A DNA stretch of 64,000 bases from Gemmatimonadota bacterium (GTDB lineage: Bacteria > Gemmatimonadota > Gemmatimonadetes > Gemmatimonadales > Gemmatimonadaceae), in NCBI GenBank assembly GCA_016182795.1, contig JACPFW010000015.1, positions 248,001 through 312,000 on the forward strand, written 5' to 3'. Positions 1 through 64,000 of this stretch are shown here, piece by piece. Below the pieces are notes generated by a model. That model was not told the origin of the DNA. It searched no databases and saw only the letters and a list, made by a program, of their open reading frames with translations. The translations under genes and the position numbers were made by a program. Position 1 is the first letter of the stretch; each line of letters opens with the position of its first letter.

Positions 1-142
1 GGAAGGCCGCGGTCGCGAAGAGCGATCGCCGGTGAGGTTGCGCCGCGCTGACGCCTATCGTCACCTAACTCCGCATCACGGTCGGAGGCTGAGGCGTACG
101 TTCCGGGAATAGCGGCACGGAGCTCTGAGCTTGGATCATTCG
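1..142. other. Left edge of cassette array, no gene recognised
   Basis: No convincing coding sequence is seen. On the minus strand a GTTAGGT core-like heptamer lies at 63-69, about 80 bp from the attC core at 143-149. This could be the trace of another cassette boundary, but no partner core or stem was found. A 24-codon ORF starts at 139 on the minus strand and has no recognisable features. Confidence 0.3.
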
Positions 143-238
143 ACCTAACGCCCACGTTGAGCTTCAACGCAGCGCTACTCAACTCCGAGCTGGCGAGGAG
201 TCTTGGGCCGCTTTGTCAGCTTCAGCGCCTGGTTGGGG
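143..238 (-). other. attC-like integron recombination site 1
   Basis: Read on the minus strand, the site opens with CCCCAAC (232-238, one mismatch to RYYYAAC) and closes with GTTAGGT (143-149, exact match to GTTRRRY). The arms next to the cores are imperfectly complementary, GCTGAAGCTGAC on one side pairing with the region around GTTGAGCTTCAACGC on the other. It lies directly after the stop codon of the gene ending at 255, as expected for the attC of that cassette. Folding of the bottom strand was judged by eye only. Confidence 0.65.
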
Positions 239-254
239 CGGCCGACGCTAGGAG

Positions 255-1475
255 CTAGCCCGCTCGCCGAATTGCCGCCACGCTGTCCTGGTACTGCGTG
301 AACCACTCACCGTACCACTTCGCGTACTGGTCGGCAATCGGATAGCGCCTTTCAATGTCCGTGATGTCATCGACCCAGTAGCGGTCCTGCTTGTACCGGC
401 CTGAAAGCAGGATTCCAGGATGAGCCCGACCATCGAATACCTGCTCAAAGCTGGTAGTGCTCATGAACAGACCGGAGAGTATATCCCTGAACTCGCGGTT
501 CACGGACACGAAGAAGTCGTGTATTCCCAATGCCACGTGATGCTCTCCCATCCATTTCCATACGTCTATCGCCTCGCTGACAGTGTGTACCTGCCAGCGA
601 TGCTGACCAGTGCGCGCCGCAATGCCAAGGAGGTAGCGCTCGGTATCGAGGGCAATCACTAGATCCAGCACCTCCTGCTCCCGAAGTACCGTGACCAACT
701 GACCGAGCTGTCGGAGAGAGACGTAAGTCACCTCGAGGGGAGTCCCCTCGTCATGACGCAGCCAGGTCAGACTCGCCCCAAATGCGACGTTGACGCGCAC
801 GAGCGTGGAGTCGGGGCACTCTGAAGCCCCTGACTCGATTTCGAGTAGGGTACGCTCGCTAGCTACGCCAGTAAACTCCAAGAACCGGCTCGTACGCAGG
901 GCGACAAGCTCCCGAATCTTTGCCACGCGGGGTCCGCAGTCGAACGAATACTCAGAGGCGAAGGCGCCGGGCTGTGCAGGTAGTTTTGACTGATCCACGC
1001 CGTCACCCTGGCGCCCTGGCGACCAGCTGAGGAACTGCCGCTGCAAGTCGTCGTGATTGAGCAATTCCCGGGCGAGGCGATTCAACGAGAAGGGCTCAAG
1101 CGTCCAGCCGTGGTCCTCGCACGCCTTCCGATACTCCTCACGTTCGTGATTGATCGCCGTAGTGTTGCAGAGCACGACTTCGGCGATGCGGTCCTTCACC
1201 TTGCAGTCGTCCTTCGCAAGGCGCTCGATCTCTTTCAGGATCTTCTCCTTCACGCGTTCCTGTTGGGTGGTGTACAAGAACACGACGTATCGGCCATCGG
1301 CTCTCACCACATGCGCGTCCATCGGCCCCGGGCGCGTCTTTCCGCTGGACGTGAGATTCGGTTCGATGCTCGCCCATTCCGCCCGGATGCGTGGCAGGAG
1401 GACCCTGCAAAGGCGCTCGAAAGGCGCGGCATCCATTGCACCGAGGCGGAAACAGAGTTCGTCAAGAAGGTGCAT
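255..1475 (-). CDS. Cassette-borne protein with possible Mrr-like nuclease N-terminus
   Basis: About 406 residues from ATG 1475; an in-frame TTG at 1496 would add seven residues, and no clear ribosome site decides between them. The first 90 residues read FERLCRVLLPRI, then GPMDA, then YVVFLYTTQ followed by a Lys-rich helix. That order resembles the Mrr-type PD-(D/E)XK fold (acidic residue after GxxD, then a strand ending in Q/E-x-K), but the catalytic triad is not certain. The rest (about 180-406) matches no family I recognise. There is no signal peptide or membrane helix, so it is probably cytoplasmic. It is the largest gene in the cassette array and is flanked by attC sites 1 and 2. A role in defence or DNA handling is possible but unproven. 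Confidence 0.7.
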   Translation of the reverse strand: MHLLDELCFRLGAMDAAPFERLCRVLLPRIRAEWASIEPNLTSSGKTRPGPMDAHVVRADGRYVVFLYTTQQERVKEKILKEIERLAKDDCKVKDRIAEVVLCNTTAINHEREEYRKACEDHGWTLEPFSLNRLARELLNHDDLQRQFLSWSPGRQGDGVDQSKLPAQPGAFASEYSFDCGPRVAKIRELVALRTSRFLEFTGVASERTLLEIESGASECPDSTLVRVNVAFGASLTWLRHDEGTPLEVTYVSLRQLGQLVTVLREQEVLDLVIALDTERYLLGIAARTGQHRWQVHTVSEAIDVWKWMGEHHVALGIHDFFVSVNREFRDILSGLFMSTTSFEQVFDGRAHPGILLSGRYKQDRYWVDDITDIERRYPIADQYAKWYGEWFTQYQDSVAAIRRAG

Positions 1476-1509
1476 GCTGGTCTGCTGGGTATGCAATGAC
1501 GTGTGTGCC

Positions 1510-1613
1510 GCCCAACGACTCGGCGTTCTGATGCGAACGCTCTAATAGTATGCGGCCGCGTAGCGGCCGCTACCTCAGACATCCCGATTCGACAGCAGCA
1601 GCGCTGGTTAGGC
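1510..1613 (-). other. attC-like integron recombination site 2
   Basis: On the minus strand GCCTAAC (1607-1613) and GTTGGGC (1510-1516) both match the attC cores exactly. The 104-bp site has complementary arms (CAGCGCTGCTGCTG against the CATCAGAACGC side) and a GC-rich central palindrome, AGCGGCCGCTACGCGGCCGC. The centre is nearly the same as in sites 4 and 5, which marks them as one attC family. The next cassette gene starts 14-35 bp downstream. Confidence 0.82.
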
Positions 1614-1620
1614 TCCTCTT

Positions 1621-1866
1621 TCACAGGTCAATGCGGTAATGCAACCCACGCGTCGAACCATGCTGCACGGGTTTTCTGAATTCGTCGTAGAGCACGCCGC
1701 GATTGCTCTCGGTGACTCGCTGCGAGGCGACGTTATCTGGATCCGTGGTGAGCTCGACAAATGGCATCATCAGGGTCTTTGCCTCGGGAAGGATGAGACG
1801 CAGGGCCTCCTTCGCGTAACCTCGCCCTTTTTTCCACGGCACAACGCCATATTCAATCTGTCCGAG
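1621..1866 (-). pseudogene. GNAT acetyltransferase, C-terminal fragment
   Basis: The translated fragment of about 80 residues carries the second half of a GNAT N-acetyltransferase: a beta-4 strand ending YGVVPWKKGRGYA, which is the acetyl-CoA pyrophosphate loop (Q/RxxGxG/A type), then helix 3, then VELTTDPDNVASQRV, typical of the strand 5/helix 4 region of RimJ-like members. The N-terminal half that would bind substrate is missing. Upstream the frame runs into transposase-derived sequence, so the gene was cut by an insertion and is most likely non-functional. Its attC (site 2) follows eight bases after the stop, so it was once a normal cassette. Its substrate cannot be told. Confidence 0.72.
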
Positions 1867-1999
1867 GCAATACGGAGGCAGCGACGATGCGGCTGATGCC
1901 ATAGAGCGCGCACAACTCGGTGAACGACACCAAGCGCGCACGCGCATCGCGCACGAACTGCAACCGCTCCGATTTCGCGTCCACGTGCCTCCAAGGCAT
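1853..1999 (-). mobile_element. IS481/IS3-like transposase, N-terminal remnant
   Basis: Starting at ATG 1999 after a good ribosome site (GGGGAGG, 8 bases upstream), the frame encodes MPWRHVDAKSERLQFV, then a stretch ending TELCALYGISR. This is the N-terminal helix-turn-helix of IS481/IS3-type integrase-core transposases, where GISRKTGYKW normally follows. After GISR the match stops, and a TGA comes 11 codons later at 1853-1855. No DDE core is present. The breakpoint lies at about 1885, next to the acetyltransferase fragment, so the rest of the element was lost by deletion. The left end of the element probably lies in 2005-2060, but no terminal repeat can be defined. Confidence 0.7.
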
Positions 2000-2084
2000 C
2001 GGGCACCTCCCCTGAGATGCCCTAGTTGTACCCGGACTACTTCGTTAGCGATCTTCCCGGCCGTTCAACGTCGCGACCCTGGTC

Positions 2085-2504
2085 TCAGCGCGCTCGTAGG
2101 TCGGCGATGCCGCCGACAAGCGCCCCGACGACTCCGCCGGCACTCGCACCAATCCCGCCAAACCAGAAGGCGGAACCAAGGGCTTTCTTCGTGTCGGAGC
2201 AACCACAGTGGAGGTACCGGCTTCCGATTAGGCCGCCAACGATGCCGATCGCGGCCCCCGTGCCGAGACCCCTGAGGGTATATCGGCCGATCTTTCGTCG
2301 CCTCACGGAATCAGCAGGTGATGTGGGGAGCGCGCGAGCGGGCAGCGTCCCAGCAGCCTGGCGCACGACACTCGCGGCTTGCGAGCTAATCGGCGTGACG
2401 TCATGGCGGTCTACGCCTGCCGTTGGCACGCGGGCCAACCACTGGGCGGAGAGCACAGCAGGAAACGCCAACGACAAAACCAAGATATAGCGAAACGATG
2501 ACAT
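2085..2504 (-). CDS. Exported glycine-zipper protein (cassette)
   Basis: About 139 residues from ATG 2504; the frame continues upstream only through the attC core, so the longer start is unlikely. An N-terminal signal peptide (hydrophobic FRYILVLSLAFPAVLS, then AQ) predicts export. The second half contains two Gly-rich hydrophobic stretches (GLGTGAAIGIVGGLIGS and GGIGASAGGVVGALVGGIA), the pattern of glycine-zipper proteins that pack in or against the outer membrane. A CGC motif lies between them. No family assignment beyond that is possible. It follows attC site 3 by 7 bp. The attC expected after its own stop is not recognisable, probably destroyed by the IS remnant at 1853-1999. Confidence 0.7.
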   Translation of the reverse strand: MSSFRYILVLSLAFPAVLSAQWLARVPTAGVDRHDVTPISSQAASVVRQAAGTLPARALPTSPADSVRRRKIGRYTLRGLGTGAAIGIVGGLIGSRYLHCGCSDTKKALGSAFWFGGIGASAGGVVGALVGGIADLRAR

Positions 2505-2510
2505 ATGGCT

Positions 2511-2649
2511 TCCTAACAAATAGCGTTGTGCTGCAACGGCTCCGATAATTGCGGGTACCGGGCGCCCTCCAAACCGACCATCAGAGACGAGTCAGGACGC
2601 CCGGTGCCCGCCTTCCGTGGCCCGTTGTCTGCACCATCGCTGGTTAGAG
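2511..2649 (-). other. attC-like integron recombination site 3
   Basis: On the minus strand it opens with CTCTAAC (2643-2649) and closes with GTTAGGA (2511-2517), each one mismatch from the attC core consensus. The arms pair well: CAGCGATGGTGCAGACAACGG against the complement of CCGTTGCAGCACAACGCTA. At 139 bp it belongs to the longer of two attC types here, together with site 7. The opening core overlaps the TAA stop of the preceding gene. Confidence 0.75.
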
Positions 2650-2850
2650 CGCGCTCGCTGCGGACTTGCGATGCCGCCACACGAGCCAAGCAGTGACGGC
2701 AAGACATAGCACGAGCTGCGCGACCACGCCCGCACGCTGCGCGTTCGAGGCGTCGGGGTGACGGAGCGGCGTAATGAGCCAATTGCCAGAGAACCCGGCA
2801 ATCGACAAGAACATGCCCGCCACCATGCCGGATGCAAAGGTCTTGCTCAT
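2644..2850 (-). CDS. Small two-helix membrane protein (cassette)
   Basis: A 68-residue protein starting at ATG 2850, 20 bp after the core of attC site 4. Two hydrophobic segments are visible: roughly residues 5-27 (SGMVAGMFLSIAGFSGNWLI) and 42-60 (AGVVAQLVLCLAVTAWLVW), joined by a short polar loop (RHPDASNAQR). The C-terminus is basic (RHRKSAASAL). It looks like an inner-membrane protein of unknown function. Its TAA stop lies inside the first attC core, which is common for integron cassettes where gene and recombination site are tightly packed. No homologous family is recognised. Confidence 0.68.
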   Translation of the reverse strand: MSKTFASGMVAGMFLSIAGFSGNWLITPLRHPDASNAQRAGVVAQLVLCLAVTAWLVWRHRKSAASAL

Positions 2851-2869
2851 TGCGAATCTCCTGAAGTCG

Positions 2870-2971
2870 CTCTAACGAGTCGCGTTCTGCTGCGAACGCT
2901 CTGAATAGAGCGGCCGCGCAGCGGCCGCTACCGACGACGCCCGCGTTCGGCAGCAGCAACGCGTGTAAGGC
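2870..2971 (-). other. attC-like integron recombination site 4
   Basis: The closing core on the minus strand is GTTAGAG (2870-2876), one mismatch from GTTRRRY. The opening core at 2965-2971 is degenerate (GCCTTAC). The arms are strongly complementary: CGCGTTGCTGCTGCCGAACGC pairs with the complement of GCGTTCGCAGCAGAACGCG. The GC-rich central palindrome AGCGGCCGCTGCGCGGCCGC matches sites 2 and 5. Confidence 0.75.
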
Positions 2972-2999
2972 GCGCCACGTACGCGACGGTGGCACCGTG

Positions 3000-3431
3000 T
3001 CACTCGCTGCGGTGCGCCAGCGGCGTTGGTGGTGGGTCAATCCGCCGCAGGGTGCGACAATCGACATGCACTGAATCAAGGATCGCCTCAGCTCGCCCGG
3101 CGAGAGACTCCGGAATGTAGATAGCAGTGGCGTGCGTGGCGGTAATGGAATCGCTGGGCATCCGCCTCTCCTGGACGACGTCCGCGACGGCTCGGACAAG
3201 GGCTACTGTGCTCGCGCTGTCGCGAAGGCGCTCGGGGCAAAGGTCGGCGAGTGAGCTGTCGTGCGCCGGATACACCGGCGGACCCGGTACGGCGACAAAT
3301 TGCAGTGCTAGCGAGGCGGCCGGGGCCGCGGGTCGCACATCAGGCCGTCCGCAACCGAGTGCAAAAGTCGCGTACGCCAGCACGATGGACTCCGTTCGCA
3401 AGCCACGCTGTATCTGTTGCCATGTGAGCAT
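3000..3431 (-). CDS. Putative lipoprotein (cassette)
   Basis: A 143-residue protein with an N-terminal region ending YATFALGC; the LGC resembles a lipobox (cleavage before Cys27), although the preceding hydrophobic stretch is short. If processed, it would be anchored to a membrane facing the periplasm or outside. After a Pro/Ala-rich linker, the body contains two further Cys (in LCPERL and VDCRTL) that could form a disulfide. No domain is recognised. ATG 3431 lies 31 bp after the core of attC site 5, and the attC of its own cassette (site 4) follows the stop by 28 bp. Confidence 0.62.
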   Translation of the reverse strand: MLTWQQIQRGLRTESIVLAYATFALGCGRPDVRPAAPAASLALQFVAVPGPPVYPAHDSSLADLCPERLRDSASTVALVRAVADVVQERRMPSDSITATHATAIYIPESLAGRAEAILDSVHVDCRTLRRIDPPPTPLAHRSE

Positions 3432-3461
3432 CGAGGTAGTACAAGGAAGAGGTCGAAGTGT

Positions 3462-3563
3462 GCCTTACGAATGGCGCTCTGCTGCGAACGCTCTGAATAG
3501 AATGCGGCCGTGGCGTGGCCGCTACCAAAAACGCCGCTTTCGGTAGCCGTAGCGCGTGGTAGT
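3462..3563 (-). other. attC-like integron recombination site 5 (degenerate cores)
   Basis: The body of this site is nearly identical to site 4: the motif CTGCTGCGAACGCTCTGAAT, and a GC-rich central palindrome. The closing core is GTAAGGC (3462-3468, one mismatch from GTTRRRY). The opening core near 3557-3563 is poor. It sits between the stop at 3568 and the next cassette gene start at 3431, as expected. The weak cores suggest it may now recombine poorly. Confidence 0.65.
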
Positions 3564-3567
3564 CGCC

Positions 3568-4083
3568 TCAGGATATCCAAGTCCGTGCGCAGGTAAGGAT
3601 CTGCCATGAGCCGTCCTGTCGAACAACCCGGCACCTGTAGCCGGCGCCCCATCGGCCATTCATCCGGTACTCTATCTGGATTGCTGCCTGCATCTCGTTA
3701 TCTAACTGCACCGGGCCCACCTGTATCGCGACAGCCTGACGCCCCGTACGTGAGTCAAGCGTCGGCGCGCCGCTTTCTCCGCCGAGGTAGCAGGCACTGC
3801 GGGGAAGCAGCGGCACCTGTAACTTCGGGATGCTGCGGATTGTGGTCGCATCCAAATCCGCTTCCGTCAACATCGGCGCCGGATGCCCGCCGATGCTCCG
3901 CAGCGTCGCCGAAGCCAGACATGCTGCCGTAGGAAGCGGCCGCAGATTCACGACGACGGAGTCGATGATCCACCGGATCGCGGCGATCTGAACCGGCCTT
4001 GCCTCCGGTACTTGCGCGGCAACGCGCGTTGCCACGCCTGTCATTAGCAGGAGGACGCGCCAAGAACGGTCCAGTTGGCTCAT
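3568..4083 (-). CDS. Secreted protein of unknown function (cassette)
   Basis: 171 residues from ATG 4083, chosen because it gives a proper signal peptide (SWRVLLLMTGVATRVAAQ) and lies 33 bp after the attC core; the open frame further upstream crosses the recombination site. The mature part has conserved-looking charged and aromatic residues (EYRMNGRWGAGYRCRVV) and an even number of Cys, in ACLAS, SACYLG, YRCRV and LTCARTW, suggesting two disulfides outside the cytoplasm. No known domain is recognised. The C-terminal RxxxRxxGSWQILTC pattern suggests a small beta-rich fold. Confidence 0.66.
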   Translation of the reverse strand: MSQLDRSWRVLLLMTGVATRVAAQVPEARPVQIAAIRWIIDSVVVNLRPLPTAACLASATLRSIGGHPAPMLTEADLDATTIRSIPKLQVPLLPRSACYLGGESGAPTLDSRTGRQAVAIQVGPVQLDNEMQAAIQIEYRMNGRWGAGYRCRVVRQDGSWQILTCARTWIS

Positions 4084-4115
4084 TGCGATTGCGACCACTG
4101 CAGTACCTCTGTGGC

Positions 4116-4185
4116 GCCTAACGACGCACGCTCTGCGTGGCGAGTCAGTCGCGACCCAATCGCGCCGATGGCAGCAGCGTTCAAT
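4116..4185 (-). other. attC-like integron recombination site 6 (short)
   Basis: Only 70 bp, the shortest of the array. The closing core GTTAGGC (4116-4122 on the minus strand) matches the consensus exactly. The opening core ATTGAAC (4179-4185) has one mismatch. The arms next to the cores (AACGCTGCTGCC and the complement AACGACGCACGC) are only partly complementary. It lies after the stop of the SdpI-like gene at 4230. Confidence 0.62.
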
Positions 4186-4229
4186 TTGGCACGCGATGCA
4201 CGACCAACCACGACAGGCCCGCGCGCCCA

Positions 4230-4586
4230 TCACAAGTCCTCAGCTTTGCGAAGGCTGAGCACGGTGAGCGTCAGGAGGCCCACTGTGAATAGCGCGCCGC
4301 ACACGAAGCCGTACGTCGCGAGCGAATCACCGATGGCTGGAACAAAATGAAGGACTGCGGAGCTGGTCGAAAGAACCACGCCGAGCCACAGCGCAAGCCA
4401 TCCGCTGTATGCGTTTGCCTCGTACCACACCCGTTCGTCACCGAGCGTCTTGTCGGTGCGGAAGCCGTACCAGCGGTTCGGTTTGATCCGACGCAGGATC
4501 AACGGCACGGCCGCACCGGCAATCAACAAGCCGGCGCAGACAAACACGATCATGAAGCCAGTTAGTGTCGCGGTTGCTTCTTGCAT
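4230..4586 (-). CDS. SdpI-family membrane protein (cassette)
   Basis: 118 residues from ATG 4586, 40 bp after the cassette boundary. Three hydrophobic segments are visible (about 10-31, 60-83 and 88-111). Between the first and second lies PNRWYGFRTDKTL followed by WYEANAYSGW, the signature of the SdpI family (R-T then W-x-x-N). The best-studied member, Bacillus SdpI, gives immunity to the toxin SdpC; many homologues lack the regulatory role and have unknown function. Here the protein has only the SdpI core. As a cassette gene next to other small membrane proteins, it might protect against a membrane-active toxin, but there is no toxin gene beside it. Confidence 0.78.
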   Translation of the reverse strand: MQEATATLTGFMIVFVCAGLLIAGAAVPLILRRIKPNRWYGFRTDKTLGDERVWYEANAYSGWLALWLGVVLSTSSAVLHFVPAIGDSLATYGFVCGALFTVGLLTLTVLSLRKAEDL

Positions 4587-4625
4587 TCGACTGCCCTCCT
4601 GACTGCTGAGGTCGCTCGCGCGCCG

Positions 4626-4762
4626 TCCGGCGTAGAGCAGTTGTACTGCAGCGGTTCCAATAGAGCGAGCGCCCTTCGCCAACAAATCACCCGACAGAGA
4701 GGAGCCTAGGCGCCCGGGTCCGGCCTTCCTTCGCACGCTGACTGCGCCAACACACGTTAAGC
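4626..4762 (-). other. attC-like integron recombination site 7 (one core degraded)
   Basis: The opening core GCTTAAC (4756-4762 on the minus strand) is an exact consensus match and overlaps the TAA stop of the upstream small gene. The closing end near 4626-4635 has lost the GTTRRRY heptamer, but the adjoining stretch (GCAGTTGTACTGCAGCGGTTCC on the plus strand, given here in part) aligns well with the same part of site 3. I therefore read it as a degraded attC of the long type. Confidence 0.52.
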
Positions 4763-4927
4763 GCCCGCGTCGCGCCGCTGTTCAAGCTGCCGGATGAGTC
4801 GATCCAGGCGCTCGTTGGTCGGTCGCAGCGCAAACCGGATGATCGAGACGATCACGAGCGCAGCGACGATCCATGAGAGCAGCCAGAGAATCCACCCGCC
4901 AGACGCCATCATCACACGTCCTTGCAT
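4757..4927 (-). CDS. 56-residue single-helix membrane protein (cassette)
   Basis: A short gene from ATG 4927 to TAA 4757. The product has one clear transmembrane helix (about residues 11-33, GWILWLLSWIVAALVIVSII) followed by a charged amphipathic tail (RPTNERLDRLIRQLEQRRD) that probably forms a short coiled coil in the cytoplasm. The stop codon lies inside the attC core of site 7, as in the 2644-2850 gene, which supports its being a real cassette gene rather than chance. It is the first cassette on the right side of the array. The 92 bp from its start to the end of the glycosidase gene hold no integrase and no attI-like site that I can see. Confidence 0.6.
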   Translation of the reverse strand: MQGRVMMASGGWILWLLSWIVAALVIVSIIRFALRPTNERLDRLIRQLEQRRDAGA

Positions 4928-5019
4928 TCGGTGCTCGCTCCGGAGTGCCTCACGAGGAGCTAGCCGCCGCCCCGTGGGCTCACTTATGGGTTACACAGCG
5001 AAACGCCGCCTACCTTGCC

Positions 5020-7047
5020 CTAATGATCCCGCGGTTTCGCTGCCGGCGCAAGTCGCGCCACAAACCCGCCCCCCGGCGCTAGATGCATGGTCAACTTGTC
5101 ACTCGTCGTCACACCACGCTGTTCACGCACGTAATCCACCGCCGCGCGATCGGCGTTCGGCCCGTCCTTGAACAACTCGGCGTCGAACGTTCCCTGCCCC
5201 AGCCACGACAGGTCTATGGTCACGTCGCGGGCCGTCCAGTTCGTCAGCGCACCGACGTACCAGCTGCTCCCCGACCGGCGCGCGACGACGATGTACTCGC
5301 CGACCTTGGCGTCGAGCACCCGCGTCTCGTCCCACACGGTGGGCACGCGCGACAGGAACGCGAGTGACTCGGGCTCCTTGCGATAGTTCGACGGCGAATC
5401 GGCCAGCATCTGCAGCGGACTCTCGAACACGACATACATCGCCATCTGCTGGCAGCGCGTCCCCTGACTGCCAGGCCGACTCCACACTGGCTTGAAGTCA
5501 GACTTGGTGAAGTTCTGCATTGCTCCCGGCGTGTAATCCACCGGACCGGCGAGCATGCGCATGAACGGGAACGTTACCGCGTTCTCGGGCGACGCGAGAT
5601 CGCTCCACTTGCTCTGCTCGAGGCCGAGCACGCCTTCGCTCGTCACGACATTGGGATAGGTGCGATACAGTCCGGTGGGCTTGTACGCGCCGTGGAAATC
5701 GACCAGCAGGTGCCGCTTGGCGGCCTCGCGCGCCACCCGCTCGTAGAAGTTGACCATCCACTGGTCTTCGCGCTGCATGAAGTCGACCTTGATCCCCTTC
5801 ACACCCCACTTCTCGAACTGGTCGAGCGCGGGCTGCATCTGCAGATCGAGCGTCTTCCAGATGACCCACATGATGAGCCCGACGTTCTTCTGCCGCGCGT
5901 ACGCGGCGATCGCGTCCATATCGATCGCCGGCACGGTCTTGAGCAGATTGCCAAGCGGATACCACCCTTCATCAAGGATGATGTACGGCACGCCGTGCTC
6001 GGCGGCGAAATCGATGTAGTGCTTGTAGGTCGCGGTGTTCACGCCGGCACGGAACGGCACGCCATACACGTTGTTGGCGTTCCACCAATCCCACGCGACC
6101 AACCCGGGCCTGATCCACGCGGTGTCGCCGAACTTGGTCTCCGACGCGAGTCGGAAGACAATGTCGGTGTCGAGCAGGCTGGCATCGCGCTCGGCCACCA
6201 CGACCACGCGCCACGGGAAATCGCGCGTCCCCGGCGTCCGCGCCAGATAGTCCTCGCGCTCGACCACCTTTTCGTCGCGGTCGCGCACCAGTTCGACGCG
6301 CTTGGGATAGGCGGGAAAGAGCCCAAGCAGTGTGTTGGACTCCGCGTCGCCAGTGAGATCCATCCCCGGGTAGTCGAACAGGTCGGCCTCGGTGATCACC
6401 GCCTTCACGCCGTCTTCGCGCACCACCATTGCCGGGAGCGACGAGAACCGGGTCGCGCCGATCTCGCTGATCTTCACCTTCTTGTACTGCCGCTCCTGAT
6501 GCGACTGGAAGCTGGTCTCCTCTGGGAAATAGACGAGGTGATCGGCGCCCCACGCAAACGTGGCGTCCTCCGACTTCACCGTGATCTCGCCCGGAAGCGA
6601 CGTCACAAAGCGATATGCCACACCGTCGTCGTAGGCGCGCACCACCAGCGCATAGCCGCCGGCAAAGTCGATGCGGCATTCATTGAAATGGTCGCGCACC
6701 TCAGCGCGCTTCACCCGGACCACGGGGTGCAGCACCTGATCCACCCGACGTCCGCTGGCCTTGGCTACCTTGGGTTGCAAGCCGAGGGTCTGACCCGAGC
6801 CAAGCGTCAGAGCAAGCCGCGACGGAAGTATGAGCGGCGTACCGCGCAGCGCCACGGACCACGTGAGTTGCCCGTCAACGCCCACGCCAACCGCGAGCGC
6901 GCCGCTGGGCGAGACAACCCCAAGCGCCCCCCGCGCCCCTGCCGGACGGCACACCGCGTTATCACCCCGCTGCGCCCCCGCGAGTAGCGGAAAGCCGAAC
7001 GAAGCAAGAATCGCCGAGGCAACGAGCACCCGTCGCAGATCACTCAT
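5020..7047 (-). CDS. GH97 family glycoside hydrolase, retaining type
   Basis: 675 residues from ATG 7047, chosen for its GGAGG ribosome site 6 bases upstream and a signal peptide ending LLAGAQ. The order is that of GH97: an N-terminal beta-sandwich (about 35-300), a (beta/alpha)8 barrel (about 310-560, with GLVAWDWWN, YIILDEGWYP and GVKGIKVDFM) and a C-terminal beta domain. GH97 enzymes cleave alpha-galactosides or alpha-glucosides and need calcium. The Asp in GIKVDFM (residue 422) is at the place of the nucleophile of retaining alpha-galactosidases; inverting SusB-type enzymes lack it. Glu in TSEGVLGLE (471/477) would be the acid/base or metal ligand. Probably periplasmic. It lies 69 bp downstream of the first BNR protein gene on the same strand. 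Confidence 0.9.
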   Translation of the reverse strand: MSDLRRVLVASAILASFGFPLLAGAQRGDNAVCRPAGARGALGVVSPSGALAVGVGVDGQLTWSVALRGTPLILPSRLALTLGSGQTLGLQPKVAKASGRRVDQVLHPVVRVKRAEVRDHFNECRIDFAGGYALVVRAYDDGVAYRFVTSLPGEITVKSEDATFAWGADHLVYFPEETSFQSHQERQYKKVKISEIGATRFSSLPAMVVREDGVKAVITEADLFDYPGMDLTGDAESNTLLGLFPAYPKRVELVRDRDEKVVEREDYLARTPGTRDFPWRVVVVAERDASLLDTDIVFRLASETKFGDTAWIRPGLVAWDWWNANNVYGVPFRAGVNTATYKHYIDFAAEHGVPYIILDEGWYPLGNLLKTVPAIDMDAIAAYARQKNVGLIMWVIWKTLDLQMQPALDQFEKWGVKGIKVDFMQREDQWMVNFYERVAREAAKRHLLVDFHGAYKPTGLYRTYPNVVTSEGVLGLEQSKWSDLASPENAVTFPFMRMLAGPVDYTPGAMQNFTKSDFKPVWSRPGSQGTRCQQMAMYVVFESPLQMLADSPSNYRKEPESLAFLSRVPTVWDETRVLDAKVGEYIVVARRSGSSWYVGALTNWTARDVTIDLSWLGQGTFDAELFKDGPNADRAAVDYVREQRGVTTSDKLTMHLAPGGGFVARLAPAAKPRDH

Positions 7048-7116
7048 ACAACCTCCGTTAAACCCACCCTGCACCCCGCACCACACTCTGCCTATGCACC
7101 CTGCACCCAACAGGCA

Positions 7117-10100
7117 TCACATCGCGATCTTGGGCTTTGTCGCCGGCACAATCACCCCAGGCACCTTCGCATCCTGCAGCAACTTGTTGAACGCCGGCAC
7201 ATCCTGCATCTCAATCGCATCGACATCGGCCTTCAGCGCCTTCCACATCGCCTCAAGATCCACAAACCGCTCGCGCATCGGCTGCGTCACCACGTCGTTG
7301 GCTTCGAGATTCCCGAGCAGGAACAGGTACTGCGCGTTGATGCCGTTGCGGTAGTTGATGATGTCCTGGCCGTTGCGCGACTTGGTGGTGAGCTTGGGGT
7401 CCACCACCTCGACCTTCGACGTGATCCCCTTCCCCTTCTCGGCGATTACCGTCGCCTGATCCGCGTCCTTGGTGCGCTCCACGACTTTGAGCACCTGCTC
7501 CTTGATGTCGCGCAGGCGCAGCACCGACTCGTGAATCTCCTTGACGCGCGCCACGATGGCGCGCGACAGCGAATCGCGCGCCGCAACCTCTGCCGCGTCC
7601 AACCGCACGCGCGGATCAGCGAGCACGTCGAGCGGCTGCGTCTGCGTGACGCTGCCATAGCGCAGGCGTACGCCGTAGCGCCCCGGCGTCACGAGCGCGC
7701 CGCCGTTGGGGCCGCCAAAGGTGGAGATCCCCTCAAGCTGAGTTGGCGTCTCGCCGCGCAAATCCCACTGGAATGCGTTGAGCCCCTGCTTGGGCATCAG
7801 TCGACTCGCCCCCGCGCCACCGCGGCGTCCGCCGCTGGCGGCCGCGCCGGCCGGCGCCTTGGACGAATACGACCGTACCACGGTGCCGCGCGCATCGAGA
7901 AACTCGAGCGTCATCGCCGAGGCGGTGTCGGGGGCGGCGGCCAGCCAGAAGTAGACGTTGGCTCCCGCCGGCGCATTGCGCCCCGCGTCGCGCACCGGCG
8001 GGTTGCCGCCGGGCACCTGCAACGCCGCGCGCGGCGCAAAGAGGTACGCTGACTTCGCAATCAAGCTGTCGGCCATCTGGCGCACCGCGCTGACGTCGTC
8101 GAGGATCCAGAACGCGCGCCCCTCGGTGCTGGCATACAGGTTGTCGTGCCGCACCACGAGGTCGGTGACGGGCGTGACGGGCAGGTTCTGCGAGAACGGC
8201 TGCCAGGACGCACCATCATTGAAGGACACATACACGCCGGTCTCGGTCGCCGCGTACAGCAGACCAGCGCGCGCCGGATCGGCGCGCACGCTGCGCACCG
8301 GCTCACCGTCGCGCAGGCCAGCGGAGATCTTCGTCCACGTCTTGCCGTAATCCGTCGTCTTGAACGCATACGGTGAGTACTCGCCGCGGCGGTCGCGCCG
8401 ATACGCGAGATATGCCGTGCCGGCATCGTGCGGCGAAGCGTCGATGTGGTTTGACAGTCCTTCGCCCACGCCGGCCGGCGTCACGTTGGTCCACGTCTTG
8501 CCGCCGTCGCGCGTCACTTGCACCAGGCCGTCATCGGTGCCCACCCACAGCACGTTGGCGTCCTTGGGCGACTCGCTGATCGTCACGATCGTGTTGTAGA
8601 TCTCGCCGCCCGCCCCTTCGTTGGTGATTGGGCCGCCGCCAAGTCCCTGCGTGGCCTTGTCATTGCGGGTGAGGTCGGGAGAGATGGGCGTCCAGTGCTT
8701 GCCGCGGTCGCTCGTCTTGAACAACACATTACCGCCGTGATACACCACGCGGCCGTCGTGCTGCGAGACGACAATCGGCGCCGTCCAGTTGTAGCGATAG
8801 CGCGTCTGGTCGGACGGCTCGGTGAGGTTGAGCGCCGGATACGGCATGATCTGCCGCGACAGGTCGGTCTGCGTATCGAGTTCTTCGATGATCCCCTGGT
8901 AACAGCCGCCGTACGTGTAACGCGGGTTGGCGCGATCGACGCCAACGTTGGCGCTCTCACACCCGGGGCCGGGCTGCCAGTCGTTGGGCGTAATGGAGAA
9001 GCCGTCGGTGCGGCTCTTGATGATCACCGACGAGTTGTCCTGCTGGCCGCCGTACAGGCGGTACGGATAGACGTCGTCGACCGCGATGTGATAGAACTGC
9101 GCCGTGGGCTGGTTGTCCTGCGTGCTCCAGCTCTTGCCGCCGTCGAGCGAGATGGTCGCGCCACCGTCGTTGGCGTTGATCACGTAGCGCGGGTCGGACG
9201 GATTGATCCACAGCCCGTGATTGTCGCCGTGCTTCGCCGCAACCGTCTCGAACGTCCGCCCACCGTCGATGGAGCGCATCACCGGCGCGTTCATCACCCA
9301 GACGACATCGGCGTTCATAGGATCCGCCGTGATATTCATATAGTACCACGACCGCGTCTGGATCAGCCGATCCTCGCTGAGCAGGCGCCAGCTCTTGCCG
9401 GCATCATCGGAACGGTACAACCCGCCCTTCTCGGCTTCGACAATCGCATAGACGCGATCGGGGTTCGCCGGCGAGACATCGACGCCGATTTTCCCCATCA
9501 GCTTCGGCAATCCCGAGGTGAGGCGCGTCCACGTGTCGCCACCGTCGGTGCTCTTCCACAGCCCCGACCCGGGGCCGCCCGAACGGACCATCCATGGGAG
9601 GCGCTGATGATCCCAGAACGCGGCGTACAGAATGCGCGGGTTGGTGGGATCCATTGACAGCGCGCTCGCGCCGCTGGTGGCGTTCTCGCCCTTGAGCACG
9701 AGCGCCCACGTCTTGCCGCCATCGCTCGACCGATAAATGCCGCGGTCGGGCGTGCCGACCCAGCGCTCGCCCTGCGCCGCCACATACACGAGATCCGGAT
9801 TCTTGGGGTGCACCCGGATATTCGAGATCTGCTTGGTCTTCTCGAGCCCGATGTGCGTCCACGTCTTTCCGGCGTCGGTGCTCTTATAGACACCATCGCC
9901 AAACGACGACGATTGCCCGCGCACGGCATGCTCGCCGGTGCCGACATACACGACGTTGGGGTCCGACTCGGCGACTGTGATCGCGCCAATCGAACTCGTC
10001 TTGAAGAAGCCGTCGCTGATGTTGCGCCAGCTCAGCCCCGCGTCGTCTGTCTTCCAGACGCCGCCGCCAGTGTAGCCGGCGTAGTAGGTCATCGGCTGGC

Positions 10101-10281
10101 CGGTCACGCCGGTCACGGCGACGGCGCGTCCGCCGCGGAAGGGGCCGATGTTGCGCCACTGCAGGGCGCGGAACGCCGAAGAGTCGAAAGCGGCCGGCGC
10201 GGTGGGGGCGGCAGCGGGCTTGGAACGCTGCGCGCCGAGTGGGAGCGCGAGCACGAGGGGGAGGCAGAGCCAGGGGCGCAT
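7117..10281 (-). CDS. Secreted sortilin/VPS10-like BNR beta-propeller protein, paralogue 1
   Basis: 1054 residues from ATG 10281, with a signal peptide ([14 protein letters not shown]). The N-terminal 750 residues are a string of BNR/Asp-box repeats (SxDGGxTW, for example [24 protein letters not shown]) alternating with DPxNPxxVYVG strands, as in sortilin-type ten-bladed propellers and exo-xyloglucanases. The propeller ends near [16 protein letters not shown], and a C-terminal region of about 300 residues follows with a beta domain and helices. Annotation pipelines usually call such proteins glycosyl hydrolases, but no catalytic acid pair is evident and they may bind proteins or glycans. It is divergent from paralogue 2, with 138 bp between the two starts. 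Confidence 0.88.
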
Positions 10282-10419
10282 GACGGGGTCGGGTGGGAGG
10301 TCTGGCAGAAAATCACCTCTGGACCCGCGCTCGGCTAGCCGGAGGCCCGCGCCCAACGTACCGCGCCGATGCGCCGTACCTTTACGTCAGCACCGCCTCC
10401 ACCTGTACGGGGATTCCCT

Positions 10420-13400
10420 ATGCGATTCCGTCTGGCCCTCCTGCTGTGCGGCACGGCCGCCACGCTGCACGCGCAGGCGATCGACTCCGCTGCCACCGTC
10501 AATATGAAGTGGCGTAATCTTGGCCCCGCCAACTTCATGGGGCGCCTTGCCGACGTTGTCGGCATTCCCGGTCCCAGCAAGACGCTGTTCATCGCCGCCG
10601 CGGCCGGCGGCGTGTGGAAGACTACCAACAACGGCCAGACGTGGCGCCCCGTCTTTGACGACAAGCGAGTGGCCTCGCTCGGCTCGCTCGCCATCGCGCC
10701 GTCCGACACGCAGCAAGTCTGGCTGGGCACCGGCGAACCGCACTCGCGCAACAGCATCGAGCCCGGCGCCGGCATCTACAAGTCAATGGACGGCGGCATC
10801 ACCTGGAAGCTGATGGGCCTCGAGAAGACCCAGCATATCGGGCACATCGAGGTCGATCCGCGCAATCCGAACGTGGTGTGGGTGGCCGCGCTGGGCGCCG
10901 CGTGGACGAGCAACCCCGAACGCGGGCTGTACAAGACCAGCGACGGCGGCACGACCTGGCAGCTGGTGAAGTTCATCAACGACAAGACCGGCTTTGTGGA
11001 TGTCGACATCGACCCCAAAAATCCCGACGTGATGTACGCGACGTCGTATCAGCGCCTGCGCACGCCGTACTCGCTGAACAGCGGCGGCCCCGGCTCGGCG
11101 CTCTGGAAGTCGGTCGACGCCGGCAAGACGTGGACGGAAATCACCGGCAACGGCTTCCCCACCGGCCCCAAGGGGCGCATGGAGATCGCGATTGCCCGCA
11201 GCAACCCGGACATCGTGTACGCGATGGTCGAGGCGGCGACGGCAGACAAGAACGGCAAGTACGCGGCCGAGCGCACGCCGGCGGCCAATGGCCTGTATCG
11301 CTCCGCCGACGCCGGCAAGACGTGGGTGAAGACGAACAACGCCAACGTGCGTCCGTTCTACTACTCGCAGGTGCGCGTCGATCCCAAGAACCCCGACCGC
11401 GTCTATTTCTCGTCGACACAGCTGCAGGTGTCGGACGACGGCGGCAAGACGTCACGCGTGGCCGCACAGAGCGTGCACGTGGACGACCACGGCCTGTGGA
11501 TCGATCCCAACGACCCCGAGCGGTGGGCGCTGGCCAATGACGGCGGCGTGGCCATCACGTTCGACAAGGGCGGCAACTTTGTGCAGGGGATGAACGTCCC
11601 CGTCGCGCAGTTCTACGAAGTCAGCTACGACATGTCGGTCCCGTACAACGTCTGCGCCGGCGCCCAGGACAACGGCACGTGGTGCGGCCCGAGCCGGCGC
11701 AAGGCTGGCGGCGTGAACAACGCCTACTGGTACACGATCGCCGGCGGCGACGGCTTCTACACCGACCAGGACCCGACCAACCCGGACATCAAGTTCGGCG
11801 AGTCGCAGGGCGGCAACGTGTCGCGCGTGAACGTGCGCACCGGCGAGCGCGCCTCGATGCGCAAGCCGTCGTGGCAGGAGCAGTACAAGCGCTGGGAAGA
11901 TTCCATTGCCATCGTGCGCGGCGACCTGAGCAAGCCGGTCACCAAGGAGATGGCCAAGGCGCTCGACGCGCTGAAGGCGAAGCAGAAGCAGGATTCGGTG
12001 GACCTCGCCCTGCGCTTCAACTGGAACTCGCCGTTCTTCCTGTCGCCGCACAACGCCCAGACGTTCTACTTTGGCGGCAACCGCGTGCTGAAGAGCACCA
12101 AGCAGGGCGACGACCTGTATCTCATCTCGCCTGATCTGTCCAAGAAGCTGGCGGCGAAGATCGACACGTCGATGAACCTGACGGGCGGCATCACGCTCGA
12201 CGCCACCGGAGCGGAGACGTACGGCACGATCGTGGCGCTCGCCGAGTCGTACATGAAGCCCGGCCTGCTGTTTGCGGGCACAGACGACGGCAATGTGTGG
12301 AAGTCGCCCAACGACGGCGCCTCGTGGGAGAACCTCACGTCGCGCTTCCCCGGCCTGCCGGGCGAACTGTACGTGGCGCGCATCGAGCCGTCGCACTTCG
12401 ATTCGCTGACGTTCTACGTGGCATTCGACAATCACCGCTACAACGATTTCACGCCGTACCTGTACGCCACGAATGACGGCGGCAAGACGTTCCGCTCGAT
12501 CGTGAACAACCTGCCCAAGGACATGCCGGGCGACTACCTGCATGTCGTGCGCGAAGATCCGACCAACGCCAACCTGCTGTTCGTTGGCTCGTCGGTGGCG
12601 GTGTACGCGTCGATCGACAAGGGCGCCACGTGGTCGCGGTTCATGAGCGGCATGCCGACGGTGCCGATCTACGACCTCAAGATTCATCCGCGCGACCATG
12701 AGCTCATCGCTTCCACGCACGGGCGCGGCATTTGGGTGGCGGACATCACGCCCCTGCAGCAGATGACGCCGACGGTGCTCGCCGCCGACGCGTACCTGTT
12801 TGCGCCGCACACCGCGTACCAGTGGGGCGAAGGACCGACGCTGATGGCGAGCGGCAATGGCAATGCGCAGGCGTTCTTCCAGGTGCCGAGCCCGGCCTAC
12901 GGCGCGGACATCTGGTATCGCGTGGGCGCGGGCGGCGGTTCGCCGCGCATCATCATCACGACGGTGGGCGGCGATACGCTGGCCAACCTCGCGGGGGCCG
13001 GCGGCCCCGGAGTGCACGCCGTGACGTGGAACTTCCGCGGACGCGCGCCGGCCGCGGTGGCCGCGTCGCTGTCGCCGTCGGAAAAGCGCGACTCGGTGAT
13101 CAAGGCGACGCGCGCGCCGATGGTGCTCGATTCGCTTACGAAAGCGGGCTACGACAGCACCGCATTGGCGCGTGTCAAGCAGTTGTTGAATCCGCCGGCT
13201 GGTGGTTTCGGCGGTCGCGGCGGTCAGGCTGGACGCACGGGCATTGGATGCGAACGTCCGCTCTCGCAGTGGGACGCGTTCTGCGCGCGGCCGGGTGAAG
13301 GGTCGGTGGCGCGCAACGGGCTCGTGGCTGATGCGACCGCCGGTGGCGGCGTGCAGCGCGGTCCGGAGCCGGAGAACGTGCGCAGGGTCTTCGACATCAT

Positions 13401-13596
13401 CGGCCTCAAGATGCCGGCCCCCGCGGGACGCGGCTTCGGCGGATTCGGCGTCGGCGGCAGCGAAGCGAGCACGGGCTCGTACCTCATCACGCTGAAGATC
13501 GGCGACAAGAGCTACAAGCAGGTGCTGAAGGTCGAGCGTGTGAGCGGCGGCGAGAGCGCCGGCTTCTCGTTCTTCGGGGATGACGAGCACCGGTAA
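10420..13596 (+). CDS. Secreted sortilin/VPS10-like BNR beta-propeller protein, paralogue 2
   Basis: 1058 residues from ATG 10420, where a signal peptide (FRLALLLCGTAATLHAQ) begins. It shares the layout of its two neighbours: W-R-N-L-G-P near the N-terminus, repeated Asp boxes (TSDGGTTW, SVDAGKTW, SADAGKTW, TNDGGKTF), then THGRGIWVADITPLQQM closing the propeller. The C-terminal 250 residues include a Gly-rich insert (GGFGGRGGQAGRTG) with two Cys (GCERP, FCARP) not seen in the others. In the second half of the propeller a Lys-rich helical insertion (about residues 500-550) interrupts the repeats. Likely exported or surface bound. A terminator hairpin follows the stop. Confidence 0.87.
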   Translation: MRFRLALLLCGTAATLHAQAIDSAATVNMKWRNLGPANFMGRLADVVGIPGPSKTLFIAAAAGGVWKTTNNGQTWRPVFDDKRVASLGSLAIAPSDTQQVWLGTGEPHSRNSIEPGAGIYKSMDGGITWKLMGLEKTQHIGHIEVDPRNPNVVWVAALGAAWTSNPERGLYKTSDGGTTWQLVKFINDKTGFVDVDIDPKNPDVMYATSYQRLRTPYSLNSGGPGSALWKSVDAGKTWTEITGNGFPTGPKGRMEIAIARSNPDIVYAMVEAATADKNGKYAAERTPAANGLYRSADAGKTWVKTNNANVRPFYYSQVRVDPKNPDRVYFSSTQLQVSDDGGKTSRVAAQSVHVDDHGLWIDPNDPERWALANDGGVAITFDKGGNFVQGMNVPVAQFYEVSYDMSVPYNVCAGAQDNGTWCGPSRRKAGGVNNAYWYTIAGGDGFYTDQDPTNPDIKFGESQGGNVSRVNVRTGERASMRKPSWQEQYKRWEDSIAIVRGDLSKPVTKEMAKALDALKAKQKQDSVDLALRFNWNSPFFLSPHNAQTFYFGGNRVLKSTKQGDDLYLISPDLSKKLAAKIDTSMNLTGGITLDATGAETYGTIVALAESYMKPGLLFAGTDDGNVWKSPNDGASWENLTSRFPGLPGELYVARIEPSHFDSLTFYVAFDNHRYNDFTPYLYATNDGGKTFRSIVNNLPKDMPGDYLHVVREDPTNANLLFVGSSVAVYASIDKGATWSRFMSGMPTVPIYDLKIHPRDHELIASTHGRGIWVADITPLQQMTPTVLAADAYLFAPHTAYQWGEGPTLMASGNGNAQAFFQVPSPAYGADIWYRVGAGGGSPRIIITTVGGDTLANLAGAGGPGVHAVTWNFRGRAPAAVAASLSPSEKRDSVIKATRAPMVLDSLTKAGYDSTALARVKQLLNPPAGGFGGRGGQAGRTGIGCERPLSQWDAFCARPGEGSVARNGLVADATAGGGVQRGPEPENVRRVFDIIGLKMPAPAGRGFGGFGVGGSEASTGSYLITLKIGDKSYKQVLKVERVSGGESAGFSFFGDDEHR

Positions 13597-13608
13597 CGCA
13601 CATCACAG

Positions 13609-13650
13609 CACGTGCGAGGGGCGGCCGAGTTGGCCGCCCCTTTGCACGTG
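13609..13650. terminator. Bidirectional terminator hairpin
   Basis: GGGGCGGCC (13618-13626) pairs perfectly with GGCCGCCCC (13632-13640) around a GAGTT loop, followed by TTT. Flanking CACGTGC and GCACGTG extend the stem. It lies between convergent genes (BNR protein and purE). Confidence 0.75.
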
Positions 13651-13655
13651 TGGAC

Positions 13656-14165
13656 TCAGCCGGTGGACCGCTGGAGCCGGCGGTTCTTGGCCCGCGACTC
13701 ACGCTCCAGCTCGCGCCGGTACTCGGCGACGCGACCGCGCAGGCGATCGTCGGAGGCGGCCAGCACCTGCACGGCCAGCACGCCGGCGTTCCAGCCGCCG
13801 CCGATCGCGACCGTCGCCACCGGGATGCCAGACGGCATCTGCACAATGGAAAGCAGCGAGTCGAGCCCCTTGAGCGCCTTGGACTCCACGGGCACGCCGA
13901 TCACGGGGAGCGGCGTGAGACTGGCAAGCATCCCTGGGAGATGCGCGGCGCCGCCGGCGCCGGCAATGATCACCCGCGTGCCGCGCGGGGCGGCGGCGCG
14001 GGCGAAGCGCACCATATCGAGGGGCGTGCGATGCGCAGAGAGGACGCGGACTTCGGTGGCGACGCCGAACCGCTCGCACGCCTTGTGCGCGGACTCAAGC
14101 GTGGGCCAGTCGGAATCGCTCCCCATCACGATGGCGACCGGCGCGGACTGTACGGTGCGACTCAT
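13656..14165 (-). CDS. purE: 5-(carboxyamino)imidazole ribonucleotide mutase PurE
   Basis: 169 residues. PurE rearranges N5-CAIR to CAIR in de novo purine synthesis, after PurK. The class I signature is complete: [14 protein letters not shown] near the N-terminus, SAHRTP with the active-site His, the [11 protein letters not shown] loop and the [11 protein letters not shown] strand. The start is ATG 14165, because it overlaps the stop of purK in an ATGA arrangement, indicating translational coupling. An upstream in-frame ATG would extend into purK by 11 residues and is unlikely. The C-terminal tail ([20 protein letters not shown]) is basic and somewhat longer than usual. Cytoplasmic, normally an octamer. 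Confidence 0.95.
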
Positions 14166-15367
14166 GCTGCCTCCCCAAATGAAATGGCGGCCGCGCACTG
14201 CGACGCCGCCGATTCGGCCTGCTCCACGGTGTCGCCAAGCGCGGTCACGTGCCCGAGCTTGCGTCCGGCGCCGCTCATCAGCTTGCCATACAGGTGCACG
14301 TTGGCGCCCTCCACGGCGAGGGCCCGCTCCAGCCCCATCGGCCGCGCCGTCGTCTGCCGCGTACCAAGCAGGTTCACCATCACCGCCGCCGGCGCGACCA
14401 TACGCGTAGAGCCAAGCGGCAAGCCGAGCACCGCGCGCACGTGGTTCTCGAACTGCGAGCAGGCGCAGGCTTCAATGGTGTAGTGGCCGGAGTTGTGCAC
14501 GCGCGGCGCGAGTTCGTTGATAACGACCTCGCCACTGGCGGTGAGGAAGCACTCCACGCCCATGGCCCCCACCATGCCGGCCGCGTCGGCGGCGCGGCGC
14601 GCCACCTCGCTGACGCGCGCCGCAATCTCGGGCGTCACCCGCGCCGGGGCGCGCACCACGTTGCAGACGTGATTCCGCTGTTCCGTCTCGACCACCGGAT
14701 AAGTGACCGTTTCGCCGGTCCGCGCACGCACGACAATGGTCGCCAGTTCCAGTGAGAATTCGCACCACGCCTCGGCGTACAGCGCGCGGGCGCCACCCGC
14801 GCCGAGTGCGTGAAAGGCCGACTCGGCTTCGTCGACGGTGCGCACGGTGGCGTTGCCGCGACCGTCGTAGGCGTCGCGCCGCGCCTTGAGCACGAGCGGC
14901 AGTCCGAGCCGTTGGACCGCTGTGCGGAGCTGATGGAGCGAGTCGACGCGTGCGTACGGCACGACGGGGAGACCGGCGGCCTCGAGCAGGGCCTTCTGCT
15001 GGTATTTGTCCTGGGCGCGCGACACCGTAACCGACCCGGGGAGCACGACGCGGCCGGCAGCCTCGAGGCTGCGCAGCGCCTCGGCGTCGACGAACTCGTT
15101 TTCGAGGGTGATGACGTCGGTGCGCGCGGCGAGCTGGGCGAGGACGGCCGGATCGTTCCAATCGCCGACCAGCGCGTGGGTGGCGAGGGTGGCGGCGGGG
15201 CTCAGCCGGTTGCGCTCGAGGATCACGACATCGCAGCCGAGTCGGAGGGCGGCCATGGCCGTCATGCGGGCGAGCTGGCCGCCGCCGACGATGCCGAGTC
15301 GCGGGGCGAGAGCCGGCGGTTCGGCGTCCGGCCGTCCGAGGAGGGCGTTGTCGTAGGATTCTTGCAT
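14162..15367 (-). CDS. purK: 5-(carboxyamino)imidazole ribonucleotide synthase PurK
   Basis: About 401 residues from ATG 15367; a TTG at 15424 would add 19 residues rich in Ala and Pro that do not look native. PurK uses ATP and bicarbonate to carboxylate AIR to N5-CAIR. The N-terminal Rossmann-like part has [12 protein letters not shown], and an ATP-grasp domain follows with [14 protein letters not shown], the substrate lid, then [29 protein letters not shown], which carries the Mg and ATP ligands. Length and motifs are standard. It is the upstream gene of the purK-purE operon, and the pair is divergent from the small winged-helix gene at 15521. Confidence 0.95.
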
Positions 15368-15441
15368 GGGGGGCGGAGACGGGATGCGGACCGCGGGAAG
15401 GCCGGCGGCGGGTGTTGCGGCCAACCCCGGCGCGCGCGATC

Positions 15442-15495
15442 TTGACAGCGGAAGAGCGAATGCTGATTCCTGATACCGGAAACATATTTCCTGTA
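15442..15495 (+). promoter_or_regulatory. Candidate promoter and palindromic operator
   Basis: The divergent gap between purK and the winged-helix gene contains a TTGACA hexamer (15442-15447) without a convincing -10 partner. It also holds a 14-bp palindrome, GGAAACATATTTCC (15478-15491, arms GGAAA and TTTCC). The palindrome lies 30 bp before the regulator start and could be its own operator. This is inferred from symmetry only. Confidence 0.35.
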
Positions 15496-15520
15496 TTTTC
15501 CTTCGTCAATCCGCGCGCCG

Positions 15521-15817
15521 ATGACCCCACACTGGACCTTCCTCACCAACCACGCCCACATCCTGCTCTGCCTGGCGGGCGACCCGACGCTGCGGCGCCG
15601 CGACCTCGCCGAGCGGGTGGGCATTACCGAGCGCGCGGTGGGATCGGTGCTCGCCGAGTTGGAGGAGGCCGGGGCGATCGCCGTGAAGCGTGACGGGCGC
15701 CGCAACCGGTATCGCCTGCGCGGGCGCGTGCGCCTGCGGCACCCGGTGGAGGCGCACCGAACGGTCGGCGACCTGATTGCCGCCATTGGGGCCGCCGTGC
15801 CCCGCGCGCGCAGGTAA
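15521..15817 (+). CDS. Small winged-helix transcriptional regulator
   Basis: 98 residues from ATG 15521. The N-terminal 65 residues form a MarR/ArsR-like winged helix: ILLCLAGDPTLRRRDLAERVGITERAVGSVLAEL contains helix 2, turn and recognition helix, and the basic wing is VKRDGRRNRYRL. The last 30 residues (HRTVGDLIAAIGAAV) form a helix, probably for dimerisation. There is no metal-binding Cys or ligand pocket to hint at the signal. It is divergent from purK and a palindrome lies just upstream. It may regulate itself or the downstream BNR gene at 15956, which begins 138 bp after its stop. Confidence 0.8.
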   Translation: MTPHWTFLTNHAHILLCLAGDPTLRRRDLAERVGITERAVGSVLAELEEAGAIAVKRDGRRNRYRLRGRVRLRHPVEAHRTVGDLIAAIGAAVPRARR

Positions 15818-15955
15818 CTCGCCGCAGCGGCCGAGCGCGTCGGATGGGAGCGGGCGTGGCGGGCGGTGCGCTGGCAGGATGGCGGTCAATGCGCGACTTT
15901 CCTGCCTGTTCTGCGAACCGCCCCCGCGACCCTCGTTCATCTCTCGGGCCTTTTT

Positions 15956-18900
15956 ATGACGCGTCAATTCCTCTCGTCCCTGCGCCTCGCCCTGCTGGTG
16001 GCGCCCCTCGGTGTGCTTGCCCAACGGGCCGGCACGCCGGCCAAGCCGGCCGCCGATACCACGCCGCGCTCGCCGTTCACCACCGAGGCGTTCGGCGGCC
16101 TGCGAGCCCGCAACATTGGCCCGGCCATGACCTCGGGGCGCATTGGAGCGCTTGCCGTGCACCCCACCAACCCGGCCATCATCTATGTGGGCGCGTCGTC
16201 GGGCAACCTGTGGAAGTCGGTGAACGGCGGCGCCACGTGGCAGCCGATCATGGACAAGGAAGGGGCGTACTCGATTGGCTGGATCACGATCGACCCGCGC
16301 AACCCGAACATTGTCTGGGTCGGAACCGGTGAGAACAACTCGCAGCGCTCCGTGGCGTACGGCGACGGCGTATACAAGTCGGAGGACAACGGCCGCTCGT
16401 GGAAGAACATGGGGCTCAAGCAGTCGGAGCACATCGGCAAGATTGTCGTTGACCCGACCAACAGCGACATCGTGTACGTGGCCGCGCAGGGGCCGCTGTG
16501 GAACGCCGGCGGCGACCGCGGGCTCTACAAGACGACCGACGGCGGCAAGACGTGGGAGCAGGTGCTGAAGATCAGCGAGCACACGGGCGTGAGCGACGTC
16601 GCGGTGGATCCGCGCAACCCGAAGGTCGTGATCGCCACCTCGTACCAGCGGCGGCGCCACTTCTTCACGCTGATCAACGGCGGCCCGGAGAGCGCCATCC
16701 ATCGCAGCACCGACGGCGGCAAGACGTGGACCAAGGTGAACACCGGCCTGCCGAGCGAGGAGCTGGGGCGCATTGGCATCGCGATGTCGCCGATGAATCC
16801 GAACATCGTGTACGCCAACGTCGAGGCCGCCAACCGCAAGGGTGGCATCTACCGCTCCAGCGACAACGGCGTGACGTGGGAGAAGCGCAGCGACTACAAC
16901 CAGGGCTCGATGTATTACGGCCAGATCTGGGCCGACCCGGTGGATGTGGACCGCATCTACGTGCCCGACGTCATGCAGCAGGTCTCGGATGACGGAGGCC
17001 GCACGCTGCGCGCGCTGGGCCAGCGCAGCATGCACGTGGACAATCACATTTTGTGGGTGGACCCGCGGAACACCGACCACCTGCTGCTTGGCAACGACGG
17101 CGGGCTGTACCGCAGCTGGGACCGCGGCGGCACGTGGGCATTCTACGAGAACCTGCCGATCACGCAGTTCTACGACGTGGACGTCGATTACGAGCTGCCG
17201 TTCTACAACATTGCCGGCGGCACACAGGACAACTATTCGCTGCACGGCCCGTCGCGCACGCGCTCGGACCACGGCATCCTGAACCAGGACTGGGTCGTGA
17301 CGCAGGGCGGTGACGGCTTTGTGTCGCGCATCGACCCAGAAGATCCGAACACGATCTACGCCGAGGCGCAGCACGGCTCGATGGTGCGCGTGGACCGCCG
17401 CACGGGACAGCGCGTGGGCATCCAGCCGAGCACGGAGCCGGGCGAAGCGCCGGCGCGCTGGAACTGGGATACCCCGATCCTCATCTCACCGTTCAGTCAC
17501 ACGCGGCTGTACACGGCGTCCCAGCGGCTGTACCGCAGCGAAGACCGCGGCAACACATGGACGGCGATTTCGGGCGACCTGTCGCGGCAGATCGACCGCA
17601 ACGCACAGCCGGTGATGGGAAAGATCTGGGGACCGGACGCCGTGGCGAAGAACCAGAGCACGGCGCTGTACGGGAACATCAGCGCCATCTCCGAATCGCC
17701 CGCCCAGATGGGCGTGCTGTACGTGGGCACCGACGACGGCCTCGTGCAGGTGAGCGAGGACAACGGCAAGAACTGGCGCCGAGTCGATTCCCTGCCCGGC
17801 GTGCCGAAGGACGCGTACGTCGCGCGCATCAAGGCCTCGAACTTTGATATCCGGCACGTGTACGTGGCGGTGGAGAACCACCAGAACGGCGACTACAAGC
17901 CGTACCTGCTGAAGAGCACGGACCTGGGACGCACCTGGACCTCGGTGGCCGGCGACCTGCCGGCGCGCGGATCGGTGTATGCGTTCGCCGAGGACCCCGT
18001 GGACGCGAACCTGCTGTTCGCCGGCACCGAGTTTGGCGCGTGGGCGAGCAAGGACGGCGGCAAGCACTGGTTCAAGATCCCGGGCCTGCCGACGATCGCG
18101 GTGCGCGACCTCGTGATCCAGAAACGCGAGAACGACCTGGTGATCGCGACGTTCGGGCGCGGCTTTTACGTGCTCGATGATTACACGCCGCTGCGCCGTG
18201 CGACCGCGGCGTCGCTGAAGACGGCGGGCGTCGAGCCGGTGCGTCCGACGTGGCTGTACATGACGACGCAGAGCTACGGCGGACGGGGCAAGAGTTTCCA
18301 GGGCGAGAACTTCTACACGGCCGACAACCCGCCGTACGGCGCGGTGATTACCTATTACCTCCCGGCCGCGCTGAAGACGGCGCAGGCGAAGCGCGTTGAG
18401 GCCGAGAAGGCCGCGGAGAAGGCCGGCAAGCCGATCAGCTACCCGTCGAATGACGCGTTGAAGGCCGAGGCGCTAGCCGAGGCGCCGACGGTGATCGTGA
18501 CGATTTACGACTCCACGGGCGCCGCGATCCGCACGCTCAATGGTCCGGTGGGCAAGGGCTTCCAGCGCGTGGCGTGGGACCTGCGCTTTGCCGCGGTCAC
18601 GCTGGGGCGAGGCGGCCGGCCGGCCGGCGGCGAGGCAGGTGAAGGTGGGGGCGGCGGCTTTGGCCCGAGCGGCCCATACGTGGTGCCCGGCACCTACAGC
18701 GTGACGGTGGCCACGCGCGTGGACGGCAAGATCACGCCGATTGGCGAGAAGCAGTCGATCACGGTGCGCAACGATCCGACGGGCACGGTGACGATGGCCG
18801 AGCATGCGGAGCGCGCCAAGTTCATGACGCGTCAGCAGTCGGTGCAGCGGCAGGTGACGGGCGCGGTGGAATTGGCCACGGCGACGCAGACGCGGCTCGA

Positions 18901-19261
18901 CGCGATGAAGCGGGCGGCCGACCAGACGCCAACGGTTCCGGTGGCCGTGCAGGGCGACGTGCGCGCGGCCATCAAGTCGCTGCGGGCGATCAGCGAGGCG
19001 CTGAGCGGCGATAACATCTTGCGGGGCCGCAACGAAGGGACGCCGCCGTCAGTCAGCGAGCGCGTGGGGAGCATCCCGGGCGACATGGGGCGCCACCTCG
19101 GCGCGCCGACGGCGACGATGATGCGTGACCTCGCGATCGCGGAGGCTGCGTTCGAGCCACAGCGCGCGGCGCTGCGCACGCTGGTGCAGGAGACGATTCC
19201 GAAGATCGAGGCGGCGCTGGAGAAGGCGGGGGCGCCGTATACGACGGGCAGGGTTCCGTGA
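15956..19261 (+). CDS. Secreted sortilin/VPS10-like BNR beta-propeller protein, paralogue 3
   Basis: 1101 residues from ATG 15956, where a signal peptide (SSLRLALLVAPLGVLAQ) begins. It is the third and longest of the paralogues: RARNIGPAMTSGRIGALAV at the N-terminus, then Asp boxes (SEDNGRSW, TTDGGKTW, STDGGKTW, SSDNGVTW, SEDRGNTW) through about residue 740, closing with FGRGFYVLDDYTPLR. The C-terminal 350 residues carry a beta domain with a Gly-rich loop (GEGGGGGFGPSGPY) and a helical tail rich in Ala, Arg and Glu. This tail resembles the DUF-type C-terminus of paralogue 1. Export to the periplasm or surface is expected. The target is unknown. Confidence 0.88.
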   Translation: MTRQFLSSLRLALLVAPLGVLAQRAGTPAKPAADTTPRSPFTTEAFGGLRARNIGPAMTSGRIGALAVHPTNPAIIYVGASSGNLWKSVNGGATWQPIMDKEGAYSIGWITIDPRNPNIVWVGTGENNSQRSVAYGDGVYKSEDNGRSWKNMGLKQSEHIGKIVVDPTNSDIVYVAAQGPLWNAGGDRGLYKTTDGGKTWEQVLKISEHTGVSDVAVDPRNPKVVIATSYQRRRHFFTLINGGPESAIHRSTDGGKTWTKVNTGLPSEELGRIGIAMSPMNPNIVYANVEAANRKGGIYRSSDNGVTWEKRSDYNQGSMYYGQIWADPVDVDRIYVPDVMQQVSDDGGRTLRALGQRSMHVDNHILWVDPRNTDHLLLGNDGGLYRSWDRGGTWAFYENLPITQFYDVDVDYELPFYNIAGGTQDNYSLHGPSRTRSDHGILNQDWVVTQGGDGFVSRIDPEDPNTIYAEAQHGSMVRVDRRTGQRVGIQPSTEPGEAPARWNWDTPILISPFSHTRLYTASQRLYRSEDRGNTWTAISGDLSRQIDRNAQPVMGKIWGPDAVAKNQSTALYGNISAISESPAQMGVLYVGTDDGLVQVSEDNGKNWRRVDSLPGVPKDAYVARIKASNFDIRHVYVAVENHQNGDYKPYLLKSTDLGRTWTSVAGDLPARGSVYAFAEDPVDANLLFAGTEFGAWASKDGGKHWFKIPGLPTIAVRDLVIQKRENDLVIATFGRGFYVLDDYTPLRRATAASLKTAGVEPVRPTWLYMTTQSYGGRGKSFQGENFYTADNPPYGAVITYYLPAALKTAQAKRVEAEKAAEKAGKPISYPSNDALKAEALAEAPTVIVTIYDSTGAAIRTLNGPVGKGFQRVAWDLRFAAVTLGRGGRPAGGEAGEGGGGGFGPSGPYVVPGTYSVTVATRVDGKITPIGEKQSITVRNDPTGTVTMAEHAERAKFMTRQQSVQRQVTGAVELATATQTRLDAMKRAADQTPTVPVAVQGDVRAAIKSLRAISEALSGDNILRGRNEGTPPSVSERVGSIPGDMGRHLGAPTATMMRDLAIAEAAFEPQRAALRTLVQETIPKIEAALEKAGAPYTTGRVP

Positions 19262-19267
19262 TAGGAC

Positions 19268-19308
19268 AGTGATGGCGGATGGCAGAAGGCGGATGGCAGA
19301 AGGCTGAT
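19268..19308. repeat. GATGGCGGATGGCAGA-type short repeat
   Basis: Three imperfect units of GGCGGATGGCAGAAG follow the stop of the BNR gene. The same motif occurs at 39273-39332 and 49656-49827, where it forms hairpins. Here only the direct arm is seen. Confidence 0.6.
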
Positions 19309-19388
19309 TCTACTAGCGGCGGGTGACCGAGGGTTGGTCACCCGTCGCCACATCCGGGGGGAGTCCCCTGTCGCTCGTGATCCCGAAT

Positions 19389-19836
19389 ACCACGGATGCA
19401 CACGGCTGGGACACGGATTTCACGGATCGTGCTTGGGGGGTCCCCAAAGTCAGATCCGTGTTCATCCGTGCGTTTCCGTGTGCATCCGTGGTAGGCAGGC
19501 CACTCGAGGATCCGCGGAACGGCTGGATACCACGGATGCACACGGATGGGACACGGATTTCACGGATCGTGCTCGGGGGGGTCCCCAAAGACAGATCCGT
19601 GTTCATCCGTGCGTTTCCGTGTGCATCCGTGGTAATCAGACTACTCGAGGGTCCGCGGAACGGCTGAACACCACGGATGCACACGGATGGAACACGGATT
19701 TCACGGATCGTGCTCGGGGGAGTCCCCAAAGACAGATCCGTGTTCATCCGTGCGTTTGCGTGTGCATCCGTGGTAATCAGACTACTCGAGGGTCCGCGGA
19801 ACGGCTGAACACCACGGATGCACACGGATGGAACAC
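19389..19836. repeat. Three tandem copies of a 140-bp dyad repeat, plus a truncated fourth
   Basis: Units begin with CCACGGATGCACACGGAT at about 19389, 19529, 19670 and 19811 (spacing 140-141 bp). Each full unit ends with the near-reverse complement GTGTGCATCCGTGG, so single units can fold into hairpins of roughly 105 bp; the spacer between units contains ACTCGAGG and CCGCGGAACGGCTG. The copies are over 90 percent alike by eye. The fourth copy breaks off at about 19836 inside the aldolase reading frame. This CACGGATG-type dyad repeat is familiar from many environmental bacteria. Confidence 0.85.
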
Positions 19837-20877
19837 GCCGAAGATGACGTCGTTGAGGTGCGTGACAATGCACACGTGGTTGGGAACTACGCGCACCAGT
19901 TCGCCAACGCGCGGGCGCCAGTCGGTGGCGGTGAGATCGAGCATGCCGTGCTCCTCGCTCATGCGCGCCACGATGACCTCGGGGCGATCGAGCAGCGCCC
20001 CCCACCCTTCCCCGGACGCGCCGCGGATGGGCTCGCGGCCAAGTGACTTGGTGCCGGCGTCGATGACGGCCTGCCCCTTTACGCTGGTGCTCACCACGGT
20101 CGCCAGCACGGTGAACGCGCAGTCATCCCACTTGCACGCACCGATCTCGGCCGTGGTGCGGTCGTTGTACACATACGTGCCGGGGCGGATCTCGGTGATG
20201 CCGGTGATCTCGTGTGAGCGCCACATCGTGGGCGTCGAACCGCCGCTCACGATGGCCGGCGGCAGACCGGCCTCGGTAAAGGCCTGCACCGCCTCGGACA
20301 CCTTGTGGCGCAGTCGCTCGAGCGACGCGTCCTGCGACGTGACCGGCTCGCGAATGTGGCCCGGGTAGAATGCGATGCCCGAGAACTCGAGCGGAGGATT
20401 GGCCCGCACCATGTGCGCCAGCGCGATGGCGTCGTCGAGCGACGGCACCCCGACGCGGTGCATGCCGGCGTCGAACTCCACGGTGACCGCTACCGCGCGG
20501 TCGTGCCGCACGGCGGCGGCGTAGAGCTGGTCGATGGCCTCGGCGTTGTCGAGCTGAACGCGCAGGGCGACGTCGTCGCGCACGCTGAACAGGCGGTCGA
20601 GCTTGGCGTGCCCAACCAGAGGATAGGCGACGAGCAAGTCATCGCTCGCCTGCTGCATCACCGTGGCCTCGTGCGGCGTGGCGCAGGTGAGTCCGGCGGC
20701 CCCGCGGCGCATCTGCTCGCGCCCAACGTGCACCGACTTGTGGGTCTTGGTATGCGGGCGCAGCTGCAGCTGGTGCTGATCGGCGTACGCCTGCATCGTG
20801 TCGAGATTGCGCGCCATCACGTCGACGTCGACGAGCGGCACCGGGGTCTCAAGCTGTTCGAAGGACATCGGGATCAC
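19777..20877 (-). CDS. DSD1-family PLP-dependent aldolase/dehydratase with repeat-derived C-terminus
   Basis: 366 residues. It belongs to the fold-type III alanine racemase-like family that includes D-threonine aldolase and D-serine dehydratase. LRPHTKTHKS holds the Lys that binds PLP (about residue 44); EFDAGMHRVG and SGGSTPTM are phosphate-binding and barrel motifs; PNHVC near residue 333 gives the His-x-Cys pair that binds the divalent metal in D-serine dehydratase-like members. The start GTG 20877 overlaps the stop of the upstream gene (GTGA); ATG 20868 is an alternative. From about residue 347 the frame reads through the dyad repeat, giving VFHPCASVVFSRSADPRVV instead of the usual ending. 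The metal site is kept, so it may still be active. Confidence 0.85.
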   Translation of the reverse strand: MIPMSFEQLETPVPLVDVDVMARNLDTMQAYADQHQLQLRPHTKTHKSVHVGREQMRRGAAGLTCATPHEATVMQQASDDLLVAYPLVGHAKLDRLFSVRDDVALRVQLDNAEAIDQLYAAAVRHDRAVAVTVEFDAGMHRVGVPSLDDAIALAHMVRANPPLEFSGIAFYPGHIREPVTSQDASLERLRHKVSEAVQAFTEAGLPPAIVSGGSTPTMWRSHEITGITEIRPGTYVYNDRTTAEIGACKWDDCAFTVLATVVSTSVKGQAVIDAGTKSLGREPIRGASGEGWGALLDRPEVIVARMSEEHGMLDLTATDWRPRVGELVRVVPNHVCIVTHLNDVIFGVFHPCASVVFSRSADPRVV

Positions 20878-23237
20878 CGGCGAAAGAGATAGCTGGCCTT
20901 CACAAAGAAGGCATCGTCGCGGCGCACGAGGTGCTCGAACTTCATCGGCTCGGGCTCGGTCATGCGCGCGCCGTACCCTACATAGAATACCGTGCCCGGC
21001 TGCGGTTGGTACATCACCAGCCAGTCGGCGCGGAACGAGTTGTCGCGGTACCCGAGCGCCGGCGCCCAGCCGGTGCCGCTGCGCCGTAGGAGCGGATACC
21101 CGGTGCGCCCCTCGTCGCGGAGGTCGAGCACCGACTCACTGAAGTACTCGCCGATGATGCGCGCGGAGATGGCGCGCGTGGCCTGGTACTCCAACTTGAC
21201 GCGCGGATTGCGCAGCAACCCCACGGTGCCTCCGCCGTGCAGGCGGTCGTACTCCTGCAGCTGGTACGTGGCACCGAGCCGGAGCTGCTCCGAGGCGCGC
21301 AGGTTCAGCTCCGCCGACAGGTAGACGATGTTGGCCGACGCCCACTCGTAGAAGTTCTCGTCCTGCCCCCACAGGAACAGCGCGTTCGCCGAGAACCACT
21401 TGAACTGCGGCGACGCCACGCGGATCACGTAGTCGCGGTTGGGGAGGCGCGGCGTGCCGGTGAACAGCAGCGTGTCGGTGCCGCCGCCCGGCCGCGGGGC
21501 GGCAATGCGATAGAGCGCGCCGTAGTAGCCCGGATCGTAGCCGAAGGTCTCGACGAGGAAGGCCAGCGTGCCGTTCCAGCCGCCGCGCAGGTTGGCGTCG
21601 AGGTTGAAGTGCAGCTTCTTGTCGCGCGCGTCGCCGCGCTCGAAGAACCGGTCGTAGAACCAGAGCCCGTCGATGGCGATGTTGGGGGTGAGACTCTCGA
21701 TGCGCGAGCCCTGCGGCATGAAGATCGTGTACCGCGGCGCGATGAGCGCGTGCACCTGTCCGCCGCGTGAGATGAAGCCCGTCTCGGTGCGGAAGTCGGG
21801 ATCGATGCCGTTGAGGACGGTCGAGACGCCGAATGCCCGTCCGTTCCGCGCGAGGCGCACGTCCCACAGCGGCCCGCTGAAAGTGCGTCCGGCCCGCGTC
21901 GTCTGCGAACCGGCCAACTGGACCGTGCCGGTGTAGATGCGGCCGCGCACCCGGCGCGCCTCGGCGTTGAGCACGCGGTTGCTGTTGGCGCCGTCCACGC
22001 GGTCGGTGTACAGCATTCCCACGCGCCCCTGCGCGCCGAGGTCGCGTACGACGCGCAGGACGTTGAAGAGCGGGCGGTCGCGCCCCGTGGTGCTGGCCGC
22101 GCGATCGTCGATGGCGGTCAGGAAGCCGATGTTCGTGGCGCCGACCTTGCCCGCCACCTTCGCGGCGGCGATTGGCTGCACCATGCGCCGCGTGTAGAAC
22201 AGGTTGTTGGGCGTCGCGAACTGCTCGATGCCGTCGAGAAAGAACGGCCGCTTCTCGGCGAACGACAGCGCCTGCCGGGGGTCAAACGAGAACTGCCCGG
22301 CGTCGGCCTCGACCTGCGAGAAGTCGGGATTGACCGTGGCGTTGAGTGTGAGGTTGTTAGTCAGCCCCCAGCGGATGTTGGCGCCGACGTCGGGGGATCG
22401 CGTGGTGTACCGCCACTTGCCGTCGGCGGCGGCGAGGCCGTCGGCGCGGTCGGTTACCTCGGGGGTGAGGTCGAGCACGAGGCCGCGGCGCAGGCCGGTG
22501 AGGCCGGTGATCGTACCCGACTGCGCAAGGAACGAAGTGTTGGCGCGCTGCGCCGGTACCCAGCTGTCCTCGTAGCCCGAGTGCTGCACGCTGCGCGTGA
22601 CATTCAGCCCCCACGTCTGCGATGCCGCCGACTGGTAGCGCAGCGACTTGAAGGGAATGCGAACCTCCACCTCGTAGCCCCACGGAGTGAGGCGCCCCTT
22701 GGACTCGAAGACAAAGTCGGGGCTGAGATTGGCGCTCTCACGCGACTCCACTGAGCCCATGAAGCTCGCGGTGGACGTCTGCCCTGTCTCCTTGAGCACG
22801 CCATCGGCCTGTACGCCCAGCGGATTCACCATCACCACCGTCGCCTGCCGCCCGTCGTTGTACGTGCCGAGCAGCAGCTGCACGTAGTCGTCGTTCTCGA
22901 TCTTGTCGCGTTCCGACAGCGTGGCGCGCACCGCGCCGTGCGGCTCGTAGGCGCGAATGCCAAAGTGGATGGCGGTGGGCGAATACCAGACCAGCACCTC
23001 GGTGCTGTCGGCGGCCGGAATGCCGTCCTTGGGCGCGAACTGCGAAAAGCCGGTGAGCAGGGCGGCGCGCGTCCAGACCGGCTCGTCGAGCACGCCGTCC
23101 ACGTTCACGCTGGCCTCGACGCGGGGCGGCGTGACGGCCACCTGGCGGAGCCGGCCGTTGTAGACGGTCGCGGGGTCCACCGGTGGCGACAGAAGGGCGC
23201 CGACCAGGGCGGCGGCGGCGGGCAGGGATGGCGTCAT
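20874..23237 (-). CDS. DUF5916 outer-membrane protein with CBM9-like N-terminal domain
   Basis: 787 residues with an N-terminal signal (SLPAAAALVGALLSPP). Residues about 40-230 resemble the carbohydrate-binding family 9 fold (VNVDGVLDEPVWTRAA, ADSTEVLVWYSPTAIHFGIRAYEP, ENDDYVQLLLGTYNDGRQA). The remaining 550 residues are DUF5916-like: EKRPFFLDGIEQF, FYTRRM, then long alternating beta strands, ending in an aromatic strand (FFVKASYLFRR) typical of outer-membrane beta barrels. Such proteins are common in Bacteroidota and Gemmatimonadota; their role is not established. It is upstream of, and overlaps by four bases, the aldolase gene, so the two are co-transcribed, though no functional link is obvious. 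Confidence 0.85.
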   Translation of the reverse strand: MTPSLPAAAALVGALLSPPVDPATVYNGRLRQVAVTPPRVEASVNVDGVLDEPVWTRAALLTGFSQFAPKDGIPAADSTEVLVWYSPTAIHFGIRAYEPHGAVRATLSERDKIENDDYVQLLLGTYNDGRQATVVMVNPLGVQADGVLKETGQTSTASFMGSVESRESANLSPDFVFESKGRLTPWGYEVEVRIPFKSLRYQSAASQTWGLNVTRSVQHSGYEDSWVPAQRANTSFLAQSGTITGLTGLRRGLVLDLTPEVTDRADGLAAADGKWRYTTRSPDVGANIRWGLTNNLTLNATVNPDFSQVEADAGQFSFDPRQALSFAEKRPFFLDGIEQFATPNNLFYTRRMVQPIAAAKVAGKVGATNIGFLTAIDDRAASTTGRDRPLFNVLRVVRDLGAQGRVGMLYTDRVDGANSNRVLNAEARRVRGRIYTGTVQLAGSQTTRAGRTFSGPLWDVRLARNGRAFGVSTVLNGIDPDFRTETGFISRGGQVHALIAPRYTIFMPQGSRIESLTPNIAIDGLWFYDRFFERGDARDKKLHFNLDANLRGGWNGTLAFLVETFGYDPGYYGALYRIAAPRPGGGTDTLLFTGTPRLPNRDYVIRVASPQFKWFSANALFLWGQDENFYEWASANIVYLSAELNLRASEQLRLGATYQLQEYDRLHGGGTVGLLRNPRVKLEYQATRAISARIIGEYFSESVLDLRDEGRTGYPLLRRSGTGWAPALGYRDNSFRADWLVMYQPQPGTVFYVGYGARMTEPEPMKFEHLVRRDDAFFVKASYLFRR

Positions 23238-23305
23238 GTGGCAAAATCTAAGAGCGGAACCGGGGCGCAGGCGGTGCGGCCGGTGCCGACATAACTTAGC
23301 TCCCC

Positions 23306-24274
23306 ATGGAAACCATGAACTTCGCCGCCATTCCCACCCCCCGGGGGCCGGAGGAGAAGGGAGACCTCGGCTTCGGCGCCGTGGTCTCGACGGCCAGCCG
23401 CAAACGGCTGCTCAACGCCGATGGATCATTCAACGTGCGGCGCGTCGGCCTGCCGTGGGCCGAAGCCGTCAGCCTGTACCACACCGCGCTGACGGCGCGC
23501 TGGCCCGCGTTCCTCGGCTGGGTGGTGACCATTTACTTTGGTATCAATGTATTGTTTGCCGCGCTGTTCTCGCTGTGCGGGGACGGCGCGATCAGCGGTC
23601 CGGGGTTCGCGGCGATGGGCGGGGTGTTTGCGCGCGCCTTTTTCTTTTCGGTCGAGACGTTTGCCACCATCGGCTACGGCAACATCACGCCGGTTGGCAT
23701 GCCCGCCCACCTCATCATGACGTTCGAGGCGCTGGTAGGCGTGCTGGCGCAGGCGCTAATCACCGGGCTGTTCTTTGCGCGGTTCGCTCGCCCCACCGCG
23801 GCCATCACGTTCAGCCGGCGCGCCGTCATCGCCCCGTTTCGCGACGGTCAGGCGCTGATGATCCGCATGGCGAACAGGCGCAAGAACGAACTCATCGAAC
23901 TCAAGGCGTCGCTGTCCCTGTCGTACATCGACGCCACAGCGGCCGTGCCGGTGCGGCGCTTCCGCGCGCTGACGCTCGATCGCGCCGAGGTGACGTTCTT
24001 CCCGCTGGCCTGGACGATCGTGCACCCGATCACGCCGGCCAGCCCGCTGTGGGGGCTCGACCACGCGGCGCTTCACGAAAAGGACGCCGAGGTCCTGCTG
24101 CTGCTCACCGGTACGGATGACACGTTCGCCACGACGGTGCACGCGCGCACGTCGTACAAGCCCGACGACCTCACGTGGCAAGCGAAGTTCACCAACATCT
24201 TCAACCCGCCCGACGAGGCGGGGGTGATGTCGCTCGATATCAGCCGGCTCGACGAGACGCAGCCGGTCGCCTAG
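23306..24274 (+). CDS. KirBac-type inward-rectifier potassium channel
   Basis: 322 residues from ATG 23306 (ATG 23315 is possible). An amphipathic slide-helix region precedes TM1 (about 68-90), the pore helix with selectivity filter TIGYGN (121-126), and TM2 (about 135-160). The C-terminal 160 residues form the cytoplasmic immunoglobulin-like domain of Kir channels, beginning with FSRRAVIAPFRDGQALMIRMANRR and containing ELKASLSLSYID. Prokaryotic KirBac channels are tetrameric, potassium selective and gated by lipids or ligands at the cytoplasmic domain. Divergent from the DUF5916 gene by 68 bp; convergent with the SET-domain gene. Confidence 0.93.
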   Translation: METMNFAAIPTPRGPEEKGDLGFGAVVSTASRKRLLNADGSFNVRRVGLPWAEAVSLYHTALTARWPAFLGWVVTIYFGINVLFAALFSLCGDGAISGPGFAAMGGVFARAFFFSVETFATIGYGNITPVGMPAHLIMTFEALVGVLAQALITGLFFARFARPTAAITFSRRAVIAPFRDGQALMIRMANRRKNELIELKASLSLSYIDATAAVPVRRFRALTLDRAEVTFFPLAWTIVHPITPASPLWGLDHAALHEKDAEVLLLLTGTDDTFATTVHARTSYKPDDLTWQAKFTNIFNPPDEAGVMSLDISRLDETQPVA

Positions 24275-24283
24275 GCGCGGGGG

Positions 24284-24308
24284 CTGACGCGCGCGCGCGG
24301 CGCGTCAG
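24284..24308. terminator. Hairpin between convergent genes
   Basis: CTGACGCG (24284-24291) pairs with CGCGTCAG (24301-24308) around an all-GC loop. The right arm overlaps the stop of the SET-domain gene. There is no T-run, so termination is a likely but unproven function. Confidence 0.5.
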
Positions 24309-24829
24309 TCGCGGTGCTTCTTGGTGTGCCGCGCGACCGCGTGATGCGGGCGCGGGCGCTTGGGCTTCTTGGGCGCGAGGATCGTGCCGCGGCATTTCTT
24401 CGTACCGCAGTGGCAGACATAGCGCGCCTCATCCTCGGCGGTCTCCGTGCCGTCGCGCTCGTAGCCGTAGTCGTAGAAGAGCTCGTCGCCCTTGGCGATC
24501 GGCCGAATCGCGTCGATGAAGACGCGGCTCCCCTGGATGAGCGCTTCGCAGTTGGGGTCGCACGAGTGGTTGATGAACCGCGCGTCGTTGCCGCCGACCG
24601 ACGCGTCGATCACCGTCTGCCGCGAGACGGCGAACAAGAACGTGTGGTGACGCGACATTCGCTCGTCATCGTACCGTGCGTCGGCCACCTTGTGGGTGAT
24701 GCGCTCGCCGAGGTACTCGATGAGCCGCTCCCCCTTCTTGATGTCGCGGGTGGCAAACGCGCCGCGCCCGGAAATGGCGGAGCGGCGGATCTTGAACGGG
24801 GCGATGGCGGGCGCTGAACGAGGCGGCAT
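24305..24829 (-). CDS. Bacterial SET-domain protein (putative lysine methyltransferase)
   Basis: 174 residues from ATG 24829. A complete SET domain fills residues 12-122: GRGAFATRDIKKGERLIEYLGE (SAM-binding start), FINHSCDPNC at 85-94 with the NHSC of the pseudoknot, and GDELFYDYGY with the catalytic Tyr. A post-SET zinc motif follows (CHCGTKKCRG; Cys139, 141 and 146, completed by a Cys of the core). The tail is strongly basic (KKPKRPRPHHAVARHTKKH). SET proteins transfer methyl groups from SAM to lysines; bacterial members have been found to act on ribosomal or nucleoid proteins. The basic tail might target DNA or RNA. Target unknown. Confidence 0.9.
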   Translation of the reverse strand: MPPRSAPAIAPFKIRRSAISGRGAFATRDIKKGERLIEYLGERITHKVADARYDDERMSRHHTFLFAVSRQTVIDASVGGNDARFINHSCDPNCEALIQGSRVFIDAIRPIAKGDELFYDYGYERDGTETAEDEARYVCHCGTKKCRGTILAPKKPKRPRPHHAVARHTKKHRD

Positions 24830-24938
24830 GACGGCGGGGTGAGGGACGCTGGAAGGTAATCGGACCGCGCCATCGCTCAAACGGCGGCCGCGTTGCACAA
24901 CCCTAGCGGGCGGCGCGCCACTCGTGCATCGTGGCCAT

Positions 24939-26309
24939 ATGCCACAGTCCAGCGTGAATCCCGCCACCGGCAAGTCGCTCGCCGTGATTGCCGACCATAG
25001 CAGCACCGAGGTGGAACGCCTCGTCGCCCGGGCCGCCGCCGCGGCCGCCACGTGGCGTGCCACCCCGCTTGATGCGCGCACCGCGATGCTGCGCCGCATG
25101 GCCGATTTGCTCGACGCCGAGAACGAGCCGCTCGCGCGGCTCGCCACGCTCGAGATGGGCAAGCCGATTGTTGCCGCGCGACAGGAAGTGGCGAAGTGCG
25201 CGGTGGCCTGCCGCTTCTATGCCGACCAGGCGCCCGGTTACCTGGCGCCCGAGCGCGTGGTGCGCGACGGCCGCGACGATGGGGCCGTGCACTACCTGCC
25301 GCTCGGCGTGCTGTTGGCGATCATGCCGTGGAACTTCCCCTACTGGCAGGCCATTCGCGCGGCGGCGCCGGCGCTCGCCGCCGGCAACGTGGTGATGCTC
25401 AAGCATGCCTCCAACGTGCCGCAGTGCGCGCTGGCCATCGAGCGGTTGTTCGTGGTCGCCGGGGCGCGCGACGGTGCGTTCACCACGCTGCTGATCAGCG
25501 GCGCGCGCGCCGGCGCGCTCATCGACGACCCGCGCATCGCCGCGGTGACGCTCACCGGCTCGGAGGCGGCCGGACGCGATGTTGGCGCCCGCGCCGGCCG
25601 TGCCGTGAAGCCGTTCGTGCTGGAGTTGGGAGGAAGCGATCCGTTTGTCGTGCTCGCCAGCGCCGACATCGCCGCCGCGGCCAAGACGGCGGCTCAGGCC
25701 CGCTGCATCAATAACGGCCAGTCGTGCATAGCCGCCAAGCGGTTCATCGTGCACACGGCGGTCTACGACGCGTTCGTTGCGCAGTTCACGGCCGCGATGC
25801 GGGCGATGACCATGGGCGATCCTCTGCTCGACACGACGGACATCGGCCCGCTGGCCACGGTGAGCATTCGCGACGAAGTGGCCGATCAGGTGCAGCGGAC
25901 GGTGGCCGCCGGGGCGCGCGTGGTGTGCGGCGGTTCAGCGCCCGACGGGCCGGGACTCTTCTACCCGCCCACCGTGCTCATGGACGTGCCGCGCGACTCG
26001 GCTGCCGCGCGAGAAGAAGTGTTCGGTCCGGTGGCGCCGCTCTTTCGCGCCGCAAACGCGGACGAGGCGCTCGCGCTCGCCAACGACACCGCATTCGGGC
26101 TCGGCGCGTCGGTCTGGACGCGCGACGCCGCCGAGGCGAGCCGGTTTGCCGATGGCATCGAGGCCGGATCGGTGTTCATCAATGCGCTGATGGCGAGCGA
26201 TCCGCGCTTCCCGTTTGGCGGCGTGAAAGCCAGCGGCATTGGGCGCGAGTTGGCGCGTGAGGGATTGCGGTCGTTCGTGAATACGAAGACGGTGCGCGGA
26301 ACCGCTTAG
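24939..26309 (+). CDS. NAD(P)-dependent succinate-semialdehyde-type dehydrogenase
   Basis: 456 residues from ATG 24939 (a GTG at 24924 is less likely). The aldehyde dehydrogenase fold is complete: MPWNFPYWQ (129-137), cofactor Lys155 in MLKHASN, LTGSEAAG, general-base Glu229 in LELGGSDPF and nucleophile Cys263 in NNGQSCIAAKRF. The GQSCIAAKR version is typical of the compact GabD-like succinate-semialdehyde dehydrogenases that feed succinate to the TCA cycle from GABA or related compounds. No transaminase lies nearby, so the actual substrate is uncertain. Its stop overlaps the stop of the convergent kinase gene by four bases. Confidence 0.9.
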   Translation: MPQSSVNPATGKSLAVIADHSSTEVERLVARAAAAAATWRATPLDARTAMLRRMADLLDAENEPLARLATLEMGKPIVAARQEVAKCAVACRFYADQAPGYLAPERVVRDGRDDGAVHYLPLGVLLAIMPWNFPYWQAIRAAAPALAAGNVVMLKHASNVPQCALAIERLFVVAGARDGAFTTLLISGARAGALIDDPRIAAVTLTGSEAAGRDVGARAGRAVKPFVLELGGSDPFVVLASADIAAAAKTAAQARCINNGQSCIAAKRFIVHTAVYDAFVAQFTAAMRAMTMGDPLLDTTDIGPLATVSIRDEVADQVQRTVAAGARVVCGGSAPDGPGLFYPPTVLMDVPRDSAAAREEVFGPVAPLFRAANADEALALANDTAFGLGASVWTRDAAEASRFADGIEAGSVFINALMASDPRFPFGGVKASGIGRELAREGLRSFVNTKTVRGTA

Positions 26310-28066
26310 CGCCGCCAACGGAAGACACGCCGTATCGCCTTCCACCACCGCACCCAGCGGGTGGCGCGCCGTTCCTGCCGCGCCAGCTCGCGCGTGAGGT
26401 CGCGCCACTCGCGCCGCATCGTGGCCGCGTCGCGGAACCGGCGTTCGGGCTCGGGCGACAGCGCCTTGCGCAGCCAGTTTGCGAGTTCAGGCGGGAACTC
26501 GCTGAGATCGACCGTACCGGCGAGCTGCTGCGCGAGAATCATGCGCGCATCGCCGCCGCCAAACGGCAGGCGGCCGGTGAGCGCAAAGACGACGACGCCG
26601 GCCACGGCGAACAGATCGGCCTGCACGCCCTGCGCCTCGCCGAGCAGCTGCTCGGGCGCGGCGAAGGCCGGGGTGCCCGAGGCGCCCATCTTGTCCTCAC
26701 CGAGCGCGTTGGCGATGCCGAAGTCCGAGAGCCGCCAGTGCCGGTAGCGGTCGATGAGCACGTTCTCGGGCTTGATGTCGCGGTGGATGATGCCGTTGGC
26801 GTGCGCCTGGCCGAGGCCGTCGAGGATGGCGTCGACCTGCGATGCGATCTCGGCGACCGAGCGCGGTCCCTGGCGGGCGACCAGATCGGCCACCGAGCCC
26901 TCCTCCTGCACCTCCATGATGTACCACGACACGTCGCCTTTGGAATCCCACGAGTAGATGGGGACGATGGCCGGGTGCTTGAGCTGCGCGGCGAGGCGCG
27001 CTTCGCGGCGGAAGCGCGCCAAAGCGTCTTCGTTACGCGCGATGGCGGGGTGGAGCATCTTGAGCGCCACGTCGCGTTCGAGCGAGAGGTCGCGCACGCG
27101 CCACACGGATCCGAACTGCCCCGTGCCGAGCGGGGCGATGACTTCGTAGTCGTCGCCGGTGGCCCACCGCAGGCGGTCTTCCTCGGAGAGGGCCCGGTAC
27201 TCGCCGGAGGCCTGATCGACCCCGACGAGTAGCGGCGACCCCGTGCCCGAGATGCGCTCGATCTGGCGCAGCATGGCCGCGAGGTTGAAGAAGCGGTCGC
27301 CCGGTTCGGGGGCGAGGGCGCGGTCGATGAGATCGGCAACACTGGCCGGCACCTCGGGGCGCACATACCGAATGGGCGGCGCTTCCTCGCGCGGCGGGAG
27401 TTCGCCGGTGAGAATGGCAAAGCAGACGGCGCCGAGTTGCCACTGGTCGCTGGCCGGCGTTGGTTGCCACGCCCCCGTGGCAAGCTCGTGCGGCATCGGC
27501 ACCCACTGCGGGTCGGGGCGCAGGCCACCGGGCACCTCATCGGGCGACACGGCCCACTGCCAGCCGAGCACATACAGCCGCCCGGCCGGCGTGGTGTAGA
27601 TGTTGTCCGGCGACACCGCGCCGTGCGTGGCGCCCGCGTCGTGCAGGTACGCCAGCGCAGAGCCCGCGGCGCGCAGGACGCGCAGCATGTATGGCACCGT
27701 CTCGGTGCCGATGCGGCGCAGACGCGCGCCGACCGTTTCGCCAGCCACCCAGCGCCGCAAATAGCCCGGGCCGCGACGGCTCTCGCGGTATCGACGCCAG
27801 TAGTGGTACGTCGTGGGGATGTTGGGATGGTTGCGGTGCGCGAGCTGCCTGGCTTCGGCGAACAGCCAGTTCTCGTGCAGCGGATCCGGCGCCGTCACCA
27901 GCGCCAGCGGCCGCTCGAAGGCATCGATCACCTGCATCGCGTGCCGATGCGGGGTGAAGACGCCGTCGTCGCCCCAGCGCCAACCGGGCGGCAGCTCCCA
28001 CCGATCAAGGTGCGGCGGTATCCCGTTCAGGCGCTTTTGCGGTGGGGTGGTGGAGAAGACGTTCAT
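26306..28066 (-). CDS. Ser/Thr protein kinase with N-terminal pseudokinase domain
   Basis: 586 residues with two kinase-like folds. The first (about 35-275) has a kinase layout but lacks key residues: the catalytic loop reads THGAVSPDN (147-155) with no HRD Asp, and the DFG position reads LGW. I judge it a pseudokinase. The second (about 308-560) is complete: glycine loop LGTGQFGSVW, Lys336, HRDIKPEN (428-435), DFG (448-450) and the APE-like AAPEQ. There is no transmembrane helix, so it is soluble. A basic Arg/Trp-rich C-terminal tail (RWVRWWKAIRRVFRWRR) might bind membrane. It is transcribed 16 bp downstream of a large histidine kinase, suggesting joint signalling. Confidence 0.9.
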   Translation of the reverse strand: MNVFSTTPPQKRLNGIPPHLDRWELPPGWRWGDDGVFTPHRHAMQVIDAFERPLALVTAPDPLHENWLFAEARQLAHRNHPNIPTTYHYWRRYRESRRGPGYLRRWVAGETVGARLRRIGTETVPYMLRVLRAAGSALAYLHDAGATHGAVSPDNIYTTPAGRLYVLGWQWAVSPDEVPGGLRPDPQWVPMPHELATGAWQPTPASDQWQLGAVCFAILTGELPPREEAPPIRYVRPEVPASVADLIDRALAPEPGDRFFNLAAMLRQIERISGTGSPLLVGVDQASGEYRALSEEDRLRWATGDDYEVIAPLGTGQFGSVWRVRDLSLERDVALKMLHPAIARNEDALARFRREARLAAQLKHPAIVPIYSWDSKGDVSWYIMEVQEEGSVADLVARQGPRSVAEIASQVDAILDGLGQAHANGIIHRDIKPENVLIDRYRHWRLSDFGIANALGEDKMGASGTPAFAAPEQLLGEAQGVQADLFAVAGVVVFALTGRLPFGGGDARMILAQQLAGTVDLSEFPPELANWLRKALSPEPERRFRDAATMRREWRDLTRELARQERRATRWVRWWKAIRRVFRWRR

Positions 28067-28082
28067 GGAAGCATCAAATGTG

Positions 28083-31000
28083 TCAGGCCGCGCCTTTGCC
28101 GACTAGGCGAATGGTCACGGACGTCCCCTCTCCGGGGGCGCTGACGACCTCGATTGCCCCGCCCCACCCTTCGATGAGGCGGCGACTGATGGCGAGGCCG
28201 AGTCCGCTGCCGCTGGTGCGCGTGGAGAAATGGGGCTCGAAGATGCGCGGCAGCACGTCGGCAGCGATTCCGTGGCCGTCGTCGCGCACGGCAATGCGCA
28301 CCGACCCTTCACCCTTGCCCAGCGTGACGTGCACGTGCTTCGCGCCGGCGTGCCGCGCGTTCTCGAGCACGTTGAGCAGCACCTCGCGCAGTTCGGTTTC
28401 GCGCGCCATGGCCATGACCGACGCCGTGGCGCCGTTCACAAACCACTCCACGCCCCCCGCGCCCATCTGCTCGAGCCGCAGCACGTCGGTGAGAATGGCC
28501 GCGACGTCCACCGCGTCCGCCGGCGGCTGTTCCTCGGGAAGCGTCCCGTACCGGCTGAACGCGCGCGCGATTTCGTCGAGCCGGTCGATCTCGGCCAGCA
28601 TGCGCGCGACGTTCTCGTCGAGCACCTCGTCAAAGTCGACGCGTGCGTCGCGGCGCGCGCGGCGCAGGTGCTGCATGCCGAGGCGCATCGGCGTGAGCGG
28701 GTTCTTGATCTCGTGGGCCACTTGCCGCGCCATCTCGCCCCACGCCAACACGCGCTGCGCGCGGGCCAACTCGCTAAGGTCGTCGAGGGTGATCACCGCG
28801 CCGCGCGCGCCGCGCAGGAGACGCGTGAAGCGCACGTGCAGCTGCACGCCGCCCGGCCGTTCGATGTCGAACTCCTCGCCGTCGGCGCTGCCCGCGAGGA
28901 ACCGGCTGAGTCGGTCGGCCAGCTGGGCGTCCATCACGCTGTCTGCCGGCGCGCCGGGTGTCGCGCCGGCGGCGAGCAGCGCCACCGCGCGCGGATTGAT
29001 GAGCGAGATGCGCCCCTCGGCGTCGACGGCCACCACGCCGCTGGCGACGTCGCGCAGCACCGCGGCCAGCCGGCGTTCGGCGGCCTCGAGCGCGTCGCGG
29101 CTGGCGCCGAGGTCGGCGGCCATGCGGCGGAATGCGTCGAAGACCGGCTCGAACTCCACCGGCGGCCGCTCGCCCGGCAGCGGCTCGCGGACGCCGCCGG
29201 CGACGGCGAGCGCGCCGCGGCGCAGGGTGTCGATGGGGCGCGCAAACGTGCGCGCCGCGATGCCACTCAGCCAAAATGCCGCCAGCGCGCCGAGCGCGGT
29301 CACGACCAGCACCAGCATGGTCACGTCGCGCCGGCGGCGGTCGAGCGCAAGTTCGTCACTGCGCGCGGGCGCCGACAGCACGTAGCGCGCCCCGCTGGTG
29401 TCGATCACAGCGCGGTACCCAAAGCGCACCCGCGTACTGCCAACCCGTTCATCCATGCCGGCCAGCAGATCGTCGTTGTCGCCGAGGGCGCGCACCACGT
29501 CAGGGGGCAGCAGCCGGCCCACCGGCGCGAGCACGTCGTACAGCGGATCGCTCGTCTCCAAGAGCAGGCCGTCCGCATACAGGAGAAGGGGCGTGTCGAA
29601 ACGCGCCGCCGCCTCGCTGAGTTGCATGCTGTCGGGCGACGCCGCCACCTTCAGCGTCTCGCGAACCAGCAAGTCGCGCGTCTGCTGATCGTCCAACTGC
29701 AGTCGGCGATAGCTCCACGCCGCAAACCCGACCGCCGGCAGCACGAAGAACGCAAAGAGCGCGAGCGACAGCCGCAGTCGATACGACCGCGGCCAGCCTC
29801 GGACCCACAGGCGGAGCCAACGCTGTCCCGTACCCTCGGCCACGAACAGCAGGCCCCAGATGAGCGCCACGAGGAACAGGTCGGCCAAGACAAGCAGCGC
29901 GCCGCGCGGGGCGAGCACTTCGAGCCCGCGCAGGTCGATACGCGCGTGGACGCGCTCGGCGCCGGCATCGCCCACCGGCACGACCCAGTCGCCGTGCAGT
30001 TCATTGGCGCGGCGCGTCCAGCGCTCGGCATCGGTGGTCACCTCGCGATGGTCGCCGAGCTGGAGCGTGTACGGCGGCTCGCTGGTGGGCACTTCTCCGA
30101 GGCCGAGGAGGGCGATAAACGGATCGGCAGGCACGAGCCGTGTGCGCGGCGAGATCACCACGGTCGTCGCGCCGCCGTCGGCGTGCGGGACGGCGAGCAC
30201 CAACTGTGAGACGGGCGCGGCGGTCGTCTGCCGCAGCACCGGCTGGCGGAGGCGGAGCGCCTCGGCGGCGAACGCGTCGAGGCCGGTGGTGGAGCCGGGC
30301 GCCATGGCGACGCGCAGGTCGGCGACGGCGCGCCCGAGCGAGTCCCACGCCGTGAGTTCCGCGGGAAAGCCTGCCGCGCCCAGTTCGGTGGACGCGTAGC
30401 GCGCGAGCAGGCCGGCGCGGCTCGGCGGCGGTGGCTGCTGCACCAGCTCGACCGCCAATCGCTGCAGCAGGGCCGCGGCGTCGGGGTCGGCAACGCCAAG
30501 TCCGGCCACGTCGCGTTCGGCGAGCTGCACGCGCTGACGCACGGACGACGACCAGACCAGTGTCACGGCGCCGCAGGCGGCCACGAATGCGGTGCGCATT
30601 ACCGCGCGCCGGGCGCGACGCGCGATCGCGAGCGCGCCGATGGCCGCGATCCACAGCACCGGATACCACCCCGGCAGCCGCGCGGGCGCATCGAGCAGCA
30701 CGGGCGCCATCAGCGCGGACACGCCGGCGATCACCGGCGCCAGCCAGCCCGGCAGCCCGCGCCGCGCACCAAGTGCGGCCTGGCCGGCGGTGACGCCGAG
30801 CAGGAGCAGGGCGAATGCCACCATGAAGACCGACACCTGCCACGCGACCCACAGGTCCGTCGACGTTCCGCTTGCCGGCACGCGAATGCCGCGCGCGAGG
30901 TCGCGCAGCAGGAACGGCGTGACCGATGCCACGACGACGAGCAGGCCGACCCATATCCAGCGCGCCCGCAGGGTCGTGCGTCGACGCTGCGCGGCAAAGA

Positions 31001-32048
31001 GCGCCATCAGGGCCAGTGTGCCGACCATCGCCAGCGCCGCGACATTGGCCGACAGCGCTCCCAGCGTGGAGGTGTAGTACAGTCCGGCGTCGAACCAGCG
31101 CGAGAAATTGGAGTACGCGCCGAGCGGCAGGATGGCGACCGCCCCCGCCACGGTGGCGATGGTCAGCAGGCGGACCAGCACCGGATGCTCGCGCCGCCAA
31201 GCGGTGGCGATGAAGAGCAGCGCCAGCACGAGCAGGAGCGCGGCGCTGCGCAGGCGCGAGCGTTCCATGGTTTCGAGCGCCACCACCGCCGGCGGGGCGA
31301 CAATGGCGCGCACCGCGAGGACGGCGTCGCCTTCCACCGTGACGCGTCGAATAGAGTCGCCCGGAATGTCGGCGGGGCCGAACACGTAGCCAGCGATGCC
31401 AAGTGGCAGCGTGGCTGGCGCGTCGAGCGGAGTGGTGAGGTGATCAGCAGGCGGTTCGGCGTGCAGCAGCGCCGTGGCGATGACCGAGACGTCGCCGCGC
31501 GTCGCGGCCACGTAGAGCGAGAGATAGAACGGCGTGGCCATCACACCGTGCGGGCCGGGAAGCGAATCGACGGGGAGATGCAGTCGGCCGGCCCACGCCT
31601 CGGGGCGGCCGTCGCGCGCGCGCAGCACGGCCCGCTCGGGGTGTCCTCGAATCAGACGCTCCATGGCATCCCATCGCCCGGCGCTGCTGTCGGACCAGGT
31701 ACCGGCCGCCGCCGCGTCGGCGGCCTCGCGCAGTTCGGCGGCCGTCGTCTCGATGCGGCGCGCGAAGTCCTCGGTCGCGCGGTCGGCGGCCCGCCGACTC
31801 CACTCCGGCCAGTTGGCTTCGCGCCGCACGCGCTCGGCGCGCGCGATGATGCCCTCGCCCACGAGAAGGACGGCCATGGCCAGGAAGGCCAGTTCGCGTC
31901 CGCGACGGCGGCGGCCGCTCAACGCTGGAATCGCGATCAACACCGCCGCCCCGCACGCCCAGAGCCAGCCTGGCTGCAGCGTACGAATCCACGCGGCGGC
32001 CATCAGGACGATGGCGGCCGCCGATGGCATCCAAACCCAGCGCGGCAT
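28083..32048 (-). CDS. Large NtrY-like membrane sensor histidine kinase
   Basis: About 1321 residues from ATG 32048; the frame is open further upstream but that part resembles leader DNA. The N-terminal two-thirds is unusually large and membrane-rich: an initial pair of helices, a periplasmic segment, a cluster of about ten hydrophobic helices (about 260-560), a second extracytoplasmic domain, and a further helix pair before a HAMP region. A PAS-like domain follows (LAAVLRDVASGVVAVDAEGRI). The transmitter is complete: H-box VAHEIKNPLTPMR with phosphoacceptor His near 1112, N-box LNVLENARHA, and DDGHGI, FEPHFSTR, GSGLGL. NtrY-like kinases normally pair with an NtrC response regulator; none is adjacent. 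Confidence 0.88.
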   Translation of the reverse strand: MPRWVWMPSAAAIVLMAAAWIRTLQPGWLWACGAAVLIAIPALSGRRRRGRELAFLAMAVLLVGEGIIARAERVRREANWPEWSRRAADRATEDFARRIETTAAELREAADAAAAGTWSDSSAGRWDAMERLIRGHPERAVLRARDGRPEAWAGRLHLPVDSLPGPHGVMATPFYLSLYVAATRGDVSVIATALLHAEPPADHLTTPLDAPATLPLGIAGYVFGPADIPGDSIRRVTVEGDAVLAVRAIVAPPAVVALETMERSRLRSAALLLVLALLFIATAWRREHPVLVRLLTIATVAGAVAILPLGAYSNFSRWFDAGLYYTSTLGALSANVAALAMVGTLALMALFAAQRRRTTLRARWIWVGLLVVVASVTPFLLRDLARGIRVPASGTSTDLWVAWQVSVFMVAFALLLLGVTAGQAALGARRGLPGWLAPVIAGVSALMAPVLLDAPARLPGWYPVLWIAAIGALAIARRARRAVMRTAFVAACGAVTLVWSSSVRQRVQLAERDVAGLGVADPDAAALLQRLAVELVQQPPPPSRAGLLARYASTELGAAGFPAELTAWDSLGRAVADLRVAMAPGSTTGLDAFAAEALRLRQPVLRQTTAAPVSQLVLAVPHADGGATTVVISPRTRLVPADPFIALLGLGEVPTSEPPYTLQLGDHREVTTDAERWTRRANELHGDWVVPVGDAGAERVHARIDLRGLEVLAPRGALLVLADLFLVALIWGLLFVAEGTGQRWLRLWVRGWPRSYRLRLSLALFAFFVLPAVGFAAWSYRRLQLDDQQTRDLLVRETLKVAASPDSMQLSEAAARFDTPLLLYADGLLLETSDPLYDVLAPVGRLLPPDVVRALGDNDDLLAGMDERVGSTRVRFGYRAVIDTSGARYVLSAPARSDELALDRRRRDVTMLVLVVTALGALAAFWLSGIAARTFARPIDTLRRGALAVAGGVREPLPGERPPVEFEPVFDAFRRMAADLGASRDALEAAERRLAAVLRDVASGVVAVDAEGRISLINPRAVALLAAGATPGAPADSVMDAQLADRLSRFLAGSADGEEFDIERPGGVQLHVRFTRLLRGARGAVITLDDLSELARAQRVLAWGEMARQVAHEIKNPLTPMRLGMQHLRRARRDARVDFDEVLDENVARMLAEIDRLDEIARAFSRYGTLPEEQPPADAVDVAAILTDVLRLEQMGAGGVEWFVNGATASVMAMARETELREVLLNVLENARHAGAKHVHVTLGKGEGSVRIAVRDDGHGIAADVLPRIFEPHFSTRTSGSGLGLAISRRLIEGWGGAIEVVSAPGEGTSVTIRLVGKGAA

Positions 32049-32200
32049 GGTGCGCGCCCGGGTGGAGGCGTGGTCGGGAGCAGGCAGGTGGGGCGTAGTC
32101 ACTCGCGAGGATAATACCCCGCCGACGGCACGGGGGCGAACGAACGGCACCATTGGACAGATGCAGGGTAATGCGATTGGCTCTATCATTATAGTTGCCC

Positions 32201-32893
32201 ATGAATCGCCTCTTCTGTCTTGCCGCTTTCGTACTGACGGCCGTTCCACTGGCCGGGCAGACCACCATCCCCGATGATGGCAGTCTGTCCATCAGCCGCG
32301 CGGGCGACCGGATTGGGCGCGAGGACTTTTCCATCCGGCATGTCCCGACCACCTCGGGGGCGTTCGAGACCATGACGCGTGGCGTGGTGGTGACCGGCAC
32401 GCATCGCGTGACGATGGACCTGAGCGCCGACTCCACCGGCCTGCCGCTGCGATTTCAGTCGAAGACAGCCGACGACGGCCGCGCGACCAACTCGTTCCGC
32501 GCCGAAGTGATCGGCCGGCGCTTCAGCGCGCGTGCCATTCGTAACGCCGGCGAGTCGGCGCGCGAACTGATGCTCCCCCCCGGGACGCTGATCGTGGAGG
32601 ACGGCGTCTTCCACCCGCTGCAGTTCGTGGTGGCGCGCGGACCCGGCGTGGTCAGCGCGGTCGTGCCGTCGCGCGGCAGGGTGGTGTCGCTGACCGTCGA
32701 GGCCGGCGAAGCGGACCGCGTCTCCATCGCGCTGCAGTCGATCGAGGCCCGGCGGTTCATTGTGCGAGAGAGCGCGGCAGGCTCGGTGCGTGAAGTGTGG
32801 GTCGACGCCAATGGGCGTCTGCTCAAGGTCGCGATTCCGGCCCAGCAGATCGTGGCCGTCCGCGACGACGCGCCGCGCGCCCCGGCTCGCTAG
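32201..32893 (+). CDS. Exported protein of unknown function (DUF3108/DUF6134-like fold possible)
   Basis: 230 residues from ATG 32201 with a signal peptide (LFCLAAFVLTAVPLAGQ). The mature protein has alternating short beta strands: SISRAGDRIGREDFSIRH, TTGTHRVTMDLSADSTGLPLRFQSKT, then FIVRESAAGSVREVWVDANGRLLKVAIP at the C-terminus. The pattern of a parameter phrase ending in VWVDANGRLLKV occurs in proteins of the DUF3108 and DUF6134 types, which are thought to be periplasmic beta-barrel proteins. This is a resemblance, not a firm assignment. It is divergent from the histidine kinase; a near-leaderless start is possible because TATCAT lies 12 bp before the ATG. Confidence 0.7.
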   Translation: MNRLFCLAAFVLTAVPLAGQTTIPDDGSLSISRAGDRIGREDFSIRHVPTTSGAFETMTRGVVVTGTHRVTMDLSADSTGLPLRFQSKTADDGRATNSFRAEVIGRRFSARAIRNAGESARELMLPPGTLIVEDGVFHPLQFVVARGPGVVSAVVPSRGRVVSLTVEAGEADRVSIALQSIEARRFIVRESAAGSVREVWVDANGRLLKVAIPAQQIVAVRDDAPRAPAR

Positions 32894-32923
32894 TTCATCA
32901 TGCCTGATTCACCCGTCACGAGG

Positions 32924-32939
32924 GGTCCGCTGGCGGACC
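32924..32939. terminator. Possible terminator hairpin
   Basis: GGTCCGC and GCGGACC form a perfect 7-bp stem with a 2-base loop, flanked by GAGG and CCTCCC that extend it. It lies 31 bp after the stop of the exported protein and before the TolC gene. Confidence 0.45.
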
Positions 32940-33022
32940 GCCTCCCTTGTCGTGGCGTCTTGAAACTCCGCCCGCCGGGGGGCCGTATGTCCCCTCGGAC
33001 CTAACGATTGGATGCCCTGGAT

Positions 33023-34489
33023 ATGCGCCAACTACTGACCGCCCTTGTTGTTTCCGCAGTCGCCCTCACTGCCTCCGCACAGACGGCGCCGAGTACGCTG
33101 ACGCTTGACGACGCCGTGGGCATCGCCAAGAAGAACAACCCCGTGTACCAGCAGCAGCTCAGCGGCCGCACCCGCGCGGCCCTGGCCCTGCGCTCGGCGT
33201 ACGGCGCCTTCATGCCGAGCGCCGATGCCTCGTTCGGCACCGGCTACCGCCAGGGCAAGCAGGAGTTCTTCGGCGGCGTCGCGTTCGGCGCGACGTCGGA
33301 CATCATCTCCAGCAACTGGGGGCTGAACTTCAACGCCCGCATGTCGGCGGCGACGGTCTCCGAGGTGCGCCGCGCGCGCGCCAACATGGACGCCGCCGAA
33401 GCCGACGTGGCGGGGGCCGACGTGGCCCTGCGCGCGGCGGTCGTGACGCAATTCCTGACTGCCCTGCAGACCGAGGCCAGCGCCGCGCTGCAGGACTCCC
33501 TGCTCAAGAAGGTGCAGCTCGATCTCGAGCTGGCGAAGGCCAAGGCCGGGGTGGGCGCCGGCACGACGCTCGATGTGAAGCGCGCCGAGGTGGCAGTCGG
33601 GCAGCAGCAGGTGGCGGCGCTCAAGGCGCGCAACACGGCCGAGGTGGAGCAGCTCAAGCTGTTCCAGCAGCTAGGCGTCGCCCGTCCGGGCCCCGTGCAG
33701 TTGGTGCCGATGACAACGGCGACGGCGCCGACGTTTGAGCTGAGCGAACTGCTCGCCAACGCCCGCAAGAGCAACCCGACGCTGCAGGGCTACCAGTCGC
33801 GGCAGAACGCGGCGACGATGGGGGTGCGGTCGGCCAAGAGCGCCTACACGCCCACCGTGTCGCTGGGCGCGCAGCTCGGCGGCTACACGACGCAGTACAA
33901 GAACGACGATTACCTCGTGGCGCAGGCGCAGAACTCGGTGCTGGGAAGCCAGGCGAGCTGCTTCACGACCGACTCCATTCGCCGCGGCGCCGGGCTCAGC
34001 TCCATCAGCGCCCGGTGCAACGCCATGACCTTCACGCCGGCCATGGCGCAGGGCATCCGCGACGGCAACAAGACGTTCCCGTTCGACTTCACGTCGAGCC
34101 CTTACAACCTGTCGCTCACCGTGTCCCTGCCGCTGTTCGACCGGTTCGGACGCGAGCAGCGGCTGCAGGAAGCGCAGATCGCCCGCGACAACGCGCGGTA
34201 CGACGTGCGCAAGCAGGAACTGCAGCTGACCGCCGACGTGACGTCGGCGTGGACGTCGCTGCAGGCGGCGTACCGCACCGTGGGGCTCCAGGAGCAGAAC
34301 GCGGCGGCCGCGCAGGAAGCGCTCACGCTGGCGCAGGAGCGCTACCGAGTGGGCGCCAGCAGCTTTGTGGAACTGGTGCAGGCCCGCAACGATTATGAAC
34401 GGGCGTCCACCGATCGCATTGGCGCCATCTATGACTACCATCGTGCCTGGGCCGCGCTGGAAAACGCGGTGGGCCGTCCCCTCCGCTAA
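33023..34489 (+). CDS. TolC-family outer-membrane efflux protein
   Basis: 488 residues from ATG 33023, with signal peptide (LLTALVVSAVALTASAQ). TolC-family features are clear: two long helical repeats, each with the Leu/Ala heptads and coiled coils of the periplasmic tunnel (VAGADVALRAAVVTQFLTALQ; VRKQELQLTADVTSAWTSLQ), and the characteristic RYRVGASSFVELVQARNDYERA near the C-terminus. Trimers form a channel through the outer membrane and a periplasmic barrel. A loop in the middle (about residues 310-370) has two Cys and is longer than usual. It is the first gene of an efflux operon, with the adaptor starting 12 bp downstream. Confidence 0.92.
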   Translation: MRQLLTALVVSAVALTASAQTAPSTLTLDDAVGIAKKNNPVYQQQLSGRTRAALALRSAYGAFMPSADASFGTGYRQGKQEFFGGVAFGATSDIISSNWGLNFNARMSAATVSEVRRARANMDAAEADVAGADVALRAAVVTQFLTALQTEASAALQDSLLKKVQLDLELAKAKAGVGAGTTLDVKRAEVAVGQQQVAALKARNTAEVEQLKLFQQLGVARPGPVQLVPMTTATAPTFELSELLANARKSNPTLQGYQSRQNAATMGVRSAKSAYTPTVSLGAQLGGYTTQYKNDDYLVAQAQNSVLGSQASCFTTDSIRRGAGLSSISARCNAMTFTPAMAQGIRDGNKTFPFDFTSSPYNLSLTVSLPLFDRFGREQRLQEAQIARDNARYDVRKQELQLTADVTSAWTSLQAAYRTVGLQEQNAAAAQEALTLAQERYRVGASSFVELVQARNDYERASTDRIGAIYDYHRAWAALENAVGRPLR

Positions 34490-34501
34490 CAGAGACAGAC
34501 C

Positions 34502-35772
34502 ATGACCAAGCAAACCAAGTGGATCCTTATCGGCGTCGGCGTGGTGGCAGTGGGCGGCCTCGGCTACCTGCAGATGCAGAAGGCCAAGAAGAAGGGGACT
34601 GAGGTGCGCGTGGAGAAGGTGCAGAAGCGCGACCTCGTGGCGTCGGTCACGGCCAGCGGCCAGGTAACCCCGCGCACTAAGGTGGACCTCTCCGCCGACA
34701 TCACCGGCAAGATCGTGGCGCTGAACGTCAAGATGGGCGACATGGTCAAGAAGGGGCAGCTGCTGCTCCAGATCGACCCGCAGCAGTTTGAGAGCCAGGT
34801 TCAGCGCGCCGAAGCCGCACTGGCCAACTCGCGCGCGCGGCTGGCGCAGGCCAATGCCAACCTCCTGCAGGCGCAGAAGAACTACCAGCGCTCGTCGGAC
34901 ATCCGGAAGGCCAACCCCACGCTCATCAGCGACGAGCAGATCGAGCAGCTCAAGACGACCTATGAGGTCAACCAGGCGTTGCTCGAGGCCGCCCAGCAGG
35001 ACGTGAAGCAGGGCGAGGCGACACTCAAGGATGCGCGCTGGCAGCTGTCGCGCACCAACATCTACGCCCCGATGTCCGGACGCGTGACGCGGCTGAACGT
35101 CGAGAATGGCGAGACCGCCGTGCAGGGGACGTTCAACAAGGACGCCGCGACGTTGATGACCATCGCCGACATGAGCGTGCTCGAGACCAAGGTGAAGGTC
35201 GACGAGACCGACGTGTCGCGCATCTCGCTGGGCGACTCGGCGGTGATCCAGATCGACGCCTTCCCGGACACCACGTTCATCGGGAAGGTGGCCGAGATCT
35301 CGCAGAGTTCGGTGAAGGGCGCGACGACGACGACCGGCGACCAGGCGATCGACTATGAGGTGAAGATCCGCCTCGTCAATCCGCCCACCGACACGCGGCA
35401 GGACTTCTCGGCGACGGCCAAGGTGATCACCGACACGCGCACGCAGGTGCTGGCGATCCCGATCATCGCGCTGACGGTCCGCGAGAACGAGGAACTCAAG
35501 AGCACCGACTCGGTGCCCAACTCCAAGGCCCCGGCCAAGCAGGTGGGGAAGAAGGACGTGGAGGGGGTCTTCGTGGTGGACGGGGCTAACAAAGTGACGT
35601 TCCGGCCCGTAAAGGTAGGGATCGCGGGCGAGAAGTTCTTTGAGGTACTTTCCGGGGTCAAGGACGGCGACCGGATCGTGGGCGGCACGTACCAGGCCAT
35701 CCGCGAACTCAAGGACGGCGCCATTGTGAAGGAAGCCAAGCAACCGGAGCAGAAGCCCGGGGAGAAGAAGTC

Positions 35773-35776
<4 letters not shown>
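34502..35776 (+). CDS. MacA-like periplasmic adaptor protein (HlyD/RND family)
   Basis: 424 residues. One N-terminal transmembrane helix ([17 protein letters not shown]) anchors it in the inner membrane. Then come the first half of the lipoyl domain ([28 protein letters not shown]), a long alpha-helical hairpin (about 95-190, [24 protein letters not shown]), the second lipoyl half ([26 protein letters not shown]), a beta-barrel domain, and a membrane-proximal domain ending in [19 protein letters not shown]. The order is that of MacA, which links a MacB ABC transporter to TolC. Its start follows TolC by 12 bp; its stop overlaps the ATPase gene by 4 bp. Confidence 0.92.
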
Positions 35777-36591
<815 letters not shown>

Positions 36592-36651
36592 TTCAAGATT
36601 TGGACTCAGGATTGCGATTACCGATTGCGATTTAGGATTTCGATGGACGAT

Positions 36652-36675
36652 GGCGGCCTCCCGTGGGGGGCCGCC
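36652..36675. terminator. Possible terminator hairpin
   Basis: GGCGGCC(TC) pairs with GGGGCCGCC around a short loop, in the 155-bp gap between the ATPase and the first permease. The same gap holds a short duplicated stretch GATTGCGATT at 36612-36630. It suggests partial transcription separation of the permeases from the ATPase. Confidence 0.45.
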
Positions 36676-36746
36676 TCGTGCGTTGTACCCCTCTGCGATG
36701 ACGGCCGCGGAGGAAACTCTGCACTGCCCCGCCCCGTAGTGAGCCC

Positions 36747-37994
36747 ATGCTTTTCTTCGAGTCCATTCGCCTCGCGCTGAACACCATCCGCGCGCAGAAG
36801 CTGAAGAGCTTCTTCACCCTGCTCGGCGTCTGCATCGGCGTGATGTTCCTGATTGCCGTGGTGTCGATCGTGGAGGGGATGGGGCGGTACATGGAGCAGG
36901 ACCTCATCGGCAAGCTGATCGGCATCAATTCGTTTGAGCTGCGGCACCGCCCGAACATCAACATGGGCGATGTGGATCCGTCGGTGTGGGAGTCGTACCG
37001 TCGGCGGCCGCGGCTGTATCGCGACGACGTGGCGCCGGTCATCGAGGCGCTCCCCGACGGCACCAAGTGGGCGATCGTCAGCGACAACAACCTTCCGGTC
37101 TCGTCGCGTTATTCGAGCGGCCCGCGCAACGCGCAGGTCAGCGCCGTGGACGGCGACTTCTTTGCCATTCGCAAATTTGTGATCGCCGAGGGGCGCGACT
37201 TCACGCCGCAGGAGCTGGCGATGGGGACGCCGGTGGTCATCGTCGGGCCCGAAGTGGTGAAGCGGCTCTTCCCGGGGCTCAGCCCGGTCGGACGCGAGCT
37301 GAAGATGGGCGGGCTCCCCTATACGATCGTCGGCGTGCTCGAGACGCAGGGGAGCGCGTTTGGGCTGTCGTTCGACAATCAGGTGTTCGCGCCGTGGGCG
37401 TCGCCGGTGCATCGGCTGCTCAACCGCGTGCCGACCATCGTCGACGCCGTCATCGTGCAGGTGCCGACCGCCGCGCAGATGACCGAGGCGCAGGAGCGGG
37501 TGCGCCAGGTGATGCGCGTACGCCACAAGCTGCGGCCGGGCCAGCCGGACAACTTCTCGCTGCAGACCTCGGAGAGCGCGCTGGCGTTCTGGAATAAACT
37601 CAAGCGCTACCTCGTGCTCGCCGGCATCGCCCTCCCCGCCATCGGACTTGTGGTCGGCGCCATCGTGATCATGAACATCATGCTCGTGGCGGTCGCCGAG
37701 CGCACGCGGGAGATCGGCATCCGCAAGGCGCTGGGGGCGCGGCGCGCCGACATTCTGAGCCAGTTCCTCGTGGAAGCCGCCACGCTCAGCACCGTGGGCG
37801 CGGCGGTCGGCATCGCGCTCGGGGTTGGACTCGCGAAGCTCATCTCGGTGGTGAGCCCGCTGCCGGCCACGGTGGCGCCGTGGTCGATTGTGGTTGGCGT
37901 CGCGCTTGGTGCCGGCGTCGGGATCATTAGTGGCGTGTATCCGGCGAGCCGCGCGTCGCGGCTCGACCCCATCGCCGCCCTGCGTCAGGAGTGA
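36747..37994 (+). CDS. FtsX/MacB-type ABC permease, A-type of pair 1
   Basis: 415 residues. A first transmembrane helix (SFFTLLGVCIGVMFLIAVVSIV) follows a short cytoplasmic helix (ESIRLALNTIRAQKLK). Then come a periplasmic MacB core domain (about 50-275) and three C-terminal helices in the FtsX arrangement, including the signature GLVVGAIVIMNIMLVAVAERTREIGIRKALGARRADIL. The protein ends with PASRASRLDPIAALRQE. The A-type group is set apart from the B-type by EGMxxY after TM1 and by the MNIMLVAVAERTREIGIRKALGA wording. Its partner starts 2 bp after the stop, with the ribosome site inside this gene. Confidence 0.93.
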   Translation: MLFFESIRLALNTIRAQKLKSFFTLLGVCIGVMFLIAVVSIVEGMGRYMEQDLIGKLIGINSFELRHRPNINMGDVDPSVWESYRRRPRLYRDDVAPVIEALPDGTKWAIVSDNNLPVSSRYSSGPRNAQVSAVDGDFFAIRKFVIAEGRDFTPQELAMGTPVVIVGPEVVKRLFPGLSPVGRELKMGGLPYTIVGVLETQGSAFGLSFDNQVFAPWASPVHRLLNRVPTIVDAVIVQVPTAAQMTEAQERVRQVMRVRHKLRPGQPDNFSLQTSESALAFWNKLKRYLVLAGIALPAIGLVVGAIVIMNIMLVAVAERTREIGIRKALGARRADILSQFLVEAATLSTVGAAVGIALGVGLAKLISVVSPLPATVAPWSIVVGVALGAGVGIISGVYPASRASRLDPIAALRQE

Positions 37995-37996
37995 CG

Positions 37997-39253
37997 ATGA
38001 CCTGGATTGCACAGCGGGCCGGCCAGGTGGTCGAGGGCATTCGCATCGCGCTCGAGTCGCTGCGCGCCAATCGGGTGCGCGCGGGGCTGACGATTCTTGG
38101 CATCGCCGTTGGCGTGTTCGTGGTCGTCGTCATCTCGGCGGCGGTGCATGGCATCAACGAGAGCGTTGCCCGGGACCTCGAGTCGACGGGACCGACGACG
38201 TTCTATGTGCAGCGCTACCCGATCACCTTCGAGGCCTGCGACGGAACGGGCGACACGTGCAAGTGGCTGTCGAACCCGCCCATCACCTTCGCCGAGATGG
38301 ACGCGCTCAATCGGCTGGAGGGCGCGGGGACCGTGGGCGCCGCGATGTACTGGGGCGGCTCGGTGCGGTACCGCGACCGCAACCTTCCCTCGGCGTCGAT
38401 CGAGTCGTACACCGGCAACTGGGCGTCGCTGGGCGCGCCGGAAATGATGGACGGGCGCGCGTTCACCGAGCAGGAGGCGCGCAGCGCGGCGCGGGTGGTG
38501 GTGCTCACCACGATCACGCGCGAGCGGCTGTTTGGCGAGAGCGACCCCATTGGCAAGGAGATCATGGTCAACGGCACGCCGTTCACCGTGATCGGCGTGT
38601 ACCGTGACAACGCCAGCTTCCTGTCGGGTGGCGGCGACCGCGCCAAGGTGGTGATGCCCATTCAGTCGCTGGGGCGGCACCTCAACGTGCAGATCCGCGA
38701 CATGGGGCTCGCCGTCAAGCCGCGCGAGGGGTACCAACCGGCCGAACTCATCGACGATGTGACCGCCACGCTGCGCGGCATGCGCGGGCTGCGCCCCGGC
38801 CGCGAGTCGAACTTCGCGATCATCACGCAGGACAAGATCATGGACACCTACAACAAGATCTTCGGGATGTTCTTCCTGGTGATGATCGCGTTGTCGGCGG
38901 TCGGGTTGATCGTGGGCGGCGTGGGCGTGGTGGCGATCATGATGATCTCGGTGACCGAGCGGACGCGCGAAATCGGGGTGCGGAAGGCGCTGGGCGCCAC
39001 GCGCAGCGCCATCCTGCTGCAGTTCCTCATCGAGGCCGTGACGCTCACCGGCATTGGCGGAGCCGTTGGCCTGTTCGTCGGCTGGGGTGTGGCGATGCTG
39101 GTGCGGGTCTACAGCCCCATCGCCGCCTCGGTGCCGCCCCTGGCCGTGGTCGCCGCCCTCGCCGCCAGCGCCGTGACCGGGGTGCTGTTTGGCATGCTCC
39201 CGGCAGCGCGGGCGGCGAAGCTGGATCCGGTGGAGGCGCTGCGATACGAGTGA
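37997..39253 (+). CDS. FtsX/MacB-type ABC permease, B-type of pair 1
   Basis: 418 residues from ATG 37997; AGGAG lies 5 bases upstream, and a GTG at 37991 overlapping the previous stop is less likely. It has the four-helix FtsX layout with a periplasmic core: TM1 in GLTILGIAVGVFVVVVISAAVHG, and the C-terminal signature GVGVVAIMMISVTERTREIGVRKALGATRSAIL, ending AKLDPVEALRYE. The periplasmic domain has a Cys pair (EACDGTGDTCKW, about residue 78-86) that is also in the B-type member of pair 2 and could form a disulfide. It pairs with the A-type permease just upstream. Confidence 0.93.
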   Translation: MTWIAQRAGQVVEGIRIALESLRANRVRAGLTILGIAVGVFVVVVISAAVHGINESVARDLESTGPTTFYVQRYPITFEACDGTGDTCKWLSNPPITFAEMDALNRLEGAGTVGAAMYWGGSVRYRDRNLPSASIESYTGNWASLGAPEMMDGRAFTEQEARSAARVVVLTTITRERLFGESDPIGKEIMVNGTPFTVIGVYRDNASFLSGGGDRAKVVMPIQSLGRHLNVQIRDMGLAVKPREGYQPAELIDDVTATLRGMRGLRPGRESNFAIITQDKIMDTYNKIFGMFFLVMIALSAVGLIVGGVGVVAIMMISVTERTREIGVRKALGATRSAILLQFLIEAVTLTGIGGAVGLFVGWGVAMLVRVYSPIAASVPPLAVVAALAASAVTGVLFGMLPAARAAKLDPVEALRYE

Positions 39254-39272
39254 GATCGGTTAGGGGACAAGT

Positions 39273-39332
39273 GATGGCAGAAGGCTGATGGCCGATGGCA
39301 GACTGCCATCCGCCGTCTGCCATCGGCCATCT
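39273..39332. repeat. GATGGC-type hairpin repeat
   Basis: GATGGCCGATGGCAGA (39285-39302) pairs with TCTGCCATCGGCCATC (39317-39332), with CTGCCATCCGCCG in the loop. It belongs to the family at 19268 and 49656. It lies between permease pairs 1 and 2 and could act as a hairpin in the mRNA. Confidence 0.65.
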
Positions 39333-39369
39333 CTCGAAACTCCACGCCGAACTCCCCCGTAGGGCAGGC

Positions 39370-40608
39370 GTGCCCTTCCTCGAAGCCGTCCGCCTCGCGC
39401 TCGACACGATCCGTGTCCAGAAGCTGAAGTCGTTCTTCACGCTCACGGGCGTGATGATCGGTGTGATGTTCCTCATTGCCGTCATCTCGATCGTCGAGGG
39501 GATGAGCAACTACGTCGAGAACGATTTTGCCGGCAAGATCATCGGCGTGAACACGTACAACCTGCGGCGCCGCCCGGAGTTCACGCCCAACGAGAGCGAG
39601 GACCAGTGGCGCGAGTACATGCGCCGGCCGCGGCTGACCGACGCCGAGGTGGAACTGGTGCGCGGGACGATCCCGCCCGGATCGCGCGCCGCGGTGGTCA
39701 ACGAGAACTTCCTGTACGCCGCGGGCGGCGAAGGGCGTCCGCGCCAGGTGCAGGCGGTCGCCACCGAAGCCGATTACTTCCTCATCAAGAAGTTCGGCAT
39801 CACCGCCGGGCGCGCCTTCACGCCGCAGGAAGTGCAGGCCGGCTCACGCGTGCTGGTGATCGGGGTCGAGGTGGCCGAGCATTTCTTCCCCGGGCTGGAC
39901 CCGATCGGGCGCGAACTGCGCATTGCCGGCACGCCGTACGAGATCATCGGACTCATCGAGAAGCAGGGGACGGTGTTCGGCTTCTCCATGGACCGGCTGG
40001 CCATCGCCCCGTGGACTTCGCCGCTCTACCGGGCGCTGCGCCCACGCGGCGATCCGGAGACGCTGCTCGTGCAGGCCGCCGCGCCGGAACTCGTGGTCGA
40101 GGGCATCGAGACCGCGCGTGAGGCCATGCGCAGCATCCGGCATCTCCCGCCAGGCAAGGTCGACAACTTCGCGCTCGAGACGCAGGACTCAGCGATGGAG
40201 TTCTTCCGCGGCCTGAAGTCGAAGATGGTCGTGTTCGGCACCGCGCTCCCGGCCATCGGGCTGATCGTCGGCGCGCTCGTGATCATGAACATCATGCTCG
40301 TGGCCGTGGCGGAGCGCACGCGCGAGATCGGCATTCGCAAGGCGCTTGGCGCGACGCGGGGCAATATCCTGTCGCAGTTCCTGATTGAGGCGGCGACCCT
40401 CAGTGTGCTCGGCGCGGCCATCGGCATTGCCGGCGGCATTGGGCTGGCCAAGATCGTGCAGGCCACCACGCCGCTCCCCGCAGCGGTGGCGCTGTGGTCC
40501 ATTGGCGCGGCCCTGCTGCTCGGCGCCGGCGTCGGCATCGTGGCCGGCGTGTATCCGGCCAGCCGCGCCGCGCGGCTGGACCCCATTGCCGCCCTGAGGC
40601 AGGAGTAG
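39370..40608 (+). CDS. FtsX/MacB-type ABC permease, A-type of pair 2
   Basis: 412 residues from GTG 39370. The open frame extends back to 39295 through the hairpin repeat, but a ribosome site (AGGGCAGG) and the alignment to its paralogues at FLEAVRLALDTIRVQKLKSFF favour the later start. A-type features: TM1 SFFTLTGVMIGVMFLIAVISIV, EGMSNY, and the C-terminal GLIVGALVIMNIMLVAVAERTREIGIRKALGATRGNIL, ending RAARLDPIAALRQE. The periplasmic domain of about 225 residues diverges from pair 1, suggesting that each pair recognises a different partner or substrate. Confidence 0.93.
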   Translation: MPFLEAVRLALDTIRVQKLKSFFTLTGVMIGVMFLIAVISIVEGMSNYVENDFAGKIIGVNTYNLRRRPEFTPNESEDQWREYMRRPRLTDAEVELVRGTIPPGSRAAVVNENFLYAAGGEGRPRQVQAVATEADYFLIKKFGITAGRAFTPQEVQAGSRVLVIGVEVAEHFFPGLDPIGRELRIAGTPYEIIGLIEKQGTVFGFSMDRLAIAPWTSPLYRALRPRGDPETLLVQAAAPELVVEGIETAREAMRSIRHLPPGKVDNFALETQDSAMEFFRGLKSKMVVFGTALPAIGLIVGALVIMNIMLVAVAERTREIGIRKALGATRGNILSQFLIEAATLSVLGAAIGIAGGIGLAKIVQATTPLPAAVALWSIGAALLLGAGVGIVAGVYPASRAARLDPIAALRQE

Positions 40609-40610
40609 CG

Positions 40611-41876
40611 ATGCGCTTCTGGGACAAGGTGAAGATGTCGCTCGAAGGCGTCACCATTGCCTTCGACGCGATTCGCGCCAACAAGGTGCGCGCCGCGCTC
40701 ACGATCTCCGGCGTGGCGGTGGGCGTGTTTGTGGTGGTGGCGATGGGCGCGACCATTCACGGCATCCGCCAAAGCTTCCAGCAGGACCTCGAGGAGTTCG
40801 GCGCCAACACGTTCCAGGTGCGGCGGCGCGGCATCGGATTTGACTCCTGCGACGGCACCGACGAGAACTGCCCCGACCGCCGCAACCCGCGCATCACGCT
40901 CGAGGACTGGACGGCGATCCGTCGGCTGCCCGAAGTCGGCAGCGCGATGGCGTGGATGTTCGGTCAGGGCGACATGACGTACCGCAACCGGACCGTGCGC
41001 GACGTCGGCTACGACGCGCAGAGCGCCGACTGGATCAACACCGACATCGCCGACGTCTCGCCCGGGCGCTCGTTCTCGGAGAGCGAGCACGACGGCGCCG
41101 CGCCGGTGATCGTCGTCAACGACTCGCTCAAGAGCCAGTTGTTCGGCGACAGCGATCCCATTGGCAAGCAGATCATGGTCGGCTCGCTGCAGATGACCGT
41201 CATTGGCGTGTACCACACCAAGGCCGGCTTCCTGAAGGCGATGGACGGGCGCGGCCCCGACCGGCCGCGCGCGGTGGTGCCGATGATGACCGCCTGGCGG
41301 CGCATGCCGGTCTGGCGCAACATGCTCATCATGGTGCGTCCGCGGCCGGAGGCGACGCGAGAAGAAACGATGGACGCCGTCACGTCGCTCATGCGCGGGC
41401 GCCGCAGCCTGCACCCCAGCGAGCGCAGCAACTTCCACCTCATCGGCATGGAACGCATGCTCGAGGTCTTCAACCAGCTCTTCGGCGCGATCTTCGTTGT
41501 CGGGCTGGCGCTGTCGGCCGTGGGCCTGCTGGTGGGCGGCGTGGGGGTGGTGGCGATCATGATGATCTCGGTGACCGAGCGCACCCGTGAAATCGGGGTG
41601 CGCAAGGCGCTGGGGGCGACGCGCGGCACGATTCTCTGGCAGTTCCTCGTGGAGGCGTCTACGCTCACGAGCTTGGGCGCCATCATCGGCCTGCTGATCG
41701 GCGGCGGTGTCGCCGCTCTCATCAAGGCCAGTTTCCCGTCCATTCCCGCCGCTGTGCCGCTCGCCAGCGTGCTGGCGGCCCTGCTCGTTGCGGTGCTCAC
41801 CGGTGTCGGCTTCGGCATGCTGCCCGCCATGCGCGCCGCGAAGCTCGATCCGGTGGACGCGCTGCGCTACGAGTAG
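40611..41876 (+). CDS. FtsX/MacB-type ABC permease, B-type of pair 2
   Basis: 421 residues from ATG 40611, with the AGGAG ribosome site located within the end of the previous gene. B-type features: TM1 AALTISGVAVGVFVVVAMGATIHG, a periplasmic Cys pair (DSCDGTDENCPD) at the same place as in pair 1, and GVGVVAIMMISVTERTREIGVRKALGATRGTIL, ending AKLDPVDALRYE. The periplasmic domain has a Phe/Met-rich segment (FLKAMDGRG...MMTAWRRMPVWRNM). Together with the preceding A-type gene it forms the second heteropair. A 64-bp gap with a modest ribosome site separates it from the MFS gene. Confidence 0.93.
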   Translation: MRFWDKVKMSLEGVTIAFDAIRANKVRAALTISGVAVGVFVVVAMGATIHGIRQSFQQDLEEFGANTFQVRRRGIGFDSCDGTDENCPDRRNPRITLEDWTAIRRLPEVGSAMAWMFGQGDMTYRNRTVRDVGYDAQSADWINTDIADVSPGRSFSESEHDGAAPVIVVNDSLKSQLFGDSDPIGKQIMVGSLQMTVIGVYHTKAGFLKAMDGRGPDRPRAVVPMMTAWRRMPVWRNMLIMVRPRPEATREETMDAVTSLMRGRRSLHPSERSNFHLIGMERMLEVFNQLFGAIFVVGLALSAVGLLVGGVGVVAIMMISVTERTREIGVRKALGATRGTILWQFLVEASTLTSLGAIIGLLIGGGVAALIKASFPSIPAAVPLASVLAALLVAVLTGVGFGMLPAMRAAKLDPVDALRYE

Positions 41877-41940
41877 CGCGGCCGCCGTATCGTCGCGCCG
41901 GCAAGGTGCCGGAGGCCCCGCCGCTCAGTAGTTTGGTAGG

Positions 41941-43131
41941 ATGGCGTCTCCCTCCTCCCCGCAGACCAGCCGTCGCGCGCTGACGTTCATCTTCGTCACG
42001 ATCCTGCTCGACATCATGGGCGCGGGGATCATGATGCCGGTGGTGCCGTACATTGTGCGCCCATACAGCGCCGACGCGCTGACGATCGGCCTGCTGGCGG
42101 TGACCTACTCGGTGGCGCAGTTCTTCGCGACGCCCCTGCTCGGCGCCATCTCCGATCGGCACGGGCGCCGGCCGGTGCTCGTGCTCAGCCTCTTCGGCGC
42201 CTCCATCGGCTATGCCTTCTTCGGCATCGGCGGCGCGCTCTGGATCTTCTTCGTCTCGCGCATCGTCGCGGGATTCACCGGCGGCAACCTGACCGCCGCG
42301 CAGGCGTACATCGCCGATGTCTCGGGGCCGGAGGACCGCGCCAAGAACTTCGGCCTCGTCGGCGCCGCCTTCGGCCTCGGCTTTATCGTGGGCCCGTCCA
42401 TCGGCGGCATCCTCGCCAAGATCAGCCTCACCGCCCCCGCGTGGGCCTCGGCCGGAGTGGCGCTCCTCACCGCCAGCTTCGGCTGGTTTGTGCTGCCGGA
42501 GTCACTGGCGCCGGAACTGCGCCGCCCGCATCCACTACACGCCGGTGACTTCAATCCCTTCAAGCTGCTGCTCAAGGCGCTGCGCACCAAGCAGCTGCGC
42601 GCACTCTTCCTCGGCATCTTCCTCACGCGCTTCGCGCACATGGGGATGCAGACCAACTTCGCCATCTACACCCTCGACCGCTTCAAGTACACGCCGGCGC
42701 AAAATGCGGTCGTCTTCACGGTGCTCGGCATCACGTCGACGTTCGTGCAGGGCTTCCTGATCCGGCGCATCGCCGGGCGCGTCTCCGATCGCAGTCTCCT
42801 GCTGTGGGGGCTCGCGATTATGGCCTTTGGCTTCGTCGCCCTCGCCGCCGTACCGGTGGGCTGGATGCTCTCCCCGGCCATCGCGGTGCTCGCCCTCGGC
42901 ACCGGACTCGTGACGCCCACCCTGCAGAGCATGATTTCGCAAGCCGGCTCCGCCGAGGAGCAGGGGATGCTGTTCGGCGCCAACGGGGCCATCACCAGCC
43001 TGACCGCCATTCTCGGCCCGGCCTGGGCCGGCGCGGTCTTCGACCATGTGGCGTACACTGCGCCCTACTGGTCGGGCGCCCTCTTCCTGATCGCCGCGTG
43101 GTGGGCAACACGGCGCGCCCTTCCCGCATAG
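41941..43131 (+). CDS. MFS drug efflux transporter (tetracycline-resistance-like)
   Basis: 396 residues with twelve predicted transmembrane helices. The first helix reads ILLDIMGAGIMMPVVPYIV, and the loop after TM2 contains the motif GAISDRHGRRPVL (MFS motif A, GxLxDRxGRR type). A second, weaker copy (GRVSDRSLLLWG) is in the second half. The pattern is that of the TetA/DHA1 12-TM proton antiporters. It lies in a different transport class from its ABC neighbours, yet is in the same orientation and only 6 bp before the third permease pair, so it is in the operon. Substrate unknown. Confidence 0.9.
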   Translation: MASPSSPQTSRRALTFIFVTILLDIMGAGIMMPVVPYIVRPYSADALTIGLLAVTYSVAQFFATPLLGAISDRHGRRPVLVLSLFGASIGYAFFGIGGALWIFFVSRIVAGFTGGNLTAAQAYIADVSGPEDRAKNFGLVGAAFGLGFIVGPSIGGILAKISLTAPAWASAGVALLTASFGWFVLPESLAPELRRPHPLHAGDFNPFKLLLKALRTKQLRALFLGIFLTRFAHMGMQTNFAIYTLDRFKYTPAQNAVVFTVLGITSTFVQGFLIRRIAGRVSDRSLLLWGLAIMAFGFVALAAVPVGWMLSPAIAVLALGTGLVTPTLQSMISQAGSAEEQGMLFGANGAITSLTAILGPAWAGAVFDHVAYTAPYWSGALFLIAAWWATRRALPA

Positions 43132-43137
43132 GCGCCC

Positions 43138-44385
43138 ATGCGGCCCATTGATGTCGCGCACACCGCGCTGGGTCAGATCGCCGCCAACAAGCTGCGCTCG
43201 TTCTTTACCCTGCTCGGCATCATCGTCTCGGTCGCGTTTCTCGTGGCGGTGGTGGCGATCATCGAGGGGATGAACGCGTACGTGAAGGAGAACATCGCCG
43301 GCGCCGTGATTGGCGCCAACGCGTTTCAGGTGCGGCGCACCCCGCTGCAGATCGGGATCTTCGACGATGAGATGTGGAAGCGCGTGGCGCGCCGCCCGCG
43401 CGTGACGTCGGCCGACGCCGAGGCAGTGCGCGCCGCCCTACCCGACGCGCAGGCCGTGGCGCTCAACTCCGGGTGGCCGACGCCAATGAGCGACGTCATC
43501 TGGCGCGACCAGGTGATTGGCGACGCGCTGGTCTTCGGCGTCACCCCCGCGTATCAGGTGGTGCAGGACTATCGCTTCACCAAGGGACGCGGCATCTCCG
43601 ACGTCGACGTGCTGCAGCGGCGTCCCGTCTGCGTCGTGGGGCCCGACATCGCCACCAAGCTGTTCGGGGAGACGGCGCTCGACCCCATCGGGCAGTCGGT
43701 GCGCGTGGCCGGCCAGCGCTGCGAGATCGTTGGCGTCACCGCCCCCAAGGGGCGCGTATTGGGCCAGTCGTTTGACGGTTTCGTGCTGCTCCCCGTGTCG
43801 TACCACGAAACGCTCTACGGCCGACGGCTGACGGCGACGATCAGCGTGAAGATGTTCAACGCCGCCGACGTGGCGCCGGCGATGGCGCGCGCCGAGGAGG
43901 CGCTCCGCGTGGAGCGCCGCCTGCGCCCCGGCCAGGAGAACAACTTCTCGGTGGAGACGGCGGACGCGCTGGTCGAGTTCTGGAAGAACCTCACGCGCGT
44001 GCTGTTCAGTATCATTCCCGCGATGGTCGCCATCGGCATCGTGGTCGGCGGCATCGTGATCATGAACATCATGCTGATGAGCGTCAGCGAACGGACGCGC
44101 GAAATCGGCATTCGCAAGGCAATGGGGGCGCGGGCGCGCGACATCGAGCGGCAGTTCCTCGCCGAGGCGATCGCGCTGTCGAGCCTCGGCGGCGTGCTGG
44201 GCGTGCTGGCCGGCTGGCTCTTTGCGATGCTCGTCGCCGCGGTGTCACCGCTCCCGGCGCGCATCACCGGCTGGTCGGTGGCGGTGGCGATGCTGCTTGG
44301 GGCCGGCGTCGGCGTGCTGTTTGGCGTCTATCCGGCGCGGCGCGCGGCCCAGCTCGACCCGATCACCGCGATGCGCCAGGAGTAG
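43138..44385 (+). CDS. FtsX/MacB-type ABC permease, A-type of pair 3
   Basis: 415 residues. It follows the MFS gene by 6 bp. A-type signature: SFFTLLGIIVSVAFLVAVVAIIEGMNAYVKENIAG and the C-terminal GIVVGGIVIMNIMLMSVSERTREIGIRKAMGARARDIE, ending QLDPITAMRQE. Differences from the two other A members are spread through the whole periplasmic domain and include SERTREIGIRKAMGA instead of AERTREIGIRKALGA. It is the most distant A-type copy, which suggests that the third pair split off first or was gained separately. A B-type partner begins 3 bp after its stop. Confidence 0.92.
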   Translation: MRPIDVAHTALGQIAANKLRSFFTLLGIIVSVAFLVAVVAIIEGMNAYVKENIAGAVIGANAFQVRRTPLQIGIFDDEMWKRVARRPRVTSADAEAVRAALPDAQAVALNSGWPTPMSDVIWRDQVIGDALVFGVTPAYQVVQDYRFTKGRGISDVDVLQRRPVCVVGPDIATKLFGETALDPIGQSVRVAGQRCEIVGVTAPKGRVLGQSFDGFVLLPVSYHETLYGRRLTATISVKMFNAADVAPAMARAEEALRVERRLRPGQENNFSVETADALVEFWKNLTRVLFSIIPAMVAIGIVVGGIVIMNIMLMSVSERTREIGIRKAMGARARDIERQFLAEAIALSSLGGVLGVLAGWLFAMLVAAVSPLPARITGWSVAVAMLLGAGVGVLFGVYPARRAAQLDPITAMRQE

Positions 44386-44388
44386 CGC

Positions 44389-45648
44389 GTGTTCCTCGAC
44401 CGCCTCCTCAGCCACACGACGTTCGACGAGAACGTCGGCATCGCGCTCGACAACCTGCGCGCCAACAAGCTGCGCTCGGGCCTGACGATGCTCGGCGTGG
44501 TCATTGGCGTCGCCACGGTGATGACGATGGCGAGCATCGTGCGCGGCGTGCGCGAGCAGATCCTCAACACCATCGAGGTGGCGGGGCCGAGCACGTTCTA
44601 CGTGATGAAGGTCTTCTCGCAGCAGCCGCTCAACCCCGAGGCACTCCCCAGGTGGGTGCGCATTCGCCCCGACCTCACCGAAGCCGAGGCGGTAGCGCTC
44701 GACCGCCTGCCGCAGATCCAGTACGCGGCGGTCTGGGCGCAGGTGATGGCCCGCCTCGATTACCAGGGCGAGCGGACGCAGGTGACGTCCGTCTATGGCG
44801 CTGACGCCGACTTCACGCTCGTGCAGGGGGGTCAACTCACCGAAGGACGCTGGTTCACGCCGGCGGAGGAACGCTCAGGCGCCGCCGTCGCGGTGATCCT
44901 CGACTCGCACGCGCACCGGCTGTTCGGGCGGCTCGATCCGCTGGGCAAGACGATGCTCATCGGCGGCAAGCCGGTGCAGGTCATCGGCCTGTACGAGCCG
45001 CCGGCCAATATCTTCACGCCGCCGGGCGCCGAGACGGGGGCGATTGTCCCGTATCGGTTCGCGGATCACGCGTATTACATCGACAAGACGAACATGATGT
45101 TCATCTGCGTGAGGCCGCGCGACGGCGTGCCGGTGGCGGACGCGCAGGAGGCGGCCACCGTGCAGCTGCGCGAGATGCGGCATCTGCGCCCCGGCGACGG
45201 CAACACGTTTGACATCATCACGCAGGACCAGATTCTCGACGTCTTCAACAACATCACCGGCGTCTTCTTTGTCGTGATGATCGTGCTCGCCTCGGTGGCG
45301 CTGATGGTCGGCGGCATCGGGGTGATGGCGATCATGATGGTGTCGGTGACCGACCGCACGCGGGAGATCGGCGTGCGCAAGGCGCTGGGCGCGACGCGCG
45401 GCGACATCCAGATGCAGTTTCTGATCGAGGCGGCGACGCTGACCGGTTTGGGCGGCGTGGTGGGGATCGCGGTGGGGCTCGTCACCGGGGCCGCGGTCAC
45501 GCGCCTGCTCAGCATTCAGGCGTCGCCGCCGTGGGGGCTGACGTTGATCGCCGTGGCGGTGTCGGTGGGAATTGGACTCGTGTTTGGCGTGCTGCCGGCG
45601 CGCCGCGCGTCGCGGCTCGACCCCATCGAGGCGCTGCGGTACGAGTAG
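44389..45648 (+). CDS. FtsX/MacB-type ABC permease, B-type of pair 3
   Basis: 419 residues from GTG 44389, with AGGAG six bases upstream. B-type layout: TM1 SGLTMLGVVIGVATVMTMASIVRG, C-terminal GIGVMAIMMVSVTDRTREIGVRKALGATRGDIQ, ending RLDPIEALRYE. In contrast to the B members of pairs 1 and 2, the periplasmic Cys pair is missing (the region reads FSQQPLNPEALPRW), and the sensor-like periplasmic domain is shorter at that point. It completes the third heteropair, and its stop lies 21 bp from a convergent lipoprotein gene, ending the operon. Confidence 0.92.
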   Translation: MFLDRLLSHTTFDENVGIALDNLRANKLRSGLTMLGVVIGVATVMTMASIVRGVREQILNTIEVAGPSTFYVMKVFSQQPLNPEALPRWVRIRPDLTEAEAVALDRLPQIQYAAVWAQVMARLDYQGERTQVTSVYGADADFTLVQGGQLTEGRWFTPAEERSGAAVAVILDSHAHRLFGRLDPLGKTMLIGGKPVQVIGLYEPPANIFTPPGAETGAIVPYRFADHAYYIDKTNMMFICVRPRDGVPVADAQEAATVQLREMRHLRPGDGNTFDIITQDQILDVFNNITGVFFVVMIVLASVALMVGGIGVMAIMMVSVTDRTREIGVRKALGATRGDIQMQFLIEAATLTGLGGVVGIAVGLVTGAAVTRLLSIQASPPWGLTLIAVAVSVGIGLVFGVLPARRASRLDPIEALRYE

Positions 45649-45650
45649 CG

Positions 45651-45668
45651 CACCGCAGCGCCGCGGTG
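45651..45668. terminator. Small hairpin between convergent genes
   Basis: CACCGC (45651-45656) and GCGGTG (45663-45668) can pair around AGCGCC. The stem is short and lacks a T-run, so its use as a terminator is uncertain. No other terminator is visible in this 21-bp gap. Confidence 0.35.
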
Positions 45669-45669
45669 G

Positions 45670-46065
45670 CTAGTCCTTGGCGCTCGTGACCTGAATGGTG
45701 GCCACGTAGTCGGCCTTCGCAATCGGTCCGCTCGATGTCGGGTACGGCTTGAGGCCGACCAGCGTCACCTGATAGCCGTGCGTGATCACTCGCGCCTTGG
45801 CCGCATCGGCGCCCAGCGTCAGTGTCACCGGATCGCCGGCGTTCACGGTGAACAACGTGGTGGCCTCGCCCGCCCACACGCACTGGACGCCGGTGGGGCA
45901 GCGGGAATCGGCCGTGACGTCCGTGAACTTCACGGACAGCGTGTCGCCGGGCATCTGAATGCTGGTCCCGAGGCGAACATCAATGTTCTCACCGAGGGCG
46001 AGGCCGGTCGTGTCGGTTCCGCAGGCGGTGAGGCAGAGGGCAAGTAGTAAAGAGCGCACAAGCAT
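45670..46065 (-). CDS. Putative lipoprotein with CPTGVQCVWAGEA motif
   Basis: 131 residues. The signal peptide ends in the lipobox LTAC (SLLLALCLTACG), so Cys15 should be lipidated. The mature protein is a beta-rich domain with the conserved-looking motif DSRCPTGVQCVWAGEATTLF, which recurs in small extracytoplasmic proteins of several phyla; its two Cys (in RCPTG and QCVWAG) could form a disulfide. The rest reads as Ig-like strands (DTLSVKFTDV, DPVTLTLG, GYQVTLVGLKPYP). Function unknown. It is 34 bp downstream of the M28 peptidase gene and likely co-transcribed, so it might assist that enzyme. Confidence 0.78.
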   Translation of the reverse strand: MLVRSLLLALCLTACGTDTTGLALGENIDVRLGTSIQMPGDTLSVKFTDVTADSRCPTGVQCVWAGEATTLFTVNAGDPVTLTLGADAAKARVITHGYQVTLVGLKPYPTSSGPIAKADYVATIQVTSAKD

Positions 46066-46099
46066 GAGGGCAGAAGGTCGAAGGAGAAGGTAGATGCCA

Positions 46100-47776
46100 C
46101 TACTGGCGGCAGGGTGCGTTGGGAGAAGCCGGCTTCGGCTTATCTACCACCAGACGCTTGTCGGCGTTCCCCACCGACAGCGCGACGTCATGCACGAACT
46201 GCGCCACCGACGCCATGTGCGGATAGTCGATGTACTCCGCCTCGTCGGTCACCTGATGATAATCGGCGTGCAATCCCGTCGTAAAGAACGCCACCGGGAT
46301 TCCATAACGCGCATAGCTCGCGTGGTCCGAGCGGCAGTAGATGTTCTCCGGATGCCCGGGCGCGTCGAAGGTGTAGTCGAAGGTGAACGGCAGTTTCCGC
46401 ATCTTGTTGACGGTCTCGACGAGATCGCCGAGTTCCGTGGAGAGACGGCGCGTGCCGACGAGCTGCAGGTAAGTTGGACCGCCGCCCTTGAGATCGCTGG
46501 CCGCGCCGCGTCCCACCATGTCGAGGTTGAGCTGCGCGACAATCGAATCGCGAGGCACCGTCGGATGCTTGGTGTACCAGTCCGAGCCCACGAGGCCAAT
46601 CTCCTCGCCCATGTGCCAGACGAACAGCATCGACCGACGCGGCTTGACCTTTGCCGTCGCCATCGCCTCGGCGATCTCGGCCACCGAGACTGAGCCCGAA
46701 CCGTCGTCGTCGGCGCCGTTGGAAATCGAATCCGCGCGCGGGCGGCGAATGACGCGAATGGAATCGACATTCACCTTGATGGCCGCAAGCTGGGCCGCTG
46801 TTGGCTGCTTGCCCTGCTCCAGCCCCGCTTTGATGCGCTCAACCTCAATGTTGTACGCGCGCAGGGAGTCGTGATCCACCATACTGTGCTGGATGCCAAC
46901 GTGATCGCTGTGCGCGCCAATGGCGACGTACTGGTGCTTGAGCACGGGATCGCTTCCCTCGAGCACCGCCACCACGTTGCGCGACGACGTCGGCGTGTCC
47001 TGCAGCGCCACCTTGCCCGTGTAGCGACCGGTGACCGTTCCCCACTTGGCCGACGCGAGCGGGCCACCCGCCAGCGCTTCGACCATCGCGTCCGAAGCAA
47101 TGATCGCCGGCGGCATCATCATCTGCGGCCCGGCCGGAGGCGGCGTCACCATCTCCGGCTGGATGAGGTACCCGCGCACCGCCGATGGCGCGTGGTCGAG
47201 GAGTGGCAGCACCAAGGCCACCGCGCCGCCCACGGGCTTGGTGAGCGCCGAGGTGAACTGCGCCTGGAGCCCCTTGTCCATCATCGCTGGCGTGTAACCG
47301 AAGACCACCACCTTCCCCTTGGTCTGGTCCGCGGTGAGATGCACCGACGTGTCGCCGATCAGGCCACCGAAGACCACCTCGGCGCCGTCGAATGGCCGCG
47401 TGCCCCACTGGGCGAAGACGCCGTAGTCCTTCTGGTAGGAGAACGTCCTATCACCCACGACAACCGGCGACGTGACCCACGCGCGGCGCAGCAGCGGCAC
47501 ATTCTGGAAGTAGGTGCCGCTGTCCCCCATCGGCGTGAGGCCGATCTGCTTGGCCCAGCCGGCGAGAATGTCGGTCGCCTTGTCGTGGTACGGCGTGCCA
47601 GCGGCGCGCCCGCCCATTGAATCGTCGGCGTACACGTAGAGCCGCGACATCAGATCTTCGGCCGTGATGGCCGGCCGCGTGGGTTTGGCCTGGCGCTTGA
47701 CGGGGAGCTGCTGGGCTACGGCGGAGCCGGCCGCGAGAGCGAGCGAGAGGATCGCGGCAGGAGTAAAGACGCGCAT
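46100..47776 (-). CDS. Secreted M28-family zinc metallopeptidase with PA domain insertion
   Basis: 558 residues from ATG 47776, giving a signal peptide (VFTPAAILSLALAAGSAVAQ). Residues about 110-260 resemble the PA (protease-associated) domain commonly inserted in these enzymes. The M28 catalytic core carries all zinc ligands: GAHSDHVG (His, Asp), NGADDDGSGS (bridging Asp), HMGEEIGLVGS (catalytic and ligand Glu), LNLDMVG (Asp) and HADYHQVTD (His). M28 peptidases remove N-terminal amino acids or dipeptides and use two zinc ions. Expected in the periplasm or outside. Two short Lys/Gln-rich inserts lie between the His and bridging-Asp motifs. Confidence 0.93.
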   Translation of the reverse strand: MRVFTPAAILSLALAAGSAVAQQLPVKRQAKPTRPAITAEDLMSRLYVYADDSMGGRAAGTPYHDKATDILAGWAKQIGLTPMGDSGTYFQNVPLLRRAWVTSPVVVGDRTFSYQKDYGVFAQWGTRPFDGAEVVFGGLIGDTSVHLTADQTKGKVVVFGYTPAMMDKGLQAQFTSALTKPVGGAVALVLPLLDHAPSAVRGYLIQPEMVTPPPAGPQMMMPPAIIASDAMVEALAGGPLASAKWGTVTGRYTGKVALQDTPTSSRNVVAVLEGSDPVLKHQYVAIGAHSDHVGIQHSMVDHDSLRAYNIEVERIKAGLEQGKQPTAAQLAAIKVNVDSIRVIRRPRADSISNGADDDGSGSVSVAEIAEAMATAKVKPRRSMLFVWHMGEEIGLVGSDWYTKHPTVPRDSIVAQLNLDMVGRGAASDLKGGGPTYLQLVGTRRLSTELGDLVETVNKMRKLPFTFDYTFDAPGHPENIYCRSDHASYARYGIPVAFFTTGLHADYHQVTDEAEYIDYPHMASVAQFVHDVALSVGNADKRLVVDKPKPASPNAPCRQ

Positions 47777-47835
47777 CGGGGAGGGAGTCGGAGGAACGGT
47801 TGAGGGAGGCGCGGTGCTGCGCCTGACCTCCAAGA

Positions 47836-47841
47836 ATATTA
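47836..47841 (-). promoter_or_regulatory. Candidate -10 element for the M28 peptidase gene
   Basis: On the minus strand TAATAT is preceded by TG one base upstream (extended -10 form TGTAATAT). Transcription would begin about 50 bases before the ATG at 47776. No good -35 hexamer is seen. The gap to the divergent Spy-like gene is 238 bp. Confidence 0.35.
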
Positions 47842-48014
47842 CAGACGTTGGGTAGATGAAGTTTCACACCGACGGTGGGAACCCCCTCCGCGCCTCTGTG
47901 TACAGGTCAACGAGATGCGGGCGTCCTCAGTCCCCCTAACACTCTGGCCTCGGCCGGCGTACTCAAGATCGGCTCCCCGGCGATCGGCGCGGGGCAACAC
48001 CACTCGGAGGAAGC

Positions 48015-48395
48015 ATGAAGGTGATTCGGTTTCTAGCCGCAGCCGCGATTGTGCTGACGGCATCGACTGCGATGGCGCAGGGCGGACCCCCGGGCGGTGG
48101 CCAGGGCGGCGCCCAGCGGGCGATGGAAGCGATGATGCAGGGCATCACGCTGACCGACGCCCAGAAGGCGAAGGTGGATTCTATCTTCACGGCCTCGCGC
48201 GAAGAGAGCATGAAGATGCGCCAGGAGGCGCAGGCCGCCGGCGGCCCGCCGAGCGAAGAGATGCGCGCCAAGTTCATGGCCGTCACCACCAAGCGGAACG
48301 AGGCCATCAAGGCGGTGCTGACGCCTGAGCAGCAGGCCGTGTTCACGAAGAACCTCGAGAACATGCCGCGCCCCGGACAGCGTCCGCCGCGCTAA
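48015..48395 (+). CDS. Spy/CpxP-like periplasmic protein
   Basis: 126 residues from ATG 48015, preceded by CGGAGGAAGC. The signal peptide ends TASTAMAQ. The mature protein is small and helical, with a Gly/Pro-rich start (GGPPGGGQGG), then GITLTDAQKAKVDSIF and, later, LTPEQQAVFTKN. These are the two LTxxQ motifs of the Spy/CpxP family, whose best-studied member is a periplasmic chaperone that protects against envelope stress. Sizes and helices fit. No sensor pair is adjacent. A strong hairpin terminator follows, so it is a single-gene unit. Confidence 0.83.
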   Translation: MKVIRFLAAAAIVLTASTAMAQGGPPGGGQGGAQRAMEAMMQGITLTDAQKAKVDSIFTASREESMKMRQEAQAAGGPPSEEMRAKFMAVTTKRNEAIKAVLTPEQQAVFTKNLENMPRPGQRPPR

Positions 48396-48417
48396 CGGAT
48401 TCAGCCGTAACAAGAAT

Positions 48418-48444
48418 GCGGGCCACGGAGTCTCCGTGGCCCGC
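48418..48444. terminator. Terminator hairpin after the Spy-like gene
   Basis: GCGGGCCACGGA and TCCGTGGCCCGC form a perfect 12-bp stem around a GTC loop, followed by GTTCATT. It lies between the convergent Spy-like and SDR genes and can act in both directions. Confidence 0.8.
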
Positions 48445-48482
48445 GTTCATTATCCCCTGCACCACACCCTGCCCCTTCCCCT

Positions 48483-49265
48483 TCACCTGCCGTTGCGCAT
48501 CGCCCTCTCAGCCATCCTGTCCACCAGGCCGGGGAGGAGCAGCTTGAGCATCATCCCCAGTCTCGCTCGCCCCGTCATCACCAGTTCACGGTCGCGACGT
48601 GCCGCCGCGCCGAGCAGCTGCCGAGTGCACTCGGCGACCGGCATCATTGCCGCCTCGTCCACCGGGCTTCGCCCCCGGAGTTCGCCATTGACACCGAGAT
48701 TGCGGGCCCGCGATCCCGTGACACCAGTGCCGCGCAGCTCGATGCGCAGCGAGTCGAAGAAACCGTGCAGCGCTGCCTTCGCCGCCGCATAGCCAGATCG
48801 CATCGGCACGCCCGTCTTGCCGGCGAGGCTCGACACCACCACGAGTCGTCCGCGCGAGGCCCGCAACCGCGGCAACGCGGCGAGTGAGCAGTAGACCGCG
48901 CCGAGGTAGTTCACGCGCACCAATCGCTCAAAGACGCTCCAGTCGGTGACGTCTTCGGCGCGCGCCCACATGGCCTGCCCGGCGTTGCAGATGAGCGTAT
49001 CGATCTGCCCGAACCGCGCGACGGCGCGGTCGACGAGTGTTCGGCACTCCGCCTCGATCGTTACGTCGGCAACAACAATTTCTACCTCGGCGCCCGCGAC
49101 CCGGCACTCCGCCGCCACGCTCGACAGCCGCTCGGCGTCGCGCGCGCTCAACACGAGCCGTGCGCCGTAGCCGGCCAGCGCACGCGCCGTTTCGGCGCCG
49201 ATGCCCAGCGACGCGCCGGTGACCACCACCACCTGACCGCGCCACGACTGCACGCGCGCGCTCAC
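48483..49265 (-). CDS. SDR-family short-chain dehydrogenase/reductase
   Basis: 260 residues. The NAD(P)-binding motif is TGASLGIGAETA near the N-terminus; NAGQA follows in the fourth strand, and the active site reads VVVSSLAGKTGVPMRSGYAAAKAAL with Ser, Tyr and Lys in the classical spacing. The C-terminal part is hydrophobic and basic (MMLKLLLPGLVDRMAERAMRNGR), as in DhrB/YqjQ-like SDRs that may associate with membranes. Reaction: oxidation or reduction of an alcohol or ketone, with unknown substrate. It is co-transcribed with the RidA-like gene, whose stop overlaps its start (ATGA). Confidence 0.9.
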   Translation of the reverse strand: MSARVQSWRGQVVVVTGASLGIGAETARALAGYGARLVLSARDAERLSSVAAECRVAGAEVEIVVADVTIEAECRTLVDRAVARFGQIDTLICNAGQAMWARAEDVTDWSVFERLVRVNYLGAVYCSLAALPRLRASRGRLVVVSSLAGKTGVPMRSGYAAAKAALHGFFDSLRIELRGTGVTGSRARNLGVNGELRGRSPVDEAAMMPVAECTRQLLGAAARRDRELVMTGRARLGMMLKLLLPGLVDRMAERAMRNGR

Positions 49266-49642
49266 TCGCCGACGGCGGCAATCACCTGCACTTCCACATG
49301 GTAGCCGTAGTGCAGCGCGTTGACCGGCACTACCGCGCGCGCAGGTTTGTGATCGCCCATGAGCGTCTTGTACGCCGCGTTGAATCGCCCCCAGAGCTCC
49401 ATGTCGGAGATGTACACCGTGACCTGGAGCATGCGTGAGAGATCGCTGCCGGCCGCCTGCAGGACGCCCTGGATGTTGGCGAAGACCTGCTTGGTCTGCT
49501 CCTCAATGCTCCCCACGTGGTGCTCCTTCTGGCCCGGGACGATGGGCAGCTGGCCGGCGACATACACACAGCCATTGTGAACGATCGCCTGGGAGTAGTG
49601 ACCGGCGGGGGTGGGGGCTTCTGACGTGGAGATGGGGTGCAT
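49262..49642 (-). CDS. RidA-family deaminase
   Basis: 126 residues. RidA proteins hydrolyse reactive enamine and imine intermediates formed by PLP enzymes such as threonine dehydratase, preventing damage. Motifs are typical: APTPAGHYSQAIVHNGCVYVAGQLPIVPG at the N-terminus, EEQTKQVFANIQGVLQAAGSDL in the middle, and the catalytic Arg in KPARAVVPVNALHYGYHVEVQVIAA near the C-terminus. The normal length is about 128, and it forms trimers. It overlaps the SDR gene by four bases. The repeat region at 49656-49827 lies just upstream of its start. Confidence 0.93.
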   Translation of the reverse strand: MHPISTSEAPTPAGHYSQAIVHNGCVYVAGQLPIVPGQKEHHVGSIEEQTKQVFANIQGVLQAAGSDLSRMLQVTVYISDMELWGRFNAAYKTLMGDHKPARAVVPVNALHYGYHVEVQVIAAVGE

Positions 49643-49655
49643 GGGTGGGGAGAGG

Positions 49656-49827
49656 GATGGCGGATTTCAGATGGCAGATGGCGGATGGCGGATGGCAGAT
49701 GTGAAGCGTGGGCGCCGACTGTAGCTTACAGCATGGGTGGGTCGGATGCCTCTCACGTAGCGTGTCTGCCATCCGCCATCTGCCATCCGACATCCGCCAT
49801 CTGCGTCAAGCCATCCGCCATCTGTCC
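49656..49827. repeat. Long GATGGCGGATGGCAGA / CCATCCGCCATCTGCC inverted repeat
   Basis: Direct units of GATGGC(G/A)GAT fill 49656-49703, and inverted units of CCATCCGCCATCTG fill 49764-49827, so the two arms can pair over some 45 bp with a 60-bp loop. It lies in the gap between divergent genes (RidA-like and bshB1) and must contain their promoters. It is the largest member of the family that also occurs at 19268 and 39273. Confidence 0.8.
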
Positions 49828-49842
49828 GCCCGACTCCAATCC

Positions 49843-50562
49843 ATGCCCAACGTCGATATCCTCGCCTTCGCCCCGCATCCAGACGACGCCGAGCTGCTGT
49901 GCGGCGGAACGCTCGCCAAGCTTGCGCGCGAAGGACGGCGTACGGCGATTGTCGACCTGACGCGTGGCGAAATGGGGACGCGGGGCTCGGTGGAGATTCG
50001 GGCAGCCGAAGCCGCGCAGGCCGCGCAGGTGCTCGGCCTCGCCGTGCGCGAGAACCTCGGCCTTCCGGATTCCGGGCTCGAGAACACACCCGCAAACCGT
50101 ACGCTGATCGCCAAGGTGATCCGGCGACTGCGTCCGCAGGTGGTGATCGCGCCGGCGCCAAAGGGACGGCATCCCGACCACCGCATTGCCGCCGAAATGA
50201 TTCGCGACGGCTGTTTTCTCGCCGGGGTGCGCAAGACCGACCCCGCGAGCGAGCCGCACCGCCCGCGCAAGCTGCTGCATGCCATCGCGTATCGCGAAGA
50301 CCATCAGAAGCCGACCTTCGTTGTCGACATTTCGGCCGATTTCGAGACCAAACTGCGGGCCGTCGCCTGCTATGCGTCGCAGTTCGAGGGAGTCATTCAG
50401 GCCGGAGAGGTGTATCCCAATGGAGAGCCGCTCGCCGACATCATCCGTCACCAGTCGGCGCATTACGGGTCACTCATTCGCTGCGCGTATGGCGAGCCGT
50501 TCTGGACGCAGGAAACGATGCGAGTCGATGATGTGATGGCGCTAGAAGCTGAAAGCTTCTAG
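49843..50562 (+). CDS. bshB1: BshB1-type N-acetylglucosaminyl malate deacetylase (bacillithiol synthesis)
   Basis: 239 residues from ATG 49843, chosen because the frame upstream only reads through the repeat. It belongs to the LmbE-like zinc deacetylases: FAPHPDDAELLCGG carries two zinc ligands, GRHPDHRIA carries the third, and the middle reads LTRGEMGTRGS. BshB1 removes the acetyl group of N-acetylglucosaminyl malate to give the glucosamine-malate precursor of the thiol bacillithiol. LmbE relatives act on other N-acetyl sugars, but the fit in length and in YREDHQKPTFVVDIS favours BshB1. The other synthesis genes (bshA, bshC) are not in the window. Confidence 0.86.
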   Translation: MPNVDILAFAPHPDDAELLCGGTLAKLAREGRRTAIVDLTRGEMGTRGSVEIRAAEAAQAAQVLGLAVRENLGLPDSGLENTPANRTLIAKVIRRLRPQVVIAPAPKGRHPDHRIAAEMIRDGCFLAGVRKTDPASEPHRPRKLLHAIAYREDHQKPTFVVDISADFETKLRAVACYASQFEGVIQAGEVYPNGEPLADIIRHQSAHYGSLIRCAYGEPFWTQETMRVDDVMALEAESF

Positions 50563-50594
50563 CGCAGAGAAACAACAGAGAGACAACAGATCCT

Positions 50595-51242
50595 ATGGCT
50601 GGGATGACGCTCATCGACATTTCCGCGACGCTGCAACCGGGCACTCCCGAGTGGCCGGGGGACACGCCGTTTTCGTGCGGCTGGACGTGGCGCATGTCGA
50701 ACGGAGAGAGCGTCAACCTCTCGGCCATCACCACCAGCCCACACGTGGGGACGCACGCGGACGCGCCGCTCCATGTGCGCGACGGGGCGGCGGCGAGCGA
50801 TGCCCTGCCCCTCGACGCGTTCATCGGCGAGGCCGTCGTGCTCGATGTCACCGCCCTGCACGGCGAGCTGGATCGTGGGACGCTGCGCGCCGCGGGTCTC
50901 ACGGCCACTCCGACGCGGCTCCTGCTCAAGACCGGGCGGTCCAGTGCGTCGGGCGCGTTTCCGGAGGGTTGGCCGGCCCTCACGCCGGAGTGCGCCGCCG
51001 CGCTCGTCGCCGATGGCCTGCGCCTGCTCGGCGTTGACTGCCCGAGCGTCGACCTGCGCGAGTCCACGACGCTGGCCGTGCACCATGCCCTGTTCGACGG
51101 CGGCGCCTACAACCTCGAGAATCTCGACCTTTCCATTCCCGCCGCGGGGCCGTACCATCTGATGGCCGCGCCGATCAAGCTGGGCGCGCTGGATGCCGCG
51201 CCGGTGCGGGCGGTCCTGCATCACCTTCCCTCCGTCACTTGA
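50595..51242 (+). CDS. kynB: Kynurenine formamidase (KynB-type cyclase family)
   Basis: 215 residues. The zinc motif HVGTHADAPLHV and EWPGD near the N-terminus define the KynB/cyclase family, which hydrolyses N-formylkynurenine to kynurenine and formate in aerobic tryptophan breakdown. The second half ends in DGGAYNLENLDLSIPAAGPYHLMAAPIKLGALDAAPVRAVLH, very like KynB. No tryptophan dioxygenase or kynureninase is near. It follows bshB1 by 32 bp in the same direction, and the exported-protein gene follows 11 bp after its stop. An alternative start at the Met in MTLIDISATLQPG would remove three residues. Confidence 0.87.
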   Translation: MAGMTLIDISATLQPGTPEWPGDTPFSCGWTWRMSNGESVNLSAITTSPHVGTHADAPLHVRDGAAASDALPLDAFIGEAVVLDVTALHGELDRGTLRAAGLTATPTRLLLKTGRSSASGAFPEGWPALTPECAAALVADGLRLLGVDCPSVDLRESTTLAVHHALFDGGAYNLENLDLSIPAAGPYHLMAAPIKLGALDAAPVRAVLHHLPSVT

Positions 51243-51253
51243 CACCAATTGCC

Positions 51254-51787
51254 ATGACTCATTCTCGCACGCTGCTTCGCACCCTCGCCCTCGCCACGGC
51301 GGCGGTGGCGCTCATTCTGGTGGCCCGTCCCAGCTTCAGTCATCCCGCCCCGCAGGGCGGCGCGGTCGTGCAGGTCCGCGACTTCGAGAAGGCGTCCACC
51401 GTGGACATCGTCGCGTGGAATGCGGCGGAACCGCAGTTCGGCATTCGCACCTGGGTGCGCCGCAACGGCCAGGCCGACCGCTATCACTACCTGTGGGTCA
51501 ACGCCGACTACCCGGCGATTCGCGACGCCGGCACCGCGCAGGGACTCAACCGCCCGCTGCAGGTCACGTCGATGCGCGATGACCAGAATTGCGTGAACAA
51601 CCAGTGCACGCCAACCGCCGTCGTGCGCGCGCGGCTTTCTGACGACGCGCTGCGCAAGGCGAAGGAAGACGTGCCGGTGAAGTTCATCACCAACAGCGGC
51701 GCCGAGATCATCTTTACCGCGCGCCGCGCCCTGCTTGACGCCTATCTCGCCCGCGTGGATTCGGTGAAAGGCGCGCTGAAGAAGTAG
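51254..51787 (+). CDS. Exported protein of unknown function
   Basis: 177 residues from ATG 51254; a TTG overlapping the kynB stop is less likely. A signal peptide (LLRTLALATAAVALILVARPSFSHP) directs export. The mature part contains EPQFGIRTWVRRNGQADRYHYLWVNADYPAIRDAG, then a small Cys loop (DDQNCVNNQCTP, two Cys six residues apart, a likely disulfide), then a C-terminal helix with Lys and Asp (ALRKAKEDVPVKFI, ARVDSVKGALKK). I recognise no family. It is the last gene of the bshB1-kynB group and is followed by a perfect terminator hairpin. Confidence 0.7.
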   Translation: MTHSRTLLRTLALATAAVALILVARPSFSHPAPQGGAVVQVRDFEKASTVDIVAWNAAEPQFGIRTWVRRNGQADRYHYLWVNADYPAIRDAGTAQGLNRPLQVTSMRDDQNCVNNQCTPTAVVRARLSDDALRKAKEDVPVKFITNSGAEIIFTARRALLDAYLARVDSVKGALKK

Positions 51788-51836
51788 CCGCTTACCAGAC
51801 CGCGCACGCGGGGCGCGGGAAAGCCGGCCATACGAA

Positions 51837-51873
51837 AACGCGGGTTGCGCGCTCCGAGCGCGCAACCCGCGTT
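51837..51873. terminator. Perfect 17-bp terminator hairpin between convergent genes
   Basis: AACGCGGGTTGCGCGCT (51837-51853) pairs without mismatch with AGCGCGCAACCCGCGTT (51857-51873) around a CCG loop. Read on the minus strand it ends in TTTT, so it is a good terminator for the kinase, whose stop codon lies inside the stem. It also serves the plus-strand gene. Confidence 0.85.
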
Positions 51874-53737
51874 ATCGTGCCAGGAACCGCTCGACGTCGC
51901 CCCGGGCTTCAAGCAGTCGGCGCACTTCCTGGGCGACGTCGCCAGCCAGGCCAACCTGCGTAGTGACGCCATCCACCGACACGGCGCCCGCGTGCAGCCG
52001 CAGCAGGTCGAGCCGCAGGCGTTCGAGCGTCGACACCACCTCGCGATGGCGCTCGCCAAGCTCGTCGCGCATGGCGCGCACATCGGCGTACTCCTGCCCG
52101 GTGGCGACATCGCCGGCGTCGTCCAGCGCCTTCTGCAGCCGCTGGTGCTGCTCCCTGAGCAGTTCAGCGTCGCGTTGCAGCGACCCAATGATGCGCGGCA
52201 CGTCGCCCAGCGCGCGCCGCGTGTCGCGAGGGAGCGACGCAAACAGTTCCGTCGCCGCCATCCCGATGGCGAGTTCCGTGGCCCGATGCGTGGTGGCCGC
52301 GCCATGAGCGGGGCGCCCGCCAAGTCGTCGTGCCAGCGCAAAGACGCCGCGTCCGATCTTGCCGAGCCAGATCTTCGCCCACCCTTCCGACGCGGCGTAC
52401 GGACGGCGGCTTCGCAAGGCTAACCGCACCACCATGCCGCCAAAGACGCCGACACCCAGCAACGGCCCCGCCCACGACTGAATCCACAGGGCCGCGGTGG
52501 GGAACGCGACCCGCACCGTGGTAAGGGCGACCAAGCCGACGAGGCTCGCCACGGCCACGCTCGTGGCCGCGCGCTCGACACCGCGCGCCTCGCGCAGTCC
52601 CGTGGCGTGAAACTCCTCGCGCAGTTGCTCAATGTCGTGCTCAAACGCAACGCGCAGGTCGGCGTGCTCGTACCCTCGCCGCAGCAGCTTGCGCGCCGCC
52701 CAGACCATCGCCGCCACCGGGGTCAGGGCCAGCGCCGCCGTGGTGGCGACGGCGGCAAGCACGCCGGCGGCGAACCCGATCGAGACGAGCCCCATTAACC
52801 CGAAGTAGCCGACCAACAGTACGCCGCCCGAACTGAGCACGCGTCCGTCGCGCTTCACGAATGCCCGGAGCGCGGCCGGCACCTCGCGCCGCTCTTCGAC
52901 GGCGGCACCGAGCTGCTCGGCAAGCGCCAGCGCGCTCTGCGGGCGGTCGCTGGGCGCCTTGGTGAGGCACTTCTCAATGAGATGCGCCAACCGGCGCGGC
53001 ACGCGCGCGCCGTCGGCCGTGACGGCCGGGGCCGGGGTCGCTACCTGATGCGCCAGCACGTCCACCGCCCGGTCGCCCGCAAACGGCGGACGCCCCGTGC
53101 AGACAAAGAACGCCATGGCGCCGAGCGCGTAGATGTCGGACCGCGCATCGACCGCGTGGCCAAGCGCCTGCTCGGGACTCATGTACTCCGGCGTGCCGGT
53201 CACCGGCCCGTCGTCGTCGCTGCCGATCGCGGCCGCGATGCCAAAATCGGTCACCAGCGCGCGTCCGGTGCCGTTCTCGAGGAGAATGTTCTCCGGCTTC
53301 ACATCGCGATGCACCACGCCCTGCGCGTGCGCATGCCCCAGGGCCCACGCCACTTCGCGCAGAATGCGCGTCGCCTCGTGCGGCGGAAGCGGTCCGCGCG
53401 TCCGCACCCGCTCACCGAGCGTTTCGCCGTTCACGTACGACATCACGTAGAACACGAACGGACCGGCCTCGTCGACCGCGTGGATGGGCACGATGTTGGG
53501 GTGCGACAACTTGGCGGCCAGGCGCGCCTCGCGCACGAAGCGTTCGCGCACCTCCTCGTCGTACCCGCGTTCGGGCGGCAGCACCTTGATGGCCACCGAG
53601 CGGTCGAGCTGCACGTCGCGCGCGAGGTACACCACGCCCATGCCGCCGCGCCCCAACTCGTGGTCGAGCGAGTAGCGCCCGGCCAGCGCGAGCTGCAACT
53701 CAACAAACAGCGCGTCGAACGGAGCGGTTCTGGACAT
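51872..53737 (-). CDS. Membrane-anchored PknB-like Ser/Thr protein kinase
   Basis: 621 residues from ATG 53737. The kinase domain fills about 22-285 with all motifs: GRGGMGVVY (29-37), Lys51, HRDVKPEN (143-150), DFG (164-166) and the APE-equivalent SPEQ. Two hydrophobic blocks follow (about 303-350, and a second near 390-450), so the C-terminal half is membrane-associated. After that come a predicted coiled coil and an Asp/Glu/Arg-rich tail (about 500-621). Unlike classic PknB there are no PASTA repeats. The stop overlaps the terminator stem. It stands alone, with no phosphatase or FHA protein near. Confidence 0.9.
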   Translation of the reverse strand: MSRTAPFDALFVELQLALAGRYSLDHELGRGGMGVVYLARDVQLDRSVAIKVLPPERGYDEEVRERFVREARLAAKLSHPNIVPIHAVDEAGPFVFYVMSYVNGETLGERVRTRGPLPPHEATRILREVAWALGHAHAQGVVHRDVKPENILLENGTGRALVTDFGIAAAIGSDDDGPVTGTPEYMSPEQALGHAVDARSDIYALGAMAFFVCTGRPPFAGDRAVDVLAHQVATPAPAVTADGARVPRRLAHLIEKCLTKAPSDRPQSALALAEQLGAAVEERREVPAALRAFVKRDGRVLSSGGVLLVGYFGLMGLVSIGFAAGVLAAVATTAALALTPVAAMVWAARKLLRRGYEHADLRVAFEHDIEQLREEFHATGLREARGVERAATSVAVASLVGLVALTTVRVAFPTAALWIQSWAGPLLGVGVFGGMVVRLALRSRRPYAASEGWAKIWLGKIGRGVFALARRLGGRPAHGAATTHRATELAIGMAATELFASLPRDTRRALGDVPRIIGSLQRDAELLREQHQRLQKALDDAGDVATGQEYADVRAMRDELGERHREVVSTLERLRLDLLRLHAGAVSVDGVTTQVGLAGDVAQEVRRLLEARGDVERFLAR

Positions 53738-53832
53738 GCGGAGTATTCTCACACGCGGGCGGCCCGCGCACCAGCCGCGCGTGTGCCAAGCGCGCCATTG
53801 CCCGTCGCACCCAGCGCGCGCATTCTCTTGGC

Positions 53833-54255
53833 ATGACCTCGCATACCCACTACCTCTGGTTCAACACCAAGCGCGCGCAGGAAATCATCGACATCACCGA
53901 TGAAGTCGCCGAGCAGGTGCGGCAGAGCGGCGTTCGCGAGGGCTTCGTTCTCGTCTCGGCGATGCACATCTCGGCGTCCGTCTTCGTCAATGACCACGAG
54001 TCGGGGCTCTGGCACGACATCCTGCACTGGCTCGAGCACACCATCGCGCCGTGGGATCCCCCGCGCTACCGCCACAATGACACCGGCGAGGAGAACGCCG
54101 CGGCGCATCTCCGCTCGCTGACCATCGGGCACGAGGTGATCGTCCCCATCACCGCCGGCGCGCTCGACCTCGGCCCGTGGCAGCGCGTCTTCTACGGCGA
54201 ATGGGACGGCCAGCGCAAGAAGCGGGTGGTCATCAAGGTGCTGGGCGAGCAGTAG
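53833..54255 (+). CDS. YjbQ-family protein (thiamine phosphate synthase-like activity)
   Basis: 140 residues with the UPF0047/YjbQ signature: GFVLVSAMHISASVFVND, ESGLWHDILHWLE, then NAAAHLRSLTIGHEVIVPITAGALDLGPWQRVFYGEWDGQRKKRVVIKVLGE at the C-terminus. The conserved His and Glu residues bind a metal in known structures. Some members show weak thiamine phosphate synthase activity, but the physiological role is unclear. The length is the usual one. It starts 95 bp upstream of the kinase start, in the opposite direction, and precedes the cysteine desulfurase by 19 bp. Confidence 0.92.
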   Translation: MTSHTHYLWFNTKRAQEIIDITDEVAEQVRQSGVREGFVLVSAMHISASVFVNDHESGLWHDILHWLEHTIAPWDPPRYRHNDTGEENAAAHLRSLTIGHEVIVPITAGALDLGPWQRVFYGEWDGQRKKRVVIKVLGEQ

Positions 54256-54274
54256 TCCCCGCTATATTTCGACC

Positions 54275-55441
54275 ATGCCCCAGCCCCCTATCTACCTTGA
54301 CCACGCCGCCACCACCCCGGTGCGCCCCGAGGTGCTCGACGCCATGCGGCCGTACTTCGACGCGAAGTTCGGCAACGCGTCGAGCGTCCACCGCTGGGGA
54401 CGCGAGGCGCGCGCCGCCACCGACGAGGCGCGCGAACGCATCGCCGCCTGCCTCGGTGCGCAGCCCGACGAGATCTGTCTGACCTCGGGGGGCACCGAGG
54501 CCGACAACCTGGCCGTGCTCGGCGGCTGGCGCGTGCAGCAGGGAAACGGCCGGCCCGGGCTGGTCAGCACCCCGATTGAACACAAGGCGGTGCTTGAGTC
54601 GGTGCACCAGGCGGCACGCGAGGGCGCCGACGAGCGGCTGCTGCGCATCGATCGCGCCGGGACCGTGAACCTCGACTCGGCTCGTGAACTCATTCGCGCC
54701 GATGTGGCAATGGTCAGCGTGATGTGGGTGAACAACGAGACGGGCGTCATCCAGCCCGTCGAGGCGCTGGGCGCGTTGGCCCGCGACGCGGGCGCGACGT
54801 TCCACACCGATGCGGTGCAGGCGTTCGGCAAGCTGGCCGTCGACGTGCGCACGCTGCCCGTCGATTATCTCTCCGTCAGCGGGCACAAGTTCGGCGCGCC
54901 CAAGAGCATCGGCGCCGTCTTCGTGCGGCGCGGCACGCCCATCGCGCCGCTCTTCTTTGGCGGATCGCAGGACCGCGGCCGCCGGCCGGGCACGGAGAAC
55001 ACCGCGTACGCCGTGGCGCTCGCCACCGCCATGGAACTCGCCGTGCGCGAGCGCGAGGTCGAGGTGGCGCGCCTGCACGCGCTGCGCGACCGGCTCGAGT
55101 CGGCCCTGGTGGCGCAGGTGCCCGAGCTCGTGGTGCACGGGCGCGAGGCCCCGCGCGTTCCGCACCTGCTGCACTTCTCCGTGCCGGGCACCGACAGCGA
55201 GTCAATGCTCGTGTCGTTTGATCTCAAGGGCGTCGCCGTCTCCAGCGGTTCCGCCTGCCAGAGCGGAAGCGTCACCCCCTCGCACGTGTTGAGCGCCATG
55301 GGCCTGCCGAAGGAACTCGGCTCGGCCGCCATTCGCATGAGCCTCGGCAAGCTCACCACCGACGAACACGTGGACCGCGTCGCGGCGCTCCTCCCCGATG
55401 TGGTGCGCGCCGCGCGCCAGATGGCCGGGACGTTCGCGTGA
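54275..55441 (+). CDS. Cysteine desulfurase (NifS/IscS family)
   Basis: 388 residues. The enzyme takes sulfur from L-cysteine to give alanine and a persulfide. PLP binding is by Lys205 in SGHKFG, and the catalytic Cys328 lies in the flexible loop SSGSACQSG. Other motifs: YLDHAATTPVRPEVL and TSGGTEADNLA. The gene directly precedes mnmA (overlap 4 bp, GTGA), so its main job is likely to provide sulfur for 2-thiouridine in tRNA; NifS-like proteins also serve Fe-S assembly, for which no scaffold gene is nearby. The length matches group I enzymes. Confidence 0.95.
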   Translation: MPQPPIYLDHAATTPVRPEVLDAMRPYFDAKFGNASSVHRWGREARAATDEARERIAACLGAQPDEICLTSGGTEADNLAVLGGWRVQQGNGRPGLVSTPIEHKAVLESVHQAAREGADERLLRIDRAGTVNLDSARELIRADVAMVSVMWVNNETGVIQPVEALGALARDAGATFHTDAVQAFGKLAVDVRTLPVDYLSVSGHKFGAPKSIGAVFVRRGTPIAPLFFGGSQDRGRRPGTENTAYAVALATAMELAVREREVEVARLHALRDRLESALVAQVPELVVHGREAPRVPHLLHFSVPGTDSESMLVSFDLKGVAVSSGSACQSGSVTPSHVLSAMGLPKELGSAAIRMSLGKLTTDEHVDRVAALLPDVVRAARQMAGTFA

Positions 55442-56499
55442 CACGCCGCGTGCTGGTGGCGATGTCGGGAGGCGTCGACAGTTCGGTTGCCGCCGCCCTG
55501 CTCGTGCGACAGGGCTACGACGTCGTGGGCGTCACGATGAAGCTGTTCGAGGACGGCGCCGAGCTGCCCGACCGCCCCTGCTGTTCGCTCGACGCCACCA
55601 GCGACGCGCGGCGTGTGGCCGAGCTGCTGGGGATCCCGCACTACGTGCTCAACATGGTCGATCACTTTGGCCGCGACGTCATTCGCGACTTCGTGGCCGA
55701 GTATGCGCGCGGACGCACCCCGATTCCCTGCGTGCGCTGCAACACGTTCACCAAGTTCTCCGATCTCGTCGCCAAGGCCGACGGCATCGGCGCCGAGTTC
55801 GTGGCGACGGGACATTACGCGCGCGCCGTGGACGGCGAGCTGCACCGCGGGGCCGACGACAACAAGGACCAGACGTACTTCCTGTGGGGCATCCGCCGTG
55901 ACGTCGTGCCGCGCCTGATGCTCCCCGTCGGCGAGATGACCAAGGACGAGACGCGGGCGCTGGCGCGCGAACTCAAACTGCCGCGCGTCGCCGACAAGCC
56001 GGAGAGCCAGGAAATCTGCTTTGTGCCCGACGGCGACTACGTGACGATCCTGCGCCGCGAGCTGGGCGATGCGTCGCCCGCGCTGTCGCGCGGCAACATC
56101 GTCACGACCGCCGGCGCGGTGATTGGCGAGCACGATGGCTTTGCCCGCTACACCATCGGTCAGCGTCGCGGATTGCCGGGCGGGTCGGCCGATCCGCTCT
56201 ATGTGGTGGCGCTGCGCCCCGACTCACGAGAGGTCGTCGTCGGGCCGCGCGAGGCGCTGCTGTCCACCACACTCGCCGCCAGCGGCATCAACTGGCTCGT
56301 CGATACGCCGCCGCGCGCCGGTGACGAAGTGCAGGTGCGCATCCGGCACCGCGCCCCGCTCGCACCCGCCGTGATCGATCATCTCACGGACGACGCAGTC
56401 TCGCTCACCCTGCTCGCCCCCGTCTCGGCCATCACCCCCGGCCAAAGTGCCGTGCTCTACGACGGGTCGCGCGTCCTTGGGGGCGGCTTCATCGATTGA
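55438..56499 (+). CDS. mnmA: tRNA-specific 2-thiouridylase MnmA
   Basis: 353 residues from GTG 55438, which overlaps the desulfurase stop. MnmA adenylates U34 of Lys, Glu and Gln tRNAs and inserts sulfur. The P-loop AMSGGVDSSVAAALL is at the N-terminus; the catalytic Cys pair is in PCVRCNTFTKF and SQEICFVPDGDY; and TGHYAR is the conserved strand. The length is typical, though the last 100 residues are shorter than in E. coli. Coupling to a dedicated desulfurase suggests direct transfer of sulfur, because no TusA-E relay is present here. Confidence 0.96.
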   Translation: MTRRVLVAMSGGVDSSVAAALLVRQGYDVVGVTMKLFEDGAELPDRPCCSLDATSDARRVAELLGIPHYVLNMVDHFGRDVIRDFVAEYARGRTPIPCVRCNTFTKFSDLVAKADGIGAEFVATGHYARAVDGELHRGADDNKDQTYFLWGIRRDVVPRLMLPVGEMTKDETRALARELKLPRVADKPESQEICFVPDGDYVTILRRELGDASPALSRGNIVTTAGAVIGEHDGFARYTIGQRRGLPGGSADPLYVVALRPDSREVVVGPREALLSTTLAASGINWLVDTPPRAGDEVQVRIRHRAPLAPAVIDHLTDDAVSLTLLAPVSAITPGQSAVLYDGSRVLGGGFID

Positions 56500-56530
56500 G
56501 CAGCGGGGGCAGCGGTGCCGGCGCAGTATC

Positions 56531-56551
56531 TACCGTCTACCGTCTACCGTC
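56531..56551. repeat. Triple TACCGTC tandem repeat
   Basis: Three exact copies of TACCGTC, directly next to the stop codon of dnaJ. The 52-bp gap between mnmA and dnaJ holds nothing else. It could be a slippage-prone microsatellite. Confidence 0.7.
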
Positions 56552-57706
56552 CTAGTACTCCAGCCCCGCCTCGCGAGCAAACGCTTCCATCGCCCGTCGC
56601 GCCGCCTCGCTCAGCTCGTGCGGCGCGTCCACGCGCACCTCCACGAGCAGGTCGCCCTTCTTGCCGTCCTTGCCGATCCCCTGCCCGCGCACGCGGAACC
56701 GCTTGCCCGACGGCGTGCCGGACGGAATGGCGATCGTCACCTTCTTTTCGTCGAGCGTCTTCACCGTCACCTTCGAGCCGAGCGTCGCCTGCGCCACATT
56801 CACCGGCACGTGGGCGATGAGGTCGAGGCCGTCGCGCGAGAAGAACTTGTCGGGCTCGACCTTGAACGTGATCACGAGGTCCCCGGGCTGGCCGCCGCGC
56901 ACGCCGCGTCCGCCCTGCCCCTTGAGACGAATCTTGGCATCGGTGTCCGTGCCCGGCGGCACGGTGATGAGCACCTTCTTGCGCTCGCGCTTCTCCCCCT
57001 GCCCGCCGCAGGCCCCGCACTTCTCGCTCGCCACCGACCCCTTGCCCAGGCACATGGGACACGGACGGTTCACGGCAAAGCCGCCCTGCCCGAACGAAAT
57101 CGAGCCGCGGCCGCCGCATTCGGAACACGTCGAGATCTTGGCGCCCTTGGCCGCGCCGCTGCCGCCGCACATCGAGCACTCTTCGTTGACCTCGAGCTCC
57201 ACCGGTACCTTGCCGCCGACCACCGCCACGCGAAACGGCACCTCGAGCGTCGTCTCGATGCTCTGCCCCTTCTCGGGCTCGCTCGCCTTCGGCCGCTGCG
57301 CGCCGCCGCCGAACATCGAGCTGAACAGGTCGCCGAGCCCGCCGAATCCACCGACGTCGAAGTCCTCAAACTTGTAGCCCGGCGGCGGCGTCCCCGCGCC
57401 GGAGCGCGCGCCGGGGCGTGCGCCCGAACTGCGAAAGCCGCCCGTCGCGCCGCCGCCCGGACGGCGCACGAAGTCGCCAAACGCGCCCAGCCGGCGCATT
57501 TCGTCGTACTGCGCGCGCTTCTTGGCGTCGCCGAGGACGTTGTACGCCTCCGAGATCTCCTTGAAACGCTCGGCCGACTTGGGATCCCCCTTGTTGGTGT
57601 CGGGGTGATGCTGCTTCGCCAAGCGCCGATACGACTTCTTGATCTCGTCAGCCGTCGCCTTCTCGGCGACGCCCAGCACGGCGTAGAAGTCCTTGCTGTG
57701 TGCCAT
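56552..57706 (-). CDS. dnaJ: Chaperone protein DnaJ
   Basis: 384 residues. The J domain (about 5-70) has the HPD motif in QHHPDTNKGDP, followed by a Gly/Arg/Pro-rich linker (about 77-105). The zinc-finger region has four CxxCxGxG-type repeats: CSMCGGSG, CSECGGRG, CPMCLGKG and CGACGGQG. The C-terminal substrate-binding domains follow (GQSIETTLEVPFRVAVVGGK begins the fold). Type I DnaJ stimulates DnaK ATPase and presents unfolded proteins. It is downstream of grpE by 7 bp, but dnaK is not in the window. The C-terminus (AREAGLEY) lacks extra tails. Confidence 0.96.
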   Translation of the reverse strand: MAHSKDFYAVLGVAEKATADEIKKSYRRLAKQHHPDTNKGDPKSAERFKEISEAYNVLGDAKKRAQYDEMRRLGAFGDFVRRPGGGATGGFRSSGARPGARSGAGTPPPGYKFEDFDVGGFGGLGDLFSSMFGGGAQRPKASEPEKGQSIETTLEVPFRVAVVGGKVPVELEVNEECSMCGGSGAAKGAKISTCSECGGRGSISFGQGGFAVNRPCPMCLGKGSVASEKCGACGGQGEKRERKKVLITVPPGTDTDAKIRLKGQGGRGVRGGQPGDLVITFKVEPDKFFSRDGLDLIAHVPVNVAQATLGSKVTVKTLDEKKVTIAIPSGTPSGKRFRVRGQGIGKDGKKGDLLVEVRVDAPHELSEAARRAMEAFAREAGLEY

Positions 57707-57713
57707 CAGCGGC

Positions 57714-58313
57714 TCACCCGTGCCACTGCTTCACCACGACGCGCGCCGGGCGCAGCAGCTGGCCGTTGAAGGTGTAGCCCACCTGATAGACCTGCGCGAC
57801 GATCTCGTCCTCCTCCGGGAGCGCGGCGGGGATGGCAGTCAGCGCCTCCTGCACGGAAGGATCGAACTTCTCGCCCACCGGATTGACGACCACGAGCCCG
57901 TGGCCGGCCAGCGACTTGAGGATCTTCTTCTCCACGAGCGCCACGCCGTCCACGATCGACTGCGCCGGCGTCGTGGCGGGGTCGAAGTGCGCCACGCGCC
58001 CAAGGTCGTCGAGCGAGTCGAGCAGACCCACGATCAGCGCCCCCATGCCCTTCGACTCGGCTTCGAGCCGCTCCTTGGCGCTGCGGCGGCGGAAGTTGTC
58101 GAACTCGGCGAAGAGGCGCACGAACTTGTCTTTCTGCTCAACCAACTGGCGCCCGGCCTCGGCCAGCGCGGCGCTCGCGGCATCGGTGGGCAACGCCTCA
58201 TCGCCCAGCGTATCGTCGACCACAGCGTCGGCTGCCGTGCCGTCGTCCGGCGCGGCGCTTTCAGTCGATGCGTCCAGTTCGATGTCGGGTGTGCGGTTTG
58301 GATCAGTCATCAT
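57714..58313 (-). CDS. grpE: Nucleotide exchange factor GrpE
   Basis: 199 residues from ATG 58313 (a second Met follows directly). GrpE removes ADP from DnaK. The N-terminal 50 residues are acidic and disordered (DASTESAAPDDGTAADAVVDD). Then come the long coiled-coil helix (QLVEQKDKFVRLFAEFDNFRRRSAKER) and the C-terminal beta domain with LKSLAGHGLVVVNPVGEKFDPSVQEAL and EDEIVAQVYQVGYTFNGQLLRPARVVV, all diagnostic. It is the first gene of a grpE-dnaJ operon; no CIRCE (HrcA) operator was found upstream. Confidence 0.95.
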   Translation of the reverse strand: MMTDPNRTPDIELDASTESAAPDDGTAADAVVDDTLGDEALPTDAASAALAEAGRQLVEQKDKFVRLFAEFDNFRRRSAKERLEAESKGMGALIVGLLDSLDDLGRVAHFDPATTPAQSIVDGVALVEKKILKSLAGHGLVVVNPVGEKFDPSVQEALTAIPAALPEEDEIVAQVYQVGYTFNGQLLRPARVVVKQWHG

Positions 58314-58364
58314 TTCTCAGTGGTCGGTCATCTTCGGCGCGGCAACGGGAGCGCCACGCTCTGA

Positions 58365-58393
58365 ATTTCACGGTTCGCAGACCAACTGTGCAA
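58365..58393 (-). promoter_or_regulatory. Candidate grpE promoter
   Basis: On the minus strand TTGCAC (58388-58393) and TGAAAT (58365-58370) are separated by 17 bp, about 50 bp before the grpE start. The match to sigma-70 boxes is only moderate (3/6 and 4/6). The 196-bp gap from 58314 to 58509 otherwise holds no gene. The CIRCE consensus is absent. Confidence 0.25.
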
Positions 58394-58509
58394 CCAGCGC
58401 GCCGTGAATTTTCTGCCGGATTGGCGGACACTTCGCCCTACGGGGCCGTTCAGCCCGACGTTTCGTGGCGCACTGACTGCCGCTGCGGTAGTATCGGCCG
58501 GCGAGCGCC

Positions 58510-59769
58510 CTAGGCCGTGCCCAGCAGTGCGCGGCGGACAAGGCTGAGCGCCGACTGCGCGCTCCGCTCGCGGACCTCGCGTCGGTCGCCGATCATGCGC
58601 GCCCGGAAGCTCTTGGCGGGCCCCGCGCCGTCCACCGCGATGCACACCGTCCCCACTGGCTTCTCGGCGGTGCCGCCATCCGGCCCCGCGATGCCAGTGA
58701 TCGCCACCCCGACTTCGGCGCCCAGCGCGCGCCGCACCCCGGCTGCCATCTCGCGCGCGGTCTCCTCGCTGACCGCGCCGTGCGCGGCGAGCGTCTCGGC
58801 GTGCACACCGAGGGCGGCCATCTTCACGTCGTTGTGGTAGGCGATGATGCCGCCGAGCATCACATCGCTCGCGCCGGGGATGGCGGTGAGCCGCGCGCCG
58901 AGCAACCCGCCGGTGCAGCTCTCGGCCACCGCGATGCGCTTGCCGGCGCGGCGCAGCTCGTCGAGCACCGCCGCGGCCAGATCGTCGTGCCCCTCGCCGT
59001 ACACGTGCTCGCCCGCCGCGGTGCGCAGCACCGCCGCGACGCGCGCGAGCCGCGCGTCCGCTTTGTCGGGCGCCAGGCCGCGCGCCGTGAGGCGCAGGTC
59101 CACCCCTTCCCACCCGGGCAGGTACGCGAGCGACAGCCCCTCGAGATCGAGTCCGGCGATCGACAGAATGCGGTCGGAGAGAACGCTCTCGGCGATCCCC
59201 GTAGTGCGGATGGTGTGCGACCTCACGACTGTGGGCGTGCCTTCAAGGCGCGCGCGGATGCGCGGGAGCAGTTCGTCGGCAAACAGCCCGCGCATCTCGC
59301 GCGGCACACCCGGCAGCATCGCCACCCAGCGGCCGCGCTCGTCCTCGAGCCAGATACCCGGCGCCGTGCCGTGCGCGTTGGCGAGAATGCCAGCGCCCTC
59401 GGGCACGAGTGCCTGCTGCAGATTGCTCTTCGGCAGGTCCCCAGTGCGCCCCATCGCCTTCCAGCGCCGCACGAGCGACTCCACCACCTGCGCGTCCTCG
59501 TACATCGCGCGCCCGAACAGCGCGGCGACGGACGGTTTGGTGAGATCGTCGCTCGTCGGCCCAAGGCCGCCGGTGGTGATCACCGCACCGGTGCGCTCGA
59601 GCGCCGCGCCAACTCCGGCCGCGATCTCATCGGCGCCGTCGCCCACCGAGGTGCGGCGCACCACCGTGACGCCGTACGCCGCGAGTTCACGCGCCAGCCA
59701 CGCGCCGTTGGTGTCGATCGTGAACCCGAGCAGGAGTTCATCGCCGATCGTCACGACTTCAATCTTCAT
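58510..59769 (-). CDS. cinA: CinA-like protein (competence/damage-inducible; NMN deamidase)
   Basis: 419 residues from ATG 59769, which overlaps the upstream pgsA stop (ATGA). The N-terminal half is the MoCF/molybdopterin-binding-like domain (EVVTIGDELLLGFTIDTNGAWLARELAAYGV, TTGGLGPTSDDLT), and the C-terminal half is the CinA domain (VAESCTGGLLGARLTAIPGAS, GVAITGIAGPDGGTAEKPVGTV), which removes the amide of nicotinamide mononucleotide to recycle NAD. Domain order and length are those of full-length CinA. It is co-transcribed with pgsA, a common arrangement in many bacteria. Confidence 0.95.
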   Translation of the reverse strand: MKIEVVTIGDELLLGFTIDTNGAWLARELAAYGVTVVRRTSVGDGADEIAAGVGAALERTGAVITTGGLGPTSDDLTKPSVAALFGRAMYEDAQVVESLVRRWKAMGRTGDLPKSNLQQALVPEGAGILANAHGTAPGIWLEDERGRWVAMLPGVPREMRGLFADELLPRIRARLEGTPTVVRSHTIRTTGIAESVLSDRILSIAGLDLEGLSLAYLPGWEGVDLRLTARGLAPDKADARLARVAAVLRTAAGEHVYGEGHDDLAAAVLDELRRAGKRIAVAESCTGGLLGARLTAIPGASDVMLGGIIAYHNDVKMAALGVHAETLAAHGAVSEETAREMAAGVRRALGAEVGVAITGIAGPDGGTAEKPVGTVCIAVDGAGPAKSFRARMIGDRREVRERSAQSALSLVRRALLGTA

Positions 59770-60455
59770 GGGGCGTTGCGCGGGGTCCGCAGGACGCTGC
59801 CGTAGCGCCGCAGGTACACGCCGAAGCTCCAGACGGTCAGCACGACGGCGATCGTCATGCACACGGTACCGACGAACCCCGCGAACAGCGCCATCTGGTC
59901 GAGCGCCGAGTGCACGAAGCCGTGCTCTTCGATGTAGGTGCGGAAGGCGAACCAGAAGTACGCCGCGCCCACCCAGATGAACTGGAACGTCGCCTTGGCC
60001 TTGCCCGGACCGATGGCGGCGATCACGACACCGCGGCGGTTGGCCGCCTGCCGGAACCAGGTCATCGCCACCTCGCGCCCGAGCACGATGACGAGCACCC
60101 ACCACGGGAACGGCGTGAGGATCCCGCCCCACGTGACGAACGGATAGGTCGAGACCTCGGCCGCGCGCGGCAGGAGCCGCACGAGCCAGTCGCCGCGCGG
60201 CGCCTGCAGCATGTACATCGGAATGAACACGGCCAGCAGGAAGATCTTGTCGGCCAGGGGGTCGAGCAGTCGGCCGAGGTTGGTGATCTCGTTGCGCGCG
60301 CGCGCCAGCTTGCCGTCGTAGTGGTCGGAGATGGCAACCACGAGGAAGAGCACGAACGCCAGGCCGCGCAGGGTGGCCGAATGCACGAACGGCAGCCACG
60401 CAACCAGCGGCGTCAGCGCGATGCGCCCGACAGTAATCCAGTTCGGGAGGTTCAC
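59766..60455 (-). CDS. pgsA: CDP-diacylglycerol-glycerol-3-phosphate 3-phosphatidyltransferase PgsA
   Basis: 229 residues, with four to six transmembrane helices. The CDP-alcohol phosphatidyltransferase motif is complete: DHYDGKLARARNEITNLG, then RLLDPLADK, matching D-x2-D-G-x2-A-R-x8-G-x3-D-x3-D. NLPNWITVGRIALTPLVAWL at the N-terminus is typical of PgsA, which makes phosphatidylglycerol phosphate for phosphatidylglycerol and cardiolipin. A longer C-terminal tail ends in a helix of unknown use. It overlaps cinA by four bases and follows mglA by 16 bp, so the group mglB-mglA-pgsA-cinA is probably one operon. Confidence 0.92.
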   Translation of the reverse strand: MNLPNWITVGRIALTPLVAWLPFVHSATLRGLAFVLFLVVAISDHYDGKLARARNEITNLGRLLDPLADKIFLLAVFIPMYMLQAPRGDWLVRLLPRAAEVSTYPFVTWGGILTPFPWWVLVIVLGREVAMTWFRQAANRRGVVIAAIGPGKAKATFQFIWVGAAYFWFAFRTYIEEHGFVHSALDQMALFAGFVGTVCMTIAVVLTVWSFGVYLRRYGSVLRTPRNAP

Positions 60456-60471
60456 GAGCGGATGCCAGCGC

Positions 60472-61149
60472 TCAGGCGAGCGCCTTGAGGACGAGCTTCG
60501 AGACGGCCTTCAAGGTGTCAAAGACGCCATCGCCCGTCACCGCCACCGCCTCAAAGTACGTGGCGTGCTCGATCCACTCGCCAGTCGGCAGCTGCTCAAT
60601 CAGGTTCTCCGTCGGGTGGAACGGATCGGGTGTCACGCGCTGCCGCGCGGCGTCGACGACTTCCCATCCGGGATTCAGCGACGCCTGCAGCTCGGCGAGC
60701 GGCGCGGCGTTGGGCAGGTCGCGTTTGTTGTACTGAATGACGAACGGCATCTTCGTCAGATCATACCCGTACTCGGCCATGTTGTCGTACAGGTTCTGCA
60801 TGGCCTCCTGGTTCGCCTCCATGCGCTCGATCTGCGAGTCGGCGACGAACACGATGCCGTCCACGCCCTTCAGAATCAGCTTGCGCGACGCGTTGTAGTA
60901 GACCTGCCCCGGCACCGTGTACAGGTGAAAGCGGGTCTTGAAACCGCGGATCGTCCCGAGATCGACCGGCAGGAAGTCGAAGAACAGCGTGCGCTCCGTC
61001 TCCGTGGCCAGCGAAATGAGCTTGCCGCGGGTGTCGGGCTTCACCTTGCCGTAGACGTGCTCGAGATTCGTCGTCTTGCCGCCCAGACCCGGACCGTAAT
61101 AGACGATCTTGCAGTTGATCTCGCGCGACGCGTAGTTGATCATCGACAT
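60472..61149 (-). CDS. mglA: MglA-like small Ras-family GTPase
   Basis: 225 residues. Nucleotide-binding motifs: P-loop [44 protein letters not shown] (switch region and G3, with TVPGQ in place of DTAGQ), and NKRD (G4, in [12 protein letters not shown]). This is the MglA family that sets cell polarity and motility in Myxococcus together with the roadblock protein MglB; members occur in many non-motile phyla. The gene lies 12 bp downstream of the roadblock gene. The C-terminal part ([30 protein letters not shown]) is the usual ending. Confidence 0.93.
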
Positions 61150-61161
61150 GACCGTTCTCCC

Positions 61162-61650
61162 CTAGCTGAACAGCTGGTCGATCTCGTCGTCTGCGCCGGC
61201 GAGAAGGTGTGGTTGCTGTGGCTGGCCACTCGCGCCCCGCGAGAAGACGGCTTCGAAAAGACGGGTGAGTTCACCCACGGTTTCCTTCATCTTGAGCCGC
61301 ACGAGGCCGAGCGTCGTGCGGTTGTCGAATAGCGTGACCAAAATGACACGGCGCGCCACGTCCGCCAGGTACATGGACTCCTTCTCGCCTTGATGGAACA
61401 GCGAATTGAAGTCGGTTTCGCCGATCAGCCGCGCCAACTGGTCGTTGGCGCTGAAGTCCGCGGCCGTCAGCGTGGCAAACGCCGTCGGATCGAAATGTGG
61501 CTGCTCGCCCACGGTCGCGACCAACTGCCCCGTGCGGTCCACGAGGAGCGCGCACCGGGCGTTGCTGTCGACGAGAAACTTCTGGAGCGTGTGCGTAATT
61601 GCCCCGAAGTCGTCTTCCGTGAAGGACCAGCTGGCAGCTCCAACGGGCAT
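61162..61650 (-). CDS. mglB: Roadblock/LC7-domain MglB-like protein
   Basis: 162 residues. The fold is Roadblock/LC7 (about 15-125): ITHTLQKFLVDSNARCALLVDRTGQLVATVGEQPHFDPTAFATLTAADFSANDQLARLIGE, then RVILVTLFDNRTTLGLVRLKM. MglB acts as a GTPase-activating partner for MglA and forms homodimers. The tail after residue 130 (SGQPQQPHLLAGADDEIDQLF) is acidic and may be disordered. It is upstream of mglA by 12 bp in the common mglB-mglA order. The 188-bp gap upstream of it contains the long inverted repeat at 61720. Confidence 0.9.
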   Translation of the reverse strand: MPVGAASWSFTEDDFGAITHTLQKFLVDSNARCALLVDRTGQLVATVGEQPHFDPTAFATLTAADFSANDQLARLIGETDFNSLFHQGEKESMYLADVARRVILVTLFDNRTTLGLVRLKMKETVGELTRLFEAVFSRGASGQPQQPHLLAGADDEIDQLFS

Positions 61651-61719
61651 GGCGGAGGGCTATAAGTAAGGGTAAAAGATGGCTAAAGGCCCTCTGCGAG
61701 GACAGGGGGAAGATGACAG

Positions 61720-61835
61720 AACGGGGAGGAGGGCCGAGACTCAGCGACGGGGGACGGGAGGCGGAACGAGACGGAGGAGCCTTGCCCGTACCCCCTCGCG
61801 TTCCGCGTCCCCGAGTCTCGGCCCCCCTCCCCGTT
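61720..61835. repeat. Long inverted repeat between recR and mglB
   Basis: The left arm AACGGGGAGGAGGGCCGAGACTC (61720-61742; one unit shown in part) pairs with the right arm at 61813-61835 with one or two mismatches over 23 bp; shorter complementary stretches lie inside the 70-bp loop. It is in the gap after the recR stop (61839) and before mglB (start 61650). It could be a terminator, a REP-like element or a folded RNA. Confidence 0.75.
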
Positions 61836-61838
61836 CCG

Positions 61839-62426
61839 CTACAGTTGTCGGCGAGCCGTCAACGCCTGCGCAATCGTCACGCCGTCCGCGTATTCCAGGT
61901 CCCCACCCACCGGCAGGCCACGCGCGATCCGGCTCAGTGACACTCCCGTGCCGGCCAACTGCTGCTGCAGGTAGAGTGCCGTGGCCTCGCCCTCGAGCTT
62001 GGCGTTGGTGGCCAGGATCACTTCGCGCACGCCCCCGGCCCCAACCCGCGCCACGAGCGGCGCGATGCTCAGGTCATCGGGGCCGATGCCGTCGAGCGGG
62101 GCGAGGCGTCCGCCGAGCACGTGATAGGTGCCGCGGAACTCGCCGGACCGTTCGATGGCGCCGATGTCCGACGCCTCTTCCACCACGCAGATCATCGTCG
62201 CGTCGCGCCGCGGGTCGGCGCAGATGGCGCACAGTTCCGCCTCGGTGAGGTTGAAGCACCGCGGGCACGGATGGACTTTCTCGGCAAGGGTGACGAGCGC
62301 CTGCGCCAGGCGACGCGACTGCTCCGCCGGCTGCTTCAGCAGGTGGTAGGTGAGGCGGAGGGCCGACTTGCGCCCGATGGTCGGGAGGCGCGACAGCTCG
62401 GCGACCAGATCGTCGATGGCCGACAC
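61839..62426 (-). CDS. recR: Recombination mediator protein RecR
   Basis: 195 residues. RecR works with RecF and RecO in loading RecA at gaps. The N-terminal helix-hairpin-helix (ELSRLPTIGRKSALRLTYHLL) is followed by the C4 zinc finger (CPRCFNLTEAELCAIC), the Toprim domain (ICVVEEASDIGAIERSGEFRGTYHVLGGRLAPLDGIGPDDL) and VILATNAKLEGEATALYLQQQL. The length is standard. It is downstream of ybaB by 1 bp; dnaX-ybaB-recR is a frequent bacterial operon, so these three are transcribed together on the minus strand. Confidence 0.97.
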   Translation of the reverse strand: MSAIDDLVAELSRLPTIGRKSALRLTYHLLKQPAEQSRRLAQALVTLAEKVHPCPRCFNLTEAELCAICADPRRDATMICVVEEASDIGAIERSGEFRGTYHVLGGRLAPLDGIGPDDLSIAPLVARVGAGGVREVILATNAKLEGEATALYLQQQLAGTGVSLSRIARGLPVGGDLEYADGVTIAQALTARRQL

Positions 62427-62427
62427 G

Positions 62428-62742
62428 TCAGAGCGGCAGCGGGAACGGCAGGTTGAGCCCGCCCATCAGGCTGCGCATTTCGCGCTGCGCCGCCTCCGAC
62501 GCCTTCTTCTGCGCATCGACGACCGCGACGGTGATGAGGTCCTCGAGCATCTCCACATCGGCGGGATTCACCACCGACGGGTCGAGGCGCACGGATTTGA
62601 CGTTACCCTTGCCGTCGGCTTCCACGGTGACCATCCCACCCCCGGATGAGCCGCTGACGGTGAGTTTGTGCAGCGCTTCATCCACCTGCTGGGCGCGCTG
62701 CTGCATTTGTTGCGCCTGGGCGACGAGATTCTTGAGGTCCAT
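62428..62742 (-). CDS. YbaB/EbfC-family nucleoid-associated protein
   Basis: 104 residues. The family fold is clear: an N-terminal long helix with many Gln (NLVAQAQQMQQRAQQVDEALHKLTV), then a central sheet (VTVEADGKGNVKSVRLDP) and a C-terminal helix (DLITVAVVDAQKKASEAAQREM). Members bind DNA as dimers and bridge or organise the nucleoid. It is located between dnaX and recR in the usual order. The C-terminus (MGGLNLPFPLPL) is typical. The start is ATG 62742, 18 bp after the dnaX stop. Confidence 0.95.
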   Translation of the reverse strand: MDLKNLVAQAQQMQQRAQQVDEALHKLTVSGSSGGGMVTVEADGKGNVKSVRLDPSVVNPADVEMLEDLITVAVVDAQKKASEAAQREMRSLMGGLNLPFPLPL

Positions 62743-62760
62743 GGTGAGCCTGTGGAGGCG

Positions 62761-64000
62761 CTAAGGCAGAAGGCGAAGGTCGAGCGCCGCGATGGCCGCG
62801 TCGAGCACCGCGTCGCGCTTGCGCAGCTGCTCGACGCGCCGCTGCAGCACGTTCTCCTCGGTGAGCCGCTCCTGCGGCGCCGCTTGCTGGGCACTGACCA
62901 CCAGTCGTTCGACACCCGAGAAGCGCGAACGCAGTGCGGCGAGCACGTACTCCGCACCCTGACGAATGGCATCCCCGTGCACGTCGGTATCCACGGCGAG
63001 TGTAATGGTGCCGCTGCCCGACACCGCCTGCGGCGTGGCATGGTCGAGCATCGACGCCAGCGTACCGCGTCCGCCGCGCCGCACGGCGTCCACAATCTCG
63101 TCCCAGAACTCGGCGAGCCGATTGATTTCAGCAGGCACGGTGGTCGCCGGCGCCGCGACGTCGGCCGCGGGCGCCGCAGTGACGGCGGGCGCCGCCACTT
63201 GGGCGCGCGGAGCCGGACGCGCCGGCGGGGCGGCATCCACGCTGTCGCGCAGGCGGGGCGGCGGGGCGGATCGCGGGTCGCGCTCGCGTACAACCGACCC
63301 GCCGCCTGACGACGGCGGGGCAGACGGCGCGCCCATCACTCCCGTGAGCACGGCCTCGAGATCGAGCGTGCGGTCGAGCAGCGCAAAACGCACGAGCATG
63401 GTCTCGAACAGCAGCTGCTGCTGCGACGAGCGCCGGAAGTGCGGCTCCAGTTCCACCAGCAGGGTGAGCATGCGCACGAGTTCGGTCGCCTTGACGCGCG
63501 GCACGCGCGCCGTCAGCTCCTGGCGCATGCGGTCGCTGCTCTCGGGCGGCGTGCCGCCCAGCGCCAGCGCGAGCTGCGCGCGCAACACGTCGGCGAAGTC
63601 GGCAATGAGGACGTTGAAGTCCACGCCATGGTCGGCCAGCCGTCCCACTGCCGCAAAGACATCGCCGGCGCGTCGGTCGAGCACGAGGTCGAACAGCGCG
63701 AGCGTTTCGTCCTCCGGTACCAGCCCCAGCGCATCGCGCACGCGCTGCGGGGTGAGCGTGCCGTCACCCCACGCCAGCACCTGGTCGGTGAGCGAGAGCG
63801 CATCGCGCATCGACCCGTCGGCGGCGCGCGCCAGCATCGCCAGCGCCTCCGCCTCGGCCGGCACCTGCTCCTCGGCGAGCACCGCGGCAAGCCGCTCGCG
63901 CACGTCGGCCGGGCCGATGCGCTTGAGGTCGAACCGCTGCAGGCGGCTGAGCACCGGCGCCGCCGCCTGGGCAATCTTCTGCGGCTCCGTGGTGGCGAAG
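62761..64000 (-). CDS. dnaX: DNA polymerase III subunit gamma/tau, partial (5' end outside window)
   Basis: At least 413 residues are present; the gene enters from the right edge, so the ATP-binding Walker A motif and zinc module are not seen. The visible part begins FATTEPQKIAQAAAPVLSRLQRFDLKRI, the conserved clamp-loader segment after sensor 1, and continues with the lid and domain III (about 75-230). From about residue 235 it has the Pro/Ala-rich tau linker (APPRLRDSVDAAPPARPAPRAQ) and a final alpha-helical region. Programmed frameshift sites for gamma were not found in the visible part. It is the first gene of dnaX-ybaB-recR. Confidence 0.94.
   Translation of the reverse strand, partial: FATTEPQKIAQAAAPVLSRLQRFDLKRIGPADVRERLAAVLAEEQVPAEAEALAMLARAADGSMRDALSLTDQVLAWGDGTLTPQRVRDALGLVPEDETLALFDLVLDRRAGDVFAAVGRLADHGVDFNVLIADFADVLRAQLALALGGTPPESSDRMRQELTARVPRVKATELVRMLTLLVELEPHFRRSSQQQLLFETMLVRFALLDRTLDLEAVLTGVMGAPSAPPSSGGGSVVRERDPRSAPPPRLRDSVDAAPPARPAPRAQVAAPAVTAAPAADVAAPATTVPAEINRLAEFWDEIVDAVRRGGRGTLASMLDHATPQAVSGSGTITLAVDTDVHGDAIRQGAEYVLAALRSRFSGVERLVVSAQQAAPQERLTEENVLQRRVEQLRKRDAVLDAAIAALDLRLLP

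Follow-up and report, generated by a model that had tools for sequence, protein, structure and literature searches.

The NtrYX two-component system of Alphaproteobacteria combines an extracytoplasmic sensor, a HAMP domain and a PAS domain ahead of a kinase core whose H-box reads HEIKNPLTP. These features recur in the giant sensor histidine kinase described here (HK), whose probable partner is an NtrX-like sigma-54 regulator; however, the sensor part of HK is far larger, with about 14 predicted helices and three predicted sensor domains, there is no match to Pfam NtrY_N, and the regulator gene is not adjacent to that of HK. A second parallel is offered by MacAB-TolC exporters with a linked sensor kinase, in which adaptor, ATPase, permease and TolC genes also lie beside the kinase gene, whereas at the present locus this gene is divergently transcribed and much larger, and the cluster is devoid of a regulator gene. 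Models of PglW (type 2 BREX) and MAD6 (MADS) span both halves of the tandem pseudokinase-kinase encoded next to HK (PK), i.e., they share its tandem kinase arrangement, but PK scores far below their cut-offs and has neither defence neighbours nor nuclease or DNA-binding domains. To our knowledge, tandem pseudokinase-kinases have seldom been described in bacteria. Lastly, in Bacillus subtilis, the Hanks-type Ser/Thr kinase PrkC and the envelope-related WalRK two-component system act on one regulon, and PrkC modifies the response regulator WalR on Thr101 (PMC4478028). In contrast to PK, which is predicted to be soluble, PrkC is a PASTA transmembrane receptor without a tandem pseudokinase.

The stretch of DNA analysed (64,000 nucleotides, G000:C21:248001-312000, hereafter the window) belongs to a Gemmatimonadaceae genome of 3.13 Mb in 50 contigs. 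As the initial annotation had stated, HK and PK are neighbouring genes on one strand, 16 nt apart (Table 1), and no response regulator gene lies next to HK, either in the window or in families f1 to f6 of the class. The HK start was set at the ATG at 32048, picked against relatives; the alternatives were a GTG at 32249 and an ATG at 32030. A sigma-70 promoter scan of the region, uninformative for this phylum, found no promoter, and no promoter-like site in the 16-nt gap. The PK reading frame shares four bases with a convergent aldehyde dehydrogenase (ALDH) gene. The vicinity also holds a bacterial SET-domain gene (24305-24829, minus strand, Pfam 5.5e-19), found near the HK-PK pair in many relatives, an inward-rectifier (KirBac-type) potassium channel gene (23306-24274, plus strand, IRK_C 5.9e-21), and a head-to-tail repeat at 19385-19857, where the gene at 19777-20877 ends, in which a 141-bp unit occurs about three times (95% matches).

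Table 1. Features of the HK-PK locus in window coordinates, and fusion genes of relatives
Feature	Position	Strand	Basis or remark
PK, tandem pseudokinase-kinase, 586 aa	26306-28066	-	ORF, Pfam
C-terminal active-type kinase domain of PK, about residues 298-550	26417-27175	-	K336, D430 and D448 invariant
N-terminal pseudokinase domain of PK (predicted), about residues 28-280	27227-27985	-	without beta3 Lys; HGA for HRD, LGW for DFG
Gap from HK stop to PK start, 16 nt	28067-28082	-	ORF ends
HK, giant sensor histidine kinase, 1321 aa	28083-32048	-	ORF, Pfam, homologue alignment, model
Predicted phosphoacceptor His1112 in HEIKNPLTP	28712-28714	-	53/53 aligned homologues; position from reading frame
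Divergent intergenic region between HK and exporter block	32049-32200	.	block GTCACTsGCGAGGATAATACCCCGC conserved across genus
DUF6134-like protein, first gene of divergent block	32201-32893	+	Pfam 3.5e-6, just below cut-off
TolC-type outer-membrane protein, MacA-type adaptor, MacB-type ATPase	33008-36591	+	HK-linked in six families of class
MacB/FtsX-type permease genes	36747-45648	+	sequence similarity
PK-TonB receptor fusions	L077:8050-11949 (+), L044:7986-11912, L045:5881-9759, L120		four g19 genomes

In f1 to f6, HK is divergent from genes for a DUF6134 protein, TolC, a MacA-type adaptor, a MacB-type ATPase and permeases; this linkage of HK to the exporter is much older than that of HK to PK. 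When the region separating HK from the exporter was searched for a conserved sigma-54 promoter, even the best matches did not exceed those of shuffled sequence, and they were not conserved. In the window, six mutually similar MacB/FtsX-type permease genes (starts at 36747, 37991, 39370, 40611, 43138 and 44389) stand in one run behind a single adaptor and a single ATPase; a further reading frame within this run (41941-43131) matches none of the six. Several relatives carry a creatininase-family amidohydrolase gene between HK and the exporter (L173:4968-5663 and L178:5183-5935, both minus strand).

HK contains the HATPase_c (3.1e-24) and HisKA (5.3e-7) domains of Pfam, both over the cut-off, along with weak HAMP and PAS matches, and the presence of the H, N, G1, F and G2 boxes identifies it as a sensor histidine kinase. 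Its phosphoacceptor His and its N, D and G residues are invariant among 53 aligned homologues and, because all the catalytic boxes are thus conserved, the core is catalytically intact and should be active. The sensor part (residues 1-990) was modelled with good confidence on the basis of 40 homologues (pLDDT 87, pTM 0.84). From the N-terminus, the model starts with three helices and a mixed alpha/beta domain (about 80-250); eight further helices lead to a second domain (about 520-705), another two to a third (about 820-895), and a last helix to HAMP. This predicts about 14 membrane helices, where about ten had initially been counted, and three extracytoplasmic sensor domains. Foldseek matches to the model are weak throughout, the best (E 9e-5) being to a low-TM WalK model, with the periplasmic sensor domains of KinD and of amino-acid chemoreceptors at E about 0.005 to 0.1; because of this weakness, the sensor domains can only tentatively be called Cache-like. 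The cytoplasmic PAS domain is absent from several lineages in the homologue alignment. The designation of HK as NtrY-like rests on the wording of the H-box and on the probable NtrX-type partner, and not on the NtrY model itself, since a Pfam search at E 0.1 returned no NtrY_N match; the best NCBIfam model is AtoS (177 bits versus a cut-off of 646).

In PK, the Pfam Pkinase model matches at 4.7e-47, with its best stretch at residues 307-548, while the N-terminal half matches weakly. The reading of this half as a pseudokinase is borne out: HRDxxxxN is replaced by 148-HGAVSPDN, DFG by 167-LGW, and the beta3 Lys by V57. Because profile comparison relates it to the C-terminal domain (E 6.6e-37) and because it matches on its own the solved PknA (9e-15), the N-terminal domain really is a degenerate kinase domain; its secondary structure in an AlphaFold model also parallels that of the C-terminal domain. 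The relative placing of the two domains was not used, as the pTM of this model is 0.51. Both the beta3 Lys and the catalytic Asp are missing from the N-terminal domain in all 49 family sequences and in 6/6 outgroup or paralogue sequences, so that it is a kinase fold without the catalytic Lys and Asp and is predicted to be inactive. With two exceptions, the HRD position reads HG[A/G/S/C/D] in the family, and it is [VIM]R[R] in other families. The DFG position lacks its Asp in the family, where LGW or LEW is the usual form; elsewhere it reads TDL, and a D remains at this position in f2 and f3. In contrast to this half, the C-terminal domain has intact HRDIKPEN, DFG and ALKM motifs, and the same sequences show no variation in its Lys or in the Asp of HRD and of DFG (49/49 and 6/6). 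The Gly-rich loop, beta3 Lys, HRD, DFG and APE are all invariant in the family, as in a Hanks-type Ser/Thr kinase, and the closest solved relative is PknB. PK has no predicted membrane helix and ends in a basic, Trp-containing helix, often with WWRR, for which a role at the membrane surface is a guess.

Several known kinase classes were considered for PK and rejected. As a PASTA Ser/Thr kinase (PrkC/PknB), it reaches 227 of 450 bits and has neither PASTA domains nor a transmembrane helix; the NCBIfam scores are 101 of 990 bits for BREX PglW and 178 of 460 for MADS MAD6, and its neighbours are exporter, ALDH and SET genes. Many PADLOC kinase models match the C-terminal domain, but generically; a defence function was rejected, as the specific models PglW and MAD6 stay below their cut-offs and no defence genes lie nearby. 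One family member has a second, diverged tandem pseudokinase-kinase paralogue (L116:5083-6984, plus strand, on G035:C77), 44% identical, which is not located beside an HK.

The architecture of PK is more than a chance arrangement, since it is found again in about 50 relatives. The initial annotation had proposed a search for conserved pairs and had held that separate promoters combined with a lack of conservation would speak against its reading; the pair turns out to be conserved and operon-like in the family. At 41 distinct family loci, HK is followed by PK on the same strand. The distance between them is -4 nt, i.e., an ATGA overlap, at 9 loci, 2 to 17 nt at 18, 18 to 45 nt at 11, and 46 to 182 nt at 3. 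PK is inverted together with its ALDH neighbour at five other loci, HK and PK are 6.3 kb apart at one, and they are on different contigs in G030; L047, which had been scored as lacking HK, retains the 3' end of HK just upstream of PK. A tree of PK indicates that HK-PK adjacency is ancestral in Gemmatimonadaceae; the inverted loci form a single clade in it, and PK has moved away in a few further cases. Nearly all of the order has the tandem PK, whereas the search of the remaining families of the class yielded single-domain matches only. In f2 and f3, which belong to the same order, HK and PK are both present and unlinked. Genera g7 and g44 have kept HK and the NtrX-like regulator and have no PK, while in g41 (within f1) HK and the regulator are absent and PK lies in HK's place, directly divergent from the exporter; HK and PK have thus been lost independently.

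A further rearrangement affects PK in one clade of g19 (four genomes, G028, G060, G064 and G068), where it is fused in frame to a TonB-dependent receptor; in other members of this genus, the kinase and receptor genes are separate. In the fusion, the PK frame has no stop codon and runs on through the C-terminal tail of PK and a hydrophobic, signal-peptide-like stretch, at whose end lies an AxA-like site, into an entire receptor (Plug 1.1e-18, barrel 1e-33). Because indels at the junction keep the frame, and given dN/dS values of about 0.02 for the kinase, 0.08-0.19 for the tail, about 0.3-0.4 for the signal-peptide-like part and about 0.07-0.08 for the plug, the whole frame appears to be translated and constrained. 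The simplest interpretation is that signal peptidase cleaves a polyprotein, and internal initiation could also supply the receptor.

As for the output of HK, a conserved response regulator was sought beside it in f2 to f6, where the neighbours proved to be varied metabolic, peptidase and transport genes. An orphan sigma-54 response regulator with NtrC/NtrX architecture is encoded elsewhere in the genome (L180:4294-5595, minus strand, corresponding to G000:C7:98296-99594), with no flanking kinase; its best named NCBIfam model is NtrX, with 399.5 bits versus an equivalog cut-off of 600. Among 149 genomes of the class that are at least 90% complete, 113 have both HK and this regulator and 32 have neither; HK occurs alone in 2, and the regulator alone in 2 (G004 and G018, both drafts). 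The corresponding Fisher p of 8e-28 is uncorrected for phylogeny and counts related genomes that are not independent events; co-occurrence and synteny of the two genes partly reflect common descent. The two genes are jointly absent from f7, f9, g41 and G092. In the 74 genomes in which a single contig carries both, their strand is the same without exception, with the regulator downstream in 73/74 and within 30 kb in 67/74 (median distance 11.4 kb); in the genus of the window, they are on different contigs. As the two genes are present together, are lost together and keep the same strand over long distances, the case for the NtrX-like regulator as cognate partner of HK is good but circumstantial. 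The suggestion that the Ser/Thr kinase serves as the output of HK, drawn initially from the lack of an adjacent regulator, is not supported, as an orphan regulator tracks HK and as HK and PK are separable.

The explanation that we favour, with confidence slightly better than even, is that PK was recruited into the HK transcript, that HK acts through the NtrX-type regulator on the exporter, and that PK adds Ser/Thr phosphorylation to this module. In the ancestor of Gemmatimonadaceae, a membrane-proximal PK would have joined the transcript of an envelope-sensing HK, whose three extracytoplasmic domains may sense envelope state. HK would most likely phosphorylate the NtrX-type regulator encoded elsewhere, which would probably control the divergent DUF6134-TolC-MacAB-type exporter. 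PK, co-expressed with HK and hence under the same control, would most likely phosphorylate Ser/Thr residues within the same module, i.e., of the regulator, the exporter or the cytoplasmic region of HK; the action of PrkC on WalR is a precedent for a response regulator being modified in this way. What we observe are the two genes and their motifs, their conserved adjacency, the conserved linkage to the exporter, the co-occurrence of HK and regulator, and the separate losses of HK and PK. We infer that HK and PK are co-transcribed, that HK pairs with the regulator, that the exporter is the target, and that each of the phosphorylation steps takes place. Since PK stays by the exporter even without HK, it probably acts on the envelope module and, since it survives in g41 without both HK and the regulator, its target cannot be only these two. 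PK is a later add-on that probably tunes the HK-regulator-exporter module; it would regulate envelope export at a further level and is probably not the direct target of HK. Pseudokinases can serve as docking or allosteric elements; by analogy, the degenerate N-terminal domain of PK would most likely dock on, or act allosterically on, the active C-terminal domain, an allosteric role being plausible.

Mere co-regulation of an unrelated HK and PK, with substrates of PK elsewhere and HK irrelevant to its activity, seems rather unlikely to us. HK and PK do separate freely and, since the PK homologue of f2 sits beside an ABATE/CGNR stress regulator and, at some loci, a GGDEF or HD_4 protein, PK has other partners and its ancestral partner was not this HK; yet PK remains at the exporter locus after the loss of HK in g41 and after inversion in five genera, which suggests a tie to the exporter or the envelope. 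Direct cross-talk, in which HK and PK would phosphorylate or bind each other, with the pseudokinase as allosteric receiver and PK as the main output of HK, is possible on the basis of the conserved operon, the ATGA overlaps at some loci, and an N-terminal domain that is dead throughout the lineage. We nonetheless consider it quite improbable, given that HK is found without PK in g7 and g44 and PK without HK in g41, that f2 and f3 have both genes without linkage between them, and that HK tracks the NtrX-type regulator instead. Bolder still, and a long shot in our view, would be one trans-envelope unit made of HK, regulator, PK and exporter, in which the pseudokinase reads the state of HK or of the exporter and sets the Ser/Thr phosphorylation of the regulator or the exporter, with a kinase and TonB-dependent receptor polyprotein in one lineage; if true, it would tie a cytoplasmic kinase to an outer-membrane receptor in that lineage. 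Least credible is that HK is a stand-alone or phosphatase-type receptor and the NtrX-like gene a syntenic passenger, for although their distance varies from 4 to 73 kb with other genes in between, both genes are jointly present nearly everywhere outside the lineages that lack the two, and no other histidine kinase flanks the regulator in this genome.

Under the favoured explanation, i.e., recruitment of PK to an HK-regulator-exporter module, a two-component and exporter module found across the class has gained a tandem pseudokinase-kinase that is specific to one lineage. We found no study of the HK-PK pair in paper searches, in which coverage of subscription papers was limited. The order in which PK is nearly universal comprises common bacteria of soil and freshwater; none of the sequences examined shows a reversion of its pseudokinase half, and its fixed place by an envelope sensor and an exporter gives it defined candidate partners. 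More generally, a probable regulator can be assigned to an orphan histidine kinase from shared presence, shared loss and same-strand synteny over long distances, and this assignment would open a signalling system of the whole class to direct tests.
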